Counted from the first letter of the stretch, positions 1 through 64,000 are shown. The stretch: DNA of 64,000 nt from Spirochaetota bacterium (GCA_035477215.1 DATIKU010000032.1:1-64000), one strand, 5' to 3'. Notes: generated by a model not told the origin, from the letters alone. Made by a program: numbers and translations.

Positions 1-1460
1 TTGCGTCGAGCCTCGTTTTAAGCGAGCGGAGTTCCCTCAATCTCACTCTGGTACGCAACGGCGACGGAAGTGAAAGCCATACATGGAGCCTCGTTCTCGC
101 CGACGCGTCCGCCCGGCTCTTTCTGCTCGCGGGCAACTACACGGCGGCCTTCGGCGGAGGCCTGCTCCTCGGCAGGCCGCAGGCATACGCTCCCGATCTC
201 TTTTCATGGCGCTCCATGAATGAGGAGAGGAACGTCTTTTCTCCCGTTAAAAGCGGCAATCCGTCCTATGCCTTCAACGGCATCGCCGCCTCATACCGCA
301 CCAGGGGCGATAGTGTCGCGCTTGGCATTCACTCGTTTTACTCGATCGCCCCGCGCAACATCTCCGAGGACGGATACTTTTCGGCGGGCACCGGCAATTC
401 CCTCGGCACCATCCAGACCTCGCTCGAGCGGGACTGCGGACAGAGCGAACCGGTGACCATTCGCACGGGCGGTCTGATGTTGTCGCTTGTCGCCGCCGGA
501 CTCTTTTTAATCGAACCCTATTACGTCTATACCGACCTCACCGCTCCTCAGGGCGGCAGCATCGAGTGGGACAGGGAACAGCGCGACGGCATATATACCG
601 CAATACGAAACGTCCACGGCGCTGGCGTGATGCTCCGCTACCGCGACGAGCGCCTTAGCTTATTCCTTGACTCAGCCCTCAGCGCGGCCGGCAGAAGCGA
701 TGATGAACGGGGCAGATACCGCGTAAACGGGAACGGAGTCGTCTGCGGAACCAGGTTCTCTCACCCGCTTCTCTCGTTTTCATTCGCGATCAAACGGACA
801 TCGCCGGAATTCAACGCGCCCTACCAGTCCACCGTCGGCGAAAGGTATCCGGAAAGAGGCTGTTTCCTCGAGGCGGAGGCGCGGCCGGTCCGGGGGCTCG
901 CCGCCGGGACGTCGTTTGCCGCCCAGAAAAAACTCGTGCCCGCGGTCGCCGACCCGGAGTTGCCCTACACCTCGAGGGAAAAATATTATATCAGGTATTC
1001 AGGCTCCAGGATCAGATCCGCGGAGCTTTCAGCCCGCCGGTATGAAAAGACCAGCCGCGGCGCGGCGCTTTGTTCACAGCAGGCCGCCGGGTCGGTCAAG
1101 GTACGCCTGCTTGAATTCCTTGACTCCGAGACGTCTGTTCTGGGGCAGCGAAGCGAACAGGGGGGCAGGGCCATTATGGCGAAGGGGGGGCTTGTCATCG
1201 AACTCGCCCGGAGGAGCGCGCTCTCGCTTCATTACGCGCGCGCGCACATCTCCGGAGGCGAACGGCTCTACGGCGTCATCTCTCCCCTGGCGAACTCGAG
1301 CATTCCCGGTATGTTTATAACGACGACATCCGACATCATAGCCGCAAAGGTGACAGTCCGCGGCGAAAGGTTCAATCTCGCCGGCCGTTATCTCCACCAG
1401 TGGGCGCGCGGAGAAACCGCGCAACGACGGCTTGAATTCGCCGCCTCGGGGACATTTTAA
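1..1460 (+). CDS. C-terminal part of an outer-membrane beta-barrel-like protein (5' end outside window)
   Basis: The reading frame is open from base 3 without a stop, so the gene starts upstream of the window; the ATG at 216 is internal. About 485 residues are visible. They are rich in alternating hydrophobic, Tyr, Ser and Arg residues and short turns, as in membrane beta-strands, and they end in a hydrophobic/aromatic strand finishing in Phe (AASGTF), which is typical of the outer-membrane barrel C-terminal signal. The early segment YTAAFGGGLLLGRP resembles the 'inside-the-barrel' motif of barrels that follow helix-hairpin-helix domains in some Gram-negative proteins, but no HhH part is visible here. 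The family call is inference from composition and the C-terminus. It faces a small lipoprotein gene convergently. Confidence 0.55.
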   Translation, partial: ASSLVLSERSSLNLTLVRNGDGSESHTWSLVLADASARLFLLAGNYTAAFGGGLLLGRPQAYAPDLFSWRSMNEERNVFSPVKSGNPSYAFNGIAASYRTRGDSVALGIHSFYSIAPRNISEDGYFSAGTGNSLGTIQTSLERDCGQSEPVTIRTGGLMLSLVAAGLFLIEPYYVYTDLTAPQGGSIEWDREQRDGIYTAIRNVHGAGVMLRYRDERLSLFLDSALSAAGRSDDERGRYRVNGNGVVCGTRFSHPLLSFSFAIKRTSPEFNAPYQSTVGERYPERGCFLEAEARPVRGLAAGTSFAAQKKLVPAVADPELPYTSREKYYIRYSGSRIRSAELSARRYEKTSRGAALCSQQAAGSVKVRLLEFLDSETSVLGQRSEQGGRAIMAKGGLVIELARRSALSLHYARAHISGGERLYGVISPLANSSIPGMFITTTSDIIAAKVTVRGERFNLAGRYLHQWARGETAQRRLEFAASGTF

Positions 1461-1484
1461 AGACGGCGGGTTGCGGCATCCGGC

Positions 1485-1949
1485 TTACCGGCGCAGCATC
1501 GCCGGATAGACGAAGAGGACCCAGTTCCCTGAACCGGTCATCTTCATCTCAGCCTGGATATCTTCCGCGCCGCCGTCGCGATAAACGAGTCTGCAGCGCA
1601 CGAACGCGAACTCGCCGCTGATCCTTTCGTCGCGGAGAAGCACGTCCCTGATGCTGCAGTCGCGCGTAAGCCGGTTCCAGAACGCCCGCTTGCCGCTCTG
1701 GCTCCAGTCGTCCGTTCCCCGTACCCGCAGATTCTCGTCGAAATCCGCCACCAGCGTATACGTGATGGACGACGAAACCTCCTCTATCCTGTTCTGATTT
1801 GCCATGTCTATTATATGCACCAGGGTCTCCCCCGGCCCGTCCTTTACCGGCGATACACGAAGCGAGCCGCTCCGCTCCCGCGCGCAGGAGAGCACGGCGA
1901 CTGCCGTGATAATTATTATAAGGGGTATTCGCATACCCGAAGCAGACAC
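1485..1949 (-). CDS. small lipoprotein, NTF2-like/unknown
   Basis: Predicted exported lipoprotein of about 150 residues. The hydrophobic segment RIPLIIIITAVAVLSC ends in a spirochaete-style lipobox (VLSC). The mature part has alternating strands (TYTLVADFDENLRVRG, RCRLVYRDGG, GNWVLFVYP) compatible with a SnoaL/NTF2-like or DUF4878-like fold, but I do not recognise a specific family. The longest frame begins at a GTG (1949). An ATG five codons later, at 1934, gives a more usual signal peptide and is an equally good start. It is convergent with the barrel gene to its left and divergent from the CapA-type gene to its right. Confidence 0.6.
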   Translation of the reverse strand: MSASGMRIPLIIIITAVAVLSCARERSGSLRVSPVKDGPGETLVHIIDMANQNRIEEVSSSITYTLVADFDENLRVRGTDDWSQSGKRAFWNRLTRDCSIRDVLLRDERISGEFAFVRCRLVYRDGGAEDIQAEMKMTGSGNWVLFVYPAMLRR

Positions 1950-2082
1950 CAGAAAACCGGCCCGGTCAAGCGATTTGATGGTCCCGAAAATCCCGGAACG
2001 AATTTGCTTGACGAGCCTGGTCCGCCGCCCCTATCGTTGCGGTTCGCGTGTTGCCCACTGTCACAGGGAGGGTCTTGCATAA

Positions 2083-3156
2083 ATGACAAAACCATCTCGA
2101 ACGGCCGTCGCCCTGCTCATTCTGCTTCTCTCCGTGTGTTCGCCACTGCAAGGCGGTGAAGCGCCCCGGGAGATTTCGCTTCTCTTCTGCGGAGACGTGA
2201 TGCTCGACTGGGGCATCCGCGAGGCCGTCGCAAAGGAGGGATACGGCTTCCCGCTCAGGCGAATCCGAGGCTTTCTTTCCGGTTTCGATTACCGATTCTT
2301 CAATCTGGAAGGCCCGATTTCGGACAAAGGGGAGCCTCACGGCGACAAGAAATATATCTTTAATGCCCCCCCGGGCATGGTGCGCGTGCTTACCGAAGGC
2401 CGGCTCGACGGAGCGATGCTGGCCAACAATCACATGTCGGATTTCGGCAACATCGCCCTCCTCGACACCATCTCGAACCTTTCCGCGGAGGGTATACGCA
2501 CCGCGGGCGCCGGAATCGACGCCGAAACGGCCTCGCTTCCCATACTCATCTCGCGGGGGGGAATTTCCGTAGCCGTTTTCTCATTCACCAACCTCGCCCA
2601 CAGGGACGCCTACGCGACGGCATCCTCGCCGGGCGTTGCACGCGCGGCCCTGGAGCCGATGCGGAAGGCTATTGAGCAGTTTCGACGCTTCACCGATTTT
2701 ATCGTCGTCAACCTTCACTGGGGGGATGAATACACCAATTACCCCTCCAATGACCAGGTCGAGATGGCCCGCGCGCTAATCGACTCCGGGGCCGACGCCG
2801 TTATCGGACATCACTCTCACGTCTACCAGGGGATGGAGGTGTATCGCGGCAGGCCGATCGTCTACTCGCTCGGCAACTTTCTCTTCGGGTCGATAAACGA
2901 GGACATTCGCGATAACATCGTCGTGGCACTTGATTTCAGGAAGGAAGGACTGTCATCTATGCGGGTGTACCCCATCAGCGGGAACACCGCCTCGCACCCC
3001 TTTCAGCCGGCACGGCTTTCCGGAAGGGACGCGGAGGGCGTATTAAGCCACGTGCTGGAGATATCCCTCCCGCTCGGGTCGGACTTTCCGAAAAAGGCGG
3101 TCATGGTCGACTCCTCACTGCTCTATCGGTTCCATGCCGATCCCAAGCAACGATAG
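2083..3156 (+). CDS. CapA-family metallophosphoesterase-like protein, exported
   Basis: 357 residues of the PGA_cap/CapA family, named after the poly-gamma-glutamate capsule protein; bacterial members are envelope-located metallophosphatase-fold enzymes whose substrate is usually unknown. An N-terminal signal peptide (residues 1-25) is followed by the family motifs in order: CGDVMLD (about 36-42), NLEGP (74-78), ANNHMSD (about 114-120), LHWGDEY, GHHSHVYQG and the YSLGNFLF strand near residue 260. These are the Asp, Asn and His metal ligands of the calcineurin-like fold. A Cys at residue 19 could be a lipidation site, but the -1 residue is Val, so lipidation is uncertain. No capsule or PGA synthase genes (capB/capC) are nearby, so a capsule role is not supported here. 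Confidence 0.85.
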   Translation: MTKPSRTAVALLILLLSVCSPLQGGEAPREISLLFCGDVMLDWGIREAVAKEGYGFPLRRIRGFLSGFDYRFFNLEGPISDKGEPHGDKKYIFNAPPGMVRVLTEGRLDGAMLANNHMSDFGNIALLDTISNLSAEGIRTAGAGIDAETASLPILISRGGISVAVFSFTNLAHRDAYATASSPGVARAALEPMRKAIEQFRRFTDFIVVNLHWGDEYTNYPSNDQVEMARALIDSGADAVIGHHSHVYQGMEVYRGRPIVYSLGNFLFGSINEDIRDNIVVALDFRKEGLSSMRVYPISGNTASHPFQPARLSGRDAEGVLSHVLEISLPLGSDFPKKAVMVDSSLLYRFHADPKQR

Positions 3157-3169
3157 AACCACCGGTCCC

Positions 3170-3280
3170 TCAATCCCCGAGAAGCGCCCTATTAGCCCGC
3201 CCGGCGCCTTCGGCGCGCACGTCGACATTATACCCGCCCTCGAGAAGAACATCGTCGTACAGAAAGGCTGTCTTCATCAT
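3170..3280 (-). pseudogene. 36-codon minus-strand ORF, possible gene remnant
   Basis: On the minus strand there is an intact 36-codon frame beginning MMKTAFLYDDVLLE and ending at a TGA at 3170. Its first dozen residues look like the start of a real protein; the opening is reminiscent of histone-deacetylase-family proteins, which I cannot verify. The rest (from GGYNVDVRAEG) does not continue as that family would. A G-rich stretch precedes the ATG pair but no good Shine-Dalgarno is seen. It may be a broken 5' end left by deletion, or chance. Confidence 0.2.
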
Positions 3281-3459
3281 GGCAACCCCCGCGAGAGCAC
3301 CTCGCCGTAATGAACATCATGTCGCCATTGCGGATATATTGCTATAAATATACATGTTTCGTGCAATTAATAAATCGATCCTGCCGCGGTGACGGCGGAG
3401 TTAAATCATTTGACAAAACCGGCTCATACGACGACAATTCCTCCTTCAAAGGACGGATG

Positions 3460-3897
3460 ATGATAAAGGCACGACTTCGAACAACGCTGTCCTGCTCCCC
3501 GAAGGAAGCGTTCAGGCACTTCGAGAGCATCGCCTCGCTCGGAGCCCTTAAAAAAGAGCTCCTGGGAGCGCGGATAGCCCGTCGCGAGCCGGGCCTCGAG
3601 ATAGCGGACGCGCATCTGCGGTTTCCCTTCTTCAAGCACGCGGCCGCACGGCTCAAGTACACCACCGTCCCCGAAACATATGCCGAACTAAAGCAGATAA
3701 AGGGCCCGCTCTCAGAATACCGCTGGGCGTTTTCATTCAGTGGAATCGGCGGGAACACCCGGGTCGACGTCGAAGTGGCGATCAGGCTGCCGCTGGGGCC
3801 CATGGGTTTTATACTGGGACTCGTCATCGGCCCCTTCATTAAGAGAAAGATGCGCCGCGAACTTACAACACTGGAGAAGCTTACGGCACCCCGATAA
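3460..3897 (+). CDS. SRPBCC-fold (START/polyketide cyclase-like) small protein
   Basis: About 145 residues with the layout of the SRPBCC hydrophobic-ligand-binding fold: a first strand and CSPKEAFRHFESI helix, a series of beta strands, VDVEVAIRLPLGPMG, and a long C-terminal helix (KRKMRRELTTLEKL). The frame is open back to 3310, but the AAAGGA at 3448-3453 supports the ATG at 3460 (or the adjacent ATG at 3457). The upstream part is AT-rich and unlike the rest of the protein. Its stop overlaps the start of the XPB-type helicase by one base (TAATG), so the two are almost certainly co-translated. The ligand and role are unknown. Confidence 0.65.
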   Translation: MIKARLRTTLSCSPKEAFRHFESIASLGALKKELLGARIARREPGLEIADAHLRFPFFKHAAARLKYTTVPETYAELKQIKGPLSEYRWAFSFSGIGGNTRVDVEVAIRLPLGPMGFILGLVIGPFIKRKMRRELTTLEKLTAPR

Positions 3898-5579
3898 TGA
3901 CCAAGAACAGACCCATCATCGTTCAGAGCGACAACACCGTCCTCCTCGAGGTTGACAATCCCGATTTCGAGAACGCGCGGGACGCGATCTCCCCCTTCGC
4001 GGAACTCGAGAAGAGCCCGGAGCACATCCACACCTACCGCGTCACTCCTCTGTCGCTGTGGAACGCGGCCTCCGCGGGCCTTACGACCGGCGCCATCGTC
4101 GACGCGCTCAGGCGCTATTCCCGCTACGACATCCCCGAGATTGTGCTCACCACGATCTCCGAGCAGATGCGCCGCTACGGCCTTATACGGCTGGTGAAAA
4201 AGGACGACAGGATGCTCCTTGTTTCGTCCGATTCACTGCTCCTTAACGAAATTGTCCGGGACCGGAAAATACAACCCTATATCGCCGGCCCTGTCGACGA
4301 ATTCACCGTGGAGGTGAAGGCGGACCTGAGGGGTCACATCAAGCAGGCCCTCATCAAGATGGGTTTCCCGGTGGAGGATACGGCCGGCTACGAGGAAGGC
4401 GATCCGCTGGTGTTCGGCCTTCGCGCCACCGCATTATCGGGCAATCCGTTCGTCATCCGGGATTATCAGCAGAGCGCCGTCAACGCCTTCTATCGCGGCG
4501 GGGGGCCGGACGGCGGGAGCGGGGTGGTGGTGCTGCCCTGCGGGGCGGGCAAGACAATGGTCGGCATAGGCGCGATGGCCCTCCTCCAGACCGAGACGCT
4601 CATACTGGTGACGAACACGGTCGCGATCCGCCAGTGGCGCGAGGAACTGCTCGACAAGACCGACATCGCGCCCGAGTTGATCGGCGAGTTTTCGGGTGAG
4701 AAAAAGGAGGTGAGGCCGGTAACGGTGGCCACCTACAATATCCTTACCTACCGGAAAAAAAAGAACGAAAGCTTTCTCCACTTCGACCTCTTCCGCTCCA
4801 AAAACTGGGGCCTCATTATCTACGACGAGGTGCACCTCCTTCCTGCGCCGGTGTTCCGCATGACCTCCGAGATCCAGTCCAAGCGGAGGCTGGGCCTCAC
4901 CGCCACGCTCATCCGCGAGGACGCGATGGAAGCCGATGTCTTCAGCCTCATCGGCCCCAAAAAATACGACATGCCCTGGAAGATCCTCGAAAGGTCCAAC
5001 TGGATCGCCGAGGCCATCTGCACGGAAATACGCATCGAGCTTCCCGAATACCTTCGCTACCAGTATTCTATCGCGAGGGACCGAGAAAAATTCCGCATCT
5101 CATCCGAGAACGAGGACAAGATCGATGTCGCGCGAACCATACTCGACCATCACCCGGGGGCGAGCGTCCTCATAATCGGCCAGTACATCTCACAGCTCGA
5201 GGAGCTGGAGCGGCGCTTCAAATACCCCCTGATCACCGGCGCCACGCCTGTCTCCGAGCGCGAGGCTCTCTATGCCGATTTCAAGAAAGGGAACATTAAA
5301 ATCCTTATCGTCTCAAAGGTCGCAAACTTCTCGATAGATCTACCCGACGCCAACGTTGCCATACAGGTTTCAGGCACTTTCGGCTCGCGCCAGGAGGAGG
5401 CGCAGCGCCTGGGACGGATACTTCGCCCCAAGAAGGGCGAGAACCGCGCGTATTTCTACACCATCATTACCTCCAACAGCGTGGAGGAGAGGTTCGCCCA
5501 CAACCGCCAGCTCTTTCTCACCGAACAGGGTTACACCTACGTGATCCTCAACCGGGGGATGTTCAATGAGCGTTTTTAG
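3897..5579 (+). CDS. XPB/Ssl2-type superfamily 2 DNA helicase
   Basis: 560 residues. Residues 1-125 form the helicase-associated N-terminal domain seen in archaeal and bacterial XPB proteins. Residues 185-560 are the two RecA-like lobes: Q-like motif with FVIRDYQQSAV, Walker A PCGAGKT (214-220), TATLIRED with the XPB RED motif at 340-342, DEVH box at 310-313, and motif VI EAQRLGRILRPK. XPB is the 3'-5' helicase of eukaryotic TFIIH; bacterial homologues are thought to act in DNA repair or transcription-coupled processes. Bax1, the nuclease that partners archaeal XPB, is not seen here. Instead the gene is translationally coupled to an SRPBCC protein upstream and overlaps the DUF4015 gene downstream by 14 bp. 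Confidence 0.92.
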   Translation: MTKNRPIIVQSDNTVLLEVDNPDFENARDAISPFAELEKSPEHIHTYRVTPLSLWNAASAGLTTGAIVDALRRYSRYDIPEIVLTTISEQMRRYGLIRLVKKDDRMLLVSSDSLLLNEIVRDRKIQPYIAGPVDEFTVEVKADLRGHIKQALIKMGFPVEDTAGYEEGDPLVFGLRATALSGNPFVIRDYQQSAVNAFYRGGGPDGGSGVVVLPCGAGKTMVGIGAMALLQTETLILVTNTVAIRQWREELLDKTDIAPELIGEFSGEKKEVRPVTVATYNILTYRKKKNESFLHFDLFRSKNWGLIIYDEVHLLPAPVFRMTSEIQSKRRLGLTATLIREDAMEADVFSLIGPKKYDMPWKILERSNWIAEAICTEIRIELPEYLRYQYSIARDREKFRISSENEDKIDVARTILDHHPGASVLIIGQYISQLEELERRFKYPLITGATPVSEREALYADFKKGNIKILIVSKVANFSIDLPDANVAIQVSGTFGSRQEEAQRLGRILRPKKGENRAYFYTIITSNSVEERFAHNRQLFLTEQGYTYVILNRGMFNERF

Positions 5580-7545
5580 AACGCTTGCCGCCGCGCTCGC
5601 CATTCACCTGTTCGCCGTCGCTCCGGCATTCTCCGCCGGGACGCGGGCCGTACTCCTTTCCGAAAAAAACGGTCTGTTCGTTTCCAATGACAATGGTAAT
5701 AGCTGGCACCGCTTCAACGATGGCCTCCCCGGGGAGTTTGTCCCGCTTTCGATAACCGTGGACGCGGCCGACGGCCTGTATCTCCTCACCAGGCATTCCG
5801 GCATTTTCGGCCGGCCCATGGGAGCTTCCGCCTGGCGCTCCCTCAACAGCGATCGTTTCCGTTTGCGCTCCGAGCTGCATCCGGACCGTTATCGAAAAAT
5901 CACCGCCTTTGCCGCCGACGACGCGCGTGCGGGCTCGCTCGCCCTCGCCACCAAGCACGCCCTGTACCGCTCGTACGACAATGGCCGAAGTTGGGCAAGC
6001 GTCCCCATGAAGGTGCTGGAACACAATCACTACATCACCGCGCTCGCTTTCGGACCATCGGGCGTTCTCTACGCGGGGACCTCGTTTCACGGCATCTACC
6101 GGGTCACCGACCGCGGGCTCGTTTCCTCGTCGTCGGGCCTACCCCGTGAGCCCTACTCCGCGGACGCGTTCTTTTATGAGGAGGTGGGCGCGATCGCCGC
6201 CGACGGGACGAACCCGGATGTATTGTACGCGGGGCTCAATTTCGGCGGCGGCCTGTATGCATCGAGGGACGGCGGCCGCTCGTGGAGGAGCCTGGGAGCC
6301 GTGCCCGGCGACACGGGCTCACTCGTTTTAGGTGGGCTTTTAAAAAAGGGTAATTCGCTTTTCGTATCCATGGGCGGCGCGGCCTGGCGTCTCAACACGG
6401 AAACAGGGGTCTGGAGAGAGCTCAAGGTGGACGGCATCATGCGCCGTCTTCCGTCAGGCGCAAAACCGCTCGCCCTCCTCGCGCTCGACGGCACCGGCGC
6501 CTATCCACCGCTCTTTTATCGAATCGGCACGCCCGGAAGTCCGCGCGCCAACGACCTCCGCGCACGGGCCGCGGATAAAAAAGCTCTCTACGCGAGCATT
6601 CCCGCCGTGCGCCGCAATCTTGCCGGGCTTATCTCCACCATTCACGCCTGCAAGATGAACGCCATGGTCATCGACATGAAGGACGACCAGGGTAGCCTCC
6701 ATTTCCCGACGAATAACGAGACCGCGCTGCGATCGGGCGCGGCCCGAAAACCGGTCGATGTCCGGGCGATCCTCGGCACGCTTCGGCGGGAGGGCGTCCA
6801 TTCAATCGCCCGGGTGGTGGTATTCAAGGACCCGAACCTGTTCCGCTACGACGGCAACCGGTACGCGATCTGGAACGCCCGGACCAACGCGCCCTGGCGC
6901 GGCAGCGAGGGCGAATACTGGGTCGATCCCCATTCGACGCTGGCGCAGGAATACAACATCGCGCTCTCGAGGGAACTCGCCGCGCTCGGTTTCGACGAGA
7001 TACAGTTCGACTACATCCGCTTCCCCTCGGACGGGCCCACGCACCTGTGCCGCTACCGGCACCGACGCTTCGAAGACGGTTTCAAATCCGAGGCGATCGG
7101 CGACTTCCTGGAACGCGCCAAGCGCGTCATTCCCGTCCCCCTTTCGGTGGACATCTACGGTTTCAACGCCATGTACCGTTTCGGCAACTGGATAGGCCAG
7201 GACCTGGAGGAGATCGCCGCGGTCGTCGACGTGGTCTGCCCCATGGTGTACCCCTCGCACTTCGGCGGCAGGTACTACCGGCGCTTCCCCGGCGACGAGC
7301 ACCCCTACCGGATCGTGCTCGACAGCGGCGTCCGCGCCCGCGTCATCTCCGGCGACGGCGCGCCCCTGCGGCCGTATCTCCAGGCGTTTAAAATGCTCTC
7401 CCCCACCTGGGGGACAGGCTATATACAGAGCCAGGTGCGCGGCGTCCTCGAAAGCGGCGTCGGCGGTTACACCTTCTGGAACGCTAAGGGCGAATACGAC
7501 ATGGTGCGCCGGGCCCTGGGCGGCAGGCCCCCCGAAGGGAAATAA
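5566..7545 (+). CDS. exported BNR-repeat plus DUF4015 (GH-like TIM barrel) protein
   Basis: 659 residues with signal peptide (1-24, APAFSAG). Residues about 30-300 contain Asp-box/BNR-type repeats: SNDNGNSWHRF, SYDNGRSWASV and SRDGGRSWRSL, each the S-x-D-x-G-x-S-W box of sialidase/sortilin-type propellers. Residues about 340-650 match the DUF4015 putative glycoside-hydrolase barrel: MNAMVIDMKDDQG, GFDEIQFDYIRFPSDG and VVCPMVYPSHFG, the last containing acidic residues that end barrel strands. It probably binds and hydrolyses an extracellular or periplasmic polysaccharide, which is inference from the fold. The ATG lies inside the helicase 3' end, giving a 14-bp overlap. Confidence 0.82.
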   Translation: MSVFRTLAAALAIHLFAVAPAFSAGTRAVLLSEKNGLFVSNDNGNSWHRFNDGLPGEFVPLSITVDAADGLYLLTRHSGIFGRPMGASAWRSLNSDRFRLRSELHPDRYRKITAFAADDARAGSLALATKHALYRSYDNGRSWASVPMKVLEHNHYITALAFGPSGVLYAGTSFHGIYRVTDRGLVSSSSGLPREPYSADAFFYEEVGAIAADGTNPDVLYAGLNFGGGLYASRDGGRSWRSLGAVPGDTGSLVLGGLLKKGNSLFVSMGGAAWRLNTETGVWRELKVDGIMRRLPSGAKPLALLALDGTGAYPPLFYRIGTPGSPRANDLRARAADKKALYASIPAVRRNLAGLISTIHACKMNAMVIDMKDDQGSLHFPTNNETALRSGAARKPVDVRAILGTLRREGVHSIARVVVFKDPNLFRYDGNRYAIWNARTNAPWRGSEGEYWVDPHSTLAQEYNIALSRELAALGFDEIQFDYIRFPSDGPTHLCRYRHRRFEDGFKSEAIGDFLERAKRVIPVPLSVDIYGFNAMYRFGNWIGQDLEEIAAVVDVVCPMVYPSHFGGRYYRRFPGDEHPYRIVLDSGVRARVISGDGAPLRPYLQAFKMLSPTWGTGYIQSQVRGVLESGVGGYTFWNAKGEYDMVRRALGGRPPEGK

Positions 7546-7604
7546 GCGAAGGGCTCTTTCGGCCCGCATTCAAGAATGCGCCCCCGCATGCCGATAAGTA
7601 CGGC

Positions 7605-7904
7605 ATGAATATCTCTTCCGGCATCGCGGAGATAAACCTCTCCACCTACCAGGGCAACCGGGTCGTCTCGGAAAAGGCGTTCCTGTGGCCCGCCTATAAC
7701 GACGGGAAGGTGACCTCGATCCACGGCTTAATGCGCCAGACCGAGTCGAACGCCACCTACATCACGCCCTCCCCCGAGGAGCGGGAGCGCCTGCTCGGCG
7801 ACCTCTTCAATTCGCCCGCGACCGAATATTCCTCGAAGGGACGGGTGTATGAGAACCGCTACCTCTCTTACCGGCCCGGCACCTTCTTCGACGCGCTCGC
7901 CTGA
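7605..7904 (+). CDS. hypothetical protein, 99 aa
   Basis: Unrecognised soluble protein of 99 residues with no signal peptide, membrane segment or Cys pair. Codon use (GC-rich third positions) matches the neighbours, which supports a real gene. It begins 59 bases after the DUF4015 gene on the same strand and could be in its operon. No clear Shine-Dalgarno is seen before the ATG, so the start is provisional. Confidence 0.5.
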   Translation: MNISSGIAEINLSTYQGNRVVSEKAFLWPAYNDGKVTSIHGLMRQTESNATYITPSPEERERLLGDLFNSPATEYSSKGRVYENRYLSYRPGTFFDALA

Positions 7905-8155
7905 AAACGATTAACCCATTGCCGATATTGCGCTCATCGGGGCATGGCCCCTGTTGTGCAAAGTCTATCATAAAAAGCTTGCCGCGGCCCCAACTCTTGT
8001 GTACATTAACTCCCGTATAAACATCAGGGTTGTTTCGGGACCGGATACGCCGCGACTACCGGACAAACCGGAGCCGGCGGGTTTCCCGGTTATAAAACAA
8101 TCAGTTCCTGTAAACATTTCCGCATATCATCAAATTAATTAATGGAGGAACATCC

Positions 8156-8797
8156 ATGAGAAAGCTTTTCGCGGTATTTGCGGTGCTCGCCTTCGTGTTC
8201 GCCTTTTCATACGGCGCGCAGGCTCAGACGATGACGACGGATATCGTCTTCCTGAAGGGTGGCTATATTCCGGTATCGACAACAAGTTTTAAAGATACGT
8301 CATTTTTTGATAATGATCTTGAAGCACGAGGATTTGCCATACAGGGTGAATACAACCTTAATTTCGACGGTGTCTGGCTTGGCTTCGGGCTTGAGTACCA
8401 ACGGTTAAAAGCGGAATTTGACGGTAATTTTGTGCACTTCAACCAGTTTATCCAACCGATGGTTTCGCTGAAATATGCCGCATTGGGGGGGCTCTATGTA
8501 GGCGGCGGCATTTCTGGAAAATACCTGATAGCTACGGAAAAGATAAAGGACGGTACCAACACGTATGAATGGGAAAAGGCGATAGACCTGTGGGCCAATG
8601 GAATACTCGGCTACTACACGCCGATAGGCGAAGGCGTATTTCTCGACCTTGAAGGAAGATTCGGCTACAATCTGACCAACAATCAGTTCTCAGAAATTAA
8701 GGAGAATGGAGTCAAAGAAGATACTGACAATAAGTCATCTTTCGACATCGCCTTCTACGTCGGCGTCGGTTTCCGCGCGGCCGCGTCCGATTATTAA
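8156..8797 (+). CDS. small outer-membrane beta-barrel protein (OmpA/OMP_b-brl-like)
   Basis: 213 residues. A clear signal peptide (MRKLFAVFAVLAFVFAFSYG, cleavage after AQA) is followed by about eight amphipathic strands rich in Gly and aromatic residues: GEYNLNFDGVWLGFGLEYQ, GGLYVGGGISGKYL, GVFLDLEGRFGYNL. The last strand, SFDIAFYVGVGFRAAASDY, ends in an aromatic residue as expected for BamA-inserted barrels. GGAGG lies 8 bases before the ATG. A strong terminator follows the gene, so it is probably monocistronic. The gene is somewhat AT-richer than its neighbours, common for surface proteins. Function unknown. Confidence 0.75.
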   Translation: MRKLFAVFAVLAFVFAFSYGAQAQTMTTDIVFLKGGYIPVSTTSFKDTSFFDNDLEARGFAIQGEYNLNFDGVWLGFGLEYQRLKAEFDGNFVHFNQFIQPMVSLKYAALGGLYVGGGISGKYLIATEKIKDGTNTYEWEKAIDLWANGILGYYTPIGEGVFLDLEGRFGYNLTNNQFSEIKENGVKEDTDNKSSFDIAFYVGVGFRAAASDY

Positions 8798-8824
8798 GAC
8801 TCACGCTTCATCTGCCACGTCCAG

Positions 8825-8848
8825 CCCCCGCCCATGGCGGGGGTTTTT
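8825..8848 (+). terminator. Rho-independent terminator of the small barrel gene
   Basis: Perfect 8-bp stem CCCCCGCC/GGCGGGGG with a 3-base CAT loop, immediately followed by five T residues, 28 bases after the stop codon of the upstream gene. Confidence 0.9.
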
Positions 8849-8910
8849 AAATCCCTTCAGCCTACGGCGACCCCCGGAGCCCGCGGGTCGGCCAACGAAT
8901 ATCCAACGAC

Positions 8911-9033
8911 CTCACCCCCCGGCCCCCTCTCCCATTAAGCTCGGAAGAAAGGAGAGGGGGTGTCCACACAATGGGCTTAAGGTTTAGAAGCCCTCGCCCT
9001 TTGGGAGAGGGCGCGGCAGAGCCGGGGTGAGGG
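8911..9033. repeat. dispersed palindromic repeat (nested inverted repeats)
   Basis: Nested complementarity: the outer arms CCTCACCCC (left) and GGGGTGAGG (right) enclose CCCCCTCTCC/GGAGAGGGGG and a second hairpin, CCCTCGCCC...GGGAGAGGGCG. This type of palindromic intergenic unit is known to recur in many environmental bacterial genomes. Only one copy is in this window, so its repetitive nature is inferred from the motif. Just after it, a further short palindrome (AGCTCCCCTT...AAGGGAGC) lies at about 9070-9097. There is no coding potential in 8849-9144. Confidence 0.55.
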
Positions 9034-9144
9034 CATTGAGGCTCACGGCAAATCCTCTCAGCCGCTGGCAGCTCCCCTTTGTATAGAAGGGAGCCGTATC
9101 AATGATACCGGTTGGCTTTTAAAAATGCCCAAATAAATAAAAAA

Positions 9145-9167
9145 CCCGCTCTTTCGAGCGGGTTTTT
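9145..9167. terminator. bidirectional Rho-independent terminator, mainly for flaB (minus strand)
   Basis: Stem CCCGCTC/GAGCGGG (9145-9151 with 9156-9162), loop TTTC, flanked by A-rich sequence on the left and TTTTT on the right, so it has a T-tract on either strand. It lies about 40 bases beyond the flagellin stop codon. Confidence 0.88.
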
Positions 9168-9207
9168 GCGGTTGCGGTATTCCCTCTGAGTTCGTCCATT
9201 TTCTGTA

Positions 9208-10059
9208 TCAGCCCCCGAGAAGCTGGAGGACCGTTCGCGTCTTCATGTTGGCCTGGGCCAGCATCGCAGTACCACTCTGAACCAGTATCTGGTCCTTCGT
9301 GAAGTTTACAAGAGTTTCCGCCATGTCCGCGTCGCGTATGCGGCTTTCGGACGCCTGGATGTTCTCATAGGCATTCATGAGACCCTTTGCGGCGTACTCC
9401 ATTCTGTTGTAATAAGCGCCGAGGTCCGCACGCTGCTTCGCGATCTTCTGCAGCGCGTCGTCTACGATCCCGATGGTGCGGTTCGAGTTGTCGGCGGTGC
9501 TGAGGTTCGCGAGGAACTTTCCGGTCTTTTCCTTGAGGTTGAGCCCCTGAGAGGTCATAGTTCCGATGTAGACACGCTCGCGCTGGTGCATGTTGGGCCC
9601 CATGTGGAACCACATGCTCGCTTTCGGGTTGGTCCGCGAGAATTCGCCAAGGAGGAGTTTAAATTTGTTGAACTCCGCCTGCGATGCGATGCGGTCAACC
9701 TCGTCGATCAGCGCAGAAACCTCGACCTGGATCAGCTGCCGGTCTTCCTGGGTGTAGATGCCGTTGGACGACTGGACCGCAAGCACCCTGATCCTCTGTA
9801 AAATTGCCGAGGTCTGGTCCAGGTAGCCTTCCGTGGTCTGCACGAAGGACATTCCGTCCTCGGTGTTGCGCGTGGCCTGACGAAGTCCCATGATCTGGGT
9901 CCTCATCTTTTCCGAAACCGCCAGTCCCGACGCGTCGTCGCCGGACTTGTTGATGCGCAAGCCGGAGGAAAGCTTCTCCATGGAGGCGTTTACGTCCCAA
10001 TGCTTGAACTTCAGCACCCTGTTCGCATTGATGGCGCTCATGTTGTGATTGATAATCAT
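9208..10059 (-). CDS. flaB: flagellin core protein FlaB
   Basis: 283 residues, the usual size for a spirochaetal FlaB core flagellin that forms the periplasmic flagellar filament. The N-terminal D0/D1 helices start [14 protein letters not shown] and contain [20 protein letters not shown]; the C-terminal D0 contains the RIRDADMAE and [13 protein letters not shown] signatures. The middle carries [13 protein letters not shown], a spirochaete FlaB hallmark (family knowledge). There is no variable D2/D3 domain, as is usual for this group. The Shine-Dalgarno AGGAG (10068-10072) sits 8 bases before the ATG. The gene is the second of a tandem flagellin pair but has its own 210-base leader and its own terminator, so it can be transcribed separately. 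Confidence 0.97.
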
Positions 10060-10104
10060 ACGTCACACTCCTTTGTTTGATATGTACCCGATCTCCCTAT
10101 CGGG
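10060..10104 (-). promoter_or_regulatory. flaB leader with CsrA-type GGA hairpin and GGA in the Shine-Dalgarno
   Basis: On the minus strand, CCCGAT-AGGGAG-ATCGGG forms a perfect 6-bp stem with a hexaloop containing GGA (10087-10104), 27 bases upstream of the ATG. A second GGA lies in the Shine-Dalgarno AAAGGAGT. Paired GGA sites, one in a hairpin loop and one on the ribosome site, are the known arrangement through which CsrA (antagonised by FliW) represses flagellin translation in Bacillus hag, and CsrA also affects Borrelia FlaB. Binding here is inference. Confidence 0.55.
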
Positions 10105-10230
10105 CTTGTAAGGCCAGGTTGCACTAAATAATCAGGGAATACCTATTATTCACTGCAACCATCCATCCCTCGGCAAAGGAAAGAATGCTTGCAGTGATTA
10201 TCCCTTCAGTTTTCAAAGAACCGCTCCTCC

Positions 10231-10250
10231 CCGCCGGGCCCTCCCGGCGG
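10231..10250 (-). terminator. hairpin after the first flagellin gene
   Basis: Perfect 8-bp inverted repeat CCGCCGGG/CCCGGCGG with a 4-base loop, 20 bases beyond the stop codon of the upstream flagellin. No clean T-tract follows on the minus strand (GGAGGAGCGGTTCTTT), so it could be a weak terminator or an mRNA-stabilising hairpin that lets some transcripts continue into the second flagellin. Confidence 0.45.
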
Positions 10251-10270
10251 ATGGAGTGACGTCATTTATC

Positions 10271-11116
10271 CTACCGTAACAGCTGCAATACGCCCTGCGG
10301 CTTCGCGTTGGCCTGGGCCAGCATCGCCGTGCCGCTTTGAACCAGAATCTGGTTCTTGGTGAAGTCGACCGTTACCTCGGCCATGTCGGCGTCGCGGATG
10401 CGGCTTTCGGACGCCTGAATGTTTTCATACGCGCTCATGAGCCCCTTCGCCGCGTGCTCCATGCGGTTGTAATAGGCGCCCAGATCGGCGCGCTGCTTGG
10501 AGATGACGTGCAGCGCCTGATCGAAGACCCCGATGTTCCTGTTCGCCATCTCGGGCGTCGAGAGCGTAACGGGTTCGCCCACCATGTCCTTGAGGTTCAG
10601 GGCGCGCGCCGTCATGGTCTGGATGTAGATGCGCTCGCGCTGGTGCATGTTGGGCCCCATGTGGAACCACATCGACATGCTTCGGCTGAGGCGCGCGAAG
10701 TCCCCCTGGAGCAGGTTCATCTTGTTGAACTCCGCCTGCGAGGCAATGCGGTCGACCTCGTCCACAAGCTGCGAAACCTCCACCTGGATGAGCTGGCGGT
10801 CGTCGGGCGTGTAGATGCCGTTTGACGACTGCACGGCCAGCACGCGCATGCGCTGGATGATATCGGAGAGCTGCTGGAGATAGCCTTCGGTTGTCTGGAT
10901 GAGCGACATGCCATCCTCGGTGTTGCGCTCGGCCTGACGGAGCCCCTGCACCTGGGTCCTCATCTTCTCGGATACGGCCAGGCCCGACGCGTCGTCGCCG
11001 GCGCGGTTGATCCGCATGCCGGATGACAGCGACTCCATGTTCTTATCAACATTCCAGTGCTGGAATTTCAGGACCCTGTGAGTATTAATAGCGGACAGGT
11101 TGTGATTGATAATCAT
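10271..11116 (-). CDS. flaB: flagellin core protein FlaB (paralogue, upstream copy)
   Basis: 281 residues, collinear with the neighbouring FlaB and sharing [48 protein letters not shown] and RIRDADMAE. The copies differ mostly in the central stretch ([15 protein letters not shown] against the other copy's [16 protein letters not shown]). Multiple FlaB paralogues are normal in spirochaetes, where they mix in one filament. The Shine-Dalgarno GGAGGA lies 5 bases before the ATG. The gene has a long AT-rich upstream region with a phased repeat array and its own GGA hairpin. Confidence 0.97.
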
Positions 11117-11162
11117 TCGATTCCTCCATGAATCATCGTACGTCGAGCCGGCCTCCTTGCCG
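11117..11162 (-). promoter_or_regulatory. upstream flaB leader with a second CsrA-type GGA hairpin
   Basis: On the minus strand, CGGC-AAGGAG-GCCG (11149-11162) is a 4-bp G/C stem with a hexaloop containing AGGA, about 33 bases before the ATG. The Shine-Dalgarno TGGAGGAA supplies a second GGA. Position, loop size and the paired GGA layout are the same as in the other flagellin leader, although the flanking sequence is unrelated, which argues for selection on the structure. Confidence 0.5.
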
Positions 11163-11610
11163 TCTCGTATGGGTGGCAGTCCCGTACGATACTATCTTCG
11201 GAATCGATGAGTGGTTAATTGAAGCCGATTATAGACGATTACAGGCGATTAATGGCGATTTTAATTTATTATGGACTAATATTATACTCATTTGGCTCTA
11301 TTTCGATTATTTTCACGGATTTTCCCCTAATCTTTATTTCGGCAGACTGTTTTTTTTCATGAGAGCTTTTTTTATTTTTTCGTCATACGCGTGCGAACAA
11401 AAGAACACCAACAGCGGATACGCAAGACCGTCGTCAGGATCAACGATTTTTTTACGGAATATCGCGTTATCCCCGAATCCTAAAACCGGTTCGCCCGCCC
11501 GGCGAAGGTCCGGTTGGAACGGCAGGAGCCCATGCACGTCCGGCTTTGGGTGTAATATTACAACAAATAGTGGAGAATTAACCGTTTCCGTGTATATTTT
11601 TGGAAAAAAC
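11163..11610. other. long AT-rich non-coding region between flaB and the M23 gene
   Basis: About 450 bases, clearly AT-richer than the surrounding genes. It holds the phased repeat array at 11221-11260, with a TATAAT on the minus strand at its inner end (11228-11233) that could be the -10 of the flagellin promoter, though no good -35 is visible. Two overlapping frames of up to 169 codons are open here, but their composition is not protein-like and neither has a ribosome site. Confidence 0.5.
11221..11260 (-). repeat. four 10-bp-phased AATCGNC repeats upstream of flaB
   Basis: Read on the minus strand, AATCGCC, AATCGCC, AATCGTC and AATCGGC occur at exactly 10-base intervals with 3-base spacers. 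One copy per helical turn puts all four on the same DNA face, as in activator or repressor arrays. The copy nearest the gene overlaps a TATAAT, so binding there would bear directly on promoter activity. The regulator is unknown. Confidence 0.6.
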
Positions 11611-11638
11611 TTGACACCATCCTTCCGATACGTATAGT
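11611..11638 (+). promoter_or_regulatory. sigma70-type promoter of the M23-like gene
   Basis: TTGACA (11611-11616), 16-base spacer, TATAGT (11633-11638). Transcription would start near 11645, giving a leader of about 40 bases with Shine-Dalgarno CAGGAG before the ATG at 11688. Confidence 0.75.
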
Positions 11639-11687
11639 AGCATCGATAACTTCGCGACCACCGGTATTATAATTCCACAGGAGATGT

Positions 11688-12701
11688 ATGGGCCTAAACC
11701 CGTTCAGGGACTCCAATCTTAACGACCTTCAGGAGGACATTCGCAGGTTCTTCGGCGACCGCTTCGGCGAGCTCGCCGAGAGGGCCAGGGCCGAATGGGG
11801 CCTCTTCGTTAAAAAGGGACGCGAGCGGGTCACGATCATGTTCATCCCGCACTCCGCCAAGAAGATCGCCAACTTCCACCTGACGCTTTTCTCCGTCTTC
11901 TCGATCGTGGGAGCGATCGTCGCCATCGTCGTCGTCACCTCGATCGTCATCGTAAACCACGCGTCAACGATCAAAGAGATATCGAAGCTCAAGATGTACG
12001 GCTCCTACTCGAAAATTCAGATAACCCGATACAATGAGGAAATCAACCGGCTGTACGGCATCTTTCAGAAGTTCAAGCCGGAGATCACCCATCTCTACTC
12101 GCTTACGCCGGGAAACAACGTGGATTCACTCTGGGCCAAGGGGGGAAACCCCAATCCCGAGCCCCAGAACGAGGCCGGCGGTCAGGATTTGCCGACCATG
12201 GAAGTGCTCAACATCGAGGAAATGGAGCGGGAACTCCGGACTACCAAAGAGGTACTCGAGAAGATCAAGATCTTCCTTGAGGCGCGGCGAAAGATAATAG
12301 AAAACACCCCGTCCATCTGGCCCGTCGACGGCTATGTGGTCTCGCGTTTCGGCGATCGCACCTCGCCATACACCTTCAAGAAGGAATATCACCAGGGGCT
12401 CGATATCGCCTCTTTCCCCGGAGCTGAAATCCGCGCGACCGCTCCCGGCAAGGTTGAAAATATATGGTGGGATCCGGTTTTCGGTCTTTCGGTGGCGGTA
12501 TCGCACAAGTACGGCTTTGTAACGGTGTATTCGCACTGCCAGCGCGTTTCGGCGGGGCTGGATCAGAAGGTGGGCAAGGGAGAGGTGATCGCCTACGTGG
12601 GACGGACCGGCAAGGCCACGCGGCCCGTATGCTTCTACCAGATAAAAATAGGGACGGACTTTGTCGATCCCGCCCCCTACCTCAACAAGATCGTCCAGTA
12701 A
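11688..12701 (+). CDS. membrane-anchored M23-fold protein lacking zinc-site histidines
   Basis: 337 residues. A cytoplasmic N-terminus of about 60 residues is followed by one TM helix (about 66-88, FSVFSIVGAIVAIVVVTSIVIV), a coiled-coil segment (about 90-205) and a C-terminal LytM/peptidase M23 domain (about 210-335). The first metal motif H-x3-D is present (YHQGLDIA), and so is YSH. However, the diagnostic HxH near the end (PHLHYE in active enzymes) reads PVCFYQ, so both histidines are lost. It is therefore probably a non-catalytic LytM protein, perhaps regulating amidases or acting as a wall scaffold like EnvC/NlpD. It lies beside flagellin and fliM, which would suit a role near periplasmic flagella, but that is inference. 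Confidence 0.85.
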   Translation: MGLNPFRDSNLNDLQEDIRRFFGDRFGELAERARAEWGLFVKKGRERVTIMFIPHSAKKIANFHLTLFSVFSIVGAIVAIVVVTSIVIVNHASTIKEISKLKMYGSYSKIQITRYNEEINRLYGIFQKFKPEITHLYSLTPGNNVDSLWAKGGNPNPEPQNEAGGQDLPTMEVLNIEEMERELRTTKEVLEKIKIFLEARRKIIENTPSIWPVDGYVVSRFGDRTSPYTFKKEYHQGLDIASFPGAEIRATAPGKVENIWWDPVFGLSVAVSHKYGFVTVYSHCQRVSAGLDQKVGKGEVIAYVGRTGKATRPVCFYQIKIGTDFVDPAPYLNKIVQ

Positions 12702-12712
12702 AAAAATCGATA

Positions 12713-13738
12713 CTACAGGTCGTCCTCGCTTCGCTTGCTGATGAGCATCTCGTCGGAGATCTCCTCGATCTTTTCCCCGATCTGAATCGCAACCCGGCTT
12801 CCGACCACGCCCGGACGGCATTTGAATTTCTTCCGGCCGCCGATACGAAGCGCCATGTCCGAGCTGATCTTGGTGTCGGTGAGCTTGACGACGTCGCCCA
12901 CCCTGAGGTCCAGCACTTCCTGCATGGTAATCTCGACCTCGCCGATCTCCGCTATTACCGGAAGTTCGACGGTCTCCAGACGGCTCTGGATGATGGACAT
13001 GTTCTCGTCGGTAGCCCCCTTGCGGATGCTCGAATACCAGTACTGCGCCGAGAGCTTGGAGATGACGGGCTCGATGGTGATGTAGGGTATACAGAGGTTC
13101 GTCATGCCCTCGACCTCTCCCACCTTGGTCTCAAGCGTAATGAGCACCACCATGTCGTTGGGGGGCACGATCTGGGCGAACTGCGGATTGGTCTCGATGT
13201 TGCCCAGGCGCGGCCGCAGGTCGATGACGTTCGACCATGCCTCGCGCAGGTTTCCGAGGATACGCACGATGATGCCCTCCATCACTGAAAGCTCGATGTC
13301 GGTGAGCTCGCGGCTTATCTTGGCCGATTCGCCCATGCCCCCGAAAAGCTTGTCGATGATGGTGAAGGTGATGGAAGGGTCGATCTCGAGCACGGCCGAT
13401 CCCTTGAGCGGGTCCATGTTGATGACGGCGAGCGTCGTCGGGTTCGGGATGGAGCGTATGAACTCCTCGTAGGTTAGCTGGTCCACGGACGCCACGTGCA
13501 CGCTCACCAGCGCGCGAAGCTGCGCCGACAGGGCGGTCGTGGTCAGACGGGCGAAGGTCTCGTGCATCATCTGCAGCGTGCGGATCTGGTCTTTCGAAAA
13601 CTTGTCCGGGCGCCGGAAATCGTAAATCTTGACCTTCCGCTGCTCCTTCGCCGCGCTGTAGTCCGTGGTGTCCACCTCGCCGGTGGATATCGCGGTCAAT
13701 AGGGCGTCAATTTCGTCCTGGGACAGTATCTCGGTCAT
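12713..13738 (-). CDS. fliM: flagellar motor switch protein FliM
   Basis: 341 residues, full length. The N-terminal LSQDEIDALL is the conserved CheY-P-binding peptide. The middle domain contains FGGMGES and the following ELTDIELSVMEGI helix that contact FliG. The C-terminal SpoA domain (about 250-325, EIGEVEITMQEVLDLRVGDVVKL) pairs with FliN in the C-ring. In most spirochaetes fliM sits in the large fli/flh operon. Here its start overlaps the stop of an exported protein of unknown function by one base, and no fliL, fliN or fliG is adjacent. Confidence 0.97.
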   Translation of the reverse strand: MTEILSQDEIDALLTAISTGEVDTTDYSAAKEQRKVKIYDFRRPDKFSKDQIRTLQMMHETFARLTTTALSAQLRALVSVHVASVDQLTYEEFIRSIPNPTTLAVINMDPLKGSAVLEIDPSITFTIIDKLFGGMGESAKISRELTDIELSVMEGIIVRILGNLREAWSNVIDLRPRLGNIETNPQFAQIVPPNDMVVLITLETKVGEVEGMTNLCIPYITIEPVISKLSAQYWYSSIRKGATDENMSIIQSRLETVELPVIAEIGEVEITMQEVLDLRVGDVVKLTDTKISSDMALRIGGRKKFKCRPGVVGSRVAIQIGEKIEEISDEMLISKRSEDDL

Positions 13739-14712
13739 TATCGTTCACCCTTTAATACGGTCGCTTCAAGGTCAATTATAAGCCAGTGATCCCTCGTTTT
13801 TTCAAGCGTATATCGGTACTTGTAGCGGAACGGCAGCCTGGGGCCGTACCGGTTAACGACCACGTCCACATGGGCAATGTTCTTACCCGGAAGAAAAATC
13901 TCGTCGGCAATGGAAAAGTCTTTGATATAATCGTCCCTGCGCCGCGCCAGAAATTTAGCGAAATCCTCGAGTATTTTCAATTTCTCAATCTCGTCGGCGG
14001 CGTTATAGAGACGCACGTATTCGGGAAAGGCATTGATGAAGATGTCGGCCTTGATATACTTGTAGAGCCTGTCCCAGGTACCGCTCTTCTCGGCGGTAAG
14101 GGCGAGCAGCACCACCTCGGAAGGGGACACCCCCCGCTCCTGGCGCACCACGCCGCTTTTCTTCACAAGGCCCGGAGCGCGTACGATTTTAAACGAAAGG
14201 ATGTTGGAACTGGGAAGCGCCGTCGGGCTCTGCATATCCGGCAGAAAGAAACCGCGCACCCGGTATTCGGAACCGGTGCGCAGATCGTACAGGCTTTTCA
14301 GGTTTATGGTGTGGGTGAGCGTTTCGTTGGGAAGCAACTCGACCGCGCGGGGATACAGGTCGCGCACCACCTCCTCGATCCTCCTGTTCATGAGCCGGTA
14401 CGGCACGGTGATCGCCGCCTCCCGGCCCTGGGCATCGTAGACCACCGGCTGATAGGTTGTGTACGACGTGTCGTACGACACGAAGAACTCCTTTTTATCG
14501 GAGGTATTTTTAATGATCATGTTGAACACCACCGGCTCGTCCTCCGCGAAGGTGAAGCGGTCCATCTGAATTATAAGGACGAACGGCGATTCGGCCCTCT
14601 CGGCGGTCTGGCCGGAGGCTTCGCCATGGAGGCCCGCGAAGGCGAAAGCGGCCAGCGCCGCGAACGCGACGACCCTCACCCAACGAGCACGGCGATACAG
14701 GAGCTCACGCAC
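13738..14712 (-). CDS. exported protein of unknown function upstream of fliM
   Basis: The best start is the GTG at 14712, preceded at 8 bases by AGGAAGG; the frame is open to an ATG at 14778. The product (about 324 residues) has an N-terminal signal or anchor (VVAFAALAAFAFAGLHGEASG). It then has an Ig-like beta domain with FVLIIQMDRFTFAEDEPVVF and MIIKNTSDKKEFF, resembling bacterial intracellular-protease-inhibitor/BsuPI-like domains, and a C-terminal part ending YTLEKTRDHWLIIDLEATVL, as in NTF2-like folds. I do not recognise the family. Its stop codon overlaps the ATG of fliM by one base, so it is co-translated with the motor switch gene. Confidence 0.7.
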   Translation of the reverse strand: MRELLYRRARWVRVVAFAALAAFAFAGLHGEASGQTAERAESPFVLIIQMDRFTFAEDEPVVFNMIIKNTSDKKEFFVSYDTSYTTYQPVVYDAQGREAAITVPYRLMNRRIEEVVRDLYPRAVELLPNETLTHTINLKSLYDLRTGSEYRVRGFFLPDMQSPTALPSSNILSFKIVRAPGLVKKSGVVRQERGVSPSEVVLLALTAEKSGTWDRLYKYIKADIFINAFPEYVRLYNAADEIEKLKILEDFAKFLARRRDDYIKDFSIADEIFLPGKNIAHVDVVVNRYGPRLPFRYKYRYTLEKTRDHWLIIDLEATVLKGER

Positions 14713-14795
14713 AGCGGTATCCTTCCTCGAAAGATTTCTCCCTATAATATCGGCCTGGATTCTCCCACGCAATATCAAAATATCGGGGGAAAAAC

Positions 14796-16691
14796 CTATC
14801 GGGGCAGGAGCTTTGCCAGGTATTCACGCACCTTCAGGCTTTTGAGCCTGCGGTCTTCGGTGAAAAGTCCGTTCTTCTCCTGAAACGTGTCGGCGAATTG
14901 GGTATAGCAGAGTCCCTGGATTGCCGGGAACCGCGAGAGTAACTCGATATGCTTCTTTAAGAAGTCGTCGAGCGGCATTCCCTCGTTTTTATACATGCCG
15001 AAGCCGTACCCGCCGAACTCGCTGACGATCAGGGGGCTTGCGGTCTCGCCATAGCCCCGCAGAAAAGGCGTCTGGGCGTTCTCCTTGCCAAGGATCATAC
15101 GTATAAAATTATACCAGAGTGGCGCCTCCCGCACTCCCCTGACGAGAAGGGCGTAGAATTCCTCCGTCTCCTCCAGTGTCGGAATATAATGATGGATATC
15201 AGCGATGTCGGTCTTCAGGTGATGAAAACCGCTGTTATCGATGATGAGATAGCCGGGATACGCGCGCTTGCACCGGTCGAAGAGCTCGATGACCCCATCC
15301 CGCGCCTTTTTCGAAACGAAGGCGTTGTAGATTCCCCAGCTCTCGTTATAAAGCACGAGCGTCATGACCGAGGGATGGAGCCCGTCGCGGCGCATCACCT
15401 CCGAAAGCTCGCGCTCGAGCTTCATCATGTTCCTCGCCGAAGGACGATAATACGAGGGCATCTCCTCCCACACCAGAAAGCCGAGCAGGTCCGCCCAGTA
15501 CAGGAAGGCCGGATGCTCGATCTTCTGGTGGATCCTGCAGCCGTTGAATCCCGCCTTCTTCATGAGCTCGATATCGGTCCTGAACCGGTCCGGTGATTCG
15601 GGCGAATATTGTCCGTCGCCGTAGTATCCCTGATTGAGAAGAAGTTTCTGATAGAGCTTCTTTTTATTCATCTTGATGATGCCCGACTCCACGCCGATCT
15701 GCCTGCTGCCGTAGAGCAGGTAGAGCGTGTCGATTTCCCTCTTCCCCTGTCTCAGGCCGATCTCTATCGGGTGCATCCCCGGCCACTCGACGCTCCATTT
15801 ACCGAAAAGCTTCTCCGGCACGGCTATGTCGACATGGCCGTGGCCCATTGCGTCGAGCGCGACGAACTCTTTAAATTCCCGCAACGGGGTCTTTAGAATG
15901 CCGCGCTCCCCCTCGTGGACCTGGGACGCGTAGAGGCGCAGCGATACGTCGATGTTCCCCGGGTGTAGTCCCCGCGCGCTGCGTATGTCGAACGAAAATA
16001 CCGCACCGCCCCGTTCGTCCCGGCGACAGCTTACGCCGCTGCAATAGACCCTTCCCAGCGGCTCGATCCAGACGTTCTGCCAGATGCCGGTGCATCCCGG
16101 ATACCACACCATGAAAGGCTTCTTTAAAAATGTCTGCTTGCCGCGGACCTGTCTCATGGAGCGGGAATCCTCGATGAGCACCGTAAGGACGTTTTCCTCC
16201 TCGAACTTTTCAACCACGAACTCGAACGGCGTATAGCCGCCCTCGTGTTCGCCGAGGAAAGCGCCGTTAAGCCAGACCGAGGCCCGGTAGTCGACCGCCC
16301 CGAACTTGATGACGCCCGCCGTCAGATCGGCCGGACGTTTGAAATACCGGTAATACCAGAAAGCCCGGTGCGAGCCGATGGCCGTGGGGGTAAGCCCGTG
16401 GCGCGCGAGCTCGCGCTGGTTCACCTCCGACTCCAGAGGGAACGGCACGCGCACACGATGGATCGACGCGTCTTCGGCGAGAGCGCTCGATTGTCCCCGC
16501 AGCGCCCGCAGGCCGAAATCCCTGTTCTGCCAGCCCTTGAATCGACCCGTGGCCTTGCGATCGGGGCACAGCAGCCATTCTCCGTCCAGCGAGTAGCTCG
16601 GACTTCTGACGAGGTCCGGCCGGGGGAAATGGCCCCGCTCCCCGATTTTAAGCGTGCTGCCCAGCCTCAGTCGTACGAGCTCCATGGTCAT
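14796..16691 (-). CDS. glycoside hydrolase family 2 protein
   Basis: 631 residues with GH2 organisation: an N-terminal jelly-roll sugar-binding domain (about 30-200, SLDGEWLLCPD, FWYYRYFKRP, VWLNGAFLGEHEGGYTPFEF), an immunoglobulin-like domain (about 205-310) and a TIM barrel (about 320-630). The acid/base is in LYNESWG (Asn-Glu near 450) and the nucleophile Glu in SEFGGYG (near 556), so it should be active. The family covers beta-galactosidases, glucuronidases and mannosidases; the substrate cannot be read here. No signal peptide is seen, so it is probably cytoplasmic. The ATG overlaps the stop of the upstream membrane sulfatase-fold gene by 4 bases. Confidence 0.9.
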   Translation of the reverse strand: MTMELVRLRLGSTLKIGERGHFPRPDLVRSPSYSLDGEWLLCPDRKATGRFKGWQNRDFGLRALRGQSSALAEDASIHRVRVPFPLESEVNQRELARHGLTPTAIGSHRAFWYYRYFKRPADLTAGVIKFGAVDYRASVWLNGAFLGEHEGGYTPFEFVVEKFEEENVLTVLIEDSRSMRQVRGKQTFLKKPFMVWYPGCTGIWQNVWIEPLGRVYCSGVSCRRDERGGAVFSFDIRSARGLHPGNIDVSLRLYASQVHEGERGILKTPLREFKEFVALDAMGHGHVDIAVPEKLFGKWSVEWPGMHPIEIGLRQGKREIDTLYLLYGSRQIGVESGIIKMNKKKLYQKLLLNQGYYGDGQYSPESPDRFRTDIELMKKAGFNGCRIHQKIEHPAFLYWADLLGFLVWEEMPSYYRPSARNMMKLERELSEVMRRDGLHPSVMTLVLYNESWGIYNAFVSKKARDGVIELFDRCKRAYPGYLIIDNSGFHHLKTDIADIHHYIPTLEETEEFYALLVRGVREAPLWYNFIRMILGKENAQTPFLRGYGETASPLIVSEFGGYGFGMYKNEGMPLDDFLKKHIELLSRFPAIQGLCYTQFADTFQEKNGLFTEDRRLKSLKVREYLAKLLPR

Positions 16692-18847
16692 CTCTCCCTT
16701 TTTGGAATGAATAATCCGTTTACAATGGCGACATTTTCATGGCGCAAAACTGTTTCGCGCAGCGCCTTTTGCAAACGAGCGAAAGCGGGGCCTTCGGTCG
16801 AGACGCGATTGACGAACGCCGTATCGCCGCGGCGCAGCAGCTCGTAGCGCACCCCGTCGCGGGTGGGCATGTAGATGAGCTTGTGGGTTTCATCGAACAC
16901 CGTGCGGTGCTTGGCGATGTTGATCAGATCACGGTATTCGTCTTTCAGCACCACGCCCATATCAGGTTCGGCGAGTTCGCAGAGCACGCTGACGTCCGGA
17001 TAGCGAATGCGCAGACGCTGGAAAAACTGCCCCCCCTCGGGCACGAACCAGATGCCGGTCTCCGCGTACGCGATGCGCGGGATGTTTGTCACCCTCCCCT
17101 CTATAACGCTCCTGTACGAGATGCCCGCCGCGTCTGTCTTCGCGTCCTTCACCCCCAGGATGTCGAGCACCGTGGGGGCGAAATCGATCTGCTGAACAAC
17201 ACCCATGTATCCCCTTGTCCTCGCTTTTAACGCGTAATCCCGGTGGAATTTAATGATCATCGGCACATGCGTCGCGTACTCGCCCCTGACGTGTTCCCCG
17301 TGGCCCAGGTCCAGACCGTGGTCATAGAGGTTCTCTCCGTGGTCCGCGGTGAAAACGATGATGCTGTTGTCGTACAGCCCGCGCCGCTTAAGGTAATCGA
17401 CGACTTCGCCGACGGCGTCGTCTACCGCCGAGCACGCTCCGTCAAACAGTCCCTCGATCTGGCGCCGGTCGTCGCGGGCCACGAGCGTTTCGCTGAGCGG
17501 ATTGTTGATTTTAAGATATCGGTATTGCCCGCGGTAGGCGGGATCGGTGTACTTTTTGTAATAAGGATGCGGCGATGCGTATGGAAAATGGGTCGCCGAG
17601 AAAAAAACGGTCAAAAGAAAACGCTTGCGGCGGGCGAGCGCGTCGAGTTCCGACTTGATATCGCCGATGAGAAACGCGGGGTCCGAGTTCTGGGCGAAGG
17701 CGCGCGCTTCCGGGAACAGGCGCCGCCCGGTGGCGTTCTGTATAAACGGCAGCAGGAAAAAATGGATTTCGAGGCCGCGCTGGCGGATGAGCGTGGTGAA
17801 GTTAAACGAAGGAGCCCGGACCCTGTCGAAGCAGCTCATTCTGGAAAAAATGTCACCTGCGTAATCCGCCACGGCGGACGTAACGTAGCCGTTTTTTCGC
17901 AGGGCCTCGGGCAGGTCGAGCCGCGCCGCGGCGAGCTCATCCCTTGAGGGAAACATGTGACGGATGCCGTGCTGCGCCGGGTACCTTCCGGACAGAAGAC
18001 TGTACCACGAGGGGAAGGTGCGCGGCAGCTGCACGTGGAAATCATGAAAGCTCGTCCCTTCCGCGGCCAGGGCATCGATGTTCGGAGTGAGGCCCTTGCG
18101 CGAGCCCCAGGCCGAAACGCGGTCATAGCGGAACGAGTCCGCGGCGATGATTATCAGGTTCGGTCCGTCGTTGCGGTTAAACGGCACCAGCCAGATTAAC
18201 GCCGCCAGGGCGGCGCCTGTGGTCAGGGCGACAAGCGCGCGACGCGGGAGACGGGCACAGGCTCCATAGAGCGCCCCGCCGAGTTGCACCATCACGCCGA
18301 TCGTAATCGGGATAAAGCCGGCACAGACGACAAGCCTGAATGCGTCGACCAGGAGGCCCGGCACTCCGTGCGTAACGAGCATCTGGAAACCCGCAAGTAC
18401 CGCGCCGCGCGCGTGGAAGTGCTCATTATACAGGGCGGGATGGTTCCGTATGTCCGCGAGGAGAAATGCGAGCATGAAGACCGTGCTGTACAGCGCGACC
18501 GTCACAACGGCCTTCCTGGTCGTAACGCGCCGGAGCGTCGCCGCACACCACAAGTAAATGCAATAACCGGCCGCCGCGCCCGAGGCGCCGCCTATCGCGA
18601 CGTAAGCTGCAAGCACCTTCGCCTGGTGGAGCAGGATGAGCCATTTGAATTCCGCGAAAACGAAATCTTCCAGCGCCTGCACCCGCACGCCCATCACCGA
18701 GAACGAGGCGGAATAGAGCAGGCCAAAGACAAAGGCGCAGGCGAAAACGGCCGCGCCCACGGCGAAGGAGCGCCACAGCGCGGCCCCGCGTTCCCCCATG
18801 TCGCCGCGCGTGAACGCGGCGACTATCCTCGTTCCGATTCTGGTCAT
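16688..18847 (-). CDS. membrane sulfatase-fold enzyme with Thr nucleophile
   Basis: 719 residues. Five or six TM helices occupy residues 25-225. From about 228 an alkaline-phosphatase/sulfatase domain follows: metal site LIIIAADSFR (Asp about 237), TPNIDALAAEG, then PRTFPSWYSLLSG, where sulfatases have C/S-x-P-S-R. Here the nucleophile position is Thr (about 277) and the Arg is Trp. Later metal motifs are FTADHGENLYDHG and GHGEH. Thr is the nucleophile of LtaS and phosphoethanolamine transferases, and it cannot be converted to formylglycine. The enzyme is thus more likely a phosphoglycerol or phosphoethanolamine-type transferase/hydrolase acting on envelope glycans or lipids than a true sulfatase. 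It is coupled to the GH2 gene. Confidence 0.85.
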   Translation of the reverse strand: MTRIGTRIVAAFTRGDMGERGAALWRSFAVGAAVFACAFVFGLLYSASFSVMGVRVQALEDFVFAEFKWLILLHQAKVLAAYVAIGGASGAAAGYCIYLWCAATLRRVTTRKAVVTVALYSTVFMLAFLLADIRNHPALYNEHFHARGAVLAGFQMLVTHGVPGLLVDAFRLVVCAGFIPITIGVMVQLGGALYGACARLPRRALVALTTGAALAALIWLVPFNRNDGPNLIIIAADSFRYDRVSAWGSRKGLTPNIDALAAEGTSFHDFHVQLPRTFPSWYSLLSGRYPAQHGIRHMFPSRDELAAARLDLPEALRKNGYVTSAVADYAGDIFSRMSCFDRVRAPSFNFTTLIRQRGLEIHFFLLPFIQNATGRRLFPEARAFAQNSDPAFLIGDIKSELDALARRKRFLLTVFFSATHFPYASPHPYYKKYTDPAYRGQYRYLKINNPLSETLVARDDRRQIEGLFDGACSAVDDAVGEVVDYLKRRGLYDNSIIVFTADHGENLYDHGLDLGHGEHVRGEYATHVPMIIKFHRDYALKARTRGYMGVVQQIDFAPTVLDILGVKDAKTDAAGISYRSVIEGRVTNIPRIAYAETGIWFVPEGGQFFQRLRIRYPDVSVLCELAEPDMGVVLKDEYRDLINIAKHRTVFDETHKLIYMPTRDGVRYELLRRGDTAFVNRVSTEGPAFARLQKALRETVLRHENVAIVNGLFIPKRER

Positions 18848-18862
18848 GTAGTGTTGTTCCGG

Positions 18863-20437
18863 TCAGAGGCCCGCCGCCGTGCAGATCGCGTCCGCCGCGC
18901 GCATGCCGTCCACCGCCGAGCTCACGATACCCCCGGCGTGGCCCGCGCCCTCTCCGACCGGATACAGGGAAGGAAGCGATACCGACTGCAGATCGGCTTC
19001 GCGGACGACGCGCACCGGTGAAGACGAGCGCGTCTCTGCGCCGATGATGACGCCCTCATCACCTATAAAGCCCTTCATCTTCCTGTCAAAACTTTTTAGG
19101 GCGATAGCGAGCTCGTCCGCTATCCAGCCTGGAAGGTATTCCCTGACCCGCGCCGCACGCACGCCCGGACGGTAACTCGTCGCCGGAACGCTCGTGTCCG
19201 GTCCGCCGCCCAGAAAAGAACGAATTCGTTCGACCGGGGCCTCCCAGCCGCCTCCGCCGGCCTCGAAGGCCTTGCGCTCTATCTCCCGCTGGAACCCGAT
19301 CCCCGCAAGCGGTGACGGTCCGAGATCATCCGGGGAGACCGTAACGACGAGCGCGGCGTTGGAGTACTCTCCGTCCCTGCCCGAATAGCTCATGCCGTTG
19401 GTGCACAGCAGGCCCTCCTCTGACGACGCGTTGACGACCTCCCCCCCCGGACACATGCAGAACGAGTAAACGCCGCGGCCGCTTTGCCGGTTGTTGAATG
19501 TCAGACGGTAATCGGCCGCCGGAAGCGGCCGCTTTTCGGCCGCTTTGCCGTACTGTATCCGGTCGATGAGCCGGGCGGGATGCTCGATCCTCACGCCGAC
19601 GGCGAAGCCCTTTTTCTCAAGCGCAACCTTCTCGCCGGTCAGCATATCGTACACGTCGCGCGCCGAATGACCGGTCGCGAGCACCACCGCCGAAGCGCGG
19701 TATTCCCCGCCGGTCGCGGTGGTCACACCCGCGGCCCGGCCCCCCTCGCGTATGAGTCCGGTCACCCGCTCCCCGAAACGGATGGTCGAGCCCGCATCCT
19801 CAATTCGCCTTCTGATATTCCCGAGCAGCGGAATGAGGCCGTCCGTGCCGATGTGCGGCCGTGCATCGTAGAGGATCGCCGTTGGCGCACCGCAGTCGAC
19901 CATGGTCTGAAAAAACCATTCCACCTCGGGGCGGTGTATCCTCGTCGTAAGCTTGCCGTCGGAGTACGCCCCGGCGCCGCCCTCGCCGAAGAGCACGTTG
20001 CTCTCGGGATCGAGCATGCCGCCCGCCCTGAGCGCGTGTATATCGCGCATGCGCTCCTCGACAGGCCTTCCGCGCTCCAGCACCAGCACGCGCGCGCCGG
20101 CTTCGATAAGCCTGAGCGCGCAGAAGAGGCCCGCCGGACCGGCGCCGACAACGATCACCGAAAGTCCAAAACGCGCTCGCGGCGCCGGGTACCCTTCTGC
20201 GGGCACCCACAGCCGAGCATCGGTCATGGCCGGCACCGTGGAAGCGAAGCGTTCCGGCACATCCGCAATCACACGGTACCGATATACGATCCTTCCCTTG
20301 TCCCGCGCATCGAGAGACTTACGGTCGATCGACCATTCGGGATCGATATCAAGGCCCAGACGCTCGCGGAGCAGGGAGCCTATCCGCAGTTCGGGCTCGC
20401 CGGGGAAGAGTTCGATGTTTTCTATTATAATCTTCAT
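18863..20437 (-). CDS. FAD-dependent dehydrogenase, COG2509-type
   Basis: 524 residues from the ATG at 20437; the frame is open further upstream (to 20764), but that extension is unlike a protein N-terminus and runs into the divergent gene. Residues 1-90 form a small alpha/beta domain. VIVVGAGPAGLFCALRL (94-110) is the FAD-binding Rossmann motif, followed by VLERG. Later motifs GEGGAGAYSDGKLTTR, VLATGHSARDVY and YPVGEGAGHAGGIVSSAVDG are typical of the uncharacterised 'NAD(FAD)-utilising dehydrogenase' family. The reaction is unknown. It ends 15 bases before the sulfatase-fold gene and probably opens this minus-strand operon. Confidence 0.85.
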   Translation of the reverse strand: MKIIIENIELFPGEPELRIGSLLRERLGLDIDPEWSIDRKSLDARDKGRIVYRYRVIADVPERFASTVPAMTDARLWVPAEGYPAPRARFGLSVIVVGAGPAGLFCALRLIEAGARVLVLERGRPVEERMRDIHALRAGGMLDPESNVLFGEGGAGAYSDGKLTTRIHRPEVEWFFQTMVDCGAPTAILYDARPHIGTDGLIPLLGNIRRRIEDAGSTIRFGERVTGLIREGGRAAGVTTATGGEYRASAVVLATGHSARDVYDMLTGEKVALEKKGFAVGVRIEHPARLIDRIQYGKAAEKRPLPAADYRLTFNNRQSGRGVYSFCMCPGGEVVNASSEEGLLCTNGMSYSGRDGEYSNAALVVTVSPDDLGPSPLAGIGFQREIERKAFEAGGGGWEAPVERIRSFLGGGPDTSVPATSYRPGVRAARVREYLPGWIADELAIALKSFDRKMKGFIGDEGVIIGAETRSSSPVRVVREADLQSVSLPSLYPVGEGAGHAGGIVSSAVDGMRAADAICTAAGL

Positions 20438-20557
20438 GATAAAAAGGTGTGGACAGACGAGCGTTGCATCCTCTATCTTAGGATCATAACCGTCAACGGC
20501 CCCGCCATAACGGCGTATACAACGGGGCCCTCTTATTTGCAACAATAAGATCTGGCA

Positions 20558-22327
20558 ATGGACATCATCGACGACAGAAAAACGCTGAATCTGGCGAAGA
20601 TCGGCAGCATCAACCGCCAGATCAACTCCAGCATGAACCTGCCGGAGCTCCTGACGGTCATTCTCGAGACCGCCCGCGAGATCCTTCACACGGCCGGCGC
20701 TTCGCTTCTGCTCTCGGACCTTTTGACCGGGGACCTCATCTTCAACATCGTGCTGGGCGAGCACAAGGAGGAGATCAAGGGCGAGAAGGTGCCGCGCGGC
20801 CTGGGGATCGTCGGTATCGTGGCGGAATCAGGAAAGCCACTCATCGTCAATAACGCGCAGAACGATCCCAGGGTGTTCAAGGGCATCGACAGCAAGTCGA
20901 GCTTCACCACCCGCAACATCATCTGCGTTCCGATGACCGTTCAGGAGCGGAACATCGGTGTGCTTGAGGCCGTCAACTCGATCGACAGGGAGGCTTTCGA
21001 CGAACTCGACGTCGAGCTCCTTTCGTATATCGCCGGACAGGCGGCGATCGCCATCACCAACCGGCGCCTCCTCGACGAGCTCACCAGCCGCGTCAAGGAG
21101 CTTACCGCGCTGTACGAAATATCGCAGACGGTCTCCTTCTCCCGCATCGAAGGGGACCTGCTCGATACCGTCATGGCCACCCTGCCCCGCTCGCTGGGGG
21201 TCGAACGCGCCTCGCTCCTCCTCTACGACAGGGCGAAAAACTCACTGGTGCTCCATGCCGCGCACGGCCTCCCCGAAGACGTCCTCCCGGGGATGGAAAC
21301 GCCGATCGACAACTCGATCTCGGGCCACGTGTTTCGGACGGGCGACCCGCTCATCGTCGCCGACAGGGAAAACGAAATCCAGTTCATTGAAACGGACCGC
21401 CGCAGAAGCTATCGGACGCCGTCCTTCATCTCCGTTCCGGTCCGCAGCGAAAACGAAGTGATCGGGGTGATCAACGTCACCGACAAGACCGACTGTTCCA
21501 TTTTCAACGCCTTCGACCTTCGGGTGATGTCGACTATCGCCAACCACGTTACCGAGGCGGTGCGAAACATCCAGTACCAGAAAAACAAGGAGGCCCAGCG
21601 GCGCTTCGCCCAGGAGCTGGACATCGCGGCGGAAATCCAGCGGAAGATCCTTCCGGCGATACCGCCCGTTTTCGGAAATCACCGCATAGCGGCCTTCAAC
21701 CGCCCGGCTAAGGAGGTGGGGGGCGATTTTTTCGATTTTTTCAATTTCGGCCCGAACAAGTACGGACTGGTAGTCGGGGACGTTTCGGGGAAGGGAATTC
21801 CCGCCGCTCTTTTCATGGGTTCGGCGCGCAACGTAATCCGCGCTGAGGCCAGGATAAGCACCCAGCCCGGACCCCTGCTGGTCCATTCCAACCGCTACGT
21901 ATACGACGATTCAGAGTACGGGATGTTCGTTACGGCCTTTTATATGCTCATCGACAGCCACAACAAGCTCCTCACCTACGGGAGCGCGGGCCACAACGAC
22001 CAGATCATTATAAAAAGCAGGGACCGTCAGGCCGTGCGCCTTAACGCAGCGGGAAGGGCCCTTGGCCTGTCCGCGGATTCCGCGTACGAGGAAAGGGTCT
22101 TCATATACGAAACCGGCGACCTGTTGCTCCTGTTCACCGACGGCGTGCTCGACTACCTCGGGGAGGGCGATATTGACCGGGGCGAGGAGCGCCTCATCGA
22201 GATCGCGCTCCGTTACTTCGAAGACGACCCCTCGGCCATCATCGGTTATTTCAGGGAGCTGATCTCCAATAATGCGGTTGACAATTATTTCATCGACGAT
22301 TTCACCATTCTCTCGGTGAAATTCTGA
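20558..22327 (+). CDS. GAF-GAF-SpoIIE (PP2C) serine phosphatase
   Basis: 589 residues. Two GAF sensor domains (about 25-165, 190-335) are joined by a signalling helix to a SpoIIE/RsbU-type phosphatase (about 375-588). The metal-binding Asp motifs are all present: EVGGDFFDF, VVGDVSGKGIPAALFMG, LFTDGVLDY and DDFTILSV, so it should be active. Such proteins dephosphorylate anti-sigma-factor antagonists in partner-switching pathways; none is encoded nearby, so the target must lie elsewhere. A 120-base region separates it from the divergent FAD-dehydrogenase gene, and the LPG-synthase-like gene follows after 15 bases. Confidence 0.93.
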   Translation: MDIIDDRKTLNLAKIGSINRQINSSMNLPELLTVILETAREILHTAGASLLLSDLLTGDLIFNIVLGEHKEEIKGEKVPRGLGIVGIVAESGKPLIVNNAQNDPRVFKGIDSKSSFTTRNIICVPMTVQERNIGVLEAVNSIDREAFDELDVELLSYIAGQAAIAITNRRLLDELTSRVKELTALYEISQTVSFSRIEGDLLDTVMATLPRSLGVERASLLLYDRAKNSLVLHAAHGLPEDVLPGMETPIDNSISGHVFRTGDPLIVADRENEIQFIETDRRRSYRTPSFISVPVRSENEVIGVINVTDKTDCSIFNAFDLRVMSTIANHVTEAVRNIQYQKNKEAQRRFAQELDIAAEIQRKILPAIPPVFGNHRIAAFNRPAKEVGGDFFDFFNFGPNKYGLVVGDVSGKGIPAALFMGSARNVIRAEARISTQPGPLLVHSNRYVYDDSEYGMFVTAFYMLIDSHNKLLTYGSAGHNDQIIIKSRDRQAVRLNAAGRALGLSADSAYEERVFIYETGDLLLLFTDGVLDYLGEGDIDRGEERLIEIALRYFEDDPSAIIGYFRELISNNAVDNYFIDDFTILSVKF

Positions 22328-22342
22328 CCCCCAGGAACCAAA

Positions 22343-23323
22343 GTGAAAAAATACCGGGCGATTTTTATCGGCGCGGGGGTGTTGATCCTCGCCCTGCTCA
22401 TCTACAGTTTCGGCGTGAAAAAAACCATCGACGACATCTTTGCCATGGGATGGCGTTTCTGGATCATCGCAGGGATATTCCTTTTCAACAACATTTTCAT
22501 GACCATCGCCTGGAAGGTTCTCATCAACCACCCGGTCAGGCCGTCATATTATCTTCAGCTTTTCCTCGCACGCGTGGCGGGCGACTCCACCTCGTCCGTT
22601 AACGCAATGGCCTCGGCCGCCGGCGAAGCGCTCAAGGCAATCTATATAAAGGACGCGGTCCCCATCCAGACCGGCCTCGCCTCGGTCGTCCTCGACCGTA
22701 CCATACACATTATCTCGAACGTACTAATGATGCTTACCGGCATCTTTATCAGCTTTTTCGTGCTCAACATTCCCCTGTGGATCTCCGTCTTAACGCTCAC
22801 CGCGTTCATGCTGCTCCTGTATATGATGATGGTAATTTTAAAAAAACAGCGGCAGGGCTTCGTCCGTTATCTCCTGACCCGCATTCCCGTACGCTGGCTC
22901 GATCGTTTCATGAACGAAAAGCGGTGGGAGAAGGTTGATACGCTCGACGGGGATATCTCATTCATCTTCAGCACCGGGAAGACCATGAAATGCTTCTATT
23001 ACTCCCTCGCCATTCATTATCTGTCGGGTTTCTTTTTTTCCAGCCTCGAAATATACCTTATTGTCATCTTCTCGGGGAATTCGATCACCTTCGTACACTC
23101 CATGTTCCTGTATATCTTCAGCATGTTCCTCACCAGCGTCATCTTTTTCATGCCGGCGAACCTCGGCACCAGCGAAGGGTCGTTTTCACTGGCGTTGCAA
23201 TTTCTCGGCTACGATCCGGCGATCGGCCTTACGGTCGGCCTCATCAAGCGCCTGCGCACACTGGTGTGGTCGCTCATCGGCATCATCATTCTGTTTTTCG
23301 CGGGCATGACCAGAAAGAGCTGA
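22343..23323 (+). CDS. lysylphosphatidylglycerol synthase TM region/UPF0104-family membrane protein
   Basis: 326 residues with about eight TM helices. FFMPANLGTSEGSFSLALQ near residue 270 and LDRTIHIISN fit the flippase-like membrane domain shared by MprF and AglD-type proteins. There is no C-terminal aminoacyl-transferase domain. It may move or modify lipids or lipid-linked sugars. The start is GTG. It begins 15 bases after the SpoIIE phosphatase gene and is likely co-transcribed with it. Confidence 0.8.
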   Translation: MKKYRAIFIGAGVLILALLIYSFGVKKTIDDIFAMGWRFWIIAGIFLFNNIFMTIAWKVLINHPVRPSYYLQLFLARVAGDSTSSVNAMASAAGEALKAIYIKDAVPIQTGLASVVLDRTIHIISNVLMMLTGIFISFFVLNIPLWISVLTLTAFMLLLYMMMVILKKQRQGFVRYLLTRIPVRWLDRFMNEKRWEKVDTLDGDISFIFSTGKTMKCFYYSLAIHYLSGFFFSSLEIYLIVIFSGNSITFVHSMFLYIFSMFLTSVIFFMPANLGTSEGSFSLALQFLGYDPAIGLTVGLIKRLRTLVWSLIGIIILFFAGMTRKS

Positions 23324-23338
23324 TGGAGGTCGCATGCC

Positions 23339-23797
23339 TCACCGCATGTACTCGCACCTGAAATAACCATCAAGCCTGAATATCCCCTTCTCACGGCCGA
23401 TGATCACCGGGGACACGTTGGTGATCTCCACGATATCGCGTTTTTCATCGCCCGCCAGAAGCGATGAAGAGAGCTTTCCGAGGTACGGGAGGTGTCCGAC
23501 GATCAGCACGTTAACGCCAAGCACTTTAAGCTCGTCCTCCATGGGCCGTATCGGGTCGTCGGGGTTGAGGAAGGACCGCTCTTCGACATGGACCCCGCCG
23601 AGGGCGAACGAAACGGCTTCGGCGGTCTCCCGTGCCCTGGTTTTTCCGCTGTGCAGTACAAGGCCGGGGTAAAACGGGAGCTTTCGTAAAAATTCTGAAA
23701 GGCGCTTAACCTGCGAACGCCCCTTGTCGGAAAGCGGCCTCTCCGGGTCCTTCTCCGAAGCGACGGCGTCACCGTGCTGCACCAGGATAATCTTCAT
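23339..23797 (-). CDS. sixA: SixA-type phosphohistidine phosphatase
   Basis: 152 residues, histidine phosphatase (RHG) fold. The first catalytic motif is VQHGDAV (His 8, with Gln in place of the usual Arg), followed by RPLSDKG, LHSGKTRARETA and IVGHLPYLGKL with the second His. The length matches SixA, which in E. coli removes phosphate from phosphotransferase-system His-phosphoproteins. The Shine-Dalgarno GGAAGGAGGTG is strong. It is convergent with the UPF0104 gene (15-base gap). Confidence 0.85.
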   Translation of the reverse strand: MKIILVQHGDAVASEKDPERPLSDKGRSQVKRLSEFLRKLPFYPGLVLHSGKTRARETAEAVSFALGGVHVEERSFLNPDDPIRPMEDELKVLGVNVLIVGHLPYLGKLSSSLLAGDEKRDIVEITNVSPVIIGREKGIFRLDGYFRCEYMR

Positions 23798-23829
23798 CGT
23801 GGCACCTCCTTCCTTCCTTTTTTTAACCG

Positions 23830-23859
23830 ATTATAACCGATCATATCGGATTAAGGCAA
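23830..23859 (-). promoter_or_regulatory. sigma70-type promoter of sixA
   Basis: On the minus strand, TTGCCT (23859-23854), 18-base spacer, TATAAT (23835-23830). A small inverted repeat CCGAT-ATG-ATCGG lies inside the spacer and could be an operator. Confidence 0.55.
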
Positions 23860-23964
23860 ACGAAAATCCCGGCTGAAAAACTGTTTGATTTATTTCCGAC
23901 CGTCGGCAGGTATTAAAGGAAACAGACACCATAAAATTATGACAGGCGAGCCCGTCCTCCCCCG

Positions 23965-24927
23965 GTGATGACGGGAAGGCGGAACTACCAGATGACAAAG
24001 GAAAGCGGCGGGACTATGGGAATAAAGAGGCTCTATCACCGGCTGCGGGGCACGCCCTTCTATCGGAAAAGGAAAAAGGCCCTCGTGCTCGAAGGCGGGG
24101 GCATGCGCGGGATATTTCTCACGGGCGTGCTGCAGAGCTTCACCGACCGTGGATACTTCCCCTGGAAAATCATTATAGGTTCCTCGGCCGGGGCGCTCAC
24201 GGGCGCGGCCTACGCCGCGCGGCAGATCCATCTTGCCCGCGACGCCTTTTTCACCGAACTTCTGTCCGGACAATTCATCAAACTTTCCAACATCCTTCGC
24301 CCCGAAAAGCACATACTGAACCTGGACTGGATGGTCGACACCATCATACACGGCGCCGAGCCTCTCGACGATCGCGCCCTGTCCCGCGCGTGCCCCGTGC
24401 TCATCACCGCCACCGACTGCCTCCCCGACAATCCCCCGCAGACGCTGTACTTAAGCTCGCGGCGCGACGATATGTCCCTGGCCCTCAAGGCGACCGCCGC
24501 CATACCCGTTCTCTACCGCGGCTTCGTCGAATACGCGAAACACCATCTTCTGGACGGGGGCCTGCTCGATCCGATTCCATACGCCAAGGCGCTGGAGATG
24601 GGGTTCGACGAGGACGAGATACTGGTGGTCGTCACGCGGCGGCGCGGTTATCGCAAGAAGGAGGAGTCGTTCTGGGTCAAGTCCCTTTACGAATCATACT
24701 ACAAAGACCACCGTTACCGCTTTCTCGTCGAGGCGATCAGCAGCAGGTATCTGCTGTACAACAAGGCGCTGGACGAGCTCGAACAGCGGCACCCGGAAAT
24801 CGACGTCATCTATCCCCCGGACAACTTCCGGGTGGACCGGCTCAGCCGTGACGGTAAAAAAATAATGGAAGGCTTCGCGCAGGGCGCCGTGGCCGGAAGG
24901 GACTACCTGCGGCACCTGCGCGGCTGA
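23965..24927 (+). CDS. patatin-like phospholipase
   Basis: Up to 320 residues of the patatin/RssA-type family. EGGGMRGIF (oxyanion-hole glycines), IIGSSAGALTGAAY (nucleophile Ser in G-S-S-A-G) and LLDGGLLDPIP (catalytic Asp in D-G-G) form a complete Ser-Asp dyad. No signal peptide is seen, so it is probably cytoplasmic or membrane-associated, acting on phospholipids or lysophospholipids. Possible starts are the ATGs at 23965, 23992 and 24016; the last gives MGIKRLYHRL and is a plausible shorter form. The gene is convergent with the FecR gene. Confidence 0.88.
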   Translation: MMTGRRNYQMTKESGGTMGIKRLYHRLRGTPFYRKRKKALVLEGGGMRGIFLTGVLQSFTDRGYFPWKIIIGSSAGALTGAAYAARQIHLARDAFFTELLSGQFIKLSNILRPEKHILNLDWMVDTIIHGAEPLDDRALSRACPVLITATDCLPDNPPQTLYLSSRRDDMSLALKATAAIPVLYRGFVEYAKHHLLDGGLLDPIPYAKALEMGFDEDEILVVVTRRRGYRKKEESFWVKSLYESYYKDHRYRFLVEAISSRYLLYNKALDELEQRHPEIDVIYPPDNFRVDRLSRDGKKIMEGFAQGAVAGRDYLRHLRG

Positions 24928-24936
24928 TCCCGGCCT

Positions 24937-25998
24937 TTATTTTTTCGGGGGCTTCGCCGCCTCTTTGTCGATCCCGCCCTTTATCTTTTCCATGCTCTCC
25001 CTGTGTTTGCCCATGATCTCCTCATAGGCCTTGCGGTAGGATTCCCGCACAGCCTGCAGGGCCTCAAAGTTTATGCGATGCTGCTGCGCAACCTTGTTCG
25101 ATTCTTCCTTTATACGATAAAAGGTGTCGTACATTTCCGTCTTGTCTTTCCCGAAGCGATCGAGGATCCCCTCGATGGAGGCCGCCGCACTCTCATTGAG
25201 CAGTGCGTCGTCTTCGAGGTCGCGCTGCAATATCGTAAGCTCTTCTCCGGTCTTTTCGATCTCTTTCTTCCCGACGGGCGCCCTGCCGCCCAGCCGCGAG
25301 TTAAGATCGCCGAGCTTTCCAGACGACCTGGAACTGCGCTCTCCCATGTTGTTGATATAGCCCTCAAAGCGCTTCCCCCGCTCTCCCGGGTCGCGCTCCA
25401 TCTCCCCGTCGCGTTCCGCCTTCCAGGCCGCCATGTCGGCCTCTCCTTCATCGTCGGCCGGAGACTCGGCGAGACCGATTTTCGTCTTCGATGACGGGCC
25501 GAGGTTCTTCCTTCCGTAGGGGTTGCGCACCTCGAGCGCGCCTTCCTTCATTTCGACGCGCGAGTCGGCGCCGTCGCTGACGCCGACCAGAAAGTCCGTA
25601 CCTCGAACCGAACAGACCGTCGTGGGAGTGACCACCTTCCGCTCCGAGCCCCGCGCCAGCTTCTGGAACCGGGCGTTTATCGCCCCCGATATCACCGAAA
25701 CGGAGCCCGAGTCCTTCACAGCAATACTGCCGATCCTCACCCTGCTCTTTTCCATAACGCGTATCTCGCTGCCGTCCCCGTATCCGATGACCGCAATACC
25801 CCCGGCGCCCGTCATGACCATGTCGCCGTCGGCGAGCGACTGGCCCAGGCCCGCGGCCGATGATTTCCCCTGGCGTAAAAGAGATACATCGCCCACAAGG
25901 AATGAAAACTCGAGCGCAAGCGCCCTTTCCGATCCAGCCGCCGTTATAAGCGCCATGAGTATCGCGGCGCACGCGCGCGCCACCGTTATCCTTATCAT
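24937..25998 (-). CDS. FecR-domain exported protein with coiled-coil tail
   Basis: 353 residues. Signal peptide (1-28), then a FecR domain (about 30-170): LADGDMVMTGAGGIAVIGYGDGSEIRV, GSVSVISGAINARF and TPTTVCSVRGTDFLV, the usual stranded core of periplasmic FecR proteins. Residues 190-353 are charged and helical, probably coiled coil. It lacks the TM and anti-sigma N-terminus of E. coli FecR, so it is a periplasmic or envelope protein, not an anti-sigma factor. It is the last gene of the five-gene operon, overlapping the receiver-PP2C gene by 4 bases (ATGA). Confidence 0.82.
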   Translation of the reverse strand: MIRITVARACAAILMALITAAGSERALALEFSFLVGDVSLLRQGKSSAAGLGQSLADGDMVMTGAGGIAVIGYGDGSEIRVMEKSRVRIGSIAVKDSGSVSVISGAINARFQKLARGSERKVVTPTTVCSVRGTDFLVGVSDGADSRVEMKEGALEVRNPYGRKNLGPSSKTKIGLAESPADDEGEADMAAWKAERDGEMERDPGERGKRFEGYINNMGERSSRSSGKLGDLNSRLGGRAPVGKKEIEKTGEELTILQRDLEDDALLNESAAASIEGILDRFGKDKTEMYDTFYRIKEESNKVAQQHRINFEALQAVRESYRKAYEEIMGKHRESMEKIKGGIDKEAAKPPKK

Positions 25999-27221
25999 CC
26001 TTCGTCGTCCTCCTTGTTTTTGTAATTCATGCCGATAAGGGTTATGTCGTCACCGGGACGCTGACTGCCGCTGAATTCCATCACCCTTTCAAATATCGTC
26101 TCGATAAGCTCGTGGATATTCTTATCCATATATTTTTTAAGAAGCTCCAGGAAAACGCCCTGCCCCATTATCCTGTCGCTGGGACCCGTCAGCTCAAAAA
26201 CGCCATCCGTGTAGAAGACAAGCCGGTCACCGCCGCTGATGCTGATGCGTTCGTTCTTGTAGACCGAGTTTTCGAAGATTCCGACGAACGGGCTGTTAGG
26301 GTCGAGAAACGCATAGCTTCCGTCCGCGCGCATAACGGCGGGTGAGGGGATACCCGCGTTACAGTAGGTGAGCGTATCGGCCGCAAGGTCAAAGAGCCCG
26401 TAGAAAATGGTCACATAATTGTAGCTCATCCGCTTCTGTGACCCGATCAGAAACCGGTTGACCTCGCCCATGAACTCGGAAGGAACGGGACTCGAGGTCT
26501 TCACCGAGCTGATGGCGGTTTTCACCATGGCCGAATACAGAGCGGCGGGCACCCCGTGGCCCGATACGTCGGCGAACACGAAGGCGAAAAGGTCTTCATC
26601 GTACTGGATAAAATCGAAAAAATCACCGCTTACCTTTTCCACCGGCCTGAATTTAAGCGCGAGATCGACGCGGTCGAGGTGGGGCAACGCCGCCGGGAAG
26701 AGACAGCGCTGCAGGTTGGCGGCGATATCGAGCTCCTTTTCGATTTCGATGTTCCGCGTCCTTATCTCCTCGTTCAGCGCCTCGAGCTCCTTGTTTTTCT
26801 GCCTGAGCTCTTCCAGAAGCGCGCGATTCTCGAGAACGAGCCGCCGCGCCTCCAGGGCCCTTTTAACCGAAATACCTATCTGCTCGTTCTTGAACGGCTT
26901 GAGGATGAAGTCCGTCGCCCCGCTCTTGAGCGCCGATATGGCGATGTCTATGTCGCCGTAACCTGTTATTAGAATAACCGGAATCCCCGAGTCGACGAGC
27001 TGGACCCTGTTGAGGAACTCGATCCCGTCCATGCCCGGTAGATTGACGTCGGCGATGATCACATCAACCATAGAGAGATTCTCCGAGCGAAGGGCCTCCT
27101 CCGCGCTCTCGTACCCTCTCGCACTGTACTCCTTCCGGAGGATGCGGTAGATGAGGTCGTTTACGAGCTTGTCATCGTCGATGACCACCACGTTCGCTTT
27201 CACGCTGGCTGTGTCGCTCAA
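25995..27221 (-). CDS. response regulator with SpoIIE/PP2C output domain
   Basis: 408 residues. Receiver domain (about 10-125): acidic pocket IDDDK, phospho-acceptor Asp in IIADVNLPG (about 58), Thr in LITGYGD and Lys in LKPFKN, all present. A coiled coil (about 130-180) leads to a PP2C domain (about 190-400) with VSGDFFDF, FADVSGHGVPAALY, FYTDGVFEL and GDDITLIG. This is the RssB/RsbU-like class, in which a sensor kinase controls a phosphatase acting on an anti-anti-sigma protein. No kinase or target is in the operon, but the gene is coupled by 4-base overlaps to the giant lipoprotein upstream and the FecR gene downstream. Confidence 0.92.
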   Translation of the reverse strand: MSDTASVKANVVVIDDDKLVNDLIYRILRKEYSARGYESAEEALRSENLSMVDVIIADVNLPGMDGIEFLNRVQLVDSGIPVILITGYGDIDIAISALKSGATDFILKPFKNEQIGISVKRALEARRLVLENRALLEELRQKNKELEALNEEIRTRNIEIEKELDIAANLQRCLFPAALPHLDRVDLALKFRPVEKVSGDFFDFIQYDEDLFAFVFADVSGHGVPAALYSAMVKTAISSVKTSSPVPSEFMGEVNRFLIGSQKRMSYNYVTIFYGLFDLAADTLTYCNAGIPSPAVMRADGSYAFLDPNSPFVGIFENSVYKNERISISGGDRLVFYTDGVFELTGPSDRIMGQGVFLELLKKYMDKNIHELIETIFERVMEFSGSQRPGDDITLIGMNYKNKEDDEG

Positions 27222-30200
27222 GGCTTTATCCTCCCGTCATCCAGCGCGTTCAGGTACAGCCGTATGCCGGCCCAGTAGGCCGGATGGCTGAACTGTCTCC
27301 TCGAGCGAACGCCCTGCTTGGCCCGTTCGAACGCCACGACGACTTCGGTCCCCGCTGCGAGCTCGCGATAAAAAATATCGACGAAAACCGCGTTGTTGAC
27401 ATCGTGCACCGCGGCGTCGTTAATTACCAGCGCCCGCGCACCGCGCATTGACGCGTACAGCGCAAACTCCGAATGTCCCACGGCCCCGAACGCGTCGCCT
27501 GACGGCAGATAAATGATAGAGCCCCCCTTTACGACGTCTGGGTACGCGTTCCCTCCGAGTGAGAGCGCCCCTGTCATCGGGTTGTACGCAAGCTCCGCCA
27601 TGAAATGTCCCACGCCCGACCGGAGCGCCGTCTCGGCGCCCCAGGCTATCCCGGACTGGCGCAGCGCCACGCGTTCAATCTCATGATACAACGGGCCCCG
27701 TGGCCCTCCCACCAGGCTCACCCTCGGCCGGATGGCTTCGTAGTCCCGCAGGGCGGAGATGATGGAGGAGCAATACGCCACCCGGTGGGACTCGTCGAGC
27801 AGCTCCTTCTCTCCGGTTATTTCGAACGGCACCTGTTCGAGTTCATTGTCGACGATGAAAACGACCGACTCCCTCCCGCGGTAATAATTCTCAAATGGCT
27901 TCAAGAGCGCCGCCAGGTCGCGCGAAATGGGCGCAACGCTTCCAAAGGCCCCGATCGCCTCACGGTAGCGCTCCGTTAGGAGGAGCGCGCGATCGTAACC
28001 ATCCTTAATGCGTACGGGCTCGATAAACTGCCGCGCGATGGTCCATCCGAGTATATCTTTCCCGTTTTTAACCAGGTAAATCACGACCGCCGTATCGGGA
28101 ATCCTGCGCTGGAAAGCCTCTATGGGGACCACGCCGGCGATCGCTCCCGCCTGCAGGGCCGGACGGGCATTCAGAAGCTGGATAAAGCGATCCCGTCCGG
28201 ATATTCTGTCCCGTATACCCCTAAACTCGGCCGCCGCCTCGCGCTGAATACCCGAAGCGATACCGGGGAAACGCGAGCGGAGCCGGAGCTGCTTCTTCGT
28301 CTCCGCGTAGACGAGCGCGGAGAGATAATCGCGGCGGCTCATCCTGTATGAAATCATAAAATCGAGGCTCTGCTCCACCAGGTCAATCCTGTTGAATGCC
28401 GAAAGAACATCCGCCGACTCGTCGAACGCATGGAGCCCGACTGCCACGCGCGACTCGACCCTCAGCCATTCCTCCTCGGACGCGTCCTTTTTTTTCAAAA
28501 TTCTCGCAAGTTCCAGCCGCGCGCCGAGCAGCTCGAGAACGTAGCGGAATCCGGCCGGCGCCTCGCCCAATGATGACGCGCGGGCCGAGGCCTCGTCGAA
28601 CCGTCCCAGCGAAATCTCGTTCTCGAGGAGCAGCAGCTCGAGAGGAAAGAAGAGCGGGAGTGTGGCCTCCAGAAGCGCCCTTCCGGTCTTCGCCGATTCA
28701 TACGAAGCGTGATAGCGCCCGGCCCTGAGCAGCTCCATGCCATAAGCATACTGGTACGCCGCCCTGAACGCCGGGACCTCCCTGCTTTTCGTCGATTCGT
28801 TCACCGCGCCGAGGATCGTGAGCGCGTCTCCGTGGCGTCGCTCGGCCCTGCTTAATCCGTAAAGCTTCATTAAGAGCGGCGCCGAGTCCATCCAGAATCC
28901 CCCCGCCGCCAAGCCGTCAAGGTCTATCGTACTTGTGAAGGCATGAATACCCGAAAATCTTTCAGCTTTCATGAAGCGGTCTATAACAATAGCGACCGGG
29001 AAAGTGGAGAGCGCATCGAATCGCCCGTTTTCTTCCAGCAGGGGGGCGGCCTTCGGCCTGACGAGGTCGCCATCCTTCTCGGCAAAGAGTGCCATGATGC
29101 CGGAAAATCGGCGCGGGAGGCCCCTGGCTTCCCGCGTTCCTCCTCCAAGAAACGCGATCTTGCACATCTCGCGCGGCGAGAAAGGTGTACCGGCACCCAT
29201 GCCGGATACGATGCTTCGCGCATCGGACTCTCTACCGCTCATATACAGGTATTCGGCAAGGAGCAGTCGCAGCCGGTCGACAGGCACAAGCGAACCGCTC
29301 CCTGTCAGCGACGCCTGCAGTGCATCATGTGTTGGCGTGCCTCCTCTGGCAATATCAGCGGCGAGGGCGAGCGCCCGGTATTCGGCGGTTTGCGTGGCGC
29401 CCTGTTTCATGCGGCGCTCGATAATTTCGACCGCCTCCCCGGCGGCCCCCCCGTAGAGCAGCAGGTAGGCCTTATAGGCCATGGCCCTTTCGATCAATTC
29501 GTCCACGGTCGGGCTCTTTGCCGCAAGCGCCCGGTTTATCATGGTCGCCGCCGTCCCATGATCGTCGGCGAGGAGCGCGAGCTCGGCCGAATGAAGCGCG
29601 TACAGCGCGGGCGCGTTTGCATCACCGCGCACGCTGTCGTTCCAGCGATCGAGGAGCGCCCGCGCATGGGCGGCATCGCCGCGCCGGAATTCCTCGACGA
29701 ACATGGCATACAGCGAGTCATCCGACCGTTTGCCGGTCTCCGAAATATCGATGGCACTCCCGGCCTCCCCCAGCGCCAACGCGATTCCCGACGGGCCGCC
29801 GATATCGGCGTTCAGCCGGTCGCGCGGCGCCTCGAGAGTACGCCCTACAAGCTTTGCCATATCCTCCATGCCGAGGCCGTGGCTGACAACGACCGATCGC
29901 GCCCCCGCATACCGTGCCGCTTCGAACGCGAGCGCGATGCGCTCTTCATTAAATTGTTCCATATTCAACACGAGAACCTCGGCGCCCAGACGGTTGCCAA
30001 ACAGCGCCGCGGGAGAAAGCGGACCTTCCTCTTCGCCCTGGTCCACCAGCACCGAGAAGCGCGCGAGCTCCGCACCCGGAGGGGCTCCGTCGCGCATGAC
30101 CATCCGGGCGAGCGCCGGGATTTCCTGTAATTTCTCCCGCAGTTTCGGATCGGGGGTGTACAGGCTCGTGAAGGGGGAACCGCGCCGTTCGCCCCCGCGG

Positions 30201-33200
30201 GCAATATCATCGAGCGAAGTTGCGAACATGAACGGCGGAAAACCGGAAGGCCCGAGAAGCCGAAACAGCTCCGCGGCAGTATTGTCGAACACCACGAAGC
30301 GCGGCCCGGACTCTTCGCCCGCTTCCGAAAGGAAGTGTTTCAGTCCTGTTCGAAGCCGTTCACGCCCGTCTTTGTCCGCATTTCCGATCATCCGGAATTC
30401 GACATTCTTCCCTCTGAGGCGCCAGCCGTAAACCGAACCACCGGCGAATAAAAACCTGAACGCCGTGGAGGCTTTTATTTCGGGAAGCGGTTTTCTCTGG
30501 TGGCGCAGGAACGAAGCGAAAACCGGTCGCTGTTTTTCCAGTCCGTCAACGAGTCTGGCGAACTCCCGGTCATTGTCCGCAATCGATTTTCCGACCGCCG
30601 CCATGTCCTCGGGAGAGCGTGCCGCGGCCTCGAGCAGGCCGGAGCGCTTTTCGGCCAGAGCGGCGCGCGAGGCCGAGAGGGTCATGGCACGCCGGTAGGC
30701 CAGCGAATCGTCCCTGTCATAGAACTCGGGCGAGGCGGCCCGTACAATTAGAATGCGTTCCGTCGCCCGTTTCCTCTCGAGGACTGACAGCGCCCCTCGC
30801 GCATCACCGCGAAGCGCGAGCAGTCCCGCAAAATCATCGTACAGGCGCGTCACCCTCCCGATTTCACCGGAGTGCGGCAGCGGACGGGCTTCGAGCGAAT
30901 CCAGGGCACGGCGATATCGCTCAATGGCGGATTCCGCGGCGCGGACTCCCTCGAGTGACGCGCCGCTTTGACGCAAAAAGCCCGCGATCGTACCGTCAAT
31001 CACCCACAACAGATCATCGTATTCGAACTTACGCGCGGCCGCCTCCGCGTTCATGAAGGCCTCGTACGCCTCATCGATCATGCCCAGACGCGCCCTGCAC
31101 CGAGCGGCGTTGAGCAGTAGTCTGACAGAGAGCCTGCGCGAAGGCTCTTTGGCGGCCCGCTCGAGCGCGGTGGTAAATCCGGCCTCCGCCTGCGAATATA
31201 AACGATAAATTTCACTCTCCCTGTCGAACTCACGGCGGGCCGTCCCGGGCCGGTCGGCTCCGCGGCCGGCCTCAATGCCAGCCAGGAGTTCCGCCTTGTA
31301 AAACCGGAGCACGGACAGGGCCACGTCGACATCGTAGTGGACCCCGGCGGTTTCCCCCGCCACCTTTATTCGCAGCGACCGGACTTCCTCCTCGGTATGC
31401 TTGCGCCGCAGTACCTTCGCGTCGGCCTCAAGCCGCGCCATCGCCGACTCGAGGCGCCTCTTCTCGTATCCATTCCTGAACGCCGAGATACGTTCGACGA
31501 GGACGTCAATATCGGAAACGGGCTCCCTGAGATACAGTGCGTTTTCGGCCAGATAGGCGTAGAGGATGGAAAGGTTGATGATCGCGATAAACGCGCCCTC
31601 AAGGTCGTTTACCTTCGGGTCGGCCGCCAGGTCCCACGCGCGCGCGAACGCAGCGCGCGCCGCGCCGTACTCATGAAGGAGAAACCGGCAGTACCCTATG
31701 TTATTGACCGTCCGTATCCGCGTCTCGTTGTCCACCCTTCCCGAGCGTTTGCCGAGCAATTCGAGTTTCCGCTCCAGAAAGCGTATCGACGCCCGGTATT
31801 CGCCCATCCCGTAGTACGCCTCCTCCTGGAGGGAGAGGTTGAGAAGGCGCTTGCTCATGGTGTCGAGTTCGGTGAAGATGCGGTTTTCGCCGATGACGGC
31901 GACATCGCTGCCGAGGTTCCACAGCGGTATCGGGCCGAGGCCCAGAATCTTGACTTTAAGGTAGTATTTACGCTCATCGTCGGTGTATCGTTTCAGCAGC
32001 GAATCGGCCAATCCGAGATACGAAAGCGCCGTTTCGGTATCGCCCAGCTCCCGGTGGCAGTAGGCGATCTCCTGCAGGTAGCGCGCCCTGTCGATTTTAA
32101 TACGGTTGGCCGCTGCAAAGTCGAGCACCTTGTTGAACCAGGCAATGGCGTCCTCGTGGCTATTCTCCATTCTGGAAAGCAGCCCGAAGAAGCGGTAGAG
32201 GTCAAGTATCTGCTGTTTGTACCGGCGAATGTTCCTGCCCGACGCCATGGTCTGGTATACGTTAAGGGTCTTGTTCATCTCCTCCCTGGCCCGGCCGTAA
32301 CGGCCGTCCTGCCAGTAACAGTAGCCCAGGTGGTAGTAGAAGAGCGCCTCCTCGATTCGAGAACCGAAGCTCCGCTTGAAACGCGCGGCGTGCTCGTAGT
32401 GCCAGAGCGCGCGCGGGTAATTGTTCAACAGAAAATAGGTGTTGGCGATGTTAAGATGCAGGTTGCCTTCCTTCCCCGGGTTTTTTGTCTCGTCGTTTAT
32501 CTCCAGAGCCTTCTCGTACATCCGGATGTTGCTCTCCCATAAATAACGGGGGAAAAAGCGCGCAAAGATCGATTCATTCCTGCCACCGGTATCCTCGAGG
32601 TCGTCCCTGCGCCGCAGGTCCACATACTGCGAAATCCATCCCTTCAGCATGTACGGATCGACGAAGGTGTCGTCGATGAAGAGCGCCCAGTCGAGCTCGT
32701 CGATGCATTTCCGGAAGCTTCCGAGCAGCGCCTCGCGGTCTCCCGCCCGTTCCAACGCCACGCCCTTCTTCGCGTAGATGTATCCGAGCCCATAGATATG
32801 CGCCTTGTCAAAGTCCATGCGCGCGATGGGCAGACGCTCCAGGTATTCCCCTTCGAGACCGTCAAGCGCCCGCGCGTCGCCCCCCTTCCAGTCCGAAAAT
32901 GCGTCAATATACAGCACGTGGGCGCGCGCGCCGTACTCGTTGTAGATGTCCTCGAAACGTTTCTTCAGGTGCAGGTAAGTCAGAAGCCACACATATTTTT
33001 TATAGAGCGCGACGGCCCCGGTATAATCGCCCGCAAGCTCCGCGCGTTCGCCGTATTCCTCGTAATAATCGATGAGCTTCATTACGATCGCGGGAAAATC
33101 CCGCTGCTTCCATAGAAGAAGATAGTTGTTCGCCGCCGCGGAATAAAACGCCTCGCGCTCCCTGAAGTTTCGCTCCGCGCCGGCGATATCTCCCAGCAGG

Positions 33201-35095
33201 ATATTGCTCAGGTAATAGACTATATCGTTCTTCCTGACGATCTTAAGCGACTCCTGAAGCTGGCGCCTCGCCGCCGGCATATCGCCAAGGTCGAAGTGCG
33301 CCTTCCCGATGACGTATAAAAGCAGTCCCGGAAGAAGTTTGTTATCCCGATACCCGACCATCATGTTCCTGGCGGCGGCGAGGCGCTTCCCCGCGTCCGC
33401 CTCCCCGTCAAAGAGCTCGAGGATGCGAATCATCGTGTCGTTACGAAGATAGATGAAGCTCGAATCGAGCACCGCGATAAATGACGGGTGAATCCCGTCG
33501 GCAAGCCGTGTGGACTCGAGCGCGGCGAGTTTGTAGCGAACGTAAAAAGCCCTGCCGTAGTCGGCATGGTTTCTCAAAATATCTCGATAAACCCCGGCCG
33601 CGGCCGAACGGTTTCCCGAACGCACGTGTTCATCGGCCAGGTCCTCCTTCAGATAGGGGATGATGGCCGCCCTGCCCGGCTCGGCCGCCATTCCCGCGAG
33701 GGATTCGGCGATGATACGCTCCCCCGGCCTGCCGTAAAAACGCTCGCCGATGTAACGTCCGAGCACCGTCCGATAGTCGTTCCTGTCGGCGGAGAACGAA
33801 ACGAGGAGCTTCTGCAAACGCGCCGCCTCGGCGGTACGGCCCATGCTGTGGTTTAGCCTCGCCGCCTCGGCGATTGCGCGTGCGGTGAACGCGATCGATT
33901 CCGCGTCCTTCGCCGCGCCGAAGAAATGATACACCCGTTCCAGCGCGAGGAGGTAGCGGTCGGTATCATCGAACTCCTGGAGGTATTTCTCGGCAAGTTC
34001 GTACTGGCGGCGCGCGTTCTCCCGTTTCGGGATCATTCCGTCATCGGGAATTATGTTGATGTTGATATTGCTTCCGACCTGATCGGAAAACACGATAATA
34101 CCGTCAAAGGCCGGCGACCAGCGCGGAGAGAACGAGGACTGTGAATACAGCGTAAGTGGATATTCCAGACCGTTTGCGAGGTTTTTATACCGGATGACCG
34201 AATTGTCCTTCAGATCGAGCTTGCCATCGCCGTTGGTGTCCCGGTCGATGAGCGTGTAGACGATCTCATCGGTCCCGCGGAGAAAGGTCGGGTGCATCTC
34301 GATCCCCGGCCCCGTGGTAAGCTTCTTTTCGGCCCCGGACGCGAGGTCGATCGTATAGACGTCGCCGCCCGAGCCCGCGTCCCTGTACGAGACGAAGATG
34401 ATCCTCTTTCCCTCTCGTGAAAAACGGGGATGCGCGCCGCCGTCGCGGGTGATCTGCCGCAGGGCGCGTCCCTTTCGATCCATCACCCATATGTTTTCGG
34501 CGCCGCCGCGCGCGGAGGAAAAGGCAACGAGCTTTCCATCGGGCGACCAGCAGGGCGAATCGTCCTTCAGGGAGCGGATTGTGCCCGTCGACGGTTCCTG
34601 GTACTGGGTGAGATTGACGGCCTCCGCCGGGGGGCCGATGGCACGCCAGGTGGACGAGCGGGCTCTTTTGATCAATGCGGCGGGGTCCACGCGCATGAGA
34701 TAGATGTCGCCTTCCGGATCCTCTCGCTCTGAAACGAAGGCGAGATGCTTCCCATCCGGTGAGATCGCCGGAGACGAGTCTCTCGATGGATGATCGGTGA
34801 TCCGTACGGTGGTGATGTCGGCAAGCGAGCGCAGATAGATATCGAGGTTGCCGCGCTCCCGGTCGGAAGCGAAAAAGAAAAAAAGCCCGTCGGGCGTAAA
34901 CACCCCTCCAATCTCAACGGACTGTTCTATGGTGACCGGCACCACCCTGCCGACGTCATAGCGGTATTCCTTTCTCAGGATTTTACCGTAACTGAACAGC
35001 ACCTCGTTCCTGGACGCGTCCTCGCAGGCGGCAAGGGACAGGGAGGCCGCGGCGAGGACCGCGGGGATGCTTCGGCGCAGAAATAGGGCATTCAT
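27218..35095 (-). CDS. giant lipoprotein: TolB-like propeller, TPR tract, two pseudo-CHAT domains
   Basis: 2625 residues in one frame. A signal peptide ends in a good lipobox (SLAAC, Cys 24). Residues about 45-350 are TolB/PD40-type propeller blades (SPDGKHLAFVSERE, SPDGKLVAFSSARG, FSREGKRIIFVSYRD). Residues about 370-1500 and 1800-2300 are helical TPR-like repeats (LHLNIANTYFLLNNYPRALWHYEHA). A first CHAT-like caspase fold lies at about 1540-1760 and a second at about 2320-2620. The catalytic Cys segment, normally LSAC in CHAT proteases, reads VVVSHG and VINDAA, with no Cys-His pair, so both look non-catalytic. Probably a surface or periplasmic scaffold. Both ends overlap operon neighbours by 4 bases. 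Confidence 0.85.
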   Translation of the reverse strand: MNALFLRRSIPAVLAAASLSLAACEDASRNEVLFSYGKILRKEYRYDVGRVVPVTIEQSVEIGGVFTPDGLFFFFASDRERGNLDIYLRSLADITTVRITDHPSRDSSPAISPDGKHLAFVSEREDPEGDIYLMRVDPAALIKRARSSTWRAIGPPAEAVNLTQYQEPSTGTIRSLKDDSPCWSPDGKLVAFSSARGGAENIWVMDRKGRALRQITRDGGAHPRFSREGKRIIFVSYRDAGSGGDVYTIDLASGAEKKLTTGPGIEMHPTFLRGTDEIVYTLIDRDTNGDGKLDLKDNSVIRYKNLANGLEYPLTLYSQSSFSPRWSPAFDGIIVFSDQVGSNININIIPDDGMIPKRENARRQYELAEKYLQEFDDTDRYLLALERVYHFFGAAKDAESIAFTARAIAEAARLNHSMGRTAEAARLQKLLVSFSADRNDYRTVLGRYIGERFYGRPGERIIAESLAGMAAEPGRAAIIPYLKEDLADEHVRSGNRSAAAGVYRDILRNHADYGRAFYVRYKLAALESTRLADGIHPSFIAVLDSSFIYLRNDTMIRILELFDGEADAGKRLAAARNMMVGYRDNKLLPGLLLYVIGKAHFDLGDMPAARRQLQESLKIVRKNDIVYYLSNILLGDIAGAERNFREREAFYSAAANNYLLLWKQRDFPAIVMKLIDYYEEYGERAELAGDYTGAVALYKKYVWLLTYLHLKKRFEDIYNEYGARAHVLYIDAFSDWKGGDARALDGLEGEYLERLPIARMDFDKAHIYGLGYIYAKKGVALERAGDREALLGSFRKCIDELDWALFIDDTFVDPYMLKGWISQYVDLRRRDDLEDTGGRNESIFARFFPRYLWESNIRMYEKALEINDETKNPGKEGNLHLNIANTYFLLNNYPRALWHYEHAARFKRSFGSRIEEALFYYHLGYCYWQDGRYGRAREEMNKTLNVYQTMASGRNIRRYKQQILDLYRFFGLLSRMENSHEDAIAWFNKVLDFAAANRIKIDRARYLQEIAYCHRELGDTETALSYLGLADSLLKRYTDDERKYYLKVKILGLGPIPLWNLGSDVAVIGENRIFTELDTMSKRLLNLSLQEEAYYGMGEYRASIRFLERKLELLGKRSGRVDNETRIRTVNNIGYCRFLLHEYGAARAAFARAWDLAADPKVNDLEGAFIAIINLSILYAYLAENALYLREPVSDIDVLVERISAFRNGYEKRRLESAMARLEADAKVLRRKHTEEEVRSLRIKVAGETAGVHYDVDVALSVLRFYKAELLAGIEAGRGADRPGTARREFDRESEIYRLYSQAEAGFTTALERAAKEPSRRLSVRLLLNAARCRARLGMIDEAYEAFMNAEAAARKFEYDDLLWVIDGTIAGFLRQSGASLEGVRAAESAIERYRRALDSLEARPLPHSGEIGRVTRLYDDFAGLLALRGDARGALSVLERKRATERILIVRAASPEFYDRDDSLAYRRAMTLSASRAALAEKRSGLLEAAARSPEDMAAVGKSIADNDREFARLVDGLEKQRPVFASFLRHQRKPLPEIKASTAFRFLFAGGSVYGWRLRGKNVEFRMIGNADKDGRERLRTGLKHFLSEAGEESGPRFVVFDNTAAELFRLLGPSGFPPFMFATSLDDIARGGERRGSPFTSLYTPDPKLREKLQEIPALARMVMRDGAPPGAELARFSVLVDQGEEEGPLSPAALFGNRLGAEVLVLNMEQFNEERIALAFEAARYAGARSVVVSHGLGMEDMAKLVGRTLEAPRDRLNADIGGPSGIALALGEAGSAIDISETGKRSDDSLYAMFVEEFRRGDAAHARALLDRWNDSVRGDANAPALYALHSAELALLADDHGTAATMINRALAAKSPTVDELIERAMAYKAYLLLYGGAAGEAVEIIERRMKQGATQTAEYRALALAADIARGGTPTHDALQASLTGSGSLVPVDRLRLLLAEYLYMSGRESDARSIVSGMGAGTPFSPREMCKIAFLGGGTREARGLPRRFSGIMALFAEKDGDLVRPKAAPLLEENGRFDALSTFPVAIVIDRFMKAERFSGIHAFTSTIDLDGLAAGGFWMDSAPLLMKLYGLSRAERRHGDALTILGAVNESTKSREVPAFRAAYQYAYGMELLRAGRYHASYESAKTGRALLEATLPLFFPLELLLLENEISLGRFDEASARASSLGEAPAGFRYVLELLGARLELARILKKKDASEEEWLRVESRVAVGLHAFDESADVLSAFNRIDLVEQSLDFMISYRMSRRDYLSALVYAETKKQLRLRSRFPGIASGIQREAAAEFRGIRDRISGRDRFIQLLNARPALQAGAIAGVVPIEAFQRRIPDTAVVIYLVKNGKDILGWTIARQFIEPVRIKDGYDRALLLTERYREAIGAFGSVAPISRDLAALLKPFENYYRGRESVVFIVDNELEQVPFEITGEKELLDESHRVAYCSSIISALRDYEAIRPRVSLVGGPRGPLYHEIERVALRQSGIAWGAETALRSGVGHFMAELAYNPMTGALSLGGNAYPDVVKGGSIIYLPSGDAFGAVGHSEFALYASMRGARALVINDAAVHDVNNAVFVDIFYRELAAGTEVVVAFERAKQGVRSRRQFSHPAYWAGIRLYLNALDDGRIKP

Positions 35096-35709
35096 TTTTT
35101 ACGAACCCATTTGCCCGTTCTATCCTGGACCCAGTCGTTCCTCTTCGCGAGCGCCGCCTGCTCTTCGGCGAAGGCGGCGCCGAAGGCCGCCACATCGCCG
35201 GTGGCAGGCCCTCCCGGCCCCGTACGCGCCACGCTCCGCTCGAAGATCACCCTCCTCGCAGCGTTCTCGTCCTCGAGCACCCGCACGAGGGCCGCTTTGA
35301 GCGCGGCGTCCGAGTCGTACTTTTTCTGTGGCATATAAACCGCCATCCCGCTGTTCGCCTCCCCGACGGCACCATCGTCCTTATACGTGCGGATCTTCTC
35401 CTCGTTGAACTCCCGTATCTTCACGGCCCCCAGAAGCGCCGCGTCGCCCCCCATCACCACGGCCGGGCCGCGCGAGCGCGCCACGTCGGTCTTCACCGAC
35501 GATATGATCCACGCGTCGCGTTCGAGCTCGCGGTAATCGCCCACGATCTGCCGCTCGATGACGGTCTTTTCCCCGGTGAGGTGTATATCCGGGGGCGATA
35601 TCTCCAGGCAGCTGGGCATGTCCGCCAGACAGCTTTTGCCGCTCGCGCACCTCGAAAGCGCCGTCAAAAGCACCGCAACCGCCGCGAGCAGACACAGGCG
35701 CGTATTCAT
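35092..35709 (-). CDS. DUF1318 (YdbL-like) lipoprotein with YnbE-like N-terminus
   Basis: 205 residues. A signal peptide leads to a Cys (LSRCASG), a loose spirochaetal lipobox. EISPPDIHLTGEKTVIERQ (about 40-58) resembles the short YnbE lipoprotein. The rest, ending RNDWVQDRTGKWVRKK, fits DUF1318/YdbL. In E. coli the ydbH-ynbE-ydbL operon encodes an AsmA-like lipid-transport bridge with an outer-membrane lipoprotein partner. Here the two small partners appear fused into one lipoprotein directly behind an AsmA-like gene. The assignment rests on motif memory and context, not on alignment. It is coupled by ATGA overlaps on both sides. Confidence 0.65.
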   Translation of the reverse strand: MNTRLCLLAAVAVLLTALSRCASGKSCLADMPSCLEISPPDIHLTGEKTVIERQIVGDYRELERDAWIISSVKTDVARSRGPAVVMGGDAALLGAVKIREFNEEKIRTYKDDGAVGEANSGMAVYMPQKKYDSDAALKAALVRVLEDENAARRVIFERSVARTGPGGPATGDVAAFGAAFAEEQAALAKRNDWVQDRTGKWVRKK

Positions 35710-38597
35710 CGCTCCACCTCCCCGACCTTTCGAAGATATTCCTGTATGGGCATCCGGTCGAATTCCACCTTCTCGTCCTTCACCCCGAAGAGATATCCGA
35801 TCGCCCTGCGGGAGAACGTCACCGTGGCGTATACCAGCCCCCTGTCGAGGTTGAAATTGAAGCCCTTCACGTTCATCGAGTTGTCCACCGCGAACTGAGC
35901 GACACCCCCGAGCTTTGAAGTGCCCTTTTCCGTCGACAGCCCCTTGAGCAGGCCCCTGGCGAACTTCTCGCCGATCTTGTGAATGTTGACGTAGCCCTGC
36001 GCCGAAAGTTCCCGCTCTATATCGACGCCCCTGCCGACGAAATTCGCGTTAAGCGATAGCTCGGCGTCGCGCCTTTTTTCCCGCGAATCGGGATCGTCGA
36101 GCCTGCCGATGTCCACGTTGGTGACGTCGAGGGCCACGCGGAACTCCATGTTCCGCGGTTTCATATCGGCGAGGTTGAACAGGATGTCACGCCCGTACAG
36201 CGAACCGTCCAGCACGTATGCGCGCATCGCCGGTATCTCGAAGGTGTTTTCCCGGAAGGCCATTGTGGCGGAAAAATCCTTCAGATACTCGAATGAAACG
36301 TCCCTGGCCGGATGTTTTGCGCGTATCGATTTTATCGTGAAGTTCGCCTTCTCCCTGAAATATTCGTTGGAGATGAGAAGGCTTTTGTCGGTCGCTATGC
36401 GCGATTCGCCACGGTAGCGCGGCGTAAAATAATAGTCGAAGGGGAAGTCCATGTTCAGGTCGTCGACAGCGATGCGCTCCTCGTCGTTTTGCACAAAAAA
36501 CCGGCCAATCTTAATCGACCCGAAGGCCCTGCCGTTCTTTAAATCGCCTCTGACGGCGGCGCCGATATCAACCAGCCCTTTGATCTTCCATGGGCCATAC
36601 ACCGCCGCGAGTTCCGGTGCTTTCAGTTTTATGCCCAGCCTCAGGTCGGAATCCGAGAACGGCGGCGTCTCGATATCGACGGTTCCGCGCGCATCGATGT
36701 CGAGACCCTTCGCCTCGCTTCCGAGATGAAACCTGGAGAGCGTCAGGCGCTTTCGCGTGCCGTCCTGCGCGAGGTCCACATCGAGCCGCAGGTCGGTAAG
36801 ATCAAAATCGGGCGCGATGAGCTTCATAACGGCAGCCGCGTTCGTCTTCTCCCCCTTTATGCCGAACGACGCGTCAAGCGAGAGGTCGAGCGGTTTTGTA
36901 AGCGGAAGCCCGTCGAGCGATTTCCTGAGAGAGGCCGGAAGCATAGCCATAAGCGGCGCCTTCCGGAATCGGAACCTGTCGACATTGAGCTTCCCGGCCG
37001 GTGCGGCGCCCAGCGAGGCCTCGGCCGTCGCGCCGACTTCCAGGGCGTTCTGCCCGTCGGCCGGATTGAAAAACCTGAAAGAGAATGACTGGAGTTTCAC
37101 CCGGCCGAAGTTACCCGGCGCTGACGCGTCCATTGCCATCTCAACGCCGTTGTCGCCCGATTTGCTCCTCTCGAGCGCGTAGGAAAAGCGCGGGACGGCG
37201 AGCCTGGCAAGCAGCTTTATATCGTCGGCGCGCCGCAGGGCCGTAAAACCCAGCCGCGCGTGGGGCAGCGCGGCCTCGATCCCCGGCATTTTATACGTAA
37301 TTTCCCGCAGAGCGAGTTCGCCGTTTACGTCCATGGACGAGGGATTCCCTTTTATCGTCAGCGGATAGAGCGAAATGACACCGCCGAAGCGCGTCAGCCG
37401 GTCGCCGGTTATCGCCGCATAGTACGGATACAGCTCGTCGAGAGCGATCGCGCTGTGCGTCATCCTGATGTCGATCTCCTGCCGGGTGGTGACGTTGCGC
37501 ACAGTCCCCGCAAGATTCAGCCAGGTACTGCCTGCAAAGCGGACGCTGAAGTGGTCGAGCCTGAGATTGTCGACCGCCGGATCGTATACCATGTCATAAC
37601 CGATCATCAGGGAGAGCGGCGCGAGCCGGGAGCGCTTGAAGCGCACGGGGGTCCTGTTGGTGCCGAACCGGAATGCACTCGCGAACGAATTATTGCCTGC
37701 CTTCCCCTTGTTAAAGTCGAACTTCCAAGACAACACCAGCGGCGGATTCACCTCGACGTCGGGCGTATACACGGAAACATCGAGCTCGCCTTTCGGATTG
37801 AGCGCAATCGACATCCGCTCCAGGAGCGCGACCGCCTCAGGGGATTTCGGCACCTTTCTGAACGGCGGCACAAGGATATCGGCGGTAAAGCCGAGCCCCT
37901 CGACCGAGGCGTTCAGTCCGGTGCCGCGGGCATAGAGCCGAAAATCCTCGATCACGAATTTAAAGAGAAAGTCGAGGGAAATCGGAAGGCCGATCTCCTT
38001 CGAGGGGCCGACCCCTTCCTCTTTCTTCTCCTCTTTTTGTTCTTTCCCCGGTTTTTCGGCCGAAGCCTTCATCAGGCGTTCGGCGTTCCAGACGCCGTTT
38101 TTCTCGATAAGGTGAATGCGGGGGCGGTAGATGCCGATCTCGTTGAAGCGCACCCTGCCGACAAGCATGCCGAAAAATCCGTAATCGAACACAAGGCGTT
38201 CGATCTCCACGAACTTCGACCGGCCGAATTCCTCTCCGTTGTAGATGACGAGGTTCTCGATTTCAAAACCACGGTAAGGGTTAAACCGTTTAACCTTCAT
38301 GGATAGCTCGCCGTACGAGGCCAAGCGGAACGCCTCGGCGGCGATGGTTTCGACGCGCTTCGGCGAGAGGACCAGCGGAAGGGCCGCCATGATCACGACC
38401 ACCAGCCCCGCGACCGCCAGGGGAACCCAGATTACAATTATTTTCGCCGCCGTCTTTACCGCGCCGGTCCCGCCGGCAGGCGCGCGGGGAGGACTCTCGT
38501 TATTCGCTGTCCCGCCCGCCATCGGATTTAGTCCGTCGTCAGCGGGCCGCTTCGCGTTTATTTTCTTTTTTATCATGCCGATCACAGCCGATGCCAC
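35706..38597 (-). CDS. AsmA-like/DUF748 envelope protein, putative lipid-transport bridge
   Basis: 963 residues. A 50-residue basic, disordered cytoplasmic tail is followed by one TM helix (about 52-75, IIVIWVPLAVAGLVVVIMAALPLVL). A very long beta-rich periplasmic region then carries the AsmA-like pattern: GELSMKVKRFNPYRGFEIENLVIYNG near the start, LDIDARGTVDIETPPFSDSDL in the middle, and at the end DIERELSAQGYVNIHKIGEKFA and the amphipathic NVKGFNFNLDRGL. AsmA/TamB/YdbH proteins form grooved beta sheets that carry phospholipids between membranes. The long frame starts with GTG at 38597; an ATG at 38576 is an alternative. It is the first gene of the five-gene coupled operon. Confidence 0.8.
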   Translation of the reverse strand: MASAVIGMIKKKINAKRPADDGLNPMAGGTANNESPPRAPAGGTGAVKTAAKIIVIWVPLAVAGLVVVIMAALPLVLSPKRVETIAAEAFRLASYGELSMKVKRFNPYRGFEIENLVIYNGEEFGRSKFVEIERLVFDYGFFGMLVGRVRFNEIGIYRPRIHLIEKNGVWNAERLMKASAEKPGKEQKEEKKEEGVGPSKEIGLPISLDFLFKFVIEDFRLYARGTGLNASVEGLGFTADILVPPFRKVPKSPEAVALLERMSIALNPKGELDVSVYTPDVEVNPPLVLSWKFDFNKGKAGNNSFASAFRFGTNRTPVRFKRSRLAPLSLMIGYDMVYDPAVDNLRLDHFSVRFAGSTWLNLAGTVRNVTTRQEIDIRMTHSAIALDELYPYYAAITGDRLTRFGGVISLYPLTIKGNPSSMDVNGELALREITYKMPGIEAALPHARLGFTALRRADDIKLLARLAVPRFSYALERSKSGDNGVEMAMDASAPGNFGRVKLQSFSFRFFNPADGQNALEVGATAEASLGAAPAGKLNVDRFRFRKAPLMAMLPASLRKSLDGLPLTKPLDLSLDASFGIKGEKTNAAAVMKLIAPDFDLTDLRLDVDLAQDGTRKRLTLSRFHLGSEAKGLDIDARGTVDIETPPFSDSDLRLGIKLKAPELAAVYGPWKIKGLVDIGAAVRGDLKNGRAFGSIKIGRFFVQNDEERIAVDDLNMDFPFDYYFTPRYRGESRIATDKSLLISNEYFREKANFTIKSIRAKHPARDVSFEYLKDFSATMAFRENTFEIPAMRAYVLDGSLYGRDILFNLADMKPRNMEFRVALDVTNVDIGRLDDPDSREKRRDAELSLNANFVGRGVDIERELSAQGYVNIHKIGEKFARGLLKGLSTEKGTSKLGGVAQFAVDNSMNVKGFNFNLDRGLVYATVTFSRRAIGYLFGVKDEKVEFDRMPIQEYLRKVGEVER

Positions 38598-38703
38598 GCC
38601 ATGGAGGCCCCTCGGAAAAACGGTTACTTTAAGGCCTGGAAGGGTGAAAGCGTAAAGGGGAAAAGCCTCAATGGCAAGTAAAAATTGGCGGTGCGGTGTC
38701 GCC

Positions 38704-41700
38704 TCAGCTCCCGTTTTCCATCCTGCTCAGAAGCGAGCGCCTCCCGGATTCGGGCTCCACGAGCGACGACACCGCCGGGTCTTCCCTGAGGCGAAGGACG
38801 TTCAGCATGAAGATGTCGAGCTTGTTGACGATGGAAGGCGGCAACAGGTTTCCGTCGATCTCGACCGACATCATGGGATAGTGCCGCTCCCGGGCCCACG
38901 GGGTGAGTATCCCCTCGATCACGCGCCCGATCAGGCAGGCGAAGGGCGCTATGTTCACGACCCCCGAGTACCCGTCCATCATTGCCGTCGCCGCCACGCC
39001 GCTCGAGACGCTTATCTCGGAATGGAGCTCGTCGCTGACGAAGTATTTTTCGGCGTTTTCCATTATTCGATCCATGTCGTGCGGCGTCTCGGGCACAAGG
39101 CCCGTTTTTTTGAGCACGGACCCCACCTTGTGCTCCACGCGGTGCTTGTACATCTCCTCGAGCTTCCAGGCGACGAGCTCGCGCAGTTCCTTCGAGAACG
39201 GCCGCCGGTACCACGGCAGGAGCCCGTATCGCTTCCTGATCTCGTGGCGGCGCGTGTAGTCGCAATAATAGACCCACTCCGTAATCCCGGAAACCTTGCC
39301 GATGATTCCGCGCGAGCTGAAATGCTGGATGAGCTCGTCCACCGCGAAGTCGTCGCGCCGAACAAATATCTCGCCCACGATCAACACCCGCGGGCACTCG
39401 TCGATCGTGCGTTTGAGCGGGATGCGCGCGATCTCCGCGGCGATCGCGTCAAGTGCGGGAAGCACCCGGGCAACGTCATTCTCGGCGACCGAGATGAGCC
39501 GGTGCCACAGCTCGTCGTATTTCCGCATCGCCTCCACGGGATCCTCCGCGCAGGCCCGTAGAGAGGTCTCCACGTCCTTCATGTAGTCGCTGATGACAAG
39601 CCCCCACCACGCGTGCTTCGAGAAGTCCGGACCCAGATCGTTGTACGAGTTGTCGGAATCGAGCGTGATGACCACCACGTTGTCCAGACGAAGGTCCTTG
39701 AAGAGGTTCTCGTAGAAGACGAAATACTGCCCGGTACGGCAGGGGCCCGTGGTCGTCGGGACGAAAAGCAGGTAGATCTCGTCCTTGCGGTAGCTTTCCG
39801 AGCCGAAAAAGCGCAGCGCCTCGCCGAGCACCAGGTGGGAGGGCAGACACTCCTTGCCCGAGGCGTGATTGCGCGCCAGCTGCAGCGTCGGCGTGTCGGC
39901 GAGCGGCATGGCCTCGGCGCTTATTCCCGTCGAGCGGAGCGACGCGGCCAGGAGCTCCGTGGAGAGACGGCCCATGTTGGCCAGGAGAAGTCTTATGCGC
40001 GGGTTGCCCCTCAGCGGCATCCTCTCACCGGTCGAAAGACGCTTCACGTAGAGGCCGTCCCTCTCCACGATGAAGCGCAGTCCGTTGTCGAAGCGCTCGG
40101 AGGCTATCTCAGTAAACTTGCTGCGATAGCCCTCGATGATATCGAGGAAAGCCTCGACGCGCGTATCGACGCCCGCATCGGCCGTGTGCGAATCGAGCTC
40201 GAGCACCAGGAAGGGCTTGGTGCCCATGTTCCACCTGAGGTAATGCAGCATGAACGAATCGGGCGCGCACGAAAAGTTCGTGATATACGTGACGAAGATG
40301 TTGTCCTCGTTTTTAACGAGCTTGCTCGCCTTCATATTCTGCTGGCCGTAATACCAGTACATGTTCGCGAAGATGTCCTCGCTCTCGAAGGGCAGGATGT
40401 CGAAGGGGATGATGGTACAGCCGCGCGAGGTGAACTTGCGCGGGATCCCCATGTTCGCGTCGGGGGTGAACGCGTTGTAAGGCCTGCCGAGAAGCGCGAT
40501 GACCGGCCGCTTCGAGCGTCGCGCCTCGTCAAGCGCCTCGCGTCCGAGGGATGCCGCCTTCTCCGCGTATTCACGCTGTTTCCCCAGCGCCGCTGCGAAC
40601 GCCGCGCGCACCTCTTTTTCATCGAAACCGAGCGCTTCTCCAAGCGGGATGAACGGCTCGATCGCCTTCTCCTCTCCGTATTTGAAACTCACCACCGGGG
40701 AGAGGACGCGCGCGTCGGAAATCTCCGGAAAGGCCTGGCGGATATAATACGGCAGTCCCTGCGTGATGGGGCAGAAGTTGGCGTGGACGTCGCTTTCGTA
40801 GCTCTCCATGTCCCGGAAGTGCGGCAGGAACAGGAAGTCGGGCCGCGCGTCGAACGCGGCCTGCACGGCGCCGTGGGCGATTTCGGCCGGGTAGCAGTAT
40901 CCGCTCTCAACCCTCGCCACTCCGCACGCTGAGATCTCGCTCGAGAGCACCGAGCGCGCGCCGAGTTCGTGGAAGAAGTGCGAGTAGAACGGCCACAGGG
41001 TATAGACAGAGAGGCAGCGCGGGATGCCAACGGTGTACTCGCTGCGCTTTCGAAGCGTTGCCGGATCGGGCGCGCATTCCACGAACATGAGGTCGTTTCG
41101 GCGCTCGATGTAGTCGGTCACCGCGGATTCGTCGAAGGTCTTCTTCTTTCGGATGTTTGCGTACTTGTTGCACCGCCCGCCGAACATGTGTCGATGGCCG
41201 TTGACGACGAGCACCCTGATGGGACAGTAATTGTCGCACGCCTTGCACTGGAATTCCCGCTCGTTCACGATCTCGGTGGCGAGGATCGCGTCCAGATCGT
41301 AGCTCCCCTTTTCGAGGAAGCCATCTGAAAGCTTCTGCGCCGCGAGCAGTCCCACGCCGAAGCACCCCATGAGCTCGGGGTCCGGCGGCACGAGGATGTT
41401 TTTACCCAGGAGCATCGCGAAGGCCAGCGGCACAGCCTCGTTCTTGGCCACACCGCCCTGCAGCACGATGCTGTTTCCGATGGTGCGGTTGCCCACCACC
41501 CGGTTGAGATAATTCGATACGATCGAGGTCACGAGCCCGGCCGTTATGTCCTCGCGCGAGGCCCCCTGCTGTATCGCCTTTCGGATATCCGAGTTGATGA
41601 AGGCCGAGCAGTGCTCGCCGAACTTGAGGGGCCGCTCGGCCGTCAGCGCGACCGGCGCGATCTCGTGCGCGTGCTCGATATTCAGGTCCCCCCTGCACGA

Positions 41701-43014
41701 TTCCTCGAGGAACGAGCCGGTGCCCGCCGAGCAGGCCTCGTTCATGGCATAGTCGATGGGCACCCTGTTTTTCAGCAGTACGTATTTGGCGTCCTGGCCG
41801 CCGATCTCGAAGATGGTGTCGATGTCCGGCTGGTAGTAGGTGGTCCCCACTGCGTGGGCGATGATCTCGTTGTACACCGCCGGCGTCTCCAGAAACACGC
41901 CCAGTATCTCGCGCGAGGAGCCGGTGGTCGCCGCGAGGCTTATCCGGACCGGCGCTTCTCCGATGTCCTCGCGGATCTGTTTCTTGATCTCCTCGATACA
42001 CTGTTTGAGCGCCTTGACGGGATCTCCGTGAGTGCGACCGTAATACGATGCCGTTATTTCATCGGTCTCGATGTCGATGAGGCAGGCCTTCGTCGTCGTC
42101 GAGCCGCCGTCGACGCCGAGTATGTATTCGCGCCCGGCGCGCACCTTCGTCTTGCGCGACGGAATGAGGGTCACCCTCCCCTCGGCGGATTTGAGGCTCG
42201 TAAAACGGGCGAACTGCACGCTGTGCTCGCGGATGAGCCCGTCGGACGGTGGAAGGAGGCTGCCGGTCTCGCGCGCCAGGAGCGCCGCGCCGTACGCCTC
42301 GAAGAAGGGCGCCGTTCCGGGGACGACGAATTCCACGTCGGGAAGCTTTTCGGACAGGAAGGCCAGTATGTAGGGATTTCGCGTTACGCCGCCGGTGAGC
42401 ATCACCCGGCCTCGCTCCATGCGGGCCCTTTTAAGGAAATCGGCCACCTTGATCGCCATGACGTTGCTGAGGGAGAGGATGATGTCACCCTTGGTGGCCT
42501 CGCCCTTGTTGAGGCGATGGGTGCAGTCGCTCTTCATGAATACCGAACAGCGCGCAGAAAGCTTGTAAACCTTACAGTCGGGCCCGACGCGGTCGACCGC
42601 GTCGAGCCCCAGGTCCATGCGCCCCAGCTGCTGCTTGAAGAACTCACCCGTGCCGGATGCGCACTTGTTTCCGGAAAAGCTCGTGATGATCCGCTTCTCG
42701 TCGTTGATGGTGTAGACGACCAGGTCCTCCCCGCCGAGGGAGACGACCGCGTCGACGTTTTCGTCGATGTCGCGAAGCGCCGCCTCCACGCAGAGCGGCT
42801 CGATGACGGTGGCGACGTTCAGTAGATAGCGTCCCTCGGTCCCGGTCGCGAGTGCGCGCACGCCCTCCGGTATCGTTCTGGAAGCGATAATCTTCCTCAA
42901 TGTTTCAACAAAATTTCCCTCGTGCGGCACGACGTCGCTCCACAGGAGCGTGTCGCCGTCAAACATGACCGCCTTGACGTTCGACGAGCCTATATTAATG
43001 CCCAGGGTGCGCAT
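38704..43014 (-). CDS. acyl-CoA dehydratase activase (BcrAD/BadFG-type, DUF2229 fusion)
   Basis: 1436 residues. Two ASKHA ATPase domains lie in tandem (about 1-270, GINIGSSNVKAV; about 298-565, GVDGGSTTTKAC). Each carries the two Cys for a bridging [4Fe-4S] cluster: NKCASGTGEF and ARCSVFMKSD in the first, EACSAGTGSFLE and EHCSAFINSD in the second. A Cys-rich link (CKACDNYCPI...GRCNKY, about 595-625), a DUF2229 region and an HgdB-like C-terminal part follow. Such proteins use ATP to drive low-potential electrons onto 2-hydroxyacyl-CoA dehydratases or related CoA-ester reductases. No separate dehydratase is encoded nearby. The Shine-Dalgarno GGAGGA precedes the ATG. It suggests an anaerobic or facultative lifestyle. 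Confidence 0.92.
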   Translation of the reverse strand: MRTLGINIGSSNVKAVMFDGDTLLWSDVVPHEGNFVETLRKIIASRTIPEGVRALATGTEGRYLLNVATVIEPLCVEAALRDIDENVDAVVSLGGEDLVVYTINDEKRIITSFSGNKCASGTGEFFKQQLGRMDLGLDAVDRVGPDCKVYKLSARCSVFMKSDCTHRLNKGEATKGDIILSLSNVMAIKVADFLKRARMERGRVMLTGGVTRNPYILAFLSEKLPDVEFVVPGTAPFFEAYGAALLARETGSLLPPSDGLIREHSVQFARFTSLKSAEGRVTLIPSRKTKVRAGREYILGVDGGSTTTKACLIDIETDEITASYYGRTHGDPVKALKQCIEEIKKQIREDIGEAPVRISLAATTGSSREILGVFLETPAVYNEIIAHAVGTTYYQPDIDTIFEIGGQDAKYVLLKNRVPIDYAMNEACSAGTGSFLEESCRGDLNIEHAHEIAPVALTAERPLKFGEHCSAFINSDIRKAIQQGASREDITAGLVTSIVSNYLNRVVGNRTIGNSIVLQGGVAKNEAVPLAFAMLLGKNILVPPDPELMGCFGVGLLAAQKLSDGFLEKGSYDLDAILATEIVNEREFQCKACDNYCPIRVLVVNGHRHMFGGRCNKYANIRKKKTFDESAVTDYIERRNDLMFVECAPDPATLRKRSEYTVGIPRCLSVYTLWPFYSHFFHELGARSVLSSEISACGVARVESGYCYPAEIAHGAVQAAFDARPDFLFLPHFRDMESYESDVHANFCPITQGLPYYIRQAFPEISDARVLSPVVSFKYGEEKAIEPFIPLGEALGFDEKEVRAAFAAALGKQREYAEKAASLGREALDEARRSKRPVIALLGRPYNAFTPDANMGIPRKFTSRGCTIIPFDILPFESEDIFANMYWYYGQQNMKASKLVKNEDNIFVTYITNFSCAPDSFMLHYLRWNMGTKPFLVLELDSHTADAGVDTRVEAFLDIIEGYRSKFTEIASERFDNGLRFIVERDGLYVKRLSTGERMPLRGNPRIRLLLANMGRLSTELLAASLRSTGISAEAMPLADTPTLQLARNHASGKECLPSHLVLGEALRFFGSESYRKDEIYLLFVPTTTGPCRTGQYFVFYENLFKDLRLDNVVVITLDSDNSYNDLGPDFSKHAWWGLVISDYMKDVETSLRACAEDPVEAMRKYDELWHRLISVAENDVARVLPALDAIAAEIARIPLKRTIDECPRVLIVGEIFVRRDDFAVDELIQHFSSRGIIGKVSGITEWVYYCDYTRRHEIRKRYGLLPWYRRPFSKELRELVAWKLEEMYKHRVEHKVGSVLKKTGLVPETPHDMDRIMENAEKYFVSDELHSEISVSSGVAATAMMDGYSGVVNIAPFACLIGRVIEGILTPWARERHYPMMSVEIDGNLLPPSIVNKLDIFMLNVLRLREDPAVSSLVEPESGRRSLLSRMENGS

Positions 43015-43075
43015 GACAATTCCTCCACCGATACTGCAATGGGTGTACGCAAATAACCGTAAAAATGTCTATTAT

Positions 43076-43867
43076 TTATTCGTCTTCGGCGCTGATAAAG
43101 TTGCCCCGGACCGACCGAACCTTTGTGAGCGCGTCCTCGCCGGCCACGATCTCGCCGGAGAGGGAGAGCAAAATATCTGCGATCCGCTTCTGTTCCGGAA
43201 GGGGCGGAAGCTTTATGATGAGGCGCCGCAGCATGTCGAGGTCGATCGCCATCTCGCCGCTTCCCGCGTTGAGCGTGTAGAGGACACCCGACTGGAAGTA
43301 GGAGTGCAGCACGGTATTCAGAAAGAACGGTTCGCACTGCGCCGGGTCCGCTGAAAGCCGAACGCATCCGGGCCCCAGTATGCCGCCCGGAAAGAAAACA
43401 GGCATGATGGCGCACGCCCCCGCGTATTCGCCCTTCACCGCCATGACGATTTCGGACCCGGCGACGGCATACCCGCCAAGCTTTTTTGCCCTGTCCTTCG
43501 CGACCGCGCCGCAGCGCTTCTCATGCAGGCGAAGCGACCCGATGCTCTCGGGGATGATGACCGGAACCGTCGCCGCCCCCTCAACCGGTTCCGGAAGGGA
43601 GGCCGGTCCTTCCACGATCTTCCGCCCGGCAAGCACTTCCTGAAGCGGCACCACCCGCCACGATTCGGGAATGCGGCCCGCCGGGCCCTCCTTGAACCGC
43701 GAGTGCCCTATGCCGTCCGCAAGCAGCCGCTCCATCAGGCGGTGTTTGTACTCGAATATCCTGCCGATCAGCTCCTCGATCGAGCGCACCGCCGCGTCGG
43801 CGGCCTCGATCACCTCCCCAGCGTCAAGGGCCGGCTCGTCCCCGATGTCCATCAATTCATCGTCCAT
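43076..43867 (-). CDS. half-size type I restriction specificity subunit (HsdS-like), orphan
   Basis: About 263 residues. A central-conserved-type helix (EYKHRLMERLLADG) leads into GRIPESWRVVPLQEVL, the usual opening of an HsdS target-recognition domain. One TRD of about 150 residues is followed by the second conserved segment LPPLPEQKRIADILLSL and a short helix. Normal HsdS has two TRDs, so this is a single half, starting at its middle helix. No hsdM or hsdR is in the window. The ATG at 43867 has GGAGGG 7 bases upstream; a TTG lies one codon earlier. Half subunits can work as dimers, or this could be a detached fragment or an inhibitor-like remnant. Confidence 0.8.
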   Translation of the reverse strand: MDDELMDIGDEPALDAGEVIEAADAAVRSIEELIGRIFEYKHRLMERLLADGIGHSRFKEGPAGRIPESWRVVPLQEVLAGRKIVEGPASLPEPVEGAATVPVIIPESIGSLRLHEKRCGAVAKDRAKKLGGYAVAGSEIVMAVKGEYAGACAIMPVFFPGGILGPGCVRLSADPAQCEPFFLNTVLHSYFQSGVLYTLNAGSGEMAIDLDMLRRLIIKLPPLPEQKRIADILLSLSGEIVAGEDALTKVRSVRGNFISAEDE

Positions 43868-44019
43868 CAACCGACCCTCCCGTATAACTACCGCGAACGC
43901 ACACCTTGCATGATAGCAGTGTGCGCGTATGCGTCAAGAGATTTCCAACAGCGTTTTTCTGCTTGATTCCCCCCTTCCCCGGGTCAACACTGCGTGGAAA
44001 TTCATACTGGAGACTGAGA

Positions 44020-44841
44020 ATGAAGCTATTCGTCGTTGATGACGTCCGATGCACGCGCTGCGGGGCCTGCGTCGAGGAATGCCCCGCCCGCATCATAACG
44101 CTCGCCGACCGGCGCTCGCTTCCCGAAACAGTCCCCGGCGGCGAGGAGCGCTGCATCACCTGCGGACACTGCGTCGCCGTATGCCCGCACGGGGCGCTTT
44201 CGCTGGCCGCCATGCCCGTGGAAAACTGCCCGGTAATAACAGCCGACCCCTTCAACCCGGATCAGGCCGAACTGTTCCTCCGCGCGCGACGCTCCATCCG
44301 CGCGTATAAAAAGCAGCCGGTAGACCGCGCGACGATCGGGCGGCTCGTCGACATGGCCCGCCACGCACCCTCGGGCCATAACTCGCAGCCGCTCGAGTGG
44401 CTGGTGGTGCATACCGGGGGCGAAACGCACCGGATTGTCGGACTCGTCATCGAGTGGATGCGGATCATCCTGCGCGATTTCCCCGAGCAGGCCCGTGCCG
44501 TCCACATGGACCTTATCATCGCCGGCTGGGAGATGGGCGTGGACGCGGTGCTCCGAGGAGCGCCCCACCTCGTCGTATGCCACGCGCCGAAGGACAATAT
44601 GATGGCGCGCTCCGCCGGCGCGATCGCGCTCGCCTACCTTGAGCTCGCCGCGCCGACGATGGGACTGGGCACCTGCTGGGCGGGATTCTTCGACGCGGCG
44701 CTCGGCTTTTACCCGCCGCTCGCGGAGGCGATCGGTCTTCCCGGAGGCCACGCCGGCTTCGGCGCCGTAATGCTGGGGCACCCGCGCCATCGCTACCACC
44801 GTCTGCCGCTGCGCAATCCTGCGACGATCACATGGAGGTAA
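44020..44841 (+). CDS. ferredoxin-nitroreductase fusion protein
   Basis: 273 residues from the ATG at 44020, preceded by TGGAG; the frame is open further upstream but that part is not protein-like. Two [4Fe-4S] motifs of the 2x4Fe-4S ferredoxin type are at the N-terminus: CTRCGACVEECPA (about 10-22) and CITCGHCVAVCPH. A nitroreductase-family FMN domain (about 85-270) follows, with RRSIRAYKKQPV, RHAPSGHNSQPLEW and GAVMLGHPRHRYHRLP. This architecture is common in anaerobes, where the ferredoxin module feeds electrons to the FMN site. The substrate is unknown. The HAD phosphatase gene follows immediately. Confidence 0.9.
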   Translation: MKLFVVDDVRCTRCGACVEECPARIITLADRRSLPETVPGGEERCITCGHCVAVCPHGALSLAAMPVENCPVITADPFNPDQAELFLRARRSIRAYKKQPVDRATIGRLVDMARHAPSGHNSQPLEWLVVHTGGETHRIVGLVIEWMRIILRDFPEQARAVHMDLIIAGWEMGVDAVLRGAPHLVVCHAPKDNMMARSAGAIALAYLELAAPTMGLGTCWAGFFDAALGFYPPLAEAIGLPGGHAGFGAVMLGHPRHRYHRLPLRNPATITWR

Positions 44842-44843
44842 CG

Positions 44844-45497
44844 ATGCCGCCGCACGAAGTGCCCCTTTTTAGCCGCGCCGTCTTCTGCGATTTCGACGGG
44901 ACCGTAACCTCCGAGGAAAGCTTTCTCGGCATGTTCCGGCGCTTCGCTCCGGAGGTGTACCGCGAAGTGGGGCCGGAGATGCATGCCTTGCGTTTGACCA
45001 TCCGCGAGGGCGTACGACGCATTGTCGATTCGATCCCCTCCGCGCTCTATGCGGAAATACTCGAGTACGTCCGCACCATCCCCATCCGTCCCGGCTTTAC
45101 GGAACTGCTCGACTACCTCGACAAAGTGCGCGTGCCCTTCGTCATCATCTCAGGCGGACTGCGCGGCATGGTCGAGTCGCGCCTTGGTGAACTCTCCGCT
45201 CGTGTCCACGCCGTCCACGCCCCCGACGTGGATATATCCGGCGAGCGGCTACGCGTTTTTTCAGATTTCGAGCGGGGCGGCGAGCTCATGGCCAAGGCCG
45301 ACGTCATCGCGCGCTACGCCCCGGTGGAATCCGTCTGCATCGGCGACGGTCCCACGGACCTTACCATGGCGCAGGCCGCGGACCTCGTCTTCGCTCGCGA
45401 CGGCCTTGCGCGCTTTCTCGACCACATCAATAAGCCCTACTTCGTCTGGAGCGATTTCCACGACGTGCGCGCGGCGCTCGAGGAACGCTGGGAATAA
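44844..45497 (+). CDS. HAD-superfamily phosphatase, MtnX/SerB-like
   Basis: 217 residues from the ATG at 44844, which has GGAGG five bases before it; an ATG at 44832 overlapping the upstream gene is less likely. HAD motif I FCDFDGTVT, motif II VIISGGLRG, and motif IV GDGPTDLTMA are all intact. The size and the C1 cap resemble the MtnX (methionine salvage) and phosphoserine-phosphatase-like group. No other mtn gene is nearby, so the substrate remains open. It follows the nitroreductase gene by 2 bases. Confidence 0.8.
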   Translation: MPPHEVPLFSRAVFCDFDGTVTSEESFLGMFRRFAPEVYREVGPEMHALRLTIREGVRRIVDSIPSALYAEILEYVRTIPIRPGFTELLDYLDKVRVPFVIISGGLRGMVESRLGELSARVHAVHAPDVDISGERLRVFSDFERGGELMAKADVIARYAPVESVCIGDGPTDLTMAQAADLVFARDGLARFLDHINKPYFVWSDFHDVRAALEERWE

Positions 45498-45590
45498 GGC
45501 GCGCATGTCGTGGTGAAAAATCCTTGCCATAACGCCCGGCCGTGGTAGCATTGCTCGGCGCCATCACCCCCGCCCCCCGGAGACACCGGC

Positions 45591-46961
45591 ATGAAATCCA
45601 CCGCACAACAGCGCGCCGCTCTCGTCATCGCGACCCTCGCCGCCTTTATCACTCCCTTCATGGGTTCGGCCGTCAACATCGCTCTTCCCGCCATAGGGGC
45701 CGAATTCGCGATCGATGCGGTGCTCCTCAACTGGGTTTCTACGGCGTTCATCCTGGCCTCGGCGATGTTTCTCGTTCCCATGGGGCGGTTGGCCGATCTG
45801 CGCGGCAGGAAGCGCGTCTTCATGGCCGGCATGGGCATCTATACCGTTGCATCGATTCTGGCTTTGTGCGCCGGCTCGGCCTCAGCGCTCATCGCCTGCC
45901 GCATAACTCAGGGGATCGGCAGCGCCATGACCTTCGGAACGGGGCTTCCCATCCTCATCTCGGTCTTCCCGCCCGAGCGGCGCGGCCGCGTACTCGGCAT
46001 CAATGTCGCGGCCGTGTATCTGGGGCTTTCGATGGGACCCTTCCTCGGCGGGCTCATCACACAACACCTGGGCTGGCGCTTCATCTTTCTCGCCACGGTA
46101 CCGATGGGCATCGCAATCCTGGTACTCGTGCCCGTTTACCTGGAAGGAGAATGGGCGGAAGCGAAGGGCGAGCGCTTCGACCTGGCCGGGTCCCTCGTCT
46201 ACGGCGCGGGCCTTGTCGCGCTCATATACGGCTTTTCGCGCCTGCCGTCGACGCCGGGGATCGTCCTTTCGCTCGCGGGCGCGGCGGCGCTCTTCGCCTT
46301 TTACCGGATCGAGGTCACCGTCGCCTCGCCCGTCATGAACATGGCGCTCTTCAGGGACAACGTCGTATTCGCGCTGTCGAATTTCGCCGCGCTCATCAAT
46401 TACAGCGCCACTTTCGCTTCGGGCTTTCTGCTCAGCCTCTATCTGCAATACATCAAGGCCATGACCCCCGACAGCGCAGGGATCGTCCTCGTCGCCCAGC
46501 CGGTCGTCATGGCCCTCCTGTCGCCGCTCGCCGGAAGCCTCTCCGACCGCATCGAGCCGCGCATCGTCGCCTCCATCGGCATGGCGCTGACGACCGTTGG
46601 GATTTCATCCTTCATTTTCCTCGACGCCGACACGCCGCTTGGCCTCGTCGTCTTTGGCCTTGTCGTACTCGGCCTCGGTTTCGCGCTCTTCTCCTCGCCC
46701 AACACCAACGCCGTCATGAGTTCGGTCGAAAGCCGCCACTACGGCGTCGCCTCGGGCACCCTTGGCACCATGCGCCTTACAGGACAGATGTTCAGCATGG
46801 GTATCGCCATGCTCATCTTCGCCCTGGTGATGGGCAGGGTACCCATTACTCCGGAGCATTACGGACAATTCCTTGCGAGCGCACGAATCGCCTTCACCAT
46901 TTTCTCGGCCCTGTGCTTTGCGGGAATTTTCATGTCGCTGGCACGCGGGAAGGTGCGGTGA
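45591..46961 (+). CDS. MFS drug exporter, DHA2 family (14 TM)
   Basis: 456 residues, 12-14 hydrophobic helices. The loop-2/3 MFS signature GRLADLRGRKRVFM is clear, and GIGSAMTFGTGLPILISVFPPERRGR with the following GPFLGG (motif C) marks proton-driven drug antiporters of the DHA2/EmrB-QacA type. SLSDRIEPR is the second-half repeat of the loop motif. It probably exports hydrophobic compounds. It lies 93 bases after the HAD gene with its own leader. Confidence 0.9.
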   Translation: MKSTAQQRAALVIATLAAFITPFMGSAVNIALPAIGAEFAIDAVLLNWVSTAFILASAMFLVPMGRLADLRGRKRVFMAGMGIYTVASILALCAGSASALIACRITQGIGSAMTFGTGLPILISVFPPERRGRVLGINVAAVYLGLSMGPFLGGLITQHLGWRFIFLATVPMGIAILVLVPVYLEGEWAEAKGERFDLAGSLVYGAGLVALIYGFSRLPSTPGIVLSLAGAAALFAFYRIEVTVASPVMNMALFRDNVVFALSNFAALINYSATFASGFLLSLYLQYIKAMTPDSAGIVLVAQPVVMALLSPLAGSLSDRIEPRIVASIGMALTTVGISSFIFLDADTPLGLVVFGLVVLGLGFALFSSPNTNAVMSSVESRHYGVASGTLGTMRLTGQMFSMGIAMLIFALVMGRVPITPEHYGQFLASARIAFTIFSALCFAGIFMSLARGKVR

Positions 46962-46983
46962 TCCAATACACTTCCCCGGGCTG

Positions 46984-47012
46984 GGAATTTCCATGAATAT
47001 CAGGGAAATTCC
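46984..47012. repeat. 9-bp inverted repeat between the MFS and PiT genes
   Basis: GGAATTTCC, 11 bases, then GGAAATTCC: perfect complementarity. No T-tract follows. It could be a transcript-end hairpin of the MFS gene or an operator or insertion-boundary site for the AT-richer DNA that begins just after it. The remaining part of the 277-base gap (47013-47238) is AT-rich with no convincing gene. Confidence 0.45.
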
Positions 47013-47238
47013 GTTCCTCACGGGGGGCCATAAAATTTAAATTCTCCGCAATAAAATATTATGAAAAAAATCATGGGAGGATATACCGTTGCAATCGGAG
47101 AGGGCCGTCGCTTTGGCGGGGCAAAGATTATTATTTCTCTTTCATCAAGATTCTTCACCCTGCAATCAGGGTTTCGGATTGTCACAATAGTTCAGCAGCA
47201 AGGCGATTATATTATTAGATATATTACGAGAGGTTATA

Positions 47239-49470
47239 ATGGATTTCTTTTATTTCGCCGTGGTGGTTCTTATTATCCTCGCCGTGGCAGACCTGGTAGT
47301 TGGGGTTAGCAATGATGCCGTAAATTTCCTAAATTCATCAATCGGATCGCGGGTCGCACCGCGTTTTGTGATCATGACTATTGCCAGCCTGGGTATAATT
47401 GTCGGGGTCACCTTTTCAAGCGGGATGATGGAAGTCGCAAGGAAAGGGATCTTTCATCCGAATTTTTTTACAATGCCCGAACTGATGGTGATATTTCTTG
47501 CTGTCATGATCACCGACATCCTGCTCCTTGATCATTTCAATACATACGGCATGCCCACGTCGACAACGGTATCCATAATATTCGAACTGCTGGGGGCCGC
47601 GGTAGCTGTTTCCTTTCTTAAATTGACCCAGGCAGGCCAGGATATATCAGGCCTGGGGCAGTACATCAATACCGGCAAGGTGCTGGCCATTATTTCCGGC
47701 ATCCTGCTGTCGGTCGCCGTGGCGTTTATATGCGGTTCAGTGATCCAGCTGTTCAGCAGGCTCCTTTTCACGTTCAAATACCAGAAACGGATGAAATATT
47801 TCGGTTCTGTCTGGGGGGGGCTTGCTTTGACAATGATTTTGTATTTTGTCCTGATAAAAGGGGCGAAGGGGTCCTCAATCATAAATCCGGAAACAGCGGC
47901 GTGGATACAAACGCATACGGCAACGATTATGCTTTCATGTTTAATCGCGACAACAGCGATATTGCAGATTATCATCAGTTTTACCCGAATTGATATACTG
48001 AAAATCATCGTTTTGTCCGGTACTTTCGCCCTGGCTATGGCTTTTGCCGCAAACGACCTTGTAAATTTCATCGGCGTGCCTCTCGCGGGATTCTACTCAT
48101 ACCGGATCGCCAGCGAAAGCGCCGATCCGCTCAACGCATCAATGGAAGCGCTCCTCGCTCCAATAAATACAAACACCCTCATTCTTCTTGCCGCAGGCAT
48201 CGTCATGGTGGCAACCCTCTGGATTTCCCGCAAATCGAGAACGGTCACCGAGACCGAAGTGAGCCTCAGCCGTCAGGACGAAGGTTTTGAGCGCTTTGAG
48301 TCTACGGGGATTTCGCGCATAACAGTCCGTTTCTTTTCAGGTCTTATTGATATCGTTAAATTGACAATCCCGCCGTCCTTTAGAAAAAAAATTTCCGCGC
48401 GGCTCGAAACCATCGAAGCCGATACTGTCGAAAAAAATCCTGTTGCACCGCCCTTCGACCTGATACGGGCTTCGGTTAATCTGATGGTCGCAAGCGCACT
48501 CATCTCTCTTGGTACCGCATACAAGCTGCCCCTTTCAACCACCTACGTAACTTTTATGGTCGCGATGGGATCGTCACTGTCAGATCGGGCGTGGGGGCTC
48601 GACAGCGCCGTATTCCGTGTGACCGGCGTTTATACGGTAATCGCGGGTTGGTTTTTTACCGCATTTGCCGCATTCACCGTTTCCATGGTCTTCGCAGCCA
48701 TTATGTTTTACTCGCTGATTCCAGGTTTTATTATAATACTCCTTCTTTCCCTTTTTATAATCTGGAAAAACCATCAAAAACATTCCGAAAGGGTTAAAGA
48801 AAAGGAAGGCGTTGATGTATTCAACCTGAAAAAAATAACGGACAGCAATTACGCTATAGGCTGCACATTTGACCACAACGGCATTTTTCTCGGCCAGATT
48901 GGCGCCAGTGTCACTGAATGTATTGACTCGCTGAGCAGACAGGATCTTGCAAAACTGCGTTCGCTGACAAGGGACAAGAAAAAATTTCAACTCTGGGCCA
49001 ATGTCATCACGGCCAATGTGTTCAAGACCCTCAGGTTTCTTAACAAGGAAGAAACGCTGAAATCCCTCAACTACGCTCAGATTATAACCATGCTTCAGGA
49101 CATCGCGGAGGCTCACCGCGACATCGTAATGCGCAGTTATACCCACGTAAGAAACCATCATAAACCCTTGCTTGATGAACAGATCGCGGAACTGAATCAG
49201 TTGAAGGATATATTATCCAATCTGCTGGAATCTGTTTCGGAGATGCTCATAAAAAAGCATCATACGGATGAAAACGCGTATTCCGACATTCAGCGGAAGT
49301 TAAAGGCCTTGTTTAAGGAGTTTGATAAAAACCAGATCAAGCGCATCCAGAATAATGAATCCAAAACAAGGCTGTCCATGCTGTTTTACGGAATAATGGG
49401 GAATATGCAAAAAATTTCGGATCACACGTTGAATCTGATCCGGATTTACAATATTACGTTTACGCGTTAA
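47239..49470 (+). CDS. PiT-family inorganic phosphate transporter with PhoU-like C-terminus
   Basis: 743 residues. Two PHO4 transport halves (about 1-285 and 390-510) include GVSNDAVNFLNSSIGSR near the start (PiT signature) and LPLSTTYVTFMVAMGSSLSDRAWG in the second half. About 11 TM helices are followed by a charged helical domain (about 525-743) resembling PhoU/UPF0111. PiT proteins import phosphate with protons or sodium; the large form with a PhoU-like tail is common in Bacteroidetes (family knowledge). The gene is visibly AT-richer than the chromosome around it, suggesting transfer. AGAGG precedes the ATG. Confidence 0.88.
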   Translation: MDFFYFAVVVLIILAVADLVVGVSNDAVNFLNSSIGSRVAPRFVIMTIASLGIIVGVTFSSGMMEVARKGIFHPNFFTMPELMVIFLAVMITDILLLDHFNTYGMPTSTTVSIIFELLGAAVAVSFLKLTQAGQDISGLGQYINTGKVLAIISGILLSVAVAFICGSVIQLFSRLLFTFKYQKRMKYFGSVWGGLALTMILYFVLIKGAKGSSIINPETAAWIQTHTATIMLSCLIATTAILQIIISFTRIDILKIIVLSGTFALAMAFAANDLVNFIGVPLAGFYSYRIASESADPLNASMEALLAPINTNTLILLAAGIVMVATLWISRKSRTVTETEVSLSRQDEGFERFESTGISRITVRFFSGLIDIVKLTIPPSFRKKISARLETIEADTVEKNPVAPPFDLIRASVNLMVASALISLGTAYKLPLSTTYVTFMVAMGSSLSDRAWGLDSAVFRVTGVYTVIAGWFFTAFAAFTVSMVFAAIMFYSLIPGFIIILLLSLFIIWKNHQKHSERVKEKEGVDVFNLKKITDSNYAIGCTFDHNGIFLGQIGASVTECIDSLSRQDLAKLRSLTRDKKKFQLWANVITANVFKTLRFLNKEETLKSLNYAQIITMLQDIAEAHRDIVMRSYTHVRNHHKPLLDEQIAELNQLKDILSNLLESVSEMLIKKHHTDENAYSDIQRKLKALFKEFDKNQIKRIQNNESKTRLSMLFYGIMGNMQKISDHTLNLIRIYNITFTR

Positions 49471-49678
49471 AAGATATCATGCAGTACAAAAATTGAGTTG
49501 CCCATAATGCTGAAAATATTGGGAAAACCGTAAATTTGAATATCATGGTAATTTTTTTACTCCCGGGAGCGTTTTCCGGGACGTATCATTAGCGAATATG
49601 GGAATTTATCGGAAATCATTCATATCCGTATGATAGCCATCGAAATTTCCGGATTCCGCGCGCTGCGCTCATAGGCCC

Positions 49679-50020
49679 ATGGAAAAGGACTACTATGTAT
49701 ACATGCTCGATTGCGAAAACGGCGCACTCTACACCGGATACACCACCGACATCGATCGCCGCATTCGCGAACACCGCGGAGGCAGCCGCCGCGCAAAGTT
49801 TACGGCGGGCTTCAGGCCCGTGCGCGTGGCCGCGTGCTGGAGACTTTCAGGAACCCGCTCCGACGCGCTCCGGGTGGAGGCGTTTATAAAAGCCATGAGT
49901 CGAGCGGAAAAAGAGGCGCTGGTAGCGAAGCCGGGGGAACTGTGCGCACTGGTCGCGAATGGTCTGAACGTCGACGCGTCCGTCCATCCCGAAACTGATG
50001 CAATGGACATATTGGAGTGA
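49679..50020 (+). CDS. GIY-YIG nuclease superfamily protein (UPF0213/YhbQ-like)
   Basis: 113 residues. YYVYMLDCENGALYTGYTTDIDRRIREH contains the G(I/A)Y-Y-G pattern and the following basic helix of the UPF0213 group; the catalytic Arg (DRRIREH) and C-terminal Glu (VEAFIKAMSR) are present. Such small proteins are structure-selective or repair nucleases. The last residues run into the edge of the IS66 remnant, so the C-terminus may be altered by that insertion. Confidence 0.85.
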   Translation: MEKDYYVYMLDCENGALYTGYTTDIDRRIREHRGGSRRAKFTAGFRPVRVAACWRLSGTRSDALRVEAFIKAMSRAEKEALVAKPGELCALVANGLNVDASVHPETDAMDILE

Positions 50021-50057
50021 CCCCCTAAAACCGTTAAGTAAAATCACTCATTCGAGA

Positions 50058-50821
50058 TGCTTTTATCAGGTTATTCATGAAGACAACCGGACGCCTGAGT
50101 CTAAGTCGTATATGCGGGTCGCGACAGGGTGTCCGGCGAGGGGACGTCCCCCGTCGCCATACGAATATCATCCGAGTCGGGCGGGACATGTTCCGATGAA
50201 ATTTCTCGAAGGATTCAAGGGATACCTGCAGACCGACGGATACCCGGCGTATAATTCACCGGCGGCGAAATACGGGATCGTTCATGTCGGATGCTTTGCG
50301 CACGCGAGAAGGGAATTTCATAGAGTCTATGATCCAACGATGTCTTCGTTGAAAAAATAAGATCGGCCGTAACGCCGGTGTTGGAAGAACTTCATGAGTT
50401 TCTCGTTCGGGTAAAAGAAATCGCAACCCCGTCGAGCCTTGCCGGAGGGGCCGTGAATTACACGCCGAACGAATGGAAAAAGCTCATTCGGTATCTCGAC
50501 CTTGCGTGTATGACTCCGGACAACAATGAGATTGAGCGTTCGATCAAGTCTTTCGTCATCGGCAGAAAAAACTGGATGTTTTCAAACACGCCACGCGGGG
50601 CCCATGCCGGCGCCGGGATGTACTCGCTGATTGAAAGCGCGAAAGCGAACAGGCTCGATCCGTATTTATATCTGCGTTTCTTATTCGAGAAATTTCCTTA
50701 CGTCCGCGGCGACAGGGATAAGCTTGCCGGGATCCTTCCGTTTTTTGTCTCTCCGGATGATATCAAGCTTAAAGATTGGCGCGTAAAACGGCGGCGAATT
50801 GAAACATGTTCCGAATTTTAG
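50058..50821 (+). pseudogene. IS66-family transposase remnant (5'-truncated, frameshifted)
   Basis: Two frames carry successive parts of the IS66 TnpC protein. The first has NRTPESKSYM, FLEGFKGYLQTDGYPAYN and VGCFAHARREFH. The second, in another frame from about 50378, has DNNEIERSIKSFVIGRKNWMF and SLIESAKANRLDPYLYLRFLF. The region before the first catalytic Asp is missing, the segment between the two parts is deleted, and the frame changes near 50360. It is therefore non-functional. It lies directly beside the AT-rich por operon and marks one edge of it. Confidence 0.85.
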
Positions 50822-51012
50822 AGAAAATGGCCAAGGGTGGGTTTCTCGCGGGGAAATTGACGCTTACGTAAATACTATCACGATACTCTATGATGTTTTT
50901 CGCATCGGAAAATTTAGAATATGGCAAAATATTGACTTAAAAATTAGAGGCTTTTGTGATCACACTTAATATTTTGTTGACAATGAATGATACTAGTTTT
51001 TGATGGCACACA

Positions 51013-51040
51013 TTGTCGAAAATGTTTGACTCACTATAAT
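51013..51040 (+). promoter_or_regulatory. sigma70-type promoter of the por operon
   Basis: TTGTCG (51013-51018), 16-base spacer, TATAAT (51035-51040), ending 18 bases before the porG ATG, so the leader would be only about 12 bases. The region 50822-51012 between the IS66 remnant and this promoter is AT-rich with no gene seen. Confidence 0.65.
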
Positions 51041-51058
51041 ATTCTGACAGGTGAAAAT

Positions 51059-51634
51059 ATGAAAAATTTAATTGAAATAAGGTGGCATGGAAGAGGAGGA
51101 CAGGGCACTGTTACGGCAGCAAAGGTTTTTGCTGATGCGTGTTTGAGCGGTGGACGTCATATTCAGGCGTTTCCTGAATACGGGCCTGAAAGATCAGGCG
51201 CCCCTCTTAAAGCCTACAACCGGATAAGCTCGGAGGCGCTCAGAAAACACTGTCCTGTTTTAAATCCTGATATTGTAGTCGTTGTTGATTCAACACTTCT
51301 CGATGGAATAAATGTCGCGGAAGGAACCCATGCCGATACGGTTTACCTTGTTAATACCAATAAATCTGCCGATGAAACAAAGCAGAAAATAGGTTTGAAA
51401 GACAATCAGAAACTATTCTGTCTTGACGGAACACAGATCGCGATTGATTCAATCGGAAGGGCGCTGCCTAATTCAACAATGGTCGGCGCACTTGCGAAAA
51501 TTTCATCAATGCTTTCACTAGACAAAGCTGTCGACGGAGTAGAACGCAGTTTTGGTAAAAAATTTTCGAGAGCTGTTATAGACGGTAACCTTAGTGCTGC
51601 GAAAAGAGGATGGGAGGAGGTAAAAGAGGTATGA
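51059..51634 (+). CDS. porG: pyruvate:ferredoxin oxidoreductase gamma subunit
   Basis: 191 residues from the ATG at 51059, with AGGTGA just upstream. RWHGRGGQGTVTAAKVFADA and FPEYGPERSGAPLKAYNRIS are signatures of the gamma domain of four-subunit 2-oxoacid:ferredoxin oxidoreductases, which helps bind CoA. It is the first gene of porGDAB. The enzyme interconverts pyruvate, or a related 2-oxoacid, and acetyl-CoA with reduction of ferredoxin. Its TGA overlaps the porD ATG (ATGA). Confidence 0.93.
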   Translation: MKNLIEIRWHGRGGQGTVTAAKVFADACLSGGRHIQAFPEYGPERSGAPLKAYNRISSEALRKHCPVLNPDIVVVVDSTLLDGINVAEGTHADTVYLVNTNKSADETKQKIGLKDNQKLFCLDGTQIAIDSIGRALPNSTMVGALAKISSMLSLDKAVDGVERSFGKKFSRAVIDGNLSAAKRGWEEVKEV

Positions 51635-51924
51635 AAATACGGGGATGGAAAGATTTAAACGAGGGTCCGGTGATTAAAAATCCCGGAAATTCAATTCTTT
51701 ATAAAACAGGATCATGGCGCAGCTTCAAACCTGTATTTCTGAAAGAAAACTGCACTGACTGCCTCCTTTGCTGGCTGTACTGTCCTGATATGTCAGTGGT
51801 AGTTGAAAACGGACAGATGCGGGGTTTTAATTATGATTATTGCAAGGGCTGCGGGATATGCGCAAACGAATGCCCTGGAAAAAAACGGCAGAAAGCGATT
51901 GTAATGGAGCAGGAGGGAAAATAA
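51631..51924 (+). CDS. porD: pyruvate:ferredoxin oxidoreductase delta (2[4Fe-4S]) subunit
   Basis: 97 residues from the ATG at 51631. Two typical cluster motifs, CTDCLLCWLYCPD and CKGCGICANECPG, carry electrons from the TPP centre to external ferredoxin. Length and order (GDAB) match anaerobic four-subunit enzymes. The start is fixed by the 4-base overlap with porG and the AAAGAGG before it. The stop overlaps the porA ATG by one base. Confidence 0.94.
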   Translation: MKIRGWKDLNEGPVIKNPGNSILYKTGSWRSFKPVFLKENCTDCLLCWLYCPDMSVVVENGQMRGFNYDYCKGCGICANECPGKKRQKAIVMEQEGK

Positions 51925-53102
51925 TGAAAACAATCTCGGCTGTAACGGGAAATGAAGCCATTGCCGAGGCAATGCGGCAGATAAATCCTGACTTTAGTGC
52001 TGTTTATCCGATAACGCCTCAAACCGATCTGATGCAGAAATTCTCTTCCTTCCATGCTGACGGTTACGTTTCAACAGAAGTTGTACTGGTAGAGAGTGAG
52101 CATAGCGCTATGAGCGCATGCATAGGCGCCGCGTGCGCCGGAGGCCGGGTTGTCACTGCCACAAGCGGCCCCGGGCTCGCTTTAATGTGGGAGATGCTTT
52201 TTGTCGCTTCAGGAATGCGTCTGCCTATAGTGATGCCTGTTGTTAATCGGGCCCTGTCAGCTCCTTTAAATATTCATGGAGATCATTCAGACGCGATGGG
52301 CGCGAGAGATTCAGGATGGATACAGATCTGGTCGGAAAACGCCCAGGAGGCCTATGATAACATGATCCAGGCTTTCAGAATCGCTGAACATATGGATATA
52401 CGCCTTCCCGCAATGGTTTGCTATGATGGTTTTATTATCAGTCACTCAATAAGCAGAGTTGAATTTCTATCGGATGAGACCGTACAAAAATTCATCGGTG
52501 ACTTTACACCTACTAATTCACTTCTTGATATTGAAAAAGTTGTAAGTTATGGACCCCTCGTTCTGACTGATCAATACCATGAATACAAAAAGGTGCAGAA
52601 TGACGTAATATCTTCAATAGGTGAAATCGTTCTTAAAGTGGCAGATGAATTCGAAAAAGTATCGGGAAGAAAGTATAGTTTATTCGACAGTTACAGGCTT
52701 GATGATGCTGAAATCGGGATAGTTATTCTTAACTCGGCTGCCGGTACCACCAAAGATGTTATTGATGAGGCACGCAAAAAAGGCATAAAAGCCGGCCTTC
52801 TCAAACCGAGATTTTTCAGACCGTTTTTCTATAATGAAATAGCTGAAGCTCTAAGCGGATTAAAGGTTATTTGTGTAATGGACAGATCTGACTCATTCGG
52901 CGCCTTTGGACCATTATATACAGAAATCGCCTCGAGCATGTTTCACATGAAAAATAAACCGGTTTTAATCAATAAAATTTATGGTTTAGGCGGAAGGGAC
53001 TATCTGCCGGTACACGCGGAAATGGTTATCGACGAGCTGTCTGAAATAGCCGAAACCGGGATTGTAAACCATTATAAAGAATACATCGGTTTAAGAGAAT
53101 AA
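51924..53102 (+). CDS. porA: pyruvate:ferredoxin oxidoreductase alpha subunit
   Basis: 392 residues from the ATG at 51924, after a strong AGGAGGGA. GNEAIAEAMRQINPDFSAVYPITPQTDL opens the pyrimidine-binding domain I, followed by ESEHSAMSACIGAACAG and TATSGPGLALMWEM, typical of PorA. The C-terminal domain II (about 260-390) has DRSDSFGAFGPLYTE. Together with PorB it forms the TPP active site. Codon use is clearly AT-rich compared with the chromosome. Confidence 0.95.
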   Translation: MKTISAVTGNEAIAEAMRQINPDFSAVYPITPQTDLMQKFSSFHADGYVSTEVVLVESEHSAMSACIGAACAGGRVVTATSGPGLALMWEMLFVASGMRLPIVMPVVNRALSAPLNIHGDHSDAMGARDSGWIQIWSENAQEAYDNMIQAFRIAEHMDIRLPAMVCYDGFIISHSISRVEFLSDETVQKFIGDFTPTNSLLDIEKVVSYGPLVLTDQYHEYKKVQNDVISSIGEIVLKVADEFEKVSGRKYSLFDSYRLDDAEIGIVILNSAAGTTKDVIDEARKKGIKAGLLKPRFFRPFFYNEIAEALSGLKVICVMDRSDSFGAFGPLYTEIASSMFHMKNKPVLINKIYGLGGRDYLPVHAEMVIDELSEIAETGIVNHYKEYIGLRE

Positions 53103-53145
53103 AATGTATGAATGATTCATTAATTACTATGATCAGGAGAAAGAG

Positions 53146-54069
53146 ATGAGAGGATCGATTAAATTGAAAGATATATCGGAAAAAGAAATATTACTGGCAT
53201 CCGGCCATAGAATGTGCTCGGGTTGCGGGGCGGCCATAGTTGTAAAAATGGTTCTGCTTGCCAGTGATTACCCGATAGTAGCATGTTCTCCAACAGGATG
53301 TCTTGAGGTAACAACCTGCATATCAGACTACACATCATGGAAAATACCATGGATTCACTCCGCCTTTGAAAATGCGGCTGCCACAATAGCAGGCGTTGAA
53401 ACAATGCACAGGGTACTGGTTAAGAAAGGAAAAGCCCGTGAGGATATTAAATTTATTGTATTCGCGGGCGACGGCGGAACATACGACATCGGTTTTCAGA
53501 GTCTCTCAGGCGCGATGGAAAGAGGTCATGATATATTATATATATGTTATGACAATGAGGCTTATATGAATACCGGGACTCAGCGTTCGAGTGCGTCACC
53601 CCTTGGCGCTGATACATCGACATCGCCGGCGGGAGATGTAATACCCGGGAAAACCCAGCACAGGAAAAATATGACACGAATAATGGCAGAACATAATATA
53701 CCCTATGCCGCACAGGCCTCTCCATCTCATTATAATGATCTTATGAAAAAGATCAGAAAGGCTCTGGAGATAAAAGGGCCTAAATTCATAAATATCTTAT
53801 CACCCTGCAACAGGGGCTGGAGATCAAATTCAAATGACGCGATTGAACTTTCAAAAATTGCCGTTGACAGCTGTTATTGGCCCCTCTATGAGATTGAAAA
53901 TGGGAAAACCACAGTAAATCATATTCCAAAAGAGAAAAAACCTCTTAGGGATTTTTTAAAGCCTCAGGGGAGATTTTCTCATTTATTTAAAGAGAATAAT
54001 ATTCATCTGATCGATCAGCTTCAGAAAAAGATTGATGAAGACTGGAATAGGCTTTTACAAAGCTGCTGA
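53146..54069 (+). CDS. porB: pyruvate:ferredoxin oxidoreductase beta (TPP) subunit
   Basis: 307 residues. GHRMCSGCGAAI gives the CxxC of the proximal cluster, and further cluster Cys residues lie in ACSPTGC and LSPCNRGW. FAGDGGTYDIGFQSLSGAMERGH with CYDNEAYMNTG is the TPP/Mg motif of beta subunits. It completes the porGDAB operon, 43 bases after porA, with a Shine-Dalgarno of AGGAG. A hairpin follows the stop. Confidence 0.95.
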   Translation: MRGSIKLKDISEKEILLASGHRMCSGCGAAIVVKMVLLASDYPIVACSPTGCLEVTTCISDYTSWKIPWIHSAFENAAATIAGVETMHRVLVKKGKAREDIKFIVFAGDGGTYDIGFQSLSGAMERGHDILYICYDNEAYMNTGTQRSSASPLGADTSTSPAGDVIPGKTQHRKNMTRIMAEHNIPYAAQASPSHYNDLMKKIRKALEIKGPKFINILSPCNRGWRSNSNDAIELSKIAVDSCYWPLYEIENGKTTVNHIPKEKKPLRDFLKPQGRFSHLFKENNIHLIDQLQKKIDEDWNRLLQSC

Positions 54070-54100
54070 TTTTAAGATCTGTTGAATTATACAAAAAAAG

Positions 54101-54125
54101 ACGCCGGTTGTAACTCGGCCGGCGT
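54101..54125 (+). terminator. hairpin ending the por operon
   Basis: Perfect 7-bp stem ACGCCGG/CCGGCGT with an 11-base loop, preceded by an A-run and followed by a modest T-rich stretch (GTCGTTATTTC). It lies 31 bases after the porB stop. Confidence 0.6.
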
Positions 54126-54129
54126 GTCG

Positions 54130-54290
54130 TTATTTCAATAAAGAATGCCTCTGTGCGTTGCAGAGTTCGTCCGCTTCCGCGTCCAGCATCGAATTCAATG
54201 TCTCTTCGATGGTATTTTTACATATTACCCCAAATGAGCCTTGATCTTTTCCTCGTTGATCTCTATTATCTTACCAGTAATACAAAGTCC
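54130..54290 (-). pseudogene. IS256/Mutator-family transposase remnant (N-terminal fragment, frameshifted)
   Basis: The minus strand reads ITGKIIEINEEKIKAHLG and then, after a one-base frame change, KNTIEETLNSMLDAEADELCNAQR. Both segments match, from memory, the N-terminal part of IS256-type transposases (typically ...TLNALLDAEADxLC...RYERS). After AQR the similarity stops at a TAA near 54130. Only about 50 codons remain, so it is a dead fragment. It lies directly beyond the por terminator, opposite the IS66 remnant. The rest of 54291-54392 contains no gene. Confidence 0.65.
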
Positions 54291-54392
54291 CCCTCTGATT
54301 TTAAAGTGTGTGGGAACTCTTTATTTATCAGATCGAGGACTTTTTTTACTCAAATGTGAGAAAGATATTATACGTTATCCAAGGGAGACGCC

Positions 54393-55961
54393 ATGAGCAT
54401 ACTGCACCCCATCAATTCCTTTTTTCTCCGTCGGTATTTTTCATCCTCATACCTTATACAGAGAAAGTCCCAGACGCTCCTGTACATGCTCCTCTCCCTG
54501 GTTTTCCTGCTACCGTTGATGATTCTCCTGATTGTGATATTCCTGGGGATGGTGCAGTACCTCCAGGCCCTTATCGTCATTACCATTATATTCACCTCGG
54601 TGCTCGTGGCACTCGCGTTCCTGAAAAGCGGCAGGTATCACTTCGCGGCCAATATCCTGATTTTTGTCATCTCAATAACCCTGACCGTCGGCCTCATGTC
54701 GAAGCTGATACACTCCCCGCAGAACGGCTACACGTCCTACATCTATTTCATGACGGCCGCCATGGTCATGGCAACGGCATTCTGCACGCGAAGGATCGTC
54801 TGGACGGTGTCCCTGCTCTTCCTCGCGGCGGATATCGTCTTCTTCTTCCTGGTCCGGGACCGGCTCGATCCGATAAGCCTGGGGGCGGCGAATGTGGGCG
54901 TAATTAACAGCAGCTTCTCGCTGGTGTTTATAATCATTCTGTCCCAGCTCATTCTCTCCCTAACCGAAGGAGCGCTGAAAAAATCCGAGGATGAGAAAAA
55001 CGAAAAAGAGGAGCAATACCGTCAGATATCCGGCCTTCTCGCCTCGGTCAACGATTCGGCCGGAGAGCTCGTCGGCGCCTCGCGGGAACTCTCATCGGCC
55101 TCGATGAGCTTTTCGGAAAACTCCCAGAGCCAGGCCTCGGCCGCCGAGGAAATCATGGCGACCATCGAGGAGGTATCGTCCAGCAGCGACACGATCGCCG
55201 ATGGAGCCGACAGGCAGGTTCAGAACCTGGACGAGCTCGTCGCCAAGCTCGGAAAGCTTTCGGGAACAATGAGAGAGATGAGCGAAAAAGTCAAAAAGAC
55301 CCGCGGAACCGCCGAGAACATCTCCTCCCTCGCGAAATCCGGCGAGTCGACGATCAACTCGATGAGCGAGGGAATGGGCAAGATCGGCGAAAGCTCGGGC
55401 AAGATGACCGACATCATCGGAATCATCAACGACATCTCGGACAAGATAAACCTGCTCTCACTCAACGCGGCCATCGAAGCGGCGCGCGCCGGCGAAGCCG
55501 GCCGGGGATTCGCGGTCGTGGCCGACGAGATATCCAAGCTCGCCGACCAGACCGCGTCCAGCCTCAAGGAGATCGGCACCCTGATCAAGCTGAACACCGA
55601 CGAGATCGGCAAGGGCACGCAAAACATGGGAACCTCGGTGAAGGTGATCAGCGAAATCATTCGTGGCGTGAACGATATTGACGGCATGATCGATGATATC
55701 GCCCGCTTCATGGAGGTGCAGGAAGGCATCAACGGCGAGGTCAACGCCGACGCCGGGCGCGTGAGGGCGCGCTCCGACGAGATCAGGGTATCCACCGGGG
55801 AGCAGAAGACAGCGGTCTTCGAGATCGTGCGCTCCATCGCGTCGGTCAACGAGATCACCCAGAAGAACTCGATCGAGTCAGACAACCTGCTTTCGCACTC
55901 AAACCGGGTGAAGGGAATGGCCGACAGTCTGAACGACCAGGTGCGCTCGTTCGCCACGTGA
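54393..55961 (+). CDS. methyl-accepting chemotaxis protein with multi-TM sensor
   Basis: 522 residues. Five or six closely spaced TM helices (about 25-195) form a membrane-embedded sensor with no large periplasmic domain and no obvious HAMP. A cytoplasmic MCP signalling coiled coil follows (about 215-520). The hairpin tip reads [45 protein letters not shown], the conserved kinase-control region. The Q/E-rich adaptation helices show [14 protein letters not shown]. It presumably controls the periplasmic flagella through CheA. The gene returns to the GC-rich composition of the chromosome. Confidence 0.93.
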
Positions 55962-56070
55962 GGCTCCACGTTCACCGCCGCACATGGAGGAGATCATCGC
56001 GGCCCGTGTGTCCGTCCATACGACCTCCGCCGACGGAGGGGAATGAACGGTCGTTGCCGCCCGGGAATCG

Positions 56071-56475
56071 TCATTCCTTTACCATCCCCCTGAGCCGCGC
56101 CGCGATCAGCGGGCAGACAAACATGAACGCGAGCCCTATCGACATCAGGCCGCCGTCGAACGGGTCGTACTCGGCGAGAATACGCTCCCACGAATACCCC
56201 CTGCCGTACAGACCGATGACCGCCTCGAAGATGAAAGTGAGCACCGTCCACAGCGCACCGACGCCGAGGAGTTCCCCCACGCGTCTGGCCCGCATCCACT
56301 TTGCCAGGAGCAGGGTGATGAGCAGTATGATGAGCGCCCCCACCGGCATGCCGACCCGGGCCGACCGCATCTCGCCCAGCACGGGCACCAGGAAAAAGGC
56401 CCGGAGAATCCCATGCAGCGTCTCCGCCGCGATAATGATCAACCATACGCCGAGCGCCCTCATGATTATGCGCAC
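56071..56475 (-). CDS. small integral membrane protein, four TM
   Basis: 134 residues with four hydrophobic helices (GVWLIIIAAETLHGIL, MPVGALIILLITLLLA, LGVGALWTVLTFIFEAVIGL, GLMSIGLAFMFVCPLIAA). A conserved-looking Glu-Thr-Leu-His-Gly lies in the first helix and RGYSWERILAEYDPFDGGL in the last loop. I do not recognise the family. It is followed in its own direction by a CCTCCG/CGGAGG hairpin at 56024-56039 without a T-tract. The NfeD-like gene lies upstream on the same strand. Confidence 0.7.
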   Translation of the reverse strand: MRIIMRALGVWLIIIAAETLHGILRAFFLVPVLGEMRSARVGMPVGALIILLITLLLAKWMRARRVGELLGVGALWTVLTFIFEAVIGLYGRGYSWERILAEYDPFDGGLMSIGLAFMFVCPLIAARLRGMVKE

Positions 56476-56524
56476 GCCACACCTCCTTTTACTCTTCGGC
56501 CGACCGGGTGCATGCCACGCCAGT

Positions 56525-56869
56525 TTACAGCCGGCTTACCGTATCGGTCTCGACCTTCAGAACGAGCCCCTCGCGATCGGCGACCGTCACCGCCTCTCCC
56601 TTCGCGACAGGCGCATGGCCATCGCCAACGCGCGCCCGCCACATCTCCCCGCGCACCAGGACCAGCCCCTCCGGGGCGAGCTCGCGAAGCGCGACGCCGC
56701 GCTCGCCGATCATCGAAAGCGAATCGGCCTCGGGTCGCGTGTCGTAGGCGCGCCACAAAAGCGGCAGCATGGCGATGTCCGACAGAACGACAAGCGCGAT
56801 GATGACGGCTTTCACCTGCGCCGGTATCGGCACTATCCGGTCAAGATAATAGAGCACCACAACCACCAT
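56525..56869 (-). CDS. NfeD-like membrane protein with C-terminal OB-fold
   Basis: Two TM segments precede a soluble beta-barrel (about 50-114): IGERGVALRELAPEGLVLVRGEMWRARV and GEAVTVADREGLVLKVE, the NfeD OB-fold pattern. NfeD proteins work with membrane stomatin/flotillin-type proteins. The listed start is the first ATG, but the frame continues open upstream for about 25 codons that read like the usual family N-terminus (RHAVIRYALLQIPSIV). GGAGG lies at 56952-56956, 7 bases before an ATC codon at 56944. The true N-terminus is probably there, by an unusual start or because of a sequence error or frameshift. Confidence 0.65.
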   Translation of the reverse strand: MVVVVLYYLDRIVPIPAQVKAVIIALVVLSDIAMLPLLWRAYDTRPEADSLSMIGERGVALRELAPEGLVLVRGEMWRARVGDGHAPVAKGEAVTVADREGLVLKVETDTVSRL

Positions 56870-57089
56870 AACGATCGACGGTATCTGCAGTAGCGCGTAG
56901 CGGATGACCGCGTGTCGTGGTATGCTTCGAAACTTCTTTAGGATTGCATTGCCTCCGGAATATCGTTTTCGCGCGGACGTCCGTTGCGATCCGGACCGTA
57001 CGCCCGGCCGATAGTATCGAACGATCCATCGCTGTCAACATGATTAGAACTACCCGCGGTCATTGCCATTATCCGCCCGCATTAATCTC

Positions 57090-57118
57090 TTGAAAAACGC
57101 CGCGCCTGCGCGTACATA
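57090..57118 (+). promoter_or_regulatory. sigma70-type promoter of the sugar-phosphate isomerase gene
   Basis: TTGAAA (57090-57095), 17-base spacer, TACATA (57113-57118). The leader to the ATG at 57162 is about 37 bases and contains CGGAGGAA. Confidence 0.55.
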
Positions 57119-57161
57119 ACCCACATCACGGCCGCGCGGCCGAACACGCGGAGGAACACCA

Positions 57162-58133
57162 ATGACCGTCGACACGTCCAACATGCGCCAGGTGCTCGTC
57201 GATTTCCCAAAGCAGTGCGCCGAAGCGCTCACGCTTTCCGAAGCCCTATCGGCACAAGGAACCTTCTCGAAAATCCTCGTCCTCGGCATGGGCGGCTCCG
57301 GCATCGGCGGCGCGATCATACAGGCGCTCCTTCGCGACGGCACGGTCCCCGTTTTAACCTCGAAGGACTACGACGTCCCCGGCTTCATCGGCGCCGACAC
57401 GCTCACGCTTGCGGTGAGCTACTCGGGGAACACCGAGGAGACGCTTTCGGCGCTCGAAAAGGTAAAAGCGCGCGGCGCGACGACCGTCGCCATCACCTCC
57501 GGCGGTGCGATCGCCTCGCAGGCCGGCACCGTCGTCCTCGTACCCGGCGGACTCCAGCCCCGCTGCGCCGTGGGATACCTGCTCCTTCCGGCCCTCCGGC
57601 TTCTTTCCAACTCTGGACTCACCGCGCTCGGTAAAAAGGATTTTTCGGACATGATGGATACGCTCGCCGACACCGCCTCCTACGAGCGAGAGGGAAAAGC
57701 CCTTGCCGCGCGCCTCTACGGCCGCGTCCCCGTCATCCATACCTCCGAGCGGACGGCCCCGGCCGGGTACCGCTTCAAGTGCCAGATCAACGAGAACGCC
57801 AAGCACCCCGCATATCACCATGTGTACCCGGAGCTCTGCCACAACGAGCTGGTCGGCTTCGCCGGGATGGAGCGCGAGCGCTTCATCGTCGCGACGATGC
57901 GCGACGGGCTCGACCACGAGCGCGTCGTCCGGCGCATGGACGTCTGCGCGAAGCTCTTCGGCGAGACGGTCGATGTCGTGGAGATTACCTCCCGCGGCGA
58001 AAGCCCGCTCGCGCGCATGATGTCGCTCATCTGCCTCGGCGACTGGGCGTCATACGAACTCGCCCTCTTGAAGAAACTCGACCCCACGCCGGTAACGCTC
58101 ATCGAAAGTCTGAAGAAGACGCTGAAGGATTAA
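57162..58133 (+). CDS. bifunctional phosphoglucose/phosphomannose isomerase
   Basis: 323 residues, SIS-domain family with the PGI/PMI C-terminal domain. KILVLGMGGSGIGG (about 38-51) and VSYSGNTEETLSAL are the two phosphosugar-binding loops. YHHVYPELCHNELVGF holds the catalytic Glu/His of the second domain. This type, first known from Archaea and found in various bacteria, interconverts glucose-6-P or mannose-6-P with fructose-6-P. The Shine-Dalgarno GGAGGAA lies 7 bases from the ATG. Confidence 0.88.
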   Translation: MTVDTSNMRQVLVDFPKQCAEALTLSEALSAQGTFSKILVLGMGGSGIGGAIIQALLRDGTVPVLTSKDYDVPGFIGADTLTLAVSYSGNTEETLSALEKVKARGATTVAITSGGAIASQAGTVVLVPGGLQPRCAVGYLLLPALRLLSNSGLTALGKKDFSDMMDTLADTASYEREGKALAARLYGRVPVIHTSERTAPAGYRFKCQINENAKHPAYHHVYPELCHNELVGFAGMERERFIVATMRDGLDHERVVRRMDVCAKLFGETVDVVEITSRGESPLARMMSLICLGDWASYELALLKKLDPTPVTLIESLKKTLKD

Positions 58134-58177
58134 GGAACGTACTGACACATCTGGCGGGTCATTATACCGGGGATCAG

Positions 58178-58207
58178 GCGAGGGCGCGGTTCGTACCGCG
58201 CCCTCGC
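58178..58207. terminator. strong hairpin between convergent genes
   Basis: Perfect 12-bp G/C-rich stem (58178-58189 with 58196-58207, core GAGGGCGCGG/CCGCGCCCTC) with a 6-base TTCGTA loop, between the stop codons of the isomerase and the GNAT gene. No T-tract on either side, so it may work as a terminator only partly, or protect transcript ends. Confidence 0.55.
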
Positions 58208-58212
58208 GGTCA

Positions 58213-58689
58213 TCAAAGCTGATAAAAGAAAATCTTCGTCGGGTTGCCGTCGTTGTCCACGGCGTCCTCCATGTACTGCCAGCCGCGGTTGCCGTAATAA
58301 ATCGCGAGGTCCAGCCCTTCCTCGTGGCCCAGGAACAGGTAGAGTTCCGGGTAGCCGAGGCTTCGTGCCTTTTCTATCACCGCGTTCACCAGCTGCTCCG
58401 CGATCCCGCGCCGGCGGAACTCCGGCACCACGTACAGCGAGGCGAGCCAGGGATTGAGGTCCTTGCGCGACCAGAGGTCGTCGTTCTTGAGCGAGATCAT
58501 GCCCACCGGCATGTCCTCCTCGATCGCGACGACGGCCGCCGGCACGCCATTGCCGGCGGCGCGCTGGCGATAGGCCTTGATGATAAGGTCGTAGCCGATG
58601 GGGCGGCTCCGGTACCACAGGTTGTACGACCAGTACGCCAGCACCGGGGCGTAGTCGGGGCACTCGGACAGGGGCTTGATCAGCGCCAT
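58213..58689 (-). CDS. GNAT-family N-acetyltransferase
   Basis: 158 residues. The acetyl-CoA loop is VVPEFRRRGIAEQLV (R-R-x-G-I/A), preceded by AAVVAIEEDMPVGMISL and followed by LYLFLGHEEGLDLAIYYGNRGW. It is the last gene of the GntR-glpD-AGPS run, starting 4 bases after the AGPS-like gene's stop, so probably co-transcribed. The acceptor substrate is unknown. Confidence 0.85.
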   Translation of the reverse strand: MALIKPLSECPDYAPVLAYWSYNLWYRSRPIGYDLIIKAYRQRAAGNGVPAAVVAIEEDMPVGMISLKNDDLWSRKDLNPWLASLYVVPEFRRRGIAEQLVNAVIEKARSLGYPELYLFLGHEEGLDLAIYYGNRGWQYMEDAVDNDGNPTKIFFYQL

Positions 58690-58693
58690 GGGC

Positions 58694-60334
58694 TCACCGT
58701 TTGAGCCCCAGCGTGCCGCCAGGGTTCATGATGCCGCGCGGGTCCAGGTAATCCTTGATGGCGAGGATGAGATCGTGGGCCGTGTCGCCCAGTTCCGCGC
58801 GCATCCAGGGCCCCATCATCTTCCCCACGCCGTGATGGTGCGAGAGCGAACCGCCGCTGGCGTGGATGGTGTCGATGAGCCCCCTGTGGTAGCGCGTGAA
58901 GTCCTCGATGTCCCTGCCCTTCCTGATCGGCGAGAGGAAGGTGAAGTACAGGTTTGCGCCGTTCTCGTAGACGTGCGAGATGTGCACCATGCACACTGTG
59001 TTCGGCCGCGCCTTCAGGTACGAGCGCGTCGCGTTCCACACCTGCATCAGGTTCTCCCAGCTCACCGCGGTCTCGAGCGTATCGGTCATGAGACCCAGGT
59101 CCATGAGCGGCTCGCGCAGGTATGCGCTCGAATAACGCTGTTCCAGCCATTTTTTAGTGGGCCCCGCGCCGAGCGAAAGCCCGCCGTTTTTCTTCGCCAC
59201 GGCCTTAATCTTTCCGGCAACGAGCTTCGTGTAGTCGGCGTCGCCCTCCACGGCGACGAACATGAGACAGCGCTTCATCGGTTTGTAGCCGAGGAGGCGC
59301 AGCGCCCGGTCGGCCGCCGAGCCGTTCATGCCCTTCATGGCGAAGGCCACGTCGGTCTCCTCCGGGTCGGAGATGCGAAACAGGTGGGGCTTGCCGAACT
59401 CGCCCTGCATTGACTGCCGCATGGCCGCGACGGCCGGTTCGAAATCCTTAAAGAGGAACGAAGCGTACACGGTGTTGTCCGGGCGGCAGGCGCGGATCTT
59501 CATCGTCACCTCGGTCACCACGCCGAAGGCCCCTTCCGAGCCCATGATGATCTGGTCGATGTCCGGACCGATCGCCGCGGCCGGATAGTCCTTCGTTACA
59601 ATCGTCCCGCGCGGCGTCACCACGCGCATCGATAGCACCATGTCCTCTATTTTACCGTAGCCGGTAGACGCCTGTCCCGCGCCGCGCGTAACGGCCCATC
59701 CGCCCACAGAGGAGTGCTCGAACGACTGCGGAAAATGCCCGCAGGTGTAGCCCGTGCCGTAACTGTTAAGGTGCTTTTCGAGTACGGGGCCGAAGATGCC
59801 CGGCTGCACGGTTACGCTCGAGTTCTCAACGTTAACCCGCACCACTTTGTCCATGTGCCGCGTGAGGTCCAGCGACACGCCGCCTTTGGGAGTCTCAACG
59901 CCTCGCGTCACCGACGAGTGGCCGCCGAACGGCGTAACGGCGATCTTTTTATCGTTACAGAACTTTACGATCTTCGCGACGTCGGCCTCGTCGCGGGGAT
60001 AGACCACGGCATCGGGAGGATTTTCGACCATGCCGAGGCGGAGCTTGACCAGGTCCAGGAAAAACTTCCCGTACGAGTGATACGCCCGCTCGAAATCGTC
60101 GGTTGAGACGTTCGCCTCGCCGACGATCCTTTTAAGGGATGCGAGCAGAGCGGGGGCAAGCCTGCATTTCTTCGATAGCTTAACATCCTCATCGCCGGGC
60201 ATGTACCGCTCTGAAAGGTCCCCGGGGCTCAGATTGAATGTCTTCGCTATATACTCGAGCATACCGTGGCCGATCACTTCGTCGTGGTTCGGGTCTCCCC
60301 ATTTCAGAATATTGCGGTAGTTTTTCTGGTTCAT
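58694..60334 (-). CDS. alkylglycerone-phosphate synthase (AGPS)-like FAD enzyme
   Basis: 546 residues, VAO/PCMH FAD fold. VTPFGGHSSVTRG and GVSLDLTRHMDKV bind FAD; DYPAAAIGPDIDQIIMGSEGAFGVVTE is the conserved loop of the family. GGSLSHHHGVGKMMGPW near the C-terminus matches the triple-His active-site motif of mammalian alkyl-DHAP synthase. That enzyme swaps the acyl chain of acyl-DHAP for a fatty alcohol, the ether-forming step in plasmalogen synthesis. It lies directly behind glpD, whose product is DHAP. Related bacterial FAD oxidases of unknown substrate exist, so the ether-lipid role is inference. Confidence 0.8.
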   Translation of the reverse strand: MNQKNYRNILKWGDPNHDEVIGHGMLEYIAKTFNLSPGDLSERYMPGDEDVKLSKKCRLAPALLASLKRIVGEANVSTDDFERAYHSYGKFFLDLVKLRLGMVENPPDAVVYPRDEADVAKIVKFCNDKKIAVTPFGGHSSVTRGVETPKGGVSLDLTRHMDKVVRVNVENSSVTVQPGIFGPVLEKHLNSYGTGYTCGHFPQSFEHSSVGGWAVTRGAGQASTGYGKIEDMVLSMRVVTPRGTIVTKDYPAAAIGPDIDQIIMGSEGAFGVVTEVTMKIRACRPDNTVYASFLFKDFEPAVAAMRQSMQGEFGKPHLFRISDPEETDVAFAMKGMNGSAADRALRLLGYKPMKRCLMFVAVEGDADYTKLVAGKIKAVAKKNGGLSLGAGPTKKWLEQRYSSAYLREPLMDLGLMTDTLETAVSWENLMQVWNATRSYLKARPNTVCMVHISHVYENGANLYFTFLSPIRKGRDIEDFTRYHRGLIDTIHASGGSLSHHHGVGKMMGPWMRAELGDTAHDLILAIKDYLDPRGIMNPGGTLGLKR

Positions 60335-60356
60335 CTCATCTCCTCCGTTCTATCAA

Positions 60357-61985
60357 TCATCGCGGGACCGCGAGCGTCTGTTTCGCAGCCGCGATCTCTT
60401 TTTTAACACGCGCCTCGTCCCATTTCAACTCTTTCGCCGCGACTCGCGCGATCTTCTTTAAAACGGCCTCTCCCGGATCGCCAAGCGTCCCCAGGCCCGT
60501 GCGTCGCATGAGGATGTCGGTCAATGTCTTCGCCATCTCGTTGCGAATGCCGTAAACGACCTGGGCGCCGATCTCGCCGTCGGCGTTCAGCGGCACGGCG
60601 AGCGATTTATCCGCGCGTGCAATGGCAAGCACCCTCGGATACTCGGTACCATAGTTCATGGCCAGGCAGCGCACGGTGCTCTCGCGGAAGTCCGCATTGC
60701 CCTCAACCGCCTCCGCAACGAAGCGCTCCATGTCCTCTATCTCGCATCCCGCAAGGTATTCGTTGTCCGTGCGCGAGGGAGGAAGCGTCCTTTTCAGCTT
60801 CACCTGCACCATCTTGAGTACGTTCACGGCCAGGTTACGGCTGGTCGTCAACTTGCCGCCTTCGACGGTGATGAGCCCGTCGAGCCCCTCGAGTGCGTGG
60901 TTGTATATCTCGTATTTGCGCGAGGTCGCGTAGGTGCCCTCGGTCTGATCGTCCACGAGAGGCCGAAGCCCCCCGTAGGCGAAAAGAACGTCTTTTATCG
61001 AAACTTTTCCGTCACCGAACGACCGGTTGATCTCGGAAAGAAAATCTTCAATTCCCTCTTTCGTCACGCAATAATCATCGGGATCTCCTTCATACTCTTT
61101 GTCGGTGGTGCCGATGAGTGAGTGGCCCCGCCAGGGGATGATAAAGAAATGCCTCCCTCCCGGCGTCATCATGGTAACCGCCCGGTCGGTCAGGCTCCGT
61201 GTAATGACGTGGATTCCCTCCGAGCGTCGGATGTGGTGCAGGTCCTTGCCGTTCTTCGACGCGTTGAGGATGATGTCCGCCCACGGGCCGGCGCAGTTGA
61301 TCGTAAGCTCGCCCCGAATCTCGACCGTTTTATTCTTAATAAGATCGCGCACCCTGACGCCCGCTACCCGTTTGTCATCGTGATAGACGAAATCTTCAAC
61401 CTTCGAGTAGTTGGCAACCTTCGCCCCCAGCTCCGTGGCCGACTTGATAAACGCAAGGGTTAAGCGTTCGGGCGTGATGCTCTGGCAGTCGTAGTACATC
61501 GTCGATCCCGTAAGGCCGTCCTGCCTTAGACCGGGGGCCATAGCGAGGGTCTTTTTGCGCGAAAAGGTCGAATGGTTGGGAATGCGCTTGCTCCGGTCCC
61601 AGGTCCATTTTTTATCGAAGGCGAGCACGTCGTAGATGGTGAGCCCCAGCATAAGCACGTACTTGTTGTTTTTAAGCTTGTTGTAATTGGGCACCATGAA
61701 CGGGATTGGATACACGAAGTTGGGCGCGATGTTCGAGAGGATGCGCCGCTCACGAAGCGACTCGCGCACAAGGCCGTATTCCAGATAAAACAGATAGCGA
61801 AGCCCCCCGTGAATGAGCTTGGAGTTCGCCGCGGAGGTTGCCCAGCCGAAGTCGTTCTTCTCGACCATCGCCACCTTCAGCCCGCGCGAGGCGGCATCGT
61901 AGGCCACGGCCGCACCGGTGATTCCTCCTCCGATTATGACGATATCGAACAACTCGCCCTTGTGTTTCTCGATGAATCGTTCCAT
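60357..61985 (-). CDS. glpD: FAD-dependent glycerol-3-phosphate dehydrogenase
   Basis: 542 residues. DIVIIGGGITGAAVAYDAASRG (FAD Rossmann), ATSAANSKLIHGGLRYL, HFFIIPWRGHSLIGTTDKEYEGDP and YGGLRPLVDD are signatures of GlpD/GlpA. The enzyme oxidises sn-glycerol-3-phosphate to DHAP at the membrane. The Shine-Dalgarno AGGAGGT overlaps the stop of the gntR gene, which ends 3 bases before this ATG, so the regulator and enzyme are co-transcribed. No glpF or glpK is nearby. Confidence 0.94.
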   Translation of the reverse strand: MERFIEKHKGELFDIVIIGGGITGAAVAYDAASRGLKVAMVEKNDFGWATSAANSKLIHGGLRYLFYLEYGLVRESLRERRILSNIAPNFVYPIPFMVPNYNKLKNNKYVLMLGLTIYDVLAFDKKWTWDRSKRIPNHSTFSRKKTLAMAPGLRQDGLTGSTMYYDCQSITPERLTLAFIKSATELGAKVANYSKVEDFVYHDDKRVAGVRVRDLIKNKTVEIRGELTINCAGPWADIILNASKNGKDLHHIRRSEGIHVITRSLTDRAVTMMTPGGRHFFIIPWRGHSLIGTTDKEYEGDPDDYCVTKEGIEDFLSEINRSFGDGKVSIKDVLFAYGGLRPLVDDQTEGTYATSRKYEIYNHALEGLDGLITVEGGKLTTSRNLAVNVLKMVQVKLKRTLPPSRTDNEYLAGCEIEDMERFVAEAVEGNADFRESTVRCLAMNYGTEYPRVLAIARADKSLAVPLNADGEIGAQVVYGIRNEMAKTLTDILMRRTGLGTLGDPGEAVLKKIARVAAKELKWDEARVKKEIAAAKQTLAVPR

Positions 61986-61988
61986 CGC

Positions 61989-62729
61989 TTACCTCCTTTT
62001 CGCGCCTCGCGCGCCGTAATTCATTTTATAAAAAGCGAAAATTTTTTCCTCGGTATAGGTCAACACCTCGGTCATGATCTTCTGCGACCTGTCCGTCTGC
62101 TTCGCCGCGACGGCGCCGTATATGTCGCGGTGAAAGCGCGCCGAGCGACGCCGGTTCTCGGGATCGCTGAAATACAGGTAGCCGTGGTCGCGGAAGAACT
62201 GGTTGAAGAAATTCAGAATGAAGATGTATAGTAAATTTCCGCTGGCGCGGGCGAGCAGGTGATGCACGCCGAGGTCGCGCTCGAGCATGTCCTTCTCGCC
62301 CTCGGCTAAGGCGATGGATTTGAGCTCCCCGAGCTGCTCGTCGGTGCGGTTCGCGGCCGCCCGGGCCGCCATCTCCGGCACAATGATTTTCCGGATGGCG
62401 AGCGTGTCGGCAAGAATGCCGGGATCGAAGACCTCGTCCAGGTACACGATCGCCTTGAAGAGCTCGAGGTTGCCGCTCTCGAGATAGTTCTTCACATAGA
62501 TGCCATCGCCGTGGCGGATCTCGACAAGGCCCATCACCTCGAGCTTTTTAAGCGCCTCACGGAGCGTCGCCCGGTTCACCTGGAGGTTCGCCGCAATCTC
62601 GCGCTCGGCGGGAAGCCGCTCGCCGGGCCTGAAGCGTCCCTCGACGATCCGGCCGATCATCTGGCTTACAATCTCCTCGTGAAGGCGGCTTCGCGTAACC
62701 GGATCGAGTTTTTTGGCGGCGATCGTCAT
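61989..62729 (-). CDS. GntR/FadR-family transcriptional regulator
   Basis: 246 residues from the ATG at 62729, preceded by AGGAGG; the frame is open further back but that part crosses the operator. An N-terminal winged helix (about 10-75, GRFRPGERLPAEREIAANLQVNRATLREALKKLEVMGLVEIRHGDG) is followed by an all-helical FCD ligand domain (about 90-235) with the conserved Asp/His (ERDLGVHHLLARASGN) that usually bind a metal and a carboxylate. It heads the glpD-AGPS-GNAT operon and faces the FadL-type gene. It probably represses its own operon, and possibly the porin, through the adjacent inverted repeat. Confidence 0.9.
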   Translation of the reverse strand: MTIAAKKLDPVTRSRLHEEIVSQMIGRIVEGRFRPGERLPAEREIAANLQVNRATLREALKKLEVMGLVEIRHGDGIYVKNYLESGNLELFKAIVYLDEVFDPGILADTLAIRKIIVPEMAARAAANRTDEQLGELKSIALAEGEKDMLERDLGVHHLLARASGNLLYIFILNFFNQFFRDHGYLYFSDPENRRRSARFHRDIYGAVAAKQTDRSQKIMTEVLTYTEEKIFAFYKMNYGARGAKRR

Positions 62730-62743
62730 GGCATTCCTCCTAC

Positions 62744-62770
62744 TTATTGGTCGAGTGGTCCGACCAATAA
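62744..62770. promoter_or_regulatory. FadR-family operator upstream of the GntR gene
   Basis: Perfect 9-bp inverted repeat TTATTGGTC-N9-GACCAATAA. Within it TGGT-CCG-ACCA (62756-62766) fits the FadR-subfamily consensus TNGTNNNACNA exactly. It starts 15 bases before the regulator's ATG, overlapping the expected promoter region, so binding would repress the operon. Confidence 0.75.
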
Positions 62771-62935
62771 CCAGAATAGCGCCATACATTAAAACAGTCA
62801 ATTATTAAATACACTGTTATCGCTTTTACTGATTTTGATCATACGCCGTTTCCAGCATCACGACCGGAACAATCGGTTAGAAAATAGATCTGTTATATAT
62901 TTAGAATATTATAATATAATTGTATTATAAAATTC

Positions 62936-62963
62936 TTGACAACCCGGAACCCCCTTGTATGTT
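62936..62963 (+). promoter_or_regulatory. sigma70-type promoter of the FadL-like gene
   Basis: TTGACA (62936-62941), 16-base spacer, TATGTT (62958-62963), preceded by about 50 bases of almost pure A/T that may act as an UP element. The leader to the ATG at 63076 is about 105 bases, which is long. It may hold an RNA element, but I recognise none. Confidence 0.65.
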
Positions 62964-63075
62964 AGCATTAAAGTATATACTAATATATTGGAGCTCTTGC
63001 GCTGCAGCCGGGATAGGGCTGGCTTTCGCTCGAAGTTGCGTGACAGCTCCGATTGATACCTTCACAGGAGGCAGC

Positions 63076-64000
63076 ATGACGATACAACGTGTGCAGGGCA
63101 TTGTGCTCGGAGCCCTGTTGATGCTCAACACCGAGGTGTTCGCGACAAATGGCATGCGGATGATCGGATTCGGTCCCGTGCAAAGATCCATGGGAGGAGT
63201 GAGTGTAGGCACCGCTCTCGACGCCGCGTCTCTGCTTACCAACCCGGCGGGAATGACCGACCTGAAAGCTCGAATTGACTTCGGCGCATCGTATTTTGCC
63301 CCAGCCGTGGAATACAATGCGACCGGGGCGGGTCCGGGAGTCATGGTCGGTGATGGAGTGACGGTCGAATCAGACAAGGGGTCCTCCCCGGTCCCCGCCT
63401 TCGGTCTAATTGTTCCGATCGGCGAAAACATAACTTTCGGCATCGGCGCATACGGCATATCGGGGATGGGTGTCGATTACGAGCGGAACCTGTACCAGAG
63501 CGTACTCTCGACCGGCTACAGCCAGATGCGCTTCGCCCCGGGAATCGCCTATAAGATCAACAACATGATATCCGTCGGCGCGGTTGTGAACATTATGTAC
63601 GCCACCATGGAATTTTCTGCGGCCACTAACGGAACAGCCGCGGGTTTCCCGGCCGACCAGCAGGAACACATGAGCGCGGCCTCTTTCGGGTACGGAGGAA
63701 CCATTGGAATCACCGTGAAACCGGTGGAAATGCTGAAAGTCGGCCTGGCGTATGAAACCAAGAGCCTGTTCCAGGATTTTGCATTCAATACGGACACGGG
63801 ACGCGACAAGCTTGAATTCAACCAGCCCCGGAACATTACATTAGGCGTGGCCGTGATGCCCGTCAACGGGTTGATTCTGGCCGTCGATGTCCAGTGGATA
63901 CAGTGGTCCGATACAAACGGCAAAGACCTTCCCGAATACACCGAGAACACAGGTGCGATGGCGTGGAATCTTAACTGGGACGATCAGATCGTTTACAAGC
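63076..64000 (+). CDS. OmpP1/FadL/TodX-family outer-membrane transporter (3' end outside window)
   Basis: At least 308 residues, open to the window end. A signal peptide (about 1-24, LLMLNTEVFA) is followed by NGMRMIGFGPVQRSMGGVSVG and LLTNPAGMTDL, the N-terminal plug and first strands of the FadL family (family knowledge: asparagine-proline-alanine-glycine motif). The rest alternates long strands such as FGLIVPIGENITFGIGAYG and ITLGVAVMPVNGLILAVDVQWIQW. FadL proteins take up long-chain fatty acids or aromatic hydrocarbons across the outer membrane. The Shine-Dalgarno AGGAGG precedes the ATG. It is divergent from the GntR-glpD-AGPS operon. Confidence 0.9.
   Translation, partial: MTIQRVQGIVLGALLMLNTEVFATNGMRMIGFGPVQRSMGGVSVGTALDAASLLTNPAGMTDLKARIDFGASYFAPAVEYNATGAGPGVMVGDGVTVESDKGSSPVPAFGLIVPIGENITFGIGAYGISGMGVDYERNLYQSVLSTGYSQMRFAPGIAYKINNMISVGAVVNIMYATMEFSAATNGTAAGFPADQQEHMSAASFGYGGTIGITVKPVEMLKVGLAYETKSLFQDFAFNTDTGRDKLEFNQPRNITLGVAVMPVNGLILAVDVQWIQWSDTNGKDLPEYTENTGAMAWNLNWDDQIVYK

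Follow-up and report, generated by a model that had tools for sequence, protein, structure and literature searches.

In Escherichia coli, YdbH and YnbE form an AsmA-family lipid bridge pair credited with helping phospholipids reach the outer membrane (PMC11784454; PMC12977461). The ydbL gene adjoins ydbH-ynbE in that organism. Study of AsmA-family bridges in spirochaetes is only starting. A review describes the route by which glycolipids reach the spirochaete outer membrane as unknown (PMC11784454), and the genes described here offer a named three-gene candidate that is also present in the Leptospira lineage (LIC_11026 family).

The candidate comes from a locus in the window, by which we mean the whole analysed stretch of 64,000 nucleotides from a Spirochaetota bacterium (GCA_035477215.1 DATIKU010000032.1:1-64000). 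As in E. coli, an AsmA-type gene, a lipoprotein and a DUF1318 domain follow each other in the same order, the AsmA-type and lipoprotein genes overlap, and the DUF1318 domain agrees with the crystal structure of YdbL. However, the spirochaete DUF1318 domain is built into the lipoprotein whereas YdbL is a separate protein, the AsmA protein is without detectable homology to YdbH and the N-terminal segment of the lipoprotein without detectable homology to YnbE, and the spirochaete set adds a giant lipoprotein. The resemblance to YdbH-YnbE-YdbL that a sequence-only reading of this DNA had noted holds for the DUF1318/YdbL fold; profile comparison lent no support to YnbE homology and detected none to YdbH. 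With TamB of the TAM system the locus shares a long beta-groove protein that belongs to the AsmA superfamily and is anchored in the inner membrane, but its partners are lipoproteins where TAM has an Omp85 barrel.

The locus and its junctions

Five open reading frames lie on the minus strand, all of them at the positions given by the sequence-only reading:

35706..38597, minus strand: AsmA-like gene (core gene 1), 963 aa; ORF call, LIC_11026 family
35092..35709, minus strand: DUF1318 lipoprotein gene (core gene 2), 205 aa; PF07027 above cut-off
27218..35095, minus strand: giant lipoprotein gene (core gene 3), 2625 aa; propeller, TPR array, degenerate CHAT
25995..27221, minus strand: receiver and SpoIIE-type PP2C gene (accessory), 408 aa, TTG start
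24937..25998, minus strand: FecR-domain protein gene (accessory), 353 aa; FecR Pfam E=2e-11

The five-gene locus is real and no artefact, and its first three genes, hereafter the trio, form a conserved three-gene envelope module. To judge from the alignment of its closest relatives, which begins there, the AsmA-like protein may start at the ATG at 38576, not at the GTG at 38597. Four 4-base overlaps, each reported to read ATGA, had been taken to couple the five genes; all four overlaps are present and three read ATGA (35709-35706, 35095-35092 and 25998-25995), but the giant/PP2C junction at 27221-27218 reads TTGA, the PP2C start codon being TTG. Overlaps of 4 bases are frequent in bacterial operons and are therefore weak evidence by themselves; the strong evidence lies in the conserved order and close spacing of the first three genes across the window's class.

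The AsmA-like protein

The AsmA-like protein matched NF047499, the LIC_11026 family, which is named from Leptospira and carries no functional assignment, just under the curated cut-off (E=9e-95, 318.5 bits against a cut-off of 325), a threshold exceeded in 42 of the 109 genomes matched by this model. NCBIfam names the AsmA-like protein only, and the literature searched held no link from this family to DUF1318 or to the giant. Pfam matches of the window's protein to AsmA (E=4e-4) and DUF748 (E=4e-6) were both weak and below cut-offs, while 27 and 31 of 43 relatives, respectively, matched these families. An AlphaFold model made with 43 sequences (pLDDT 83.5) placed the following segment near the N-terminus:

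38370..38462, minus strand: predicted transmembrane helix of the AsmA-like protein, residues 46-76; model secondary structure

An amphipathic helix (residues 79-93) comes after the transmembrane helix in the model, and then beta strands to the C-terminus, so that the model has a membrane anchor and the long AsmA groove whose absence would have counted against the sequence-only reading. When the model was compared with the PDB by Foldseek, only the LPD-3 lipid-transfer bridge (E=1.4e-4) and ApoB-100 (E=3.8e-4), both lipid-carrying proteins, fell below E=0.001. Their Foldseek TM-scores were low (0.13-0.17 by query), as may be expected of long curved grooves; what is matched is therefore a type of groove and no close fold. 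A PDB search with the AsmA-like sequence profile returned no relatives, and YdbH orthology was rejected at the sequence level (hhalign probability 3.2% against a profile of eight YdbH-position proteins). Since other AsmA proteins of ~500 and ~700 aa occur in the window's class, in genomes with or without the trio, the trio holds a long AsmA-type bridge candidate but not the sole AsmA protein.

The DUF1318 lipoprotein

Gene 2 directly follows the AsmA gene, and its product is a lipoprotein in which Cys21 is nearly invariant. Two regions of the protein stand out:

35098..35400, minus strand: YdbL-type (DUF1318) domain of gene 2; Pfam, profile and structure matches to YdbL
35482..35607, minus strand: conserved N-terminal segment of gene 2, PPxIxLTGEKTxIERQIxGxYxELEKDAW; conservation, disordered in the monomer model

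The model of this lipoprotein, mostly of high confidence from residue ~90 to 205, matched the crystal structure of E. coli YdbL (28oj, E=6e-5, TM 0.87 by target), and the domain matched YdbL by sequence as well (28oj E=1.3e-4; YdbL 95.8%), which bears out the DUF1318 fold first called from the DNA. A second phylum thereby links the little-understood DUF1318/YdbL domain with a groove protein. The monomer prediction is poor for residues 23-86, part of which is nevertheless strongly conserved, as would suit a stretch that takes up its fold upon a partner; the conserved N-terminal segment is a candidate groove-docking strand. The sequence-only reading had further called gene 2 YnbE-like. Its N-terminal motif does resemble YnbE by eye, but hhalign with YnbE was non-significant and profiles lent the segment no support; with no significant profile match to eight proteobacterial YnbE proteins, a YnbE-YdbL fusion is something that we would at most infer.

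The giant lipoprotein

Three regions were delimited in the giant:

34046..34978, minus strand: TolB-like PD40 beta-propeller, residues ~40-350; PF07676 E=5e-25
30716..33958, minus strand: TPR array, residues ~380-1460; Pfam, alignment
27221..28378, minus strand: degenerate CHAT region, residues 2240-2625; Pfam CHAT at 2549-2611

The propeller also matched the TolB model (E=5.5e-31), below that model's cut-off. Propeller and part of the TPR array are best conserved, with the highest mean identity (59%) at residues 801-900 within the array, and the C-terminal half varies, some genera having a shortened one or none. Most members carry a signal sequence and a lipobox-type cysteine, the cysteine being missing in four class members. 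A CHAT Pfam match was found at the C-terminus in 17 of 21 members, and the class alignment contains no conserved catalytic His/Cys pair at the expected motifs. The description of the giant as a pseudo-CHAT lipoprotein is thus apt, in that it is a lipoprotein in most genomes and its CHAT domain is degenerate.

Two groups of described proteins resemble parts of the giant. Weak propeller and TPR matches (E 7e-7 to 2e-3) recall the propeller/TPR envelope proteins T9SS PorE/PorW and CHU_0125, but the scores are far under cut-offs and the giant is huge, is without an OmpA-like match and has a degenerate CHAT. Like the TPR-CHAT proteases it runs from a TPR array to a CHAT-type C-terminus, but unlike them it has an export signal and no conserved catalytic His/Cys pair. 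The giant is best read as a putative scaffold with a dead protease-like module. A first CHAT copy at residues 1470-1840 was considered and rejected, since Pfam recognised no CHAT in that stretch and its profile did not significantly match that of the C-terminal CHAT. An f18 homologue has two CHAT-like stretches, so a duplication is possible. An apparent giant of 11,060 aa in one genome (G026) was an artefact of masked N bases.

Distribution across Spirochaetota

The trio was followed through the 46 genomes of the window's class and a phylum set of 296 Spirochaetota genomes. Within the class, the order AsmA, DUF1318, giant was kept in every locus with sufficient contig, with neighbouring core genes overlapping by as much as 19 bases or lying as much as 26 bases apart, and the AsmA-like and giant genes occurred in an identical 36 of 46 genomes and were both absent from an identical 10, which fall in three families. 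Across the phylum, the AsmA-like family was found in 109 of 296 genomes (NF047499 search), the DUF1318 lipoprotein in 104 (profile search) and the giant in 104 (profile of its TPR part), with all three together in 96; pairwise overlaps were 97-103 against about 37-38 expected, in statistics that ignore phylogeny.

Several features of this distribution bear on linkage. First, the gene order, conservation of which had been named as a check on the sequence-only reading, is kept well beyond the strain and also outside the class, where the three genes are adjacent in family f34 and much of f11. Second, in f15, which comprises many species with genomes of 2-3.4 Mb, AsmA and DUF1318 adjoin and a ~2,340-aa propeller lipoprotein is encoded elsewhere in the genome. 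Third, in f22 all three genes are present, each apart from the others; the genes after AsmA were tried there as divergent DUF1318 and rejected, DUF1318 sitting elsewhere in those genomes. Lastly, several genomes that seem to break the pattern are incomplete or have a divergent giant, and one genome without a TPR-profile match (G101) encodes a 2,633-aa propeller protein directly after DUF1318. That the three genes are kept together even where they are unlinked speaks more strongly for a shared function than the operon does. The literature searched contained no description of an AsmA/DUF1318/giant trio, which as far as our searches show is new as a set.

Complementarity with TamB

TamB (PF04357) was detected in 166 of 296 Spirochaetota genomes, 23 of which have the AsmA-like gene as well; of these, 22 belong to f15, which mostly carries both. 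Outside this one family the two are almost never combined, the AsmA-like gene being present in 83 genomes, TamB in 141 and both in one, counts that ignore phylogeny; 44 of the 296 genomes have neither. The TamB Pfam model had no match in the window's genome at E<=1e-5 and none in any core-carrying class genome, and in family f7 of the window's own order two genomes of a trio-less genus carry TamB. At the family level the exclusion is weaker than at the genome level: of the 16 and 30 families that have one gene or the other, 3 have both, where 8.9 would be expected (P=5e-4, assuming 54 families in all). This complementary distribution suggests that the trio takes the place of TamB in the spirochaetes that carry it.

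Proposed function

We favour, with moderate confidence, the reading that the trio is an alternative intermembrane lipid bridge that stands in for TamB in many spirochaetes, its lipid-bridge role being suggested by the parallel with E. coli ydbH-ynbE-ydbL. The AsmA-like protein would be anchored in the inner membrane and span the periplasm with its beta-groove, along whose hydrophobic channel lipid would slide. The DUF1318 lipoprotein, probably anchored in the outer membrane, would dock at the distal end of the groove through its conserved N-terminal segment, and its YdbL-type domain would assist assembly. The giant, a large uncharacterised lipoprotein and a possible missing component, would be a periplasmic scaffold that places the bridge at the outer membrane, its propeller and TPR array offering binding surfaces and its catalytically dead CHAT acting as a structural or binding module; the receiver-PP2C and FecR proteins would be lineage-specific regulatory or envelope add-ons. 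More tentatively, and short of an even chance in our estimate, TamB may have been replaced in many spirochaetes by a bridge that has a YdbL-type lipoprotein at its outer end and needs for assembly a ~2,600-aa scaffold ending in an inactive protease. To our knowledge, this ~2,600-aa scaffold lipoprotein has no counterpart in described AsmA-family pathways.

Because TamB also serves outer-membrane protein assembly, the cargo of the trio need not be lipid. The main rival to the lipid bridge is a device for assembling outer-membrane proteins or lipoproteins, whose groove would shield beta-strands or acyl chains while the proteins travel to the outer membrane. The complementarity to TamB fits such a device, two of the three parts are themselves lipoproteins, and a parallel exists in Borrelia, where TamB is reported to join BamA with a proposed role in barrel assembly (PMC13382580). 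We nevertheless regard it as rather unlikely, given that the E. coli partner of the DUF1318/YdbL type lies in the YdbH lipid-bridge operon and not with TAM and that, in an unsystematic look, no Omp85 gene was recognised beside the loci examined.

The accessory genes

The sequence-only reading had joined all five genes in one phosphatase-controlled system. Among 25 class loci with sequence beyond the giant gene, 11 have both the PP2C and FecR genes, 6 FecR only, 2 PP2C only and 6 neither, and where these genes occur their junctions range from -4 to +187 bases. Loci without them continue into ordinary genes (PP-loop, HD domain, CoA transferase), and outside the class the core is found without either gene, most such loci lacking both. 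Since PP2C and FecR are present in only part of the class, the core consists of three genes and not five, and the two accessory genes are lineage-specific extras.

The PP2C protein combines a receiver domain (residues 11-115, Pfam E=3e-24) with a SpoIIE domain (residues 209-398, E=5.5e-41), and its motifs ADVNLPG, DVSGHG, TDG and GDD are intact in sequence. In the FecR protein, which is secreted, the FecR domain (residues 61-155) comes immediately after a signal peptide and precedes a probable coiled coil. The protein has partial matches to the Leptospira Lsa33/LipL45 models, below cut-off; its sequence shows no cytoplasmic anti-sigma N-terminus and transmembrane helix of the FecR sigma-regulators.

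A five-part complex that senses envelope stress under phosphatase control and has receiver-PP2C and FecR as integral parts would accord with the overlapping junctions in the window's genus and with the 11 loci that have both genes. Beyond the class, SpoIIE-type genes lie just upstream of an unlinked DUF1318 in one f22 genome (L141), and a response-regulator-type match adjoins AsmA elsewhere (L124). In these few other lineages a regulatory link to the nearby PP2C-type gene is possible, but the adjacency may be chance, and with several SpoIIE-type proteins encoded near loci chance is likely. The PP2C gene is patchy in the class, where 14 of 25 loci are without one or both accessory genes, and is absent from most loci beyond it, which argues against phosphatase control as a general system; a cytoplasmic phosphatase would, moreover, have no direct reach to periplasmic parts. 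We consider the five-part complex improbable, and the phosphatase-controlled reading lineage-local at best.

That shared ancestry alone explains order and co-occurrence, the three genes serving unrelated envelope functions, is likewise very doubtful: presence does follow taxonomic families and our statistics ignore phylogeny, but the AsmA-like and giant genes are jointly missing in 10 class genomes from three families, and all three genes are retained in families where they are unlinked.

Genes flanking the operon

The operon is bordered on its upstream side by a CoA-enzyme activase gene (BcrAD/DUF2229), separated from it by a gap of 106 bases, and on its downstream side by a patatin-like phospholipase gene that converges on the FecR gene, with 10 bases between their ends. 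Features of the window around the operon are as follows.

20558-22327, +, second SpoIIE-type PP2C phosphatase in the window, with two GAF domains
22343-23323, lysylphosphatidylglycerol-synthase-type membrane protein, adjoining this phosphatase
23965-24927, +, patatin-like phospholipase
38704-43014, -, activase, 1,436 aa
43076-43870, -, domain of the type I restriction specificity type (Methylase_S), lying upstream of the activase
45542-46996, +, ORF of 484 aa, no Pfam match

The activase gene also lies upstream in the loci of families f1 and f6; it is convergent and on the downstream side in L045 and L048.

Core and accessory-type genes in other genomes

Accessory-type genes were also observed near the DUF1318 lipoprotein gene in two other genomes. 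At L141:1-6456, in an f22 genome, two SpoIIE-type phosphatase genes (frames of 590 and 1,088 aa) are shortly followed by the unlinked DUF1318 gene. An f18 genome has a gene for a FecR-domain protein at L148:1901-2842, three genes downstream of DUF1318, with the giant gene on a different contig.

At five f22/f41 loci (L118, L119, L120, L121 and L122), a gene for a protein of ~500–530 aa lies downstream of the AsmA gene, either immediately or with one gene in between. None of the three examined (L118, L120 and L122) had a Pfam match; this protein is possibly a replacement partner.
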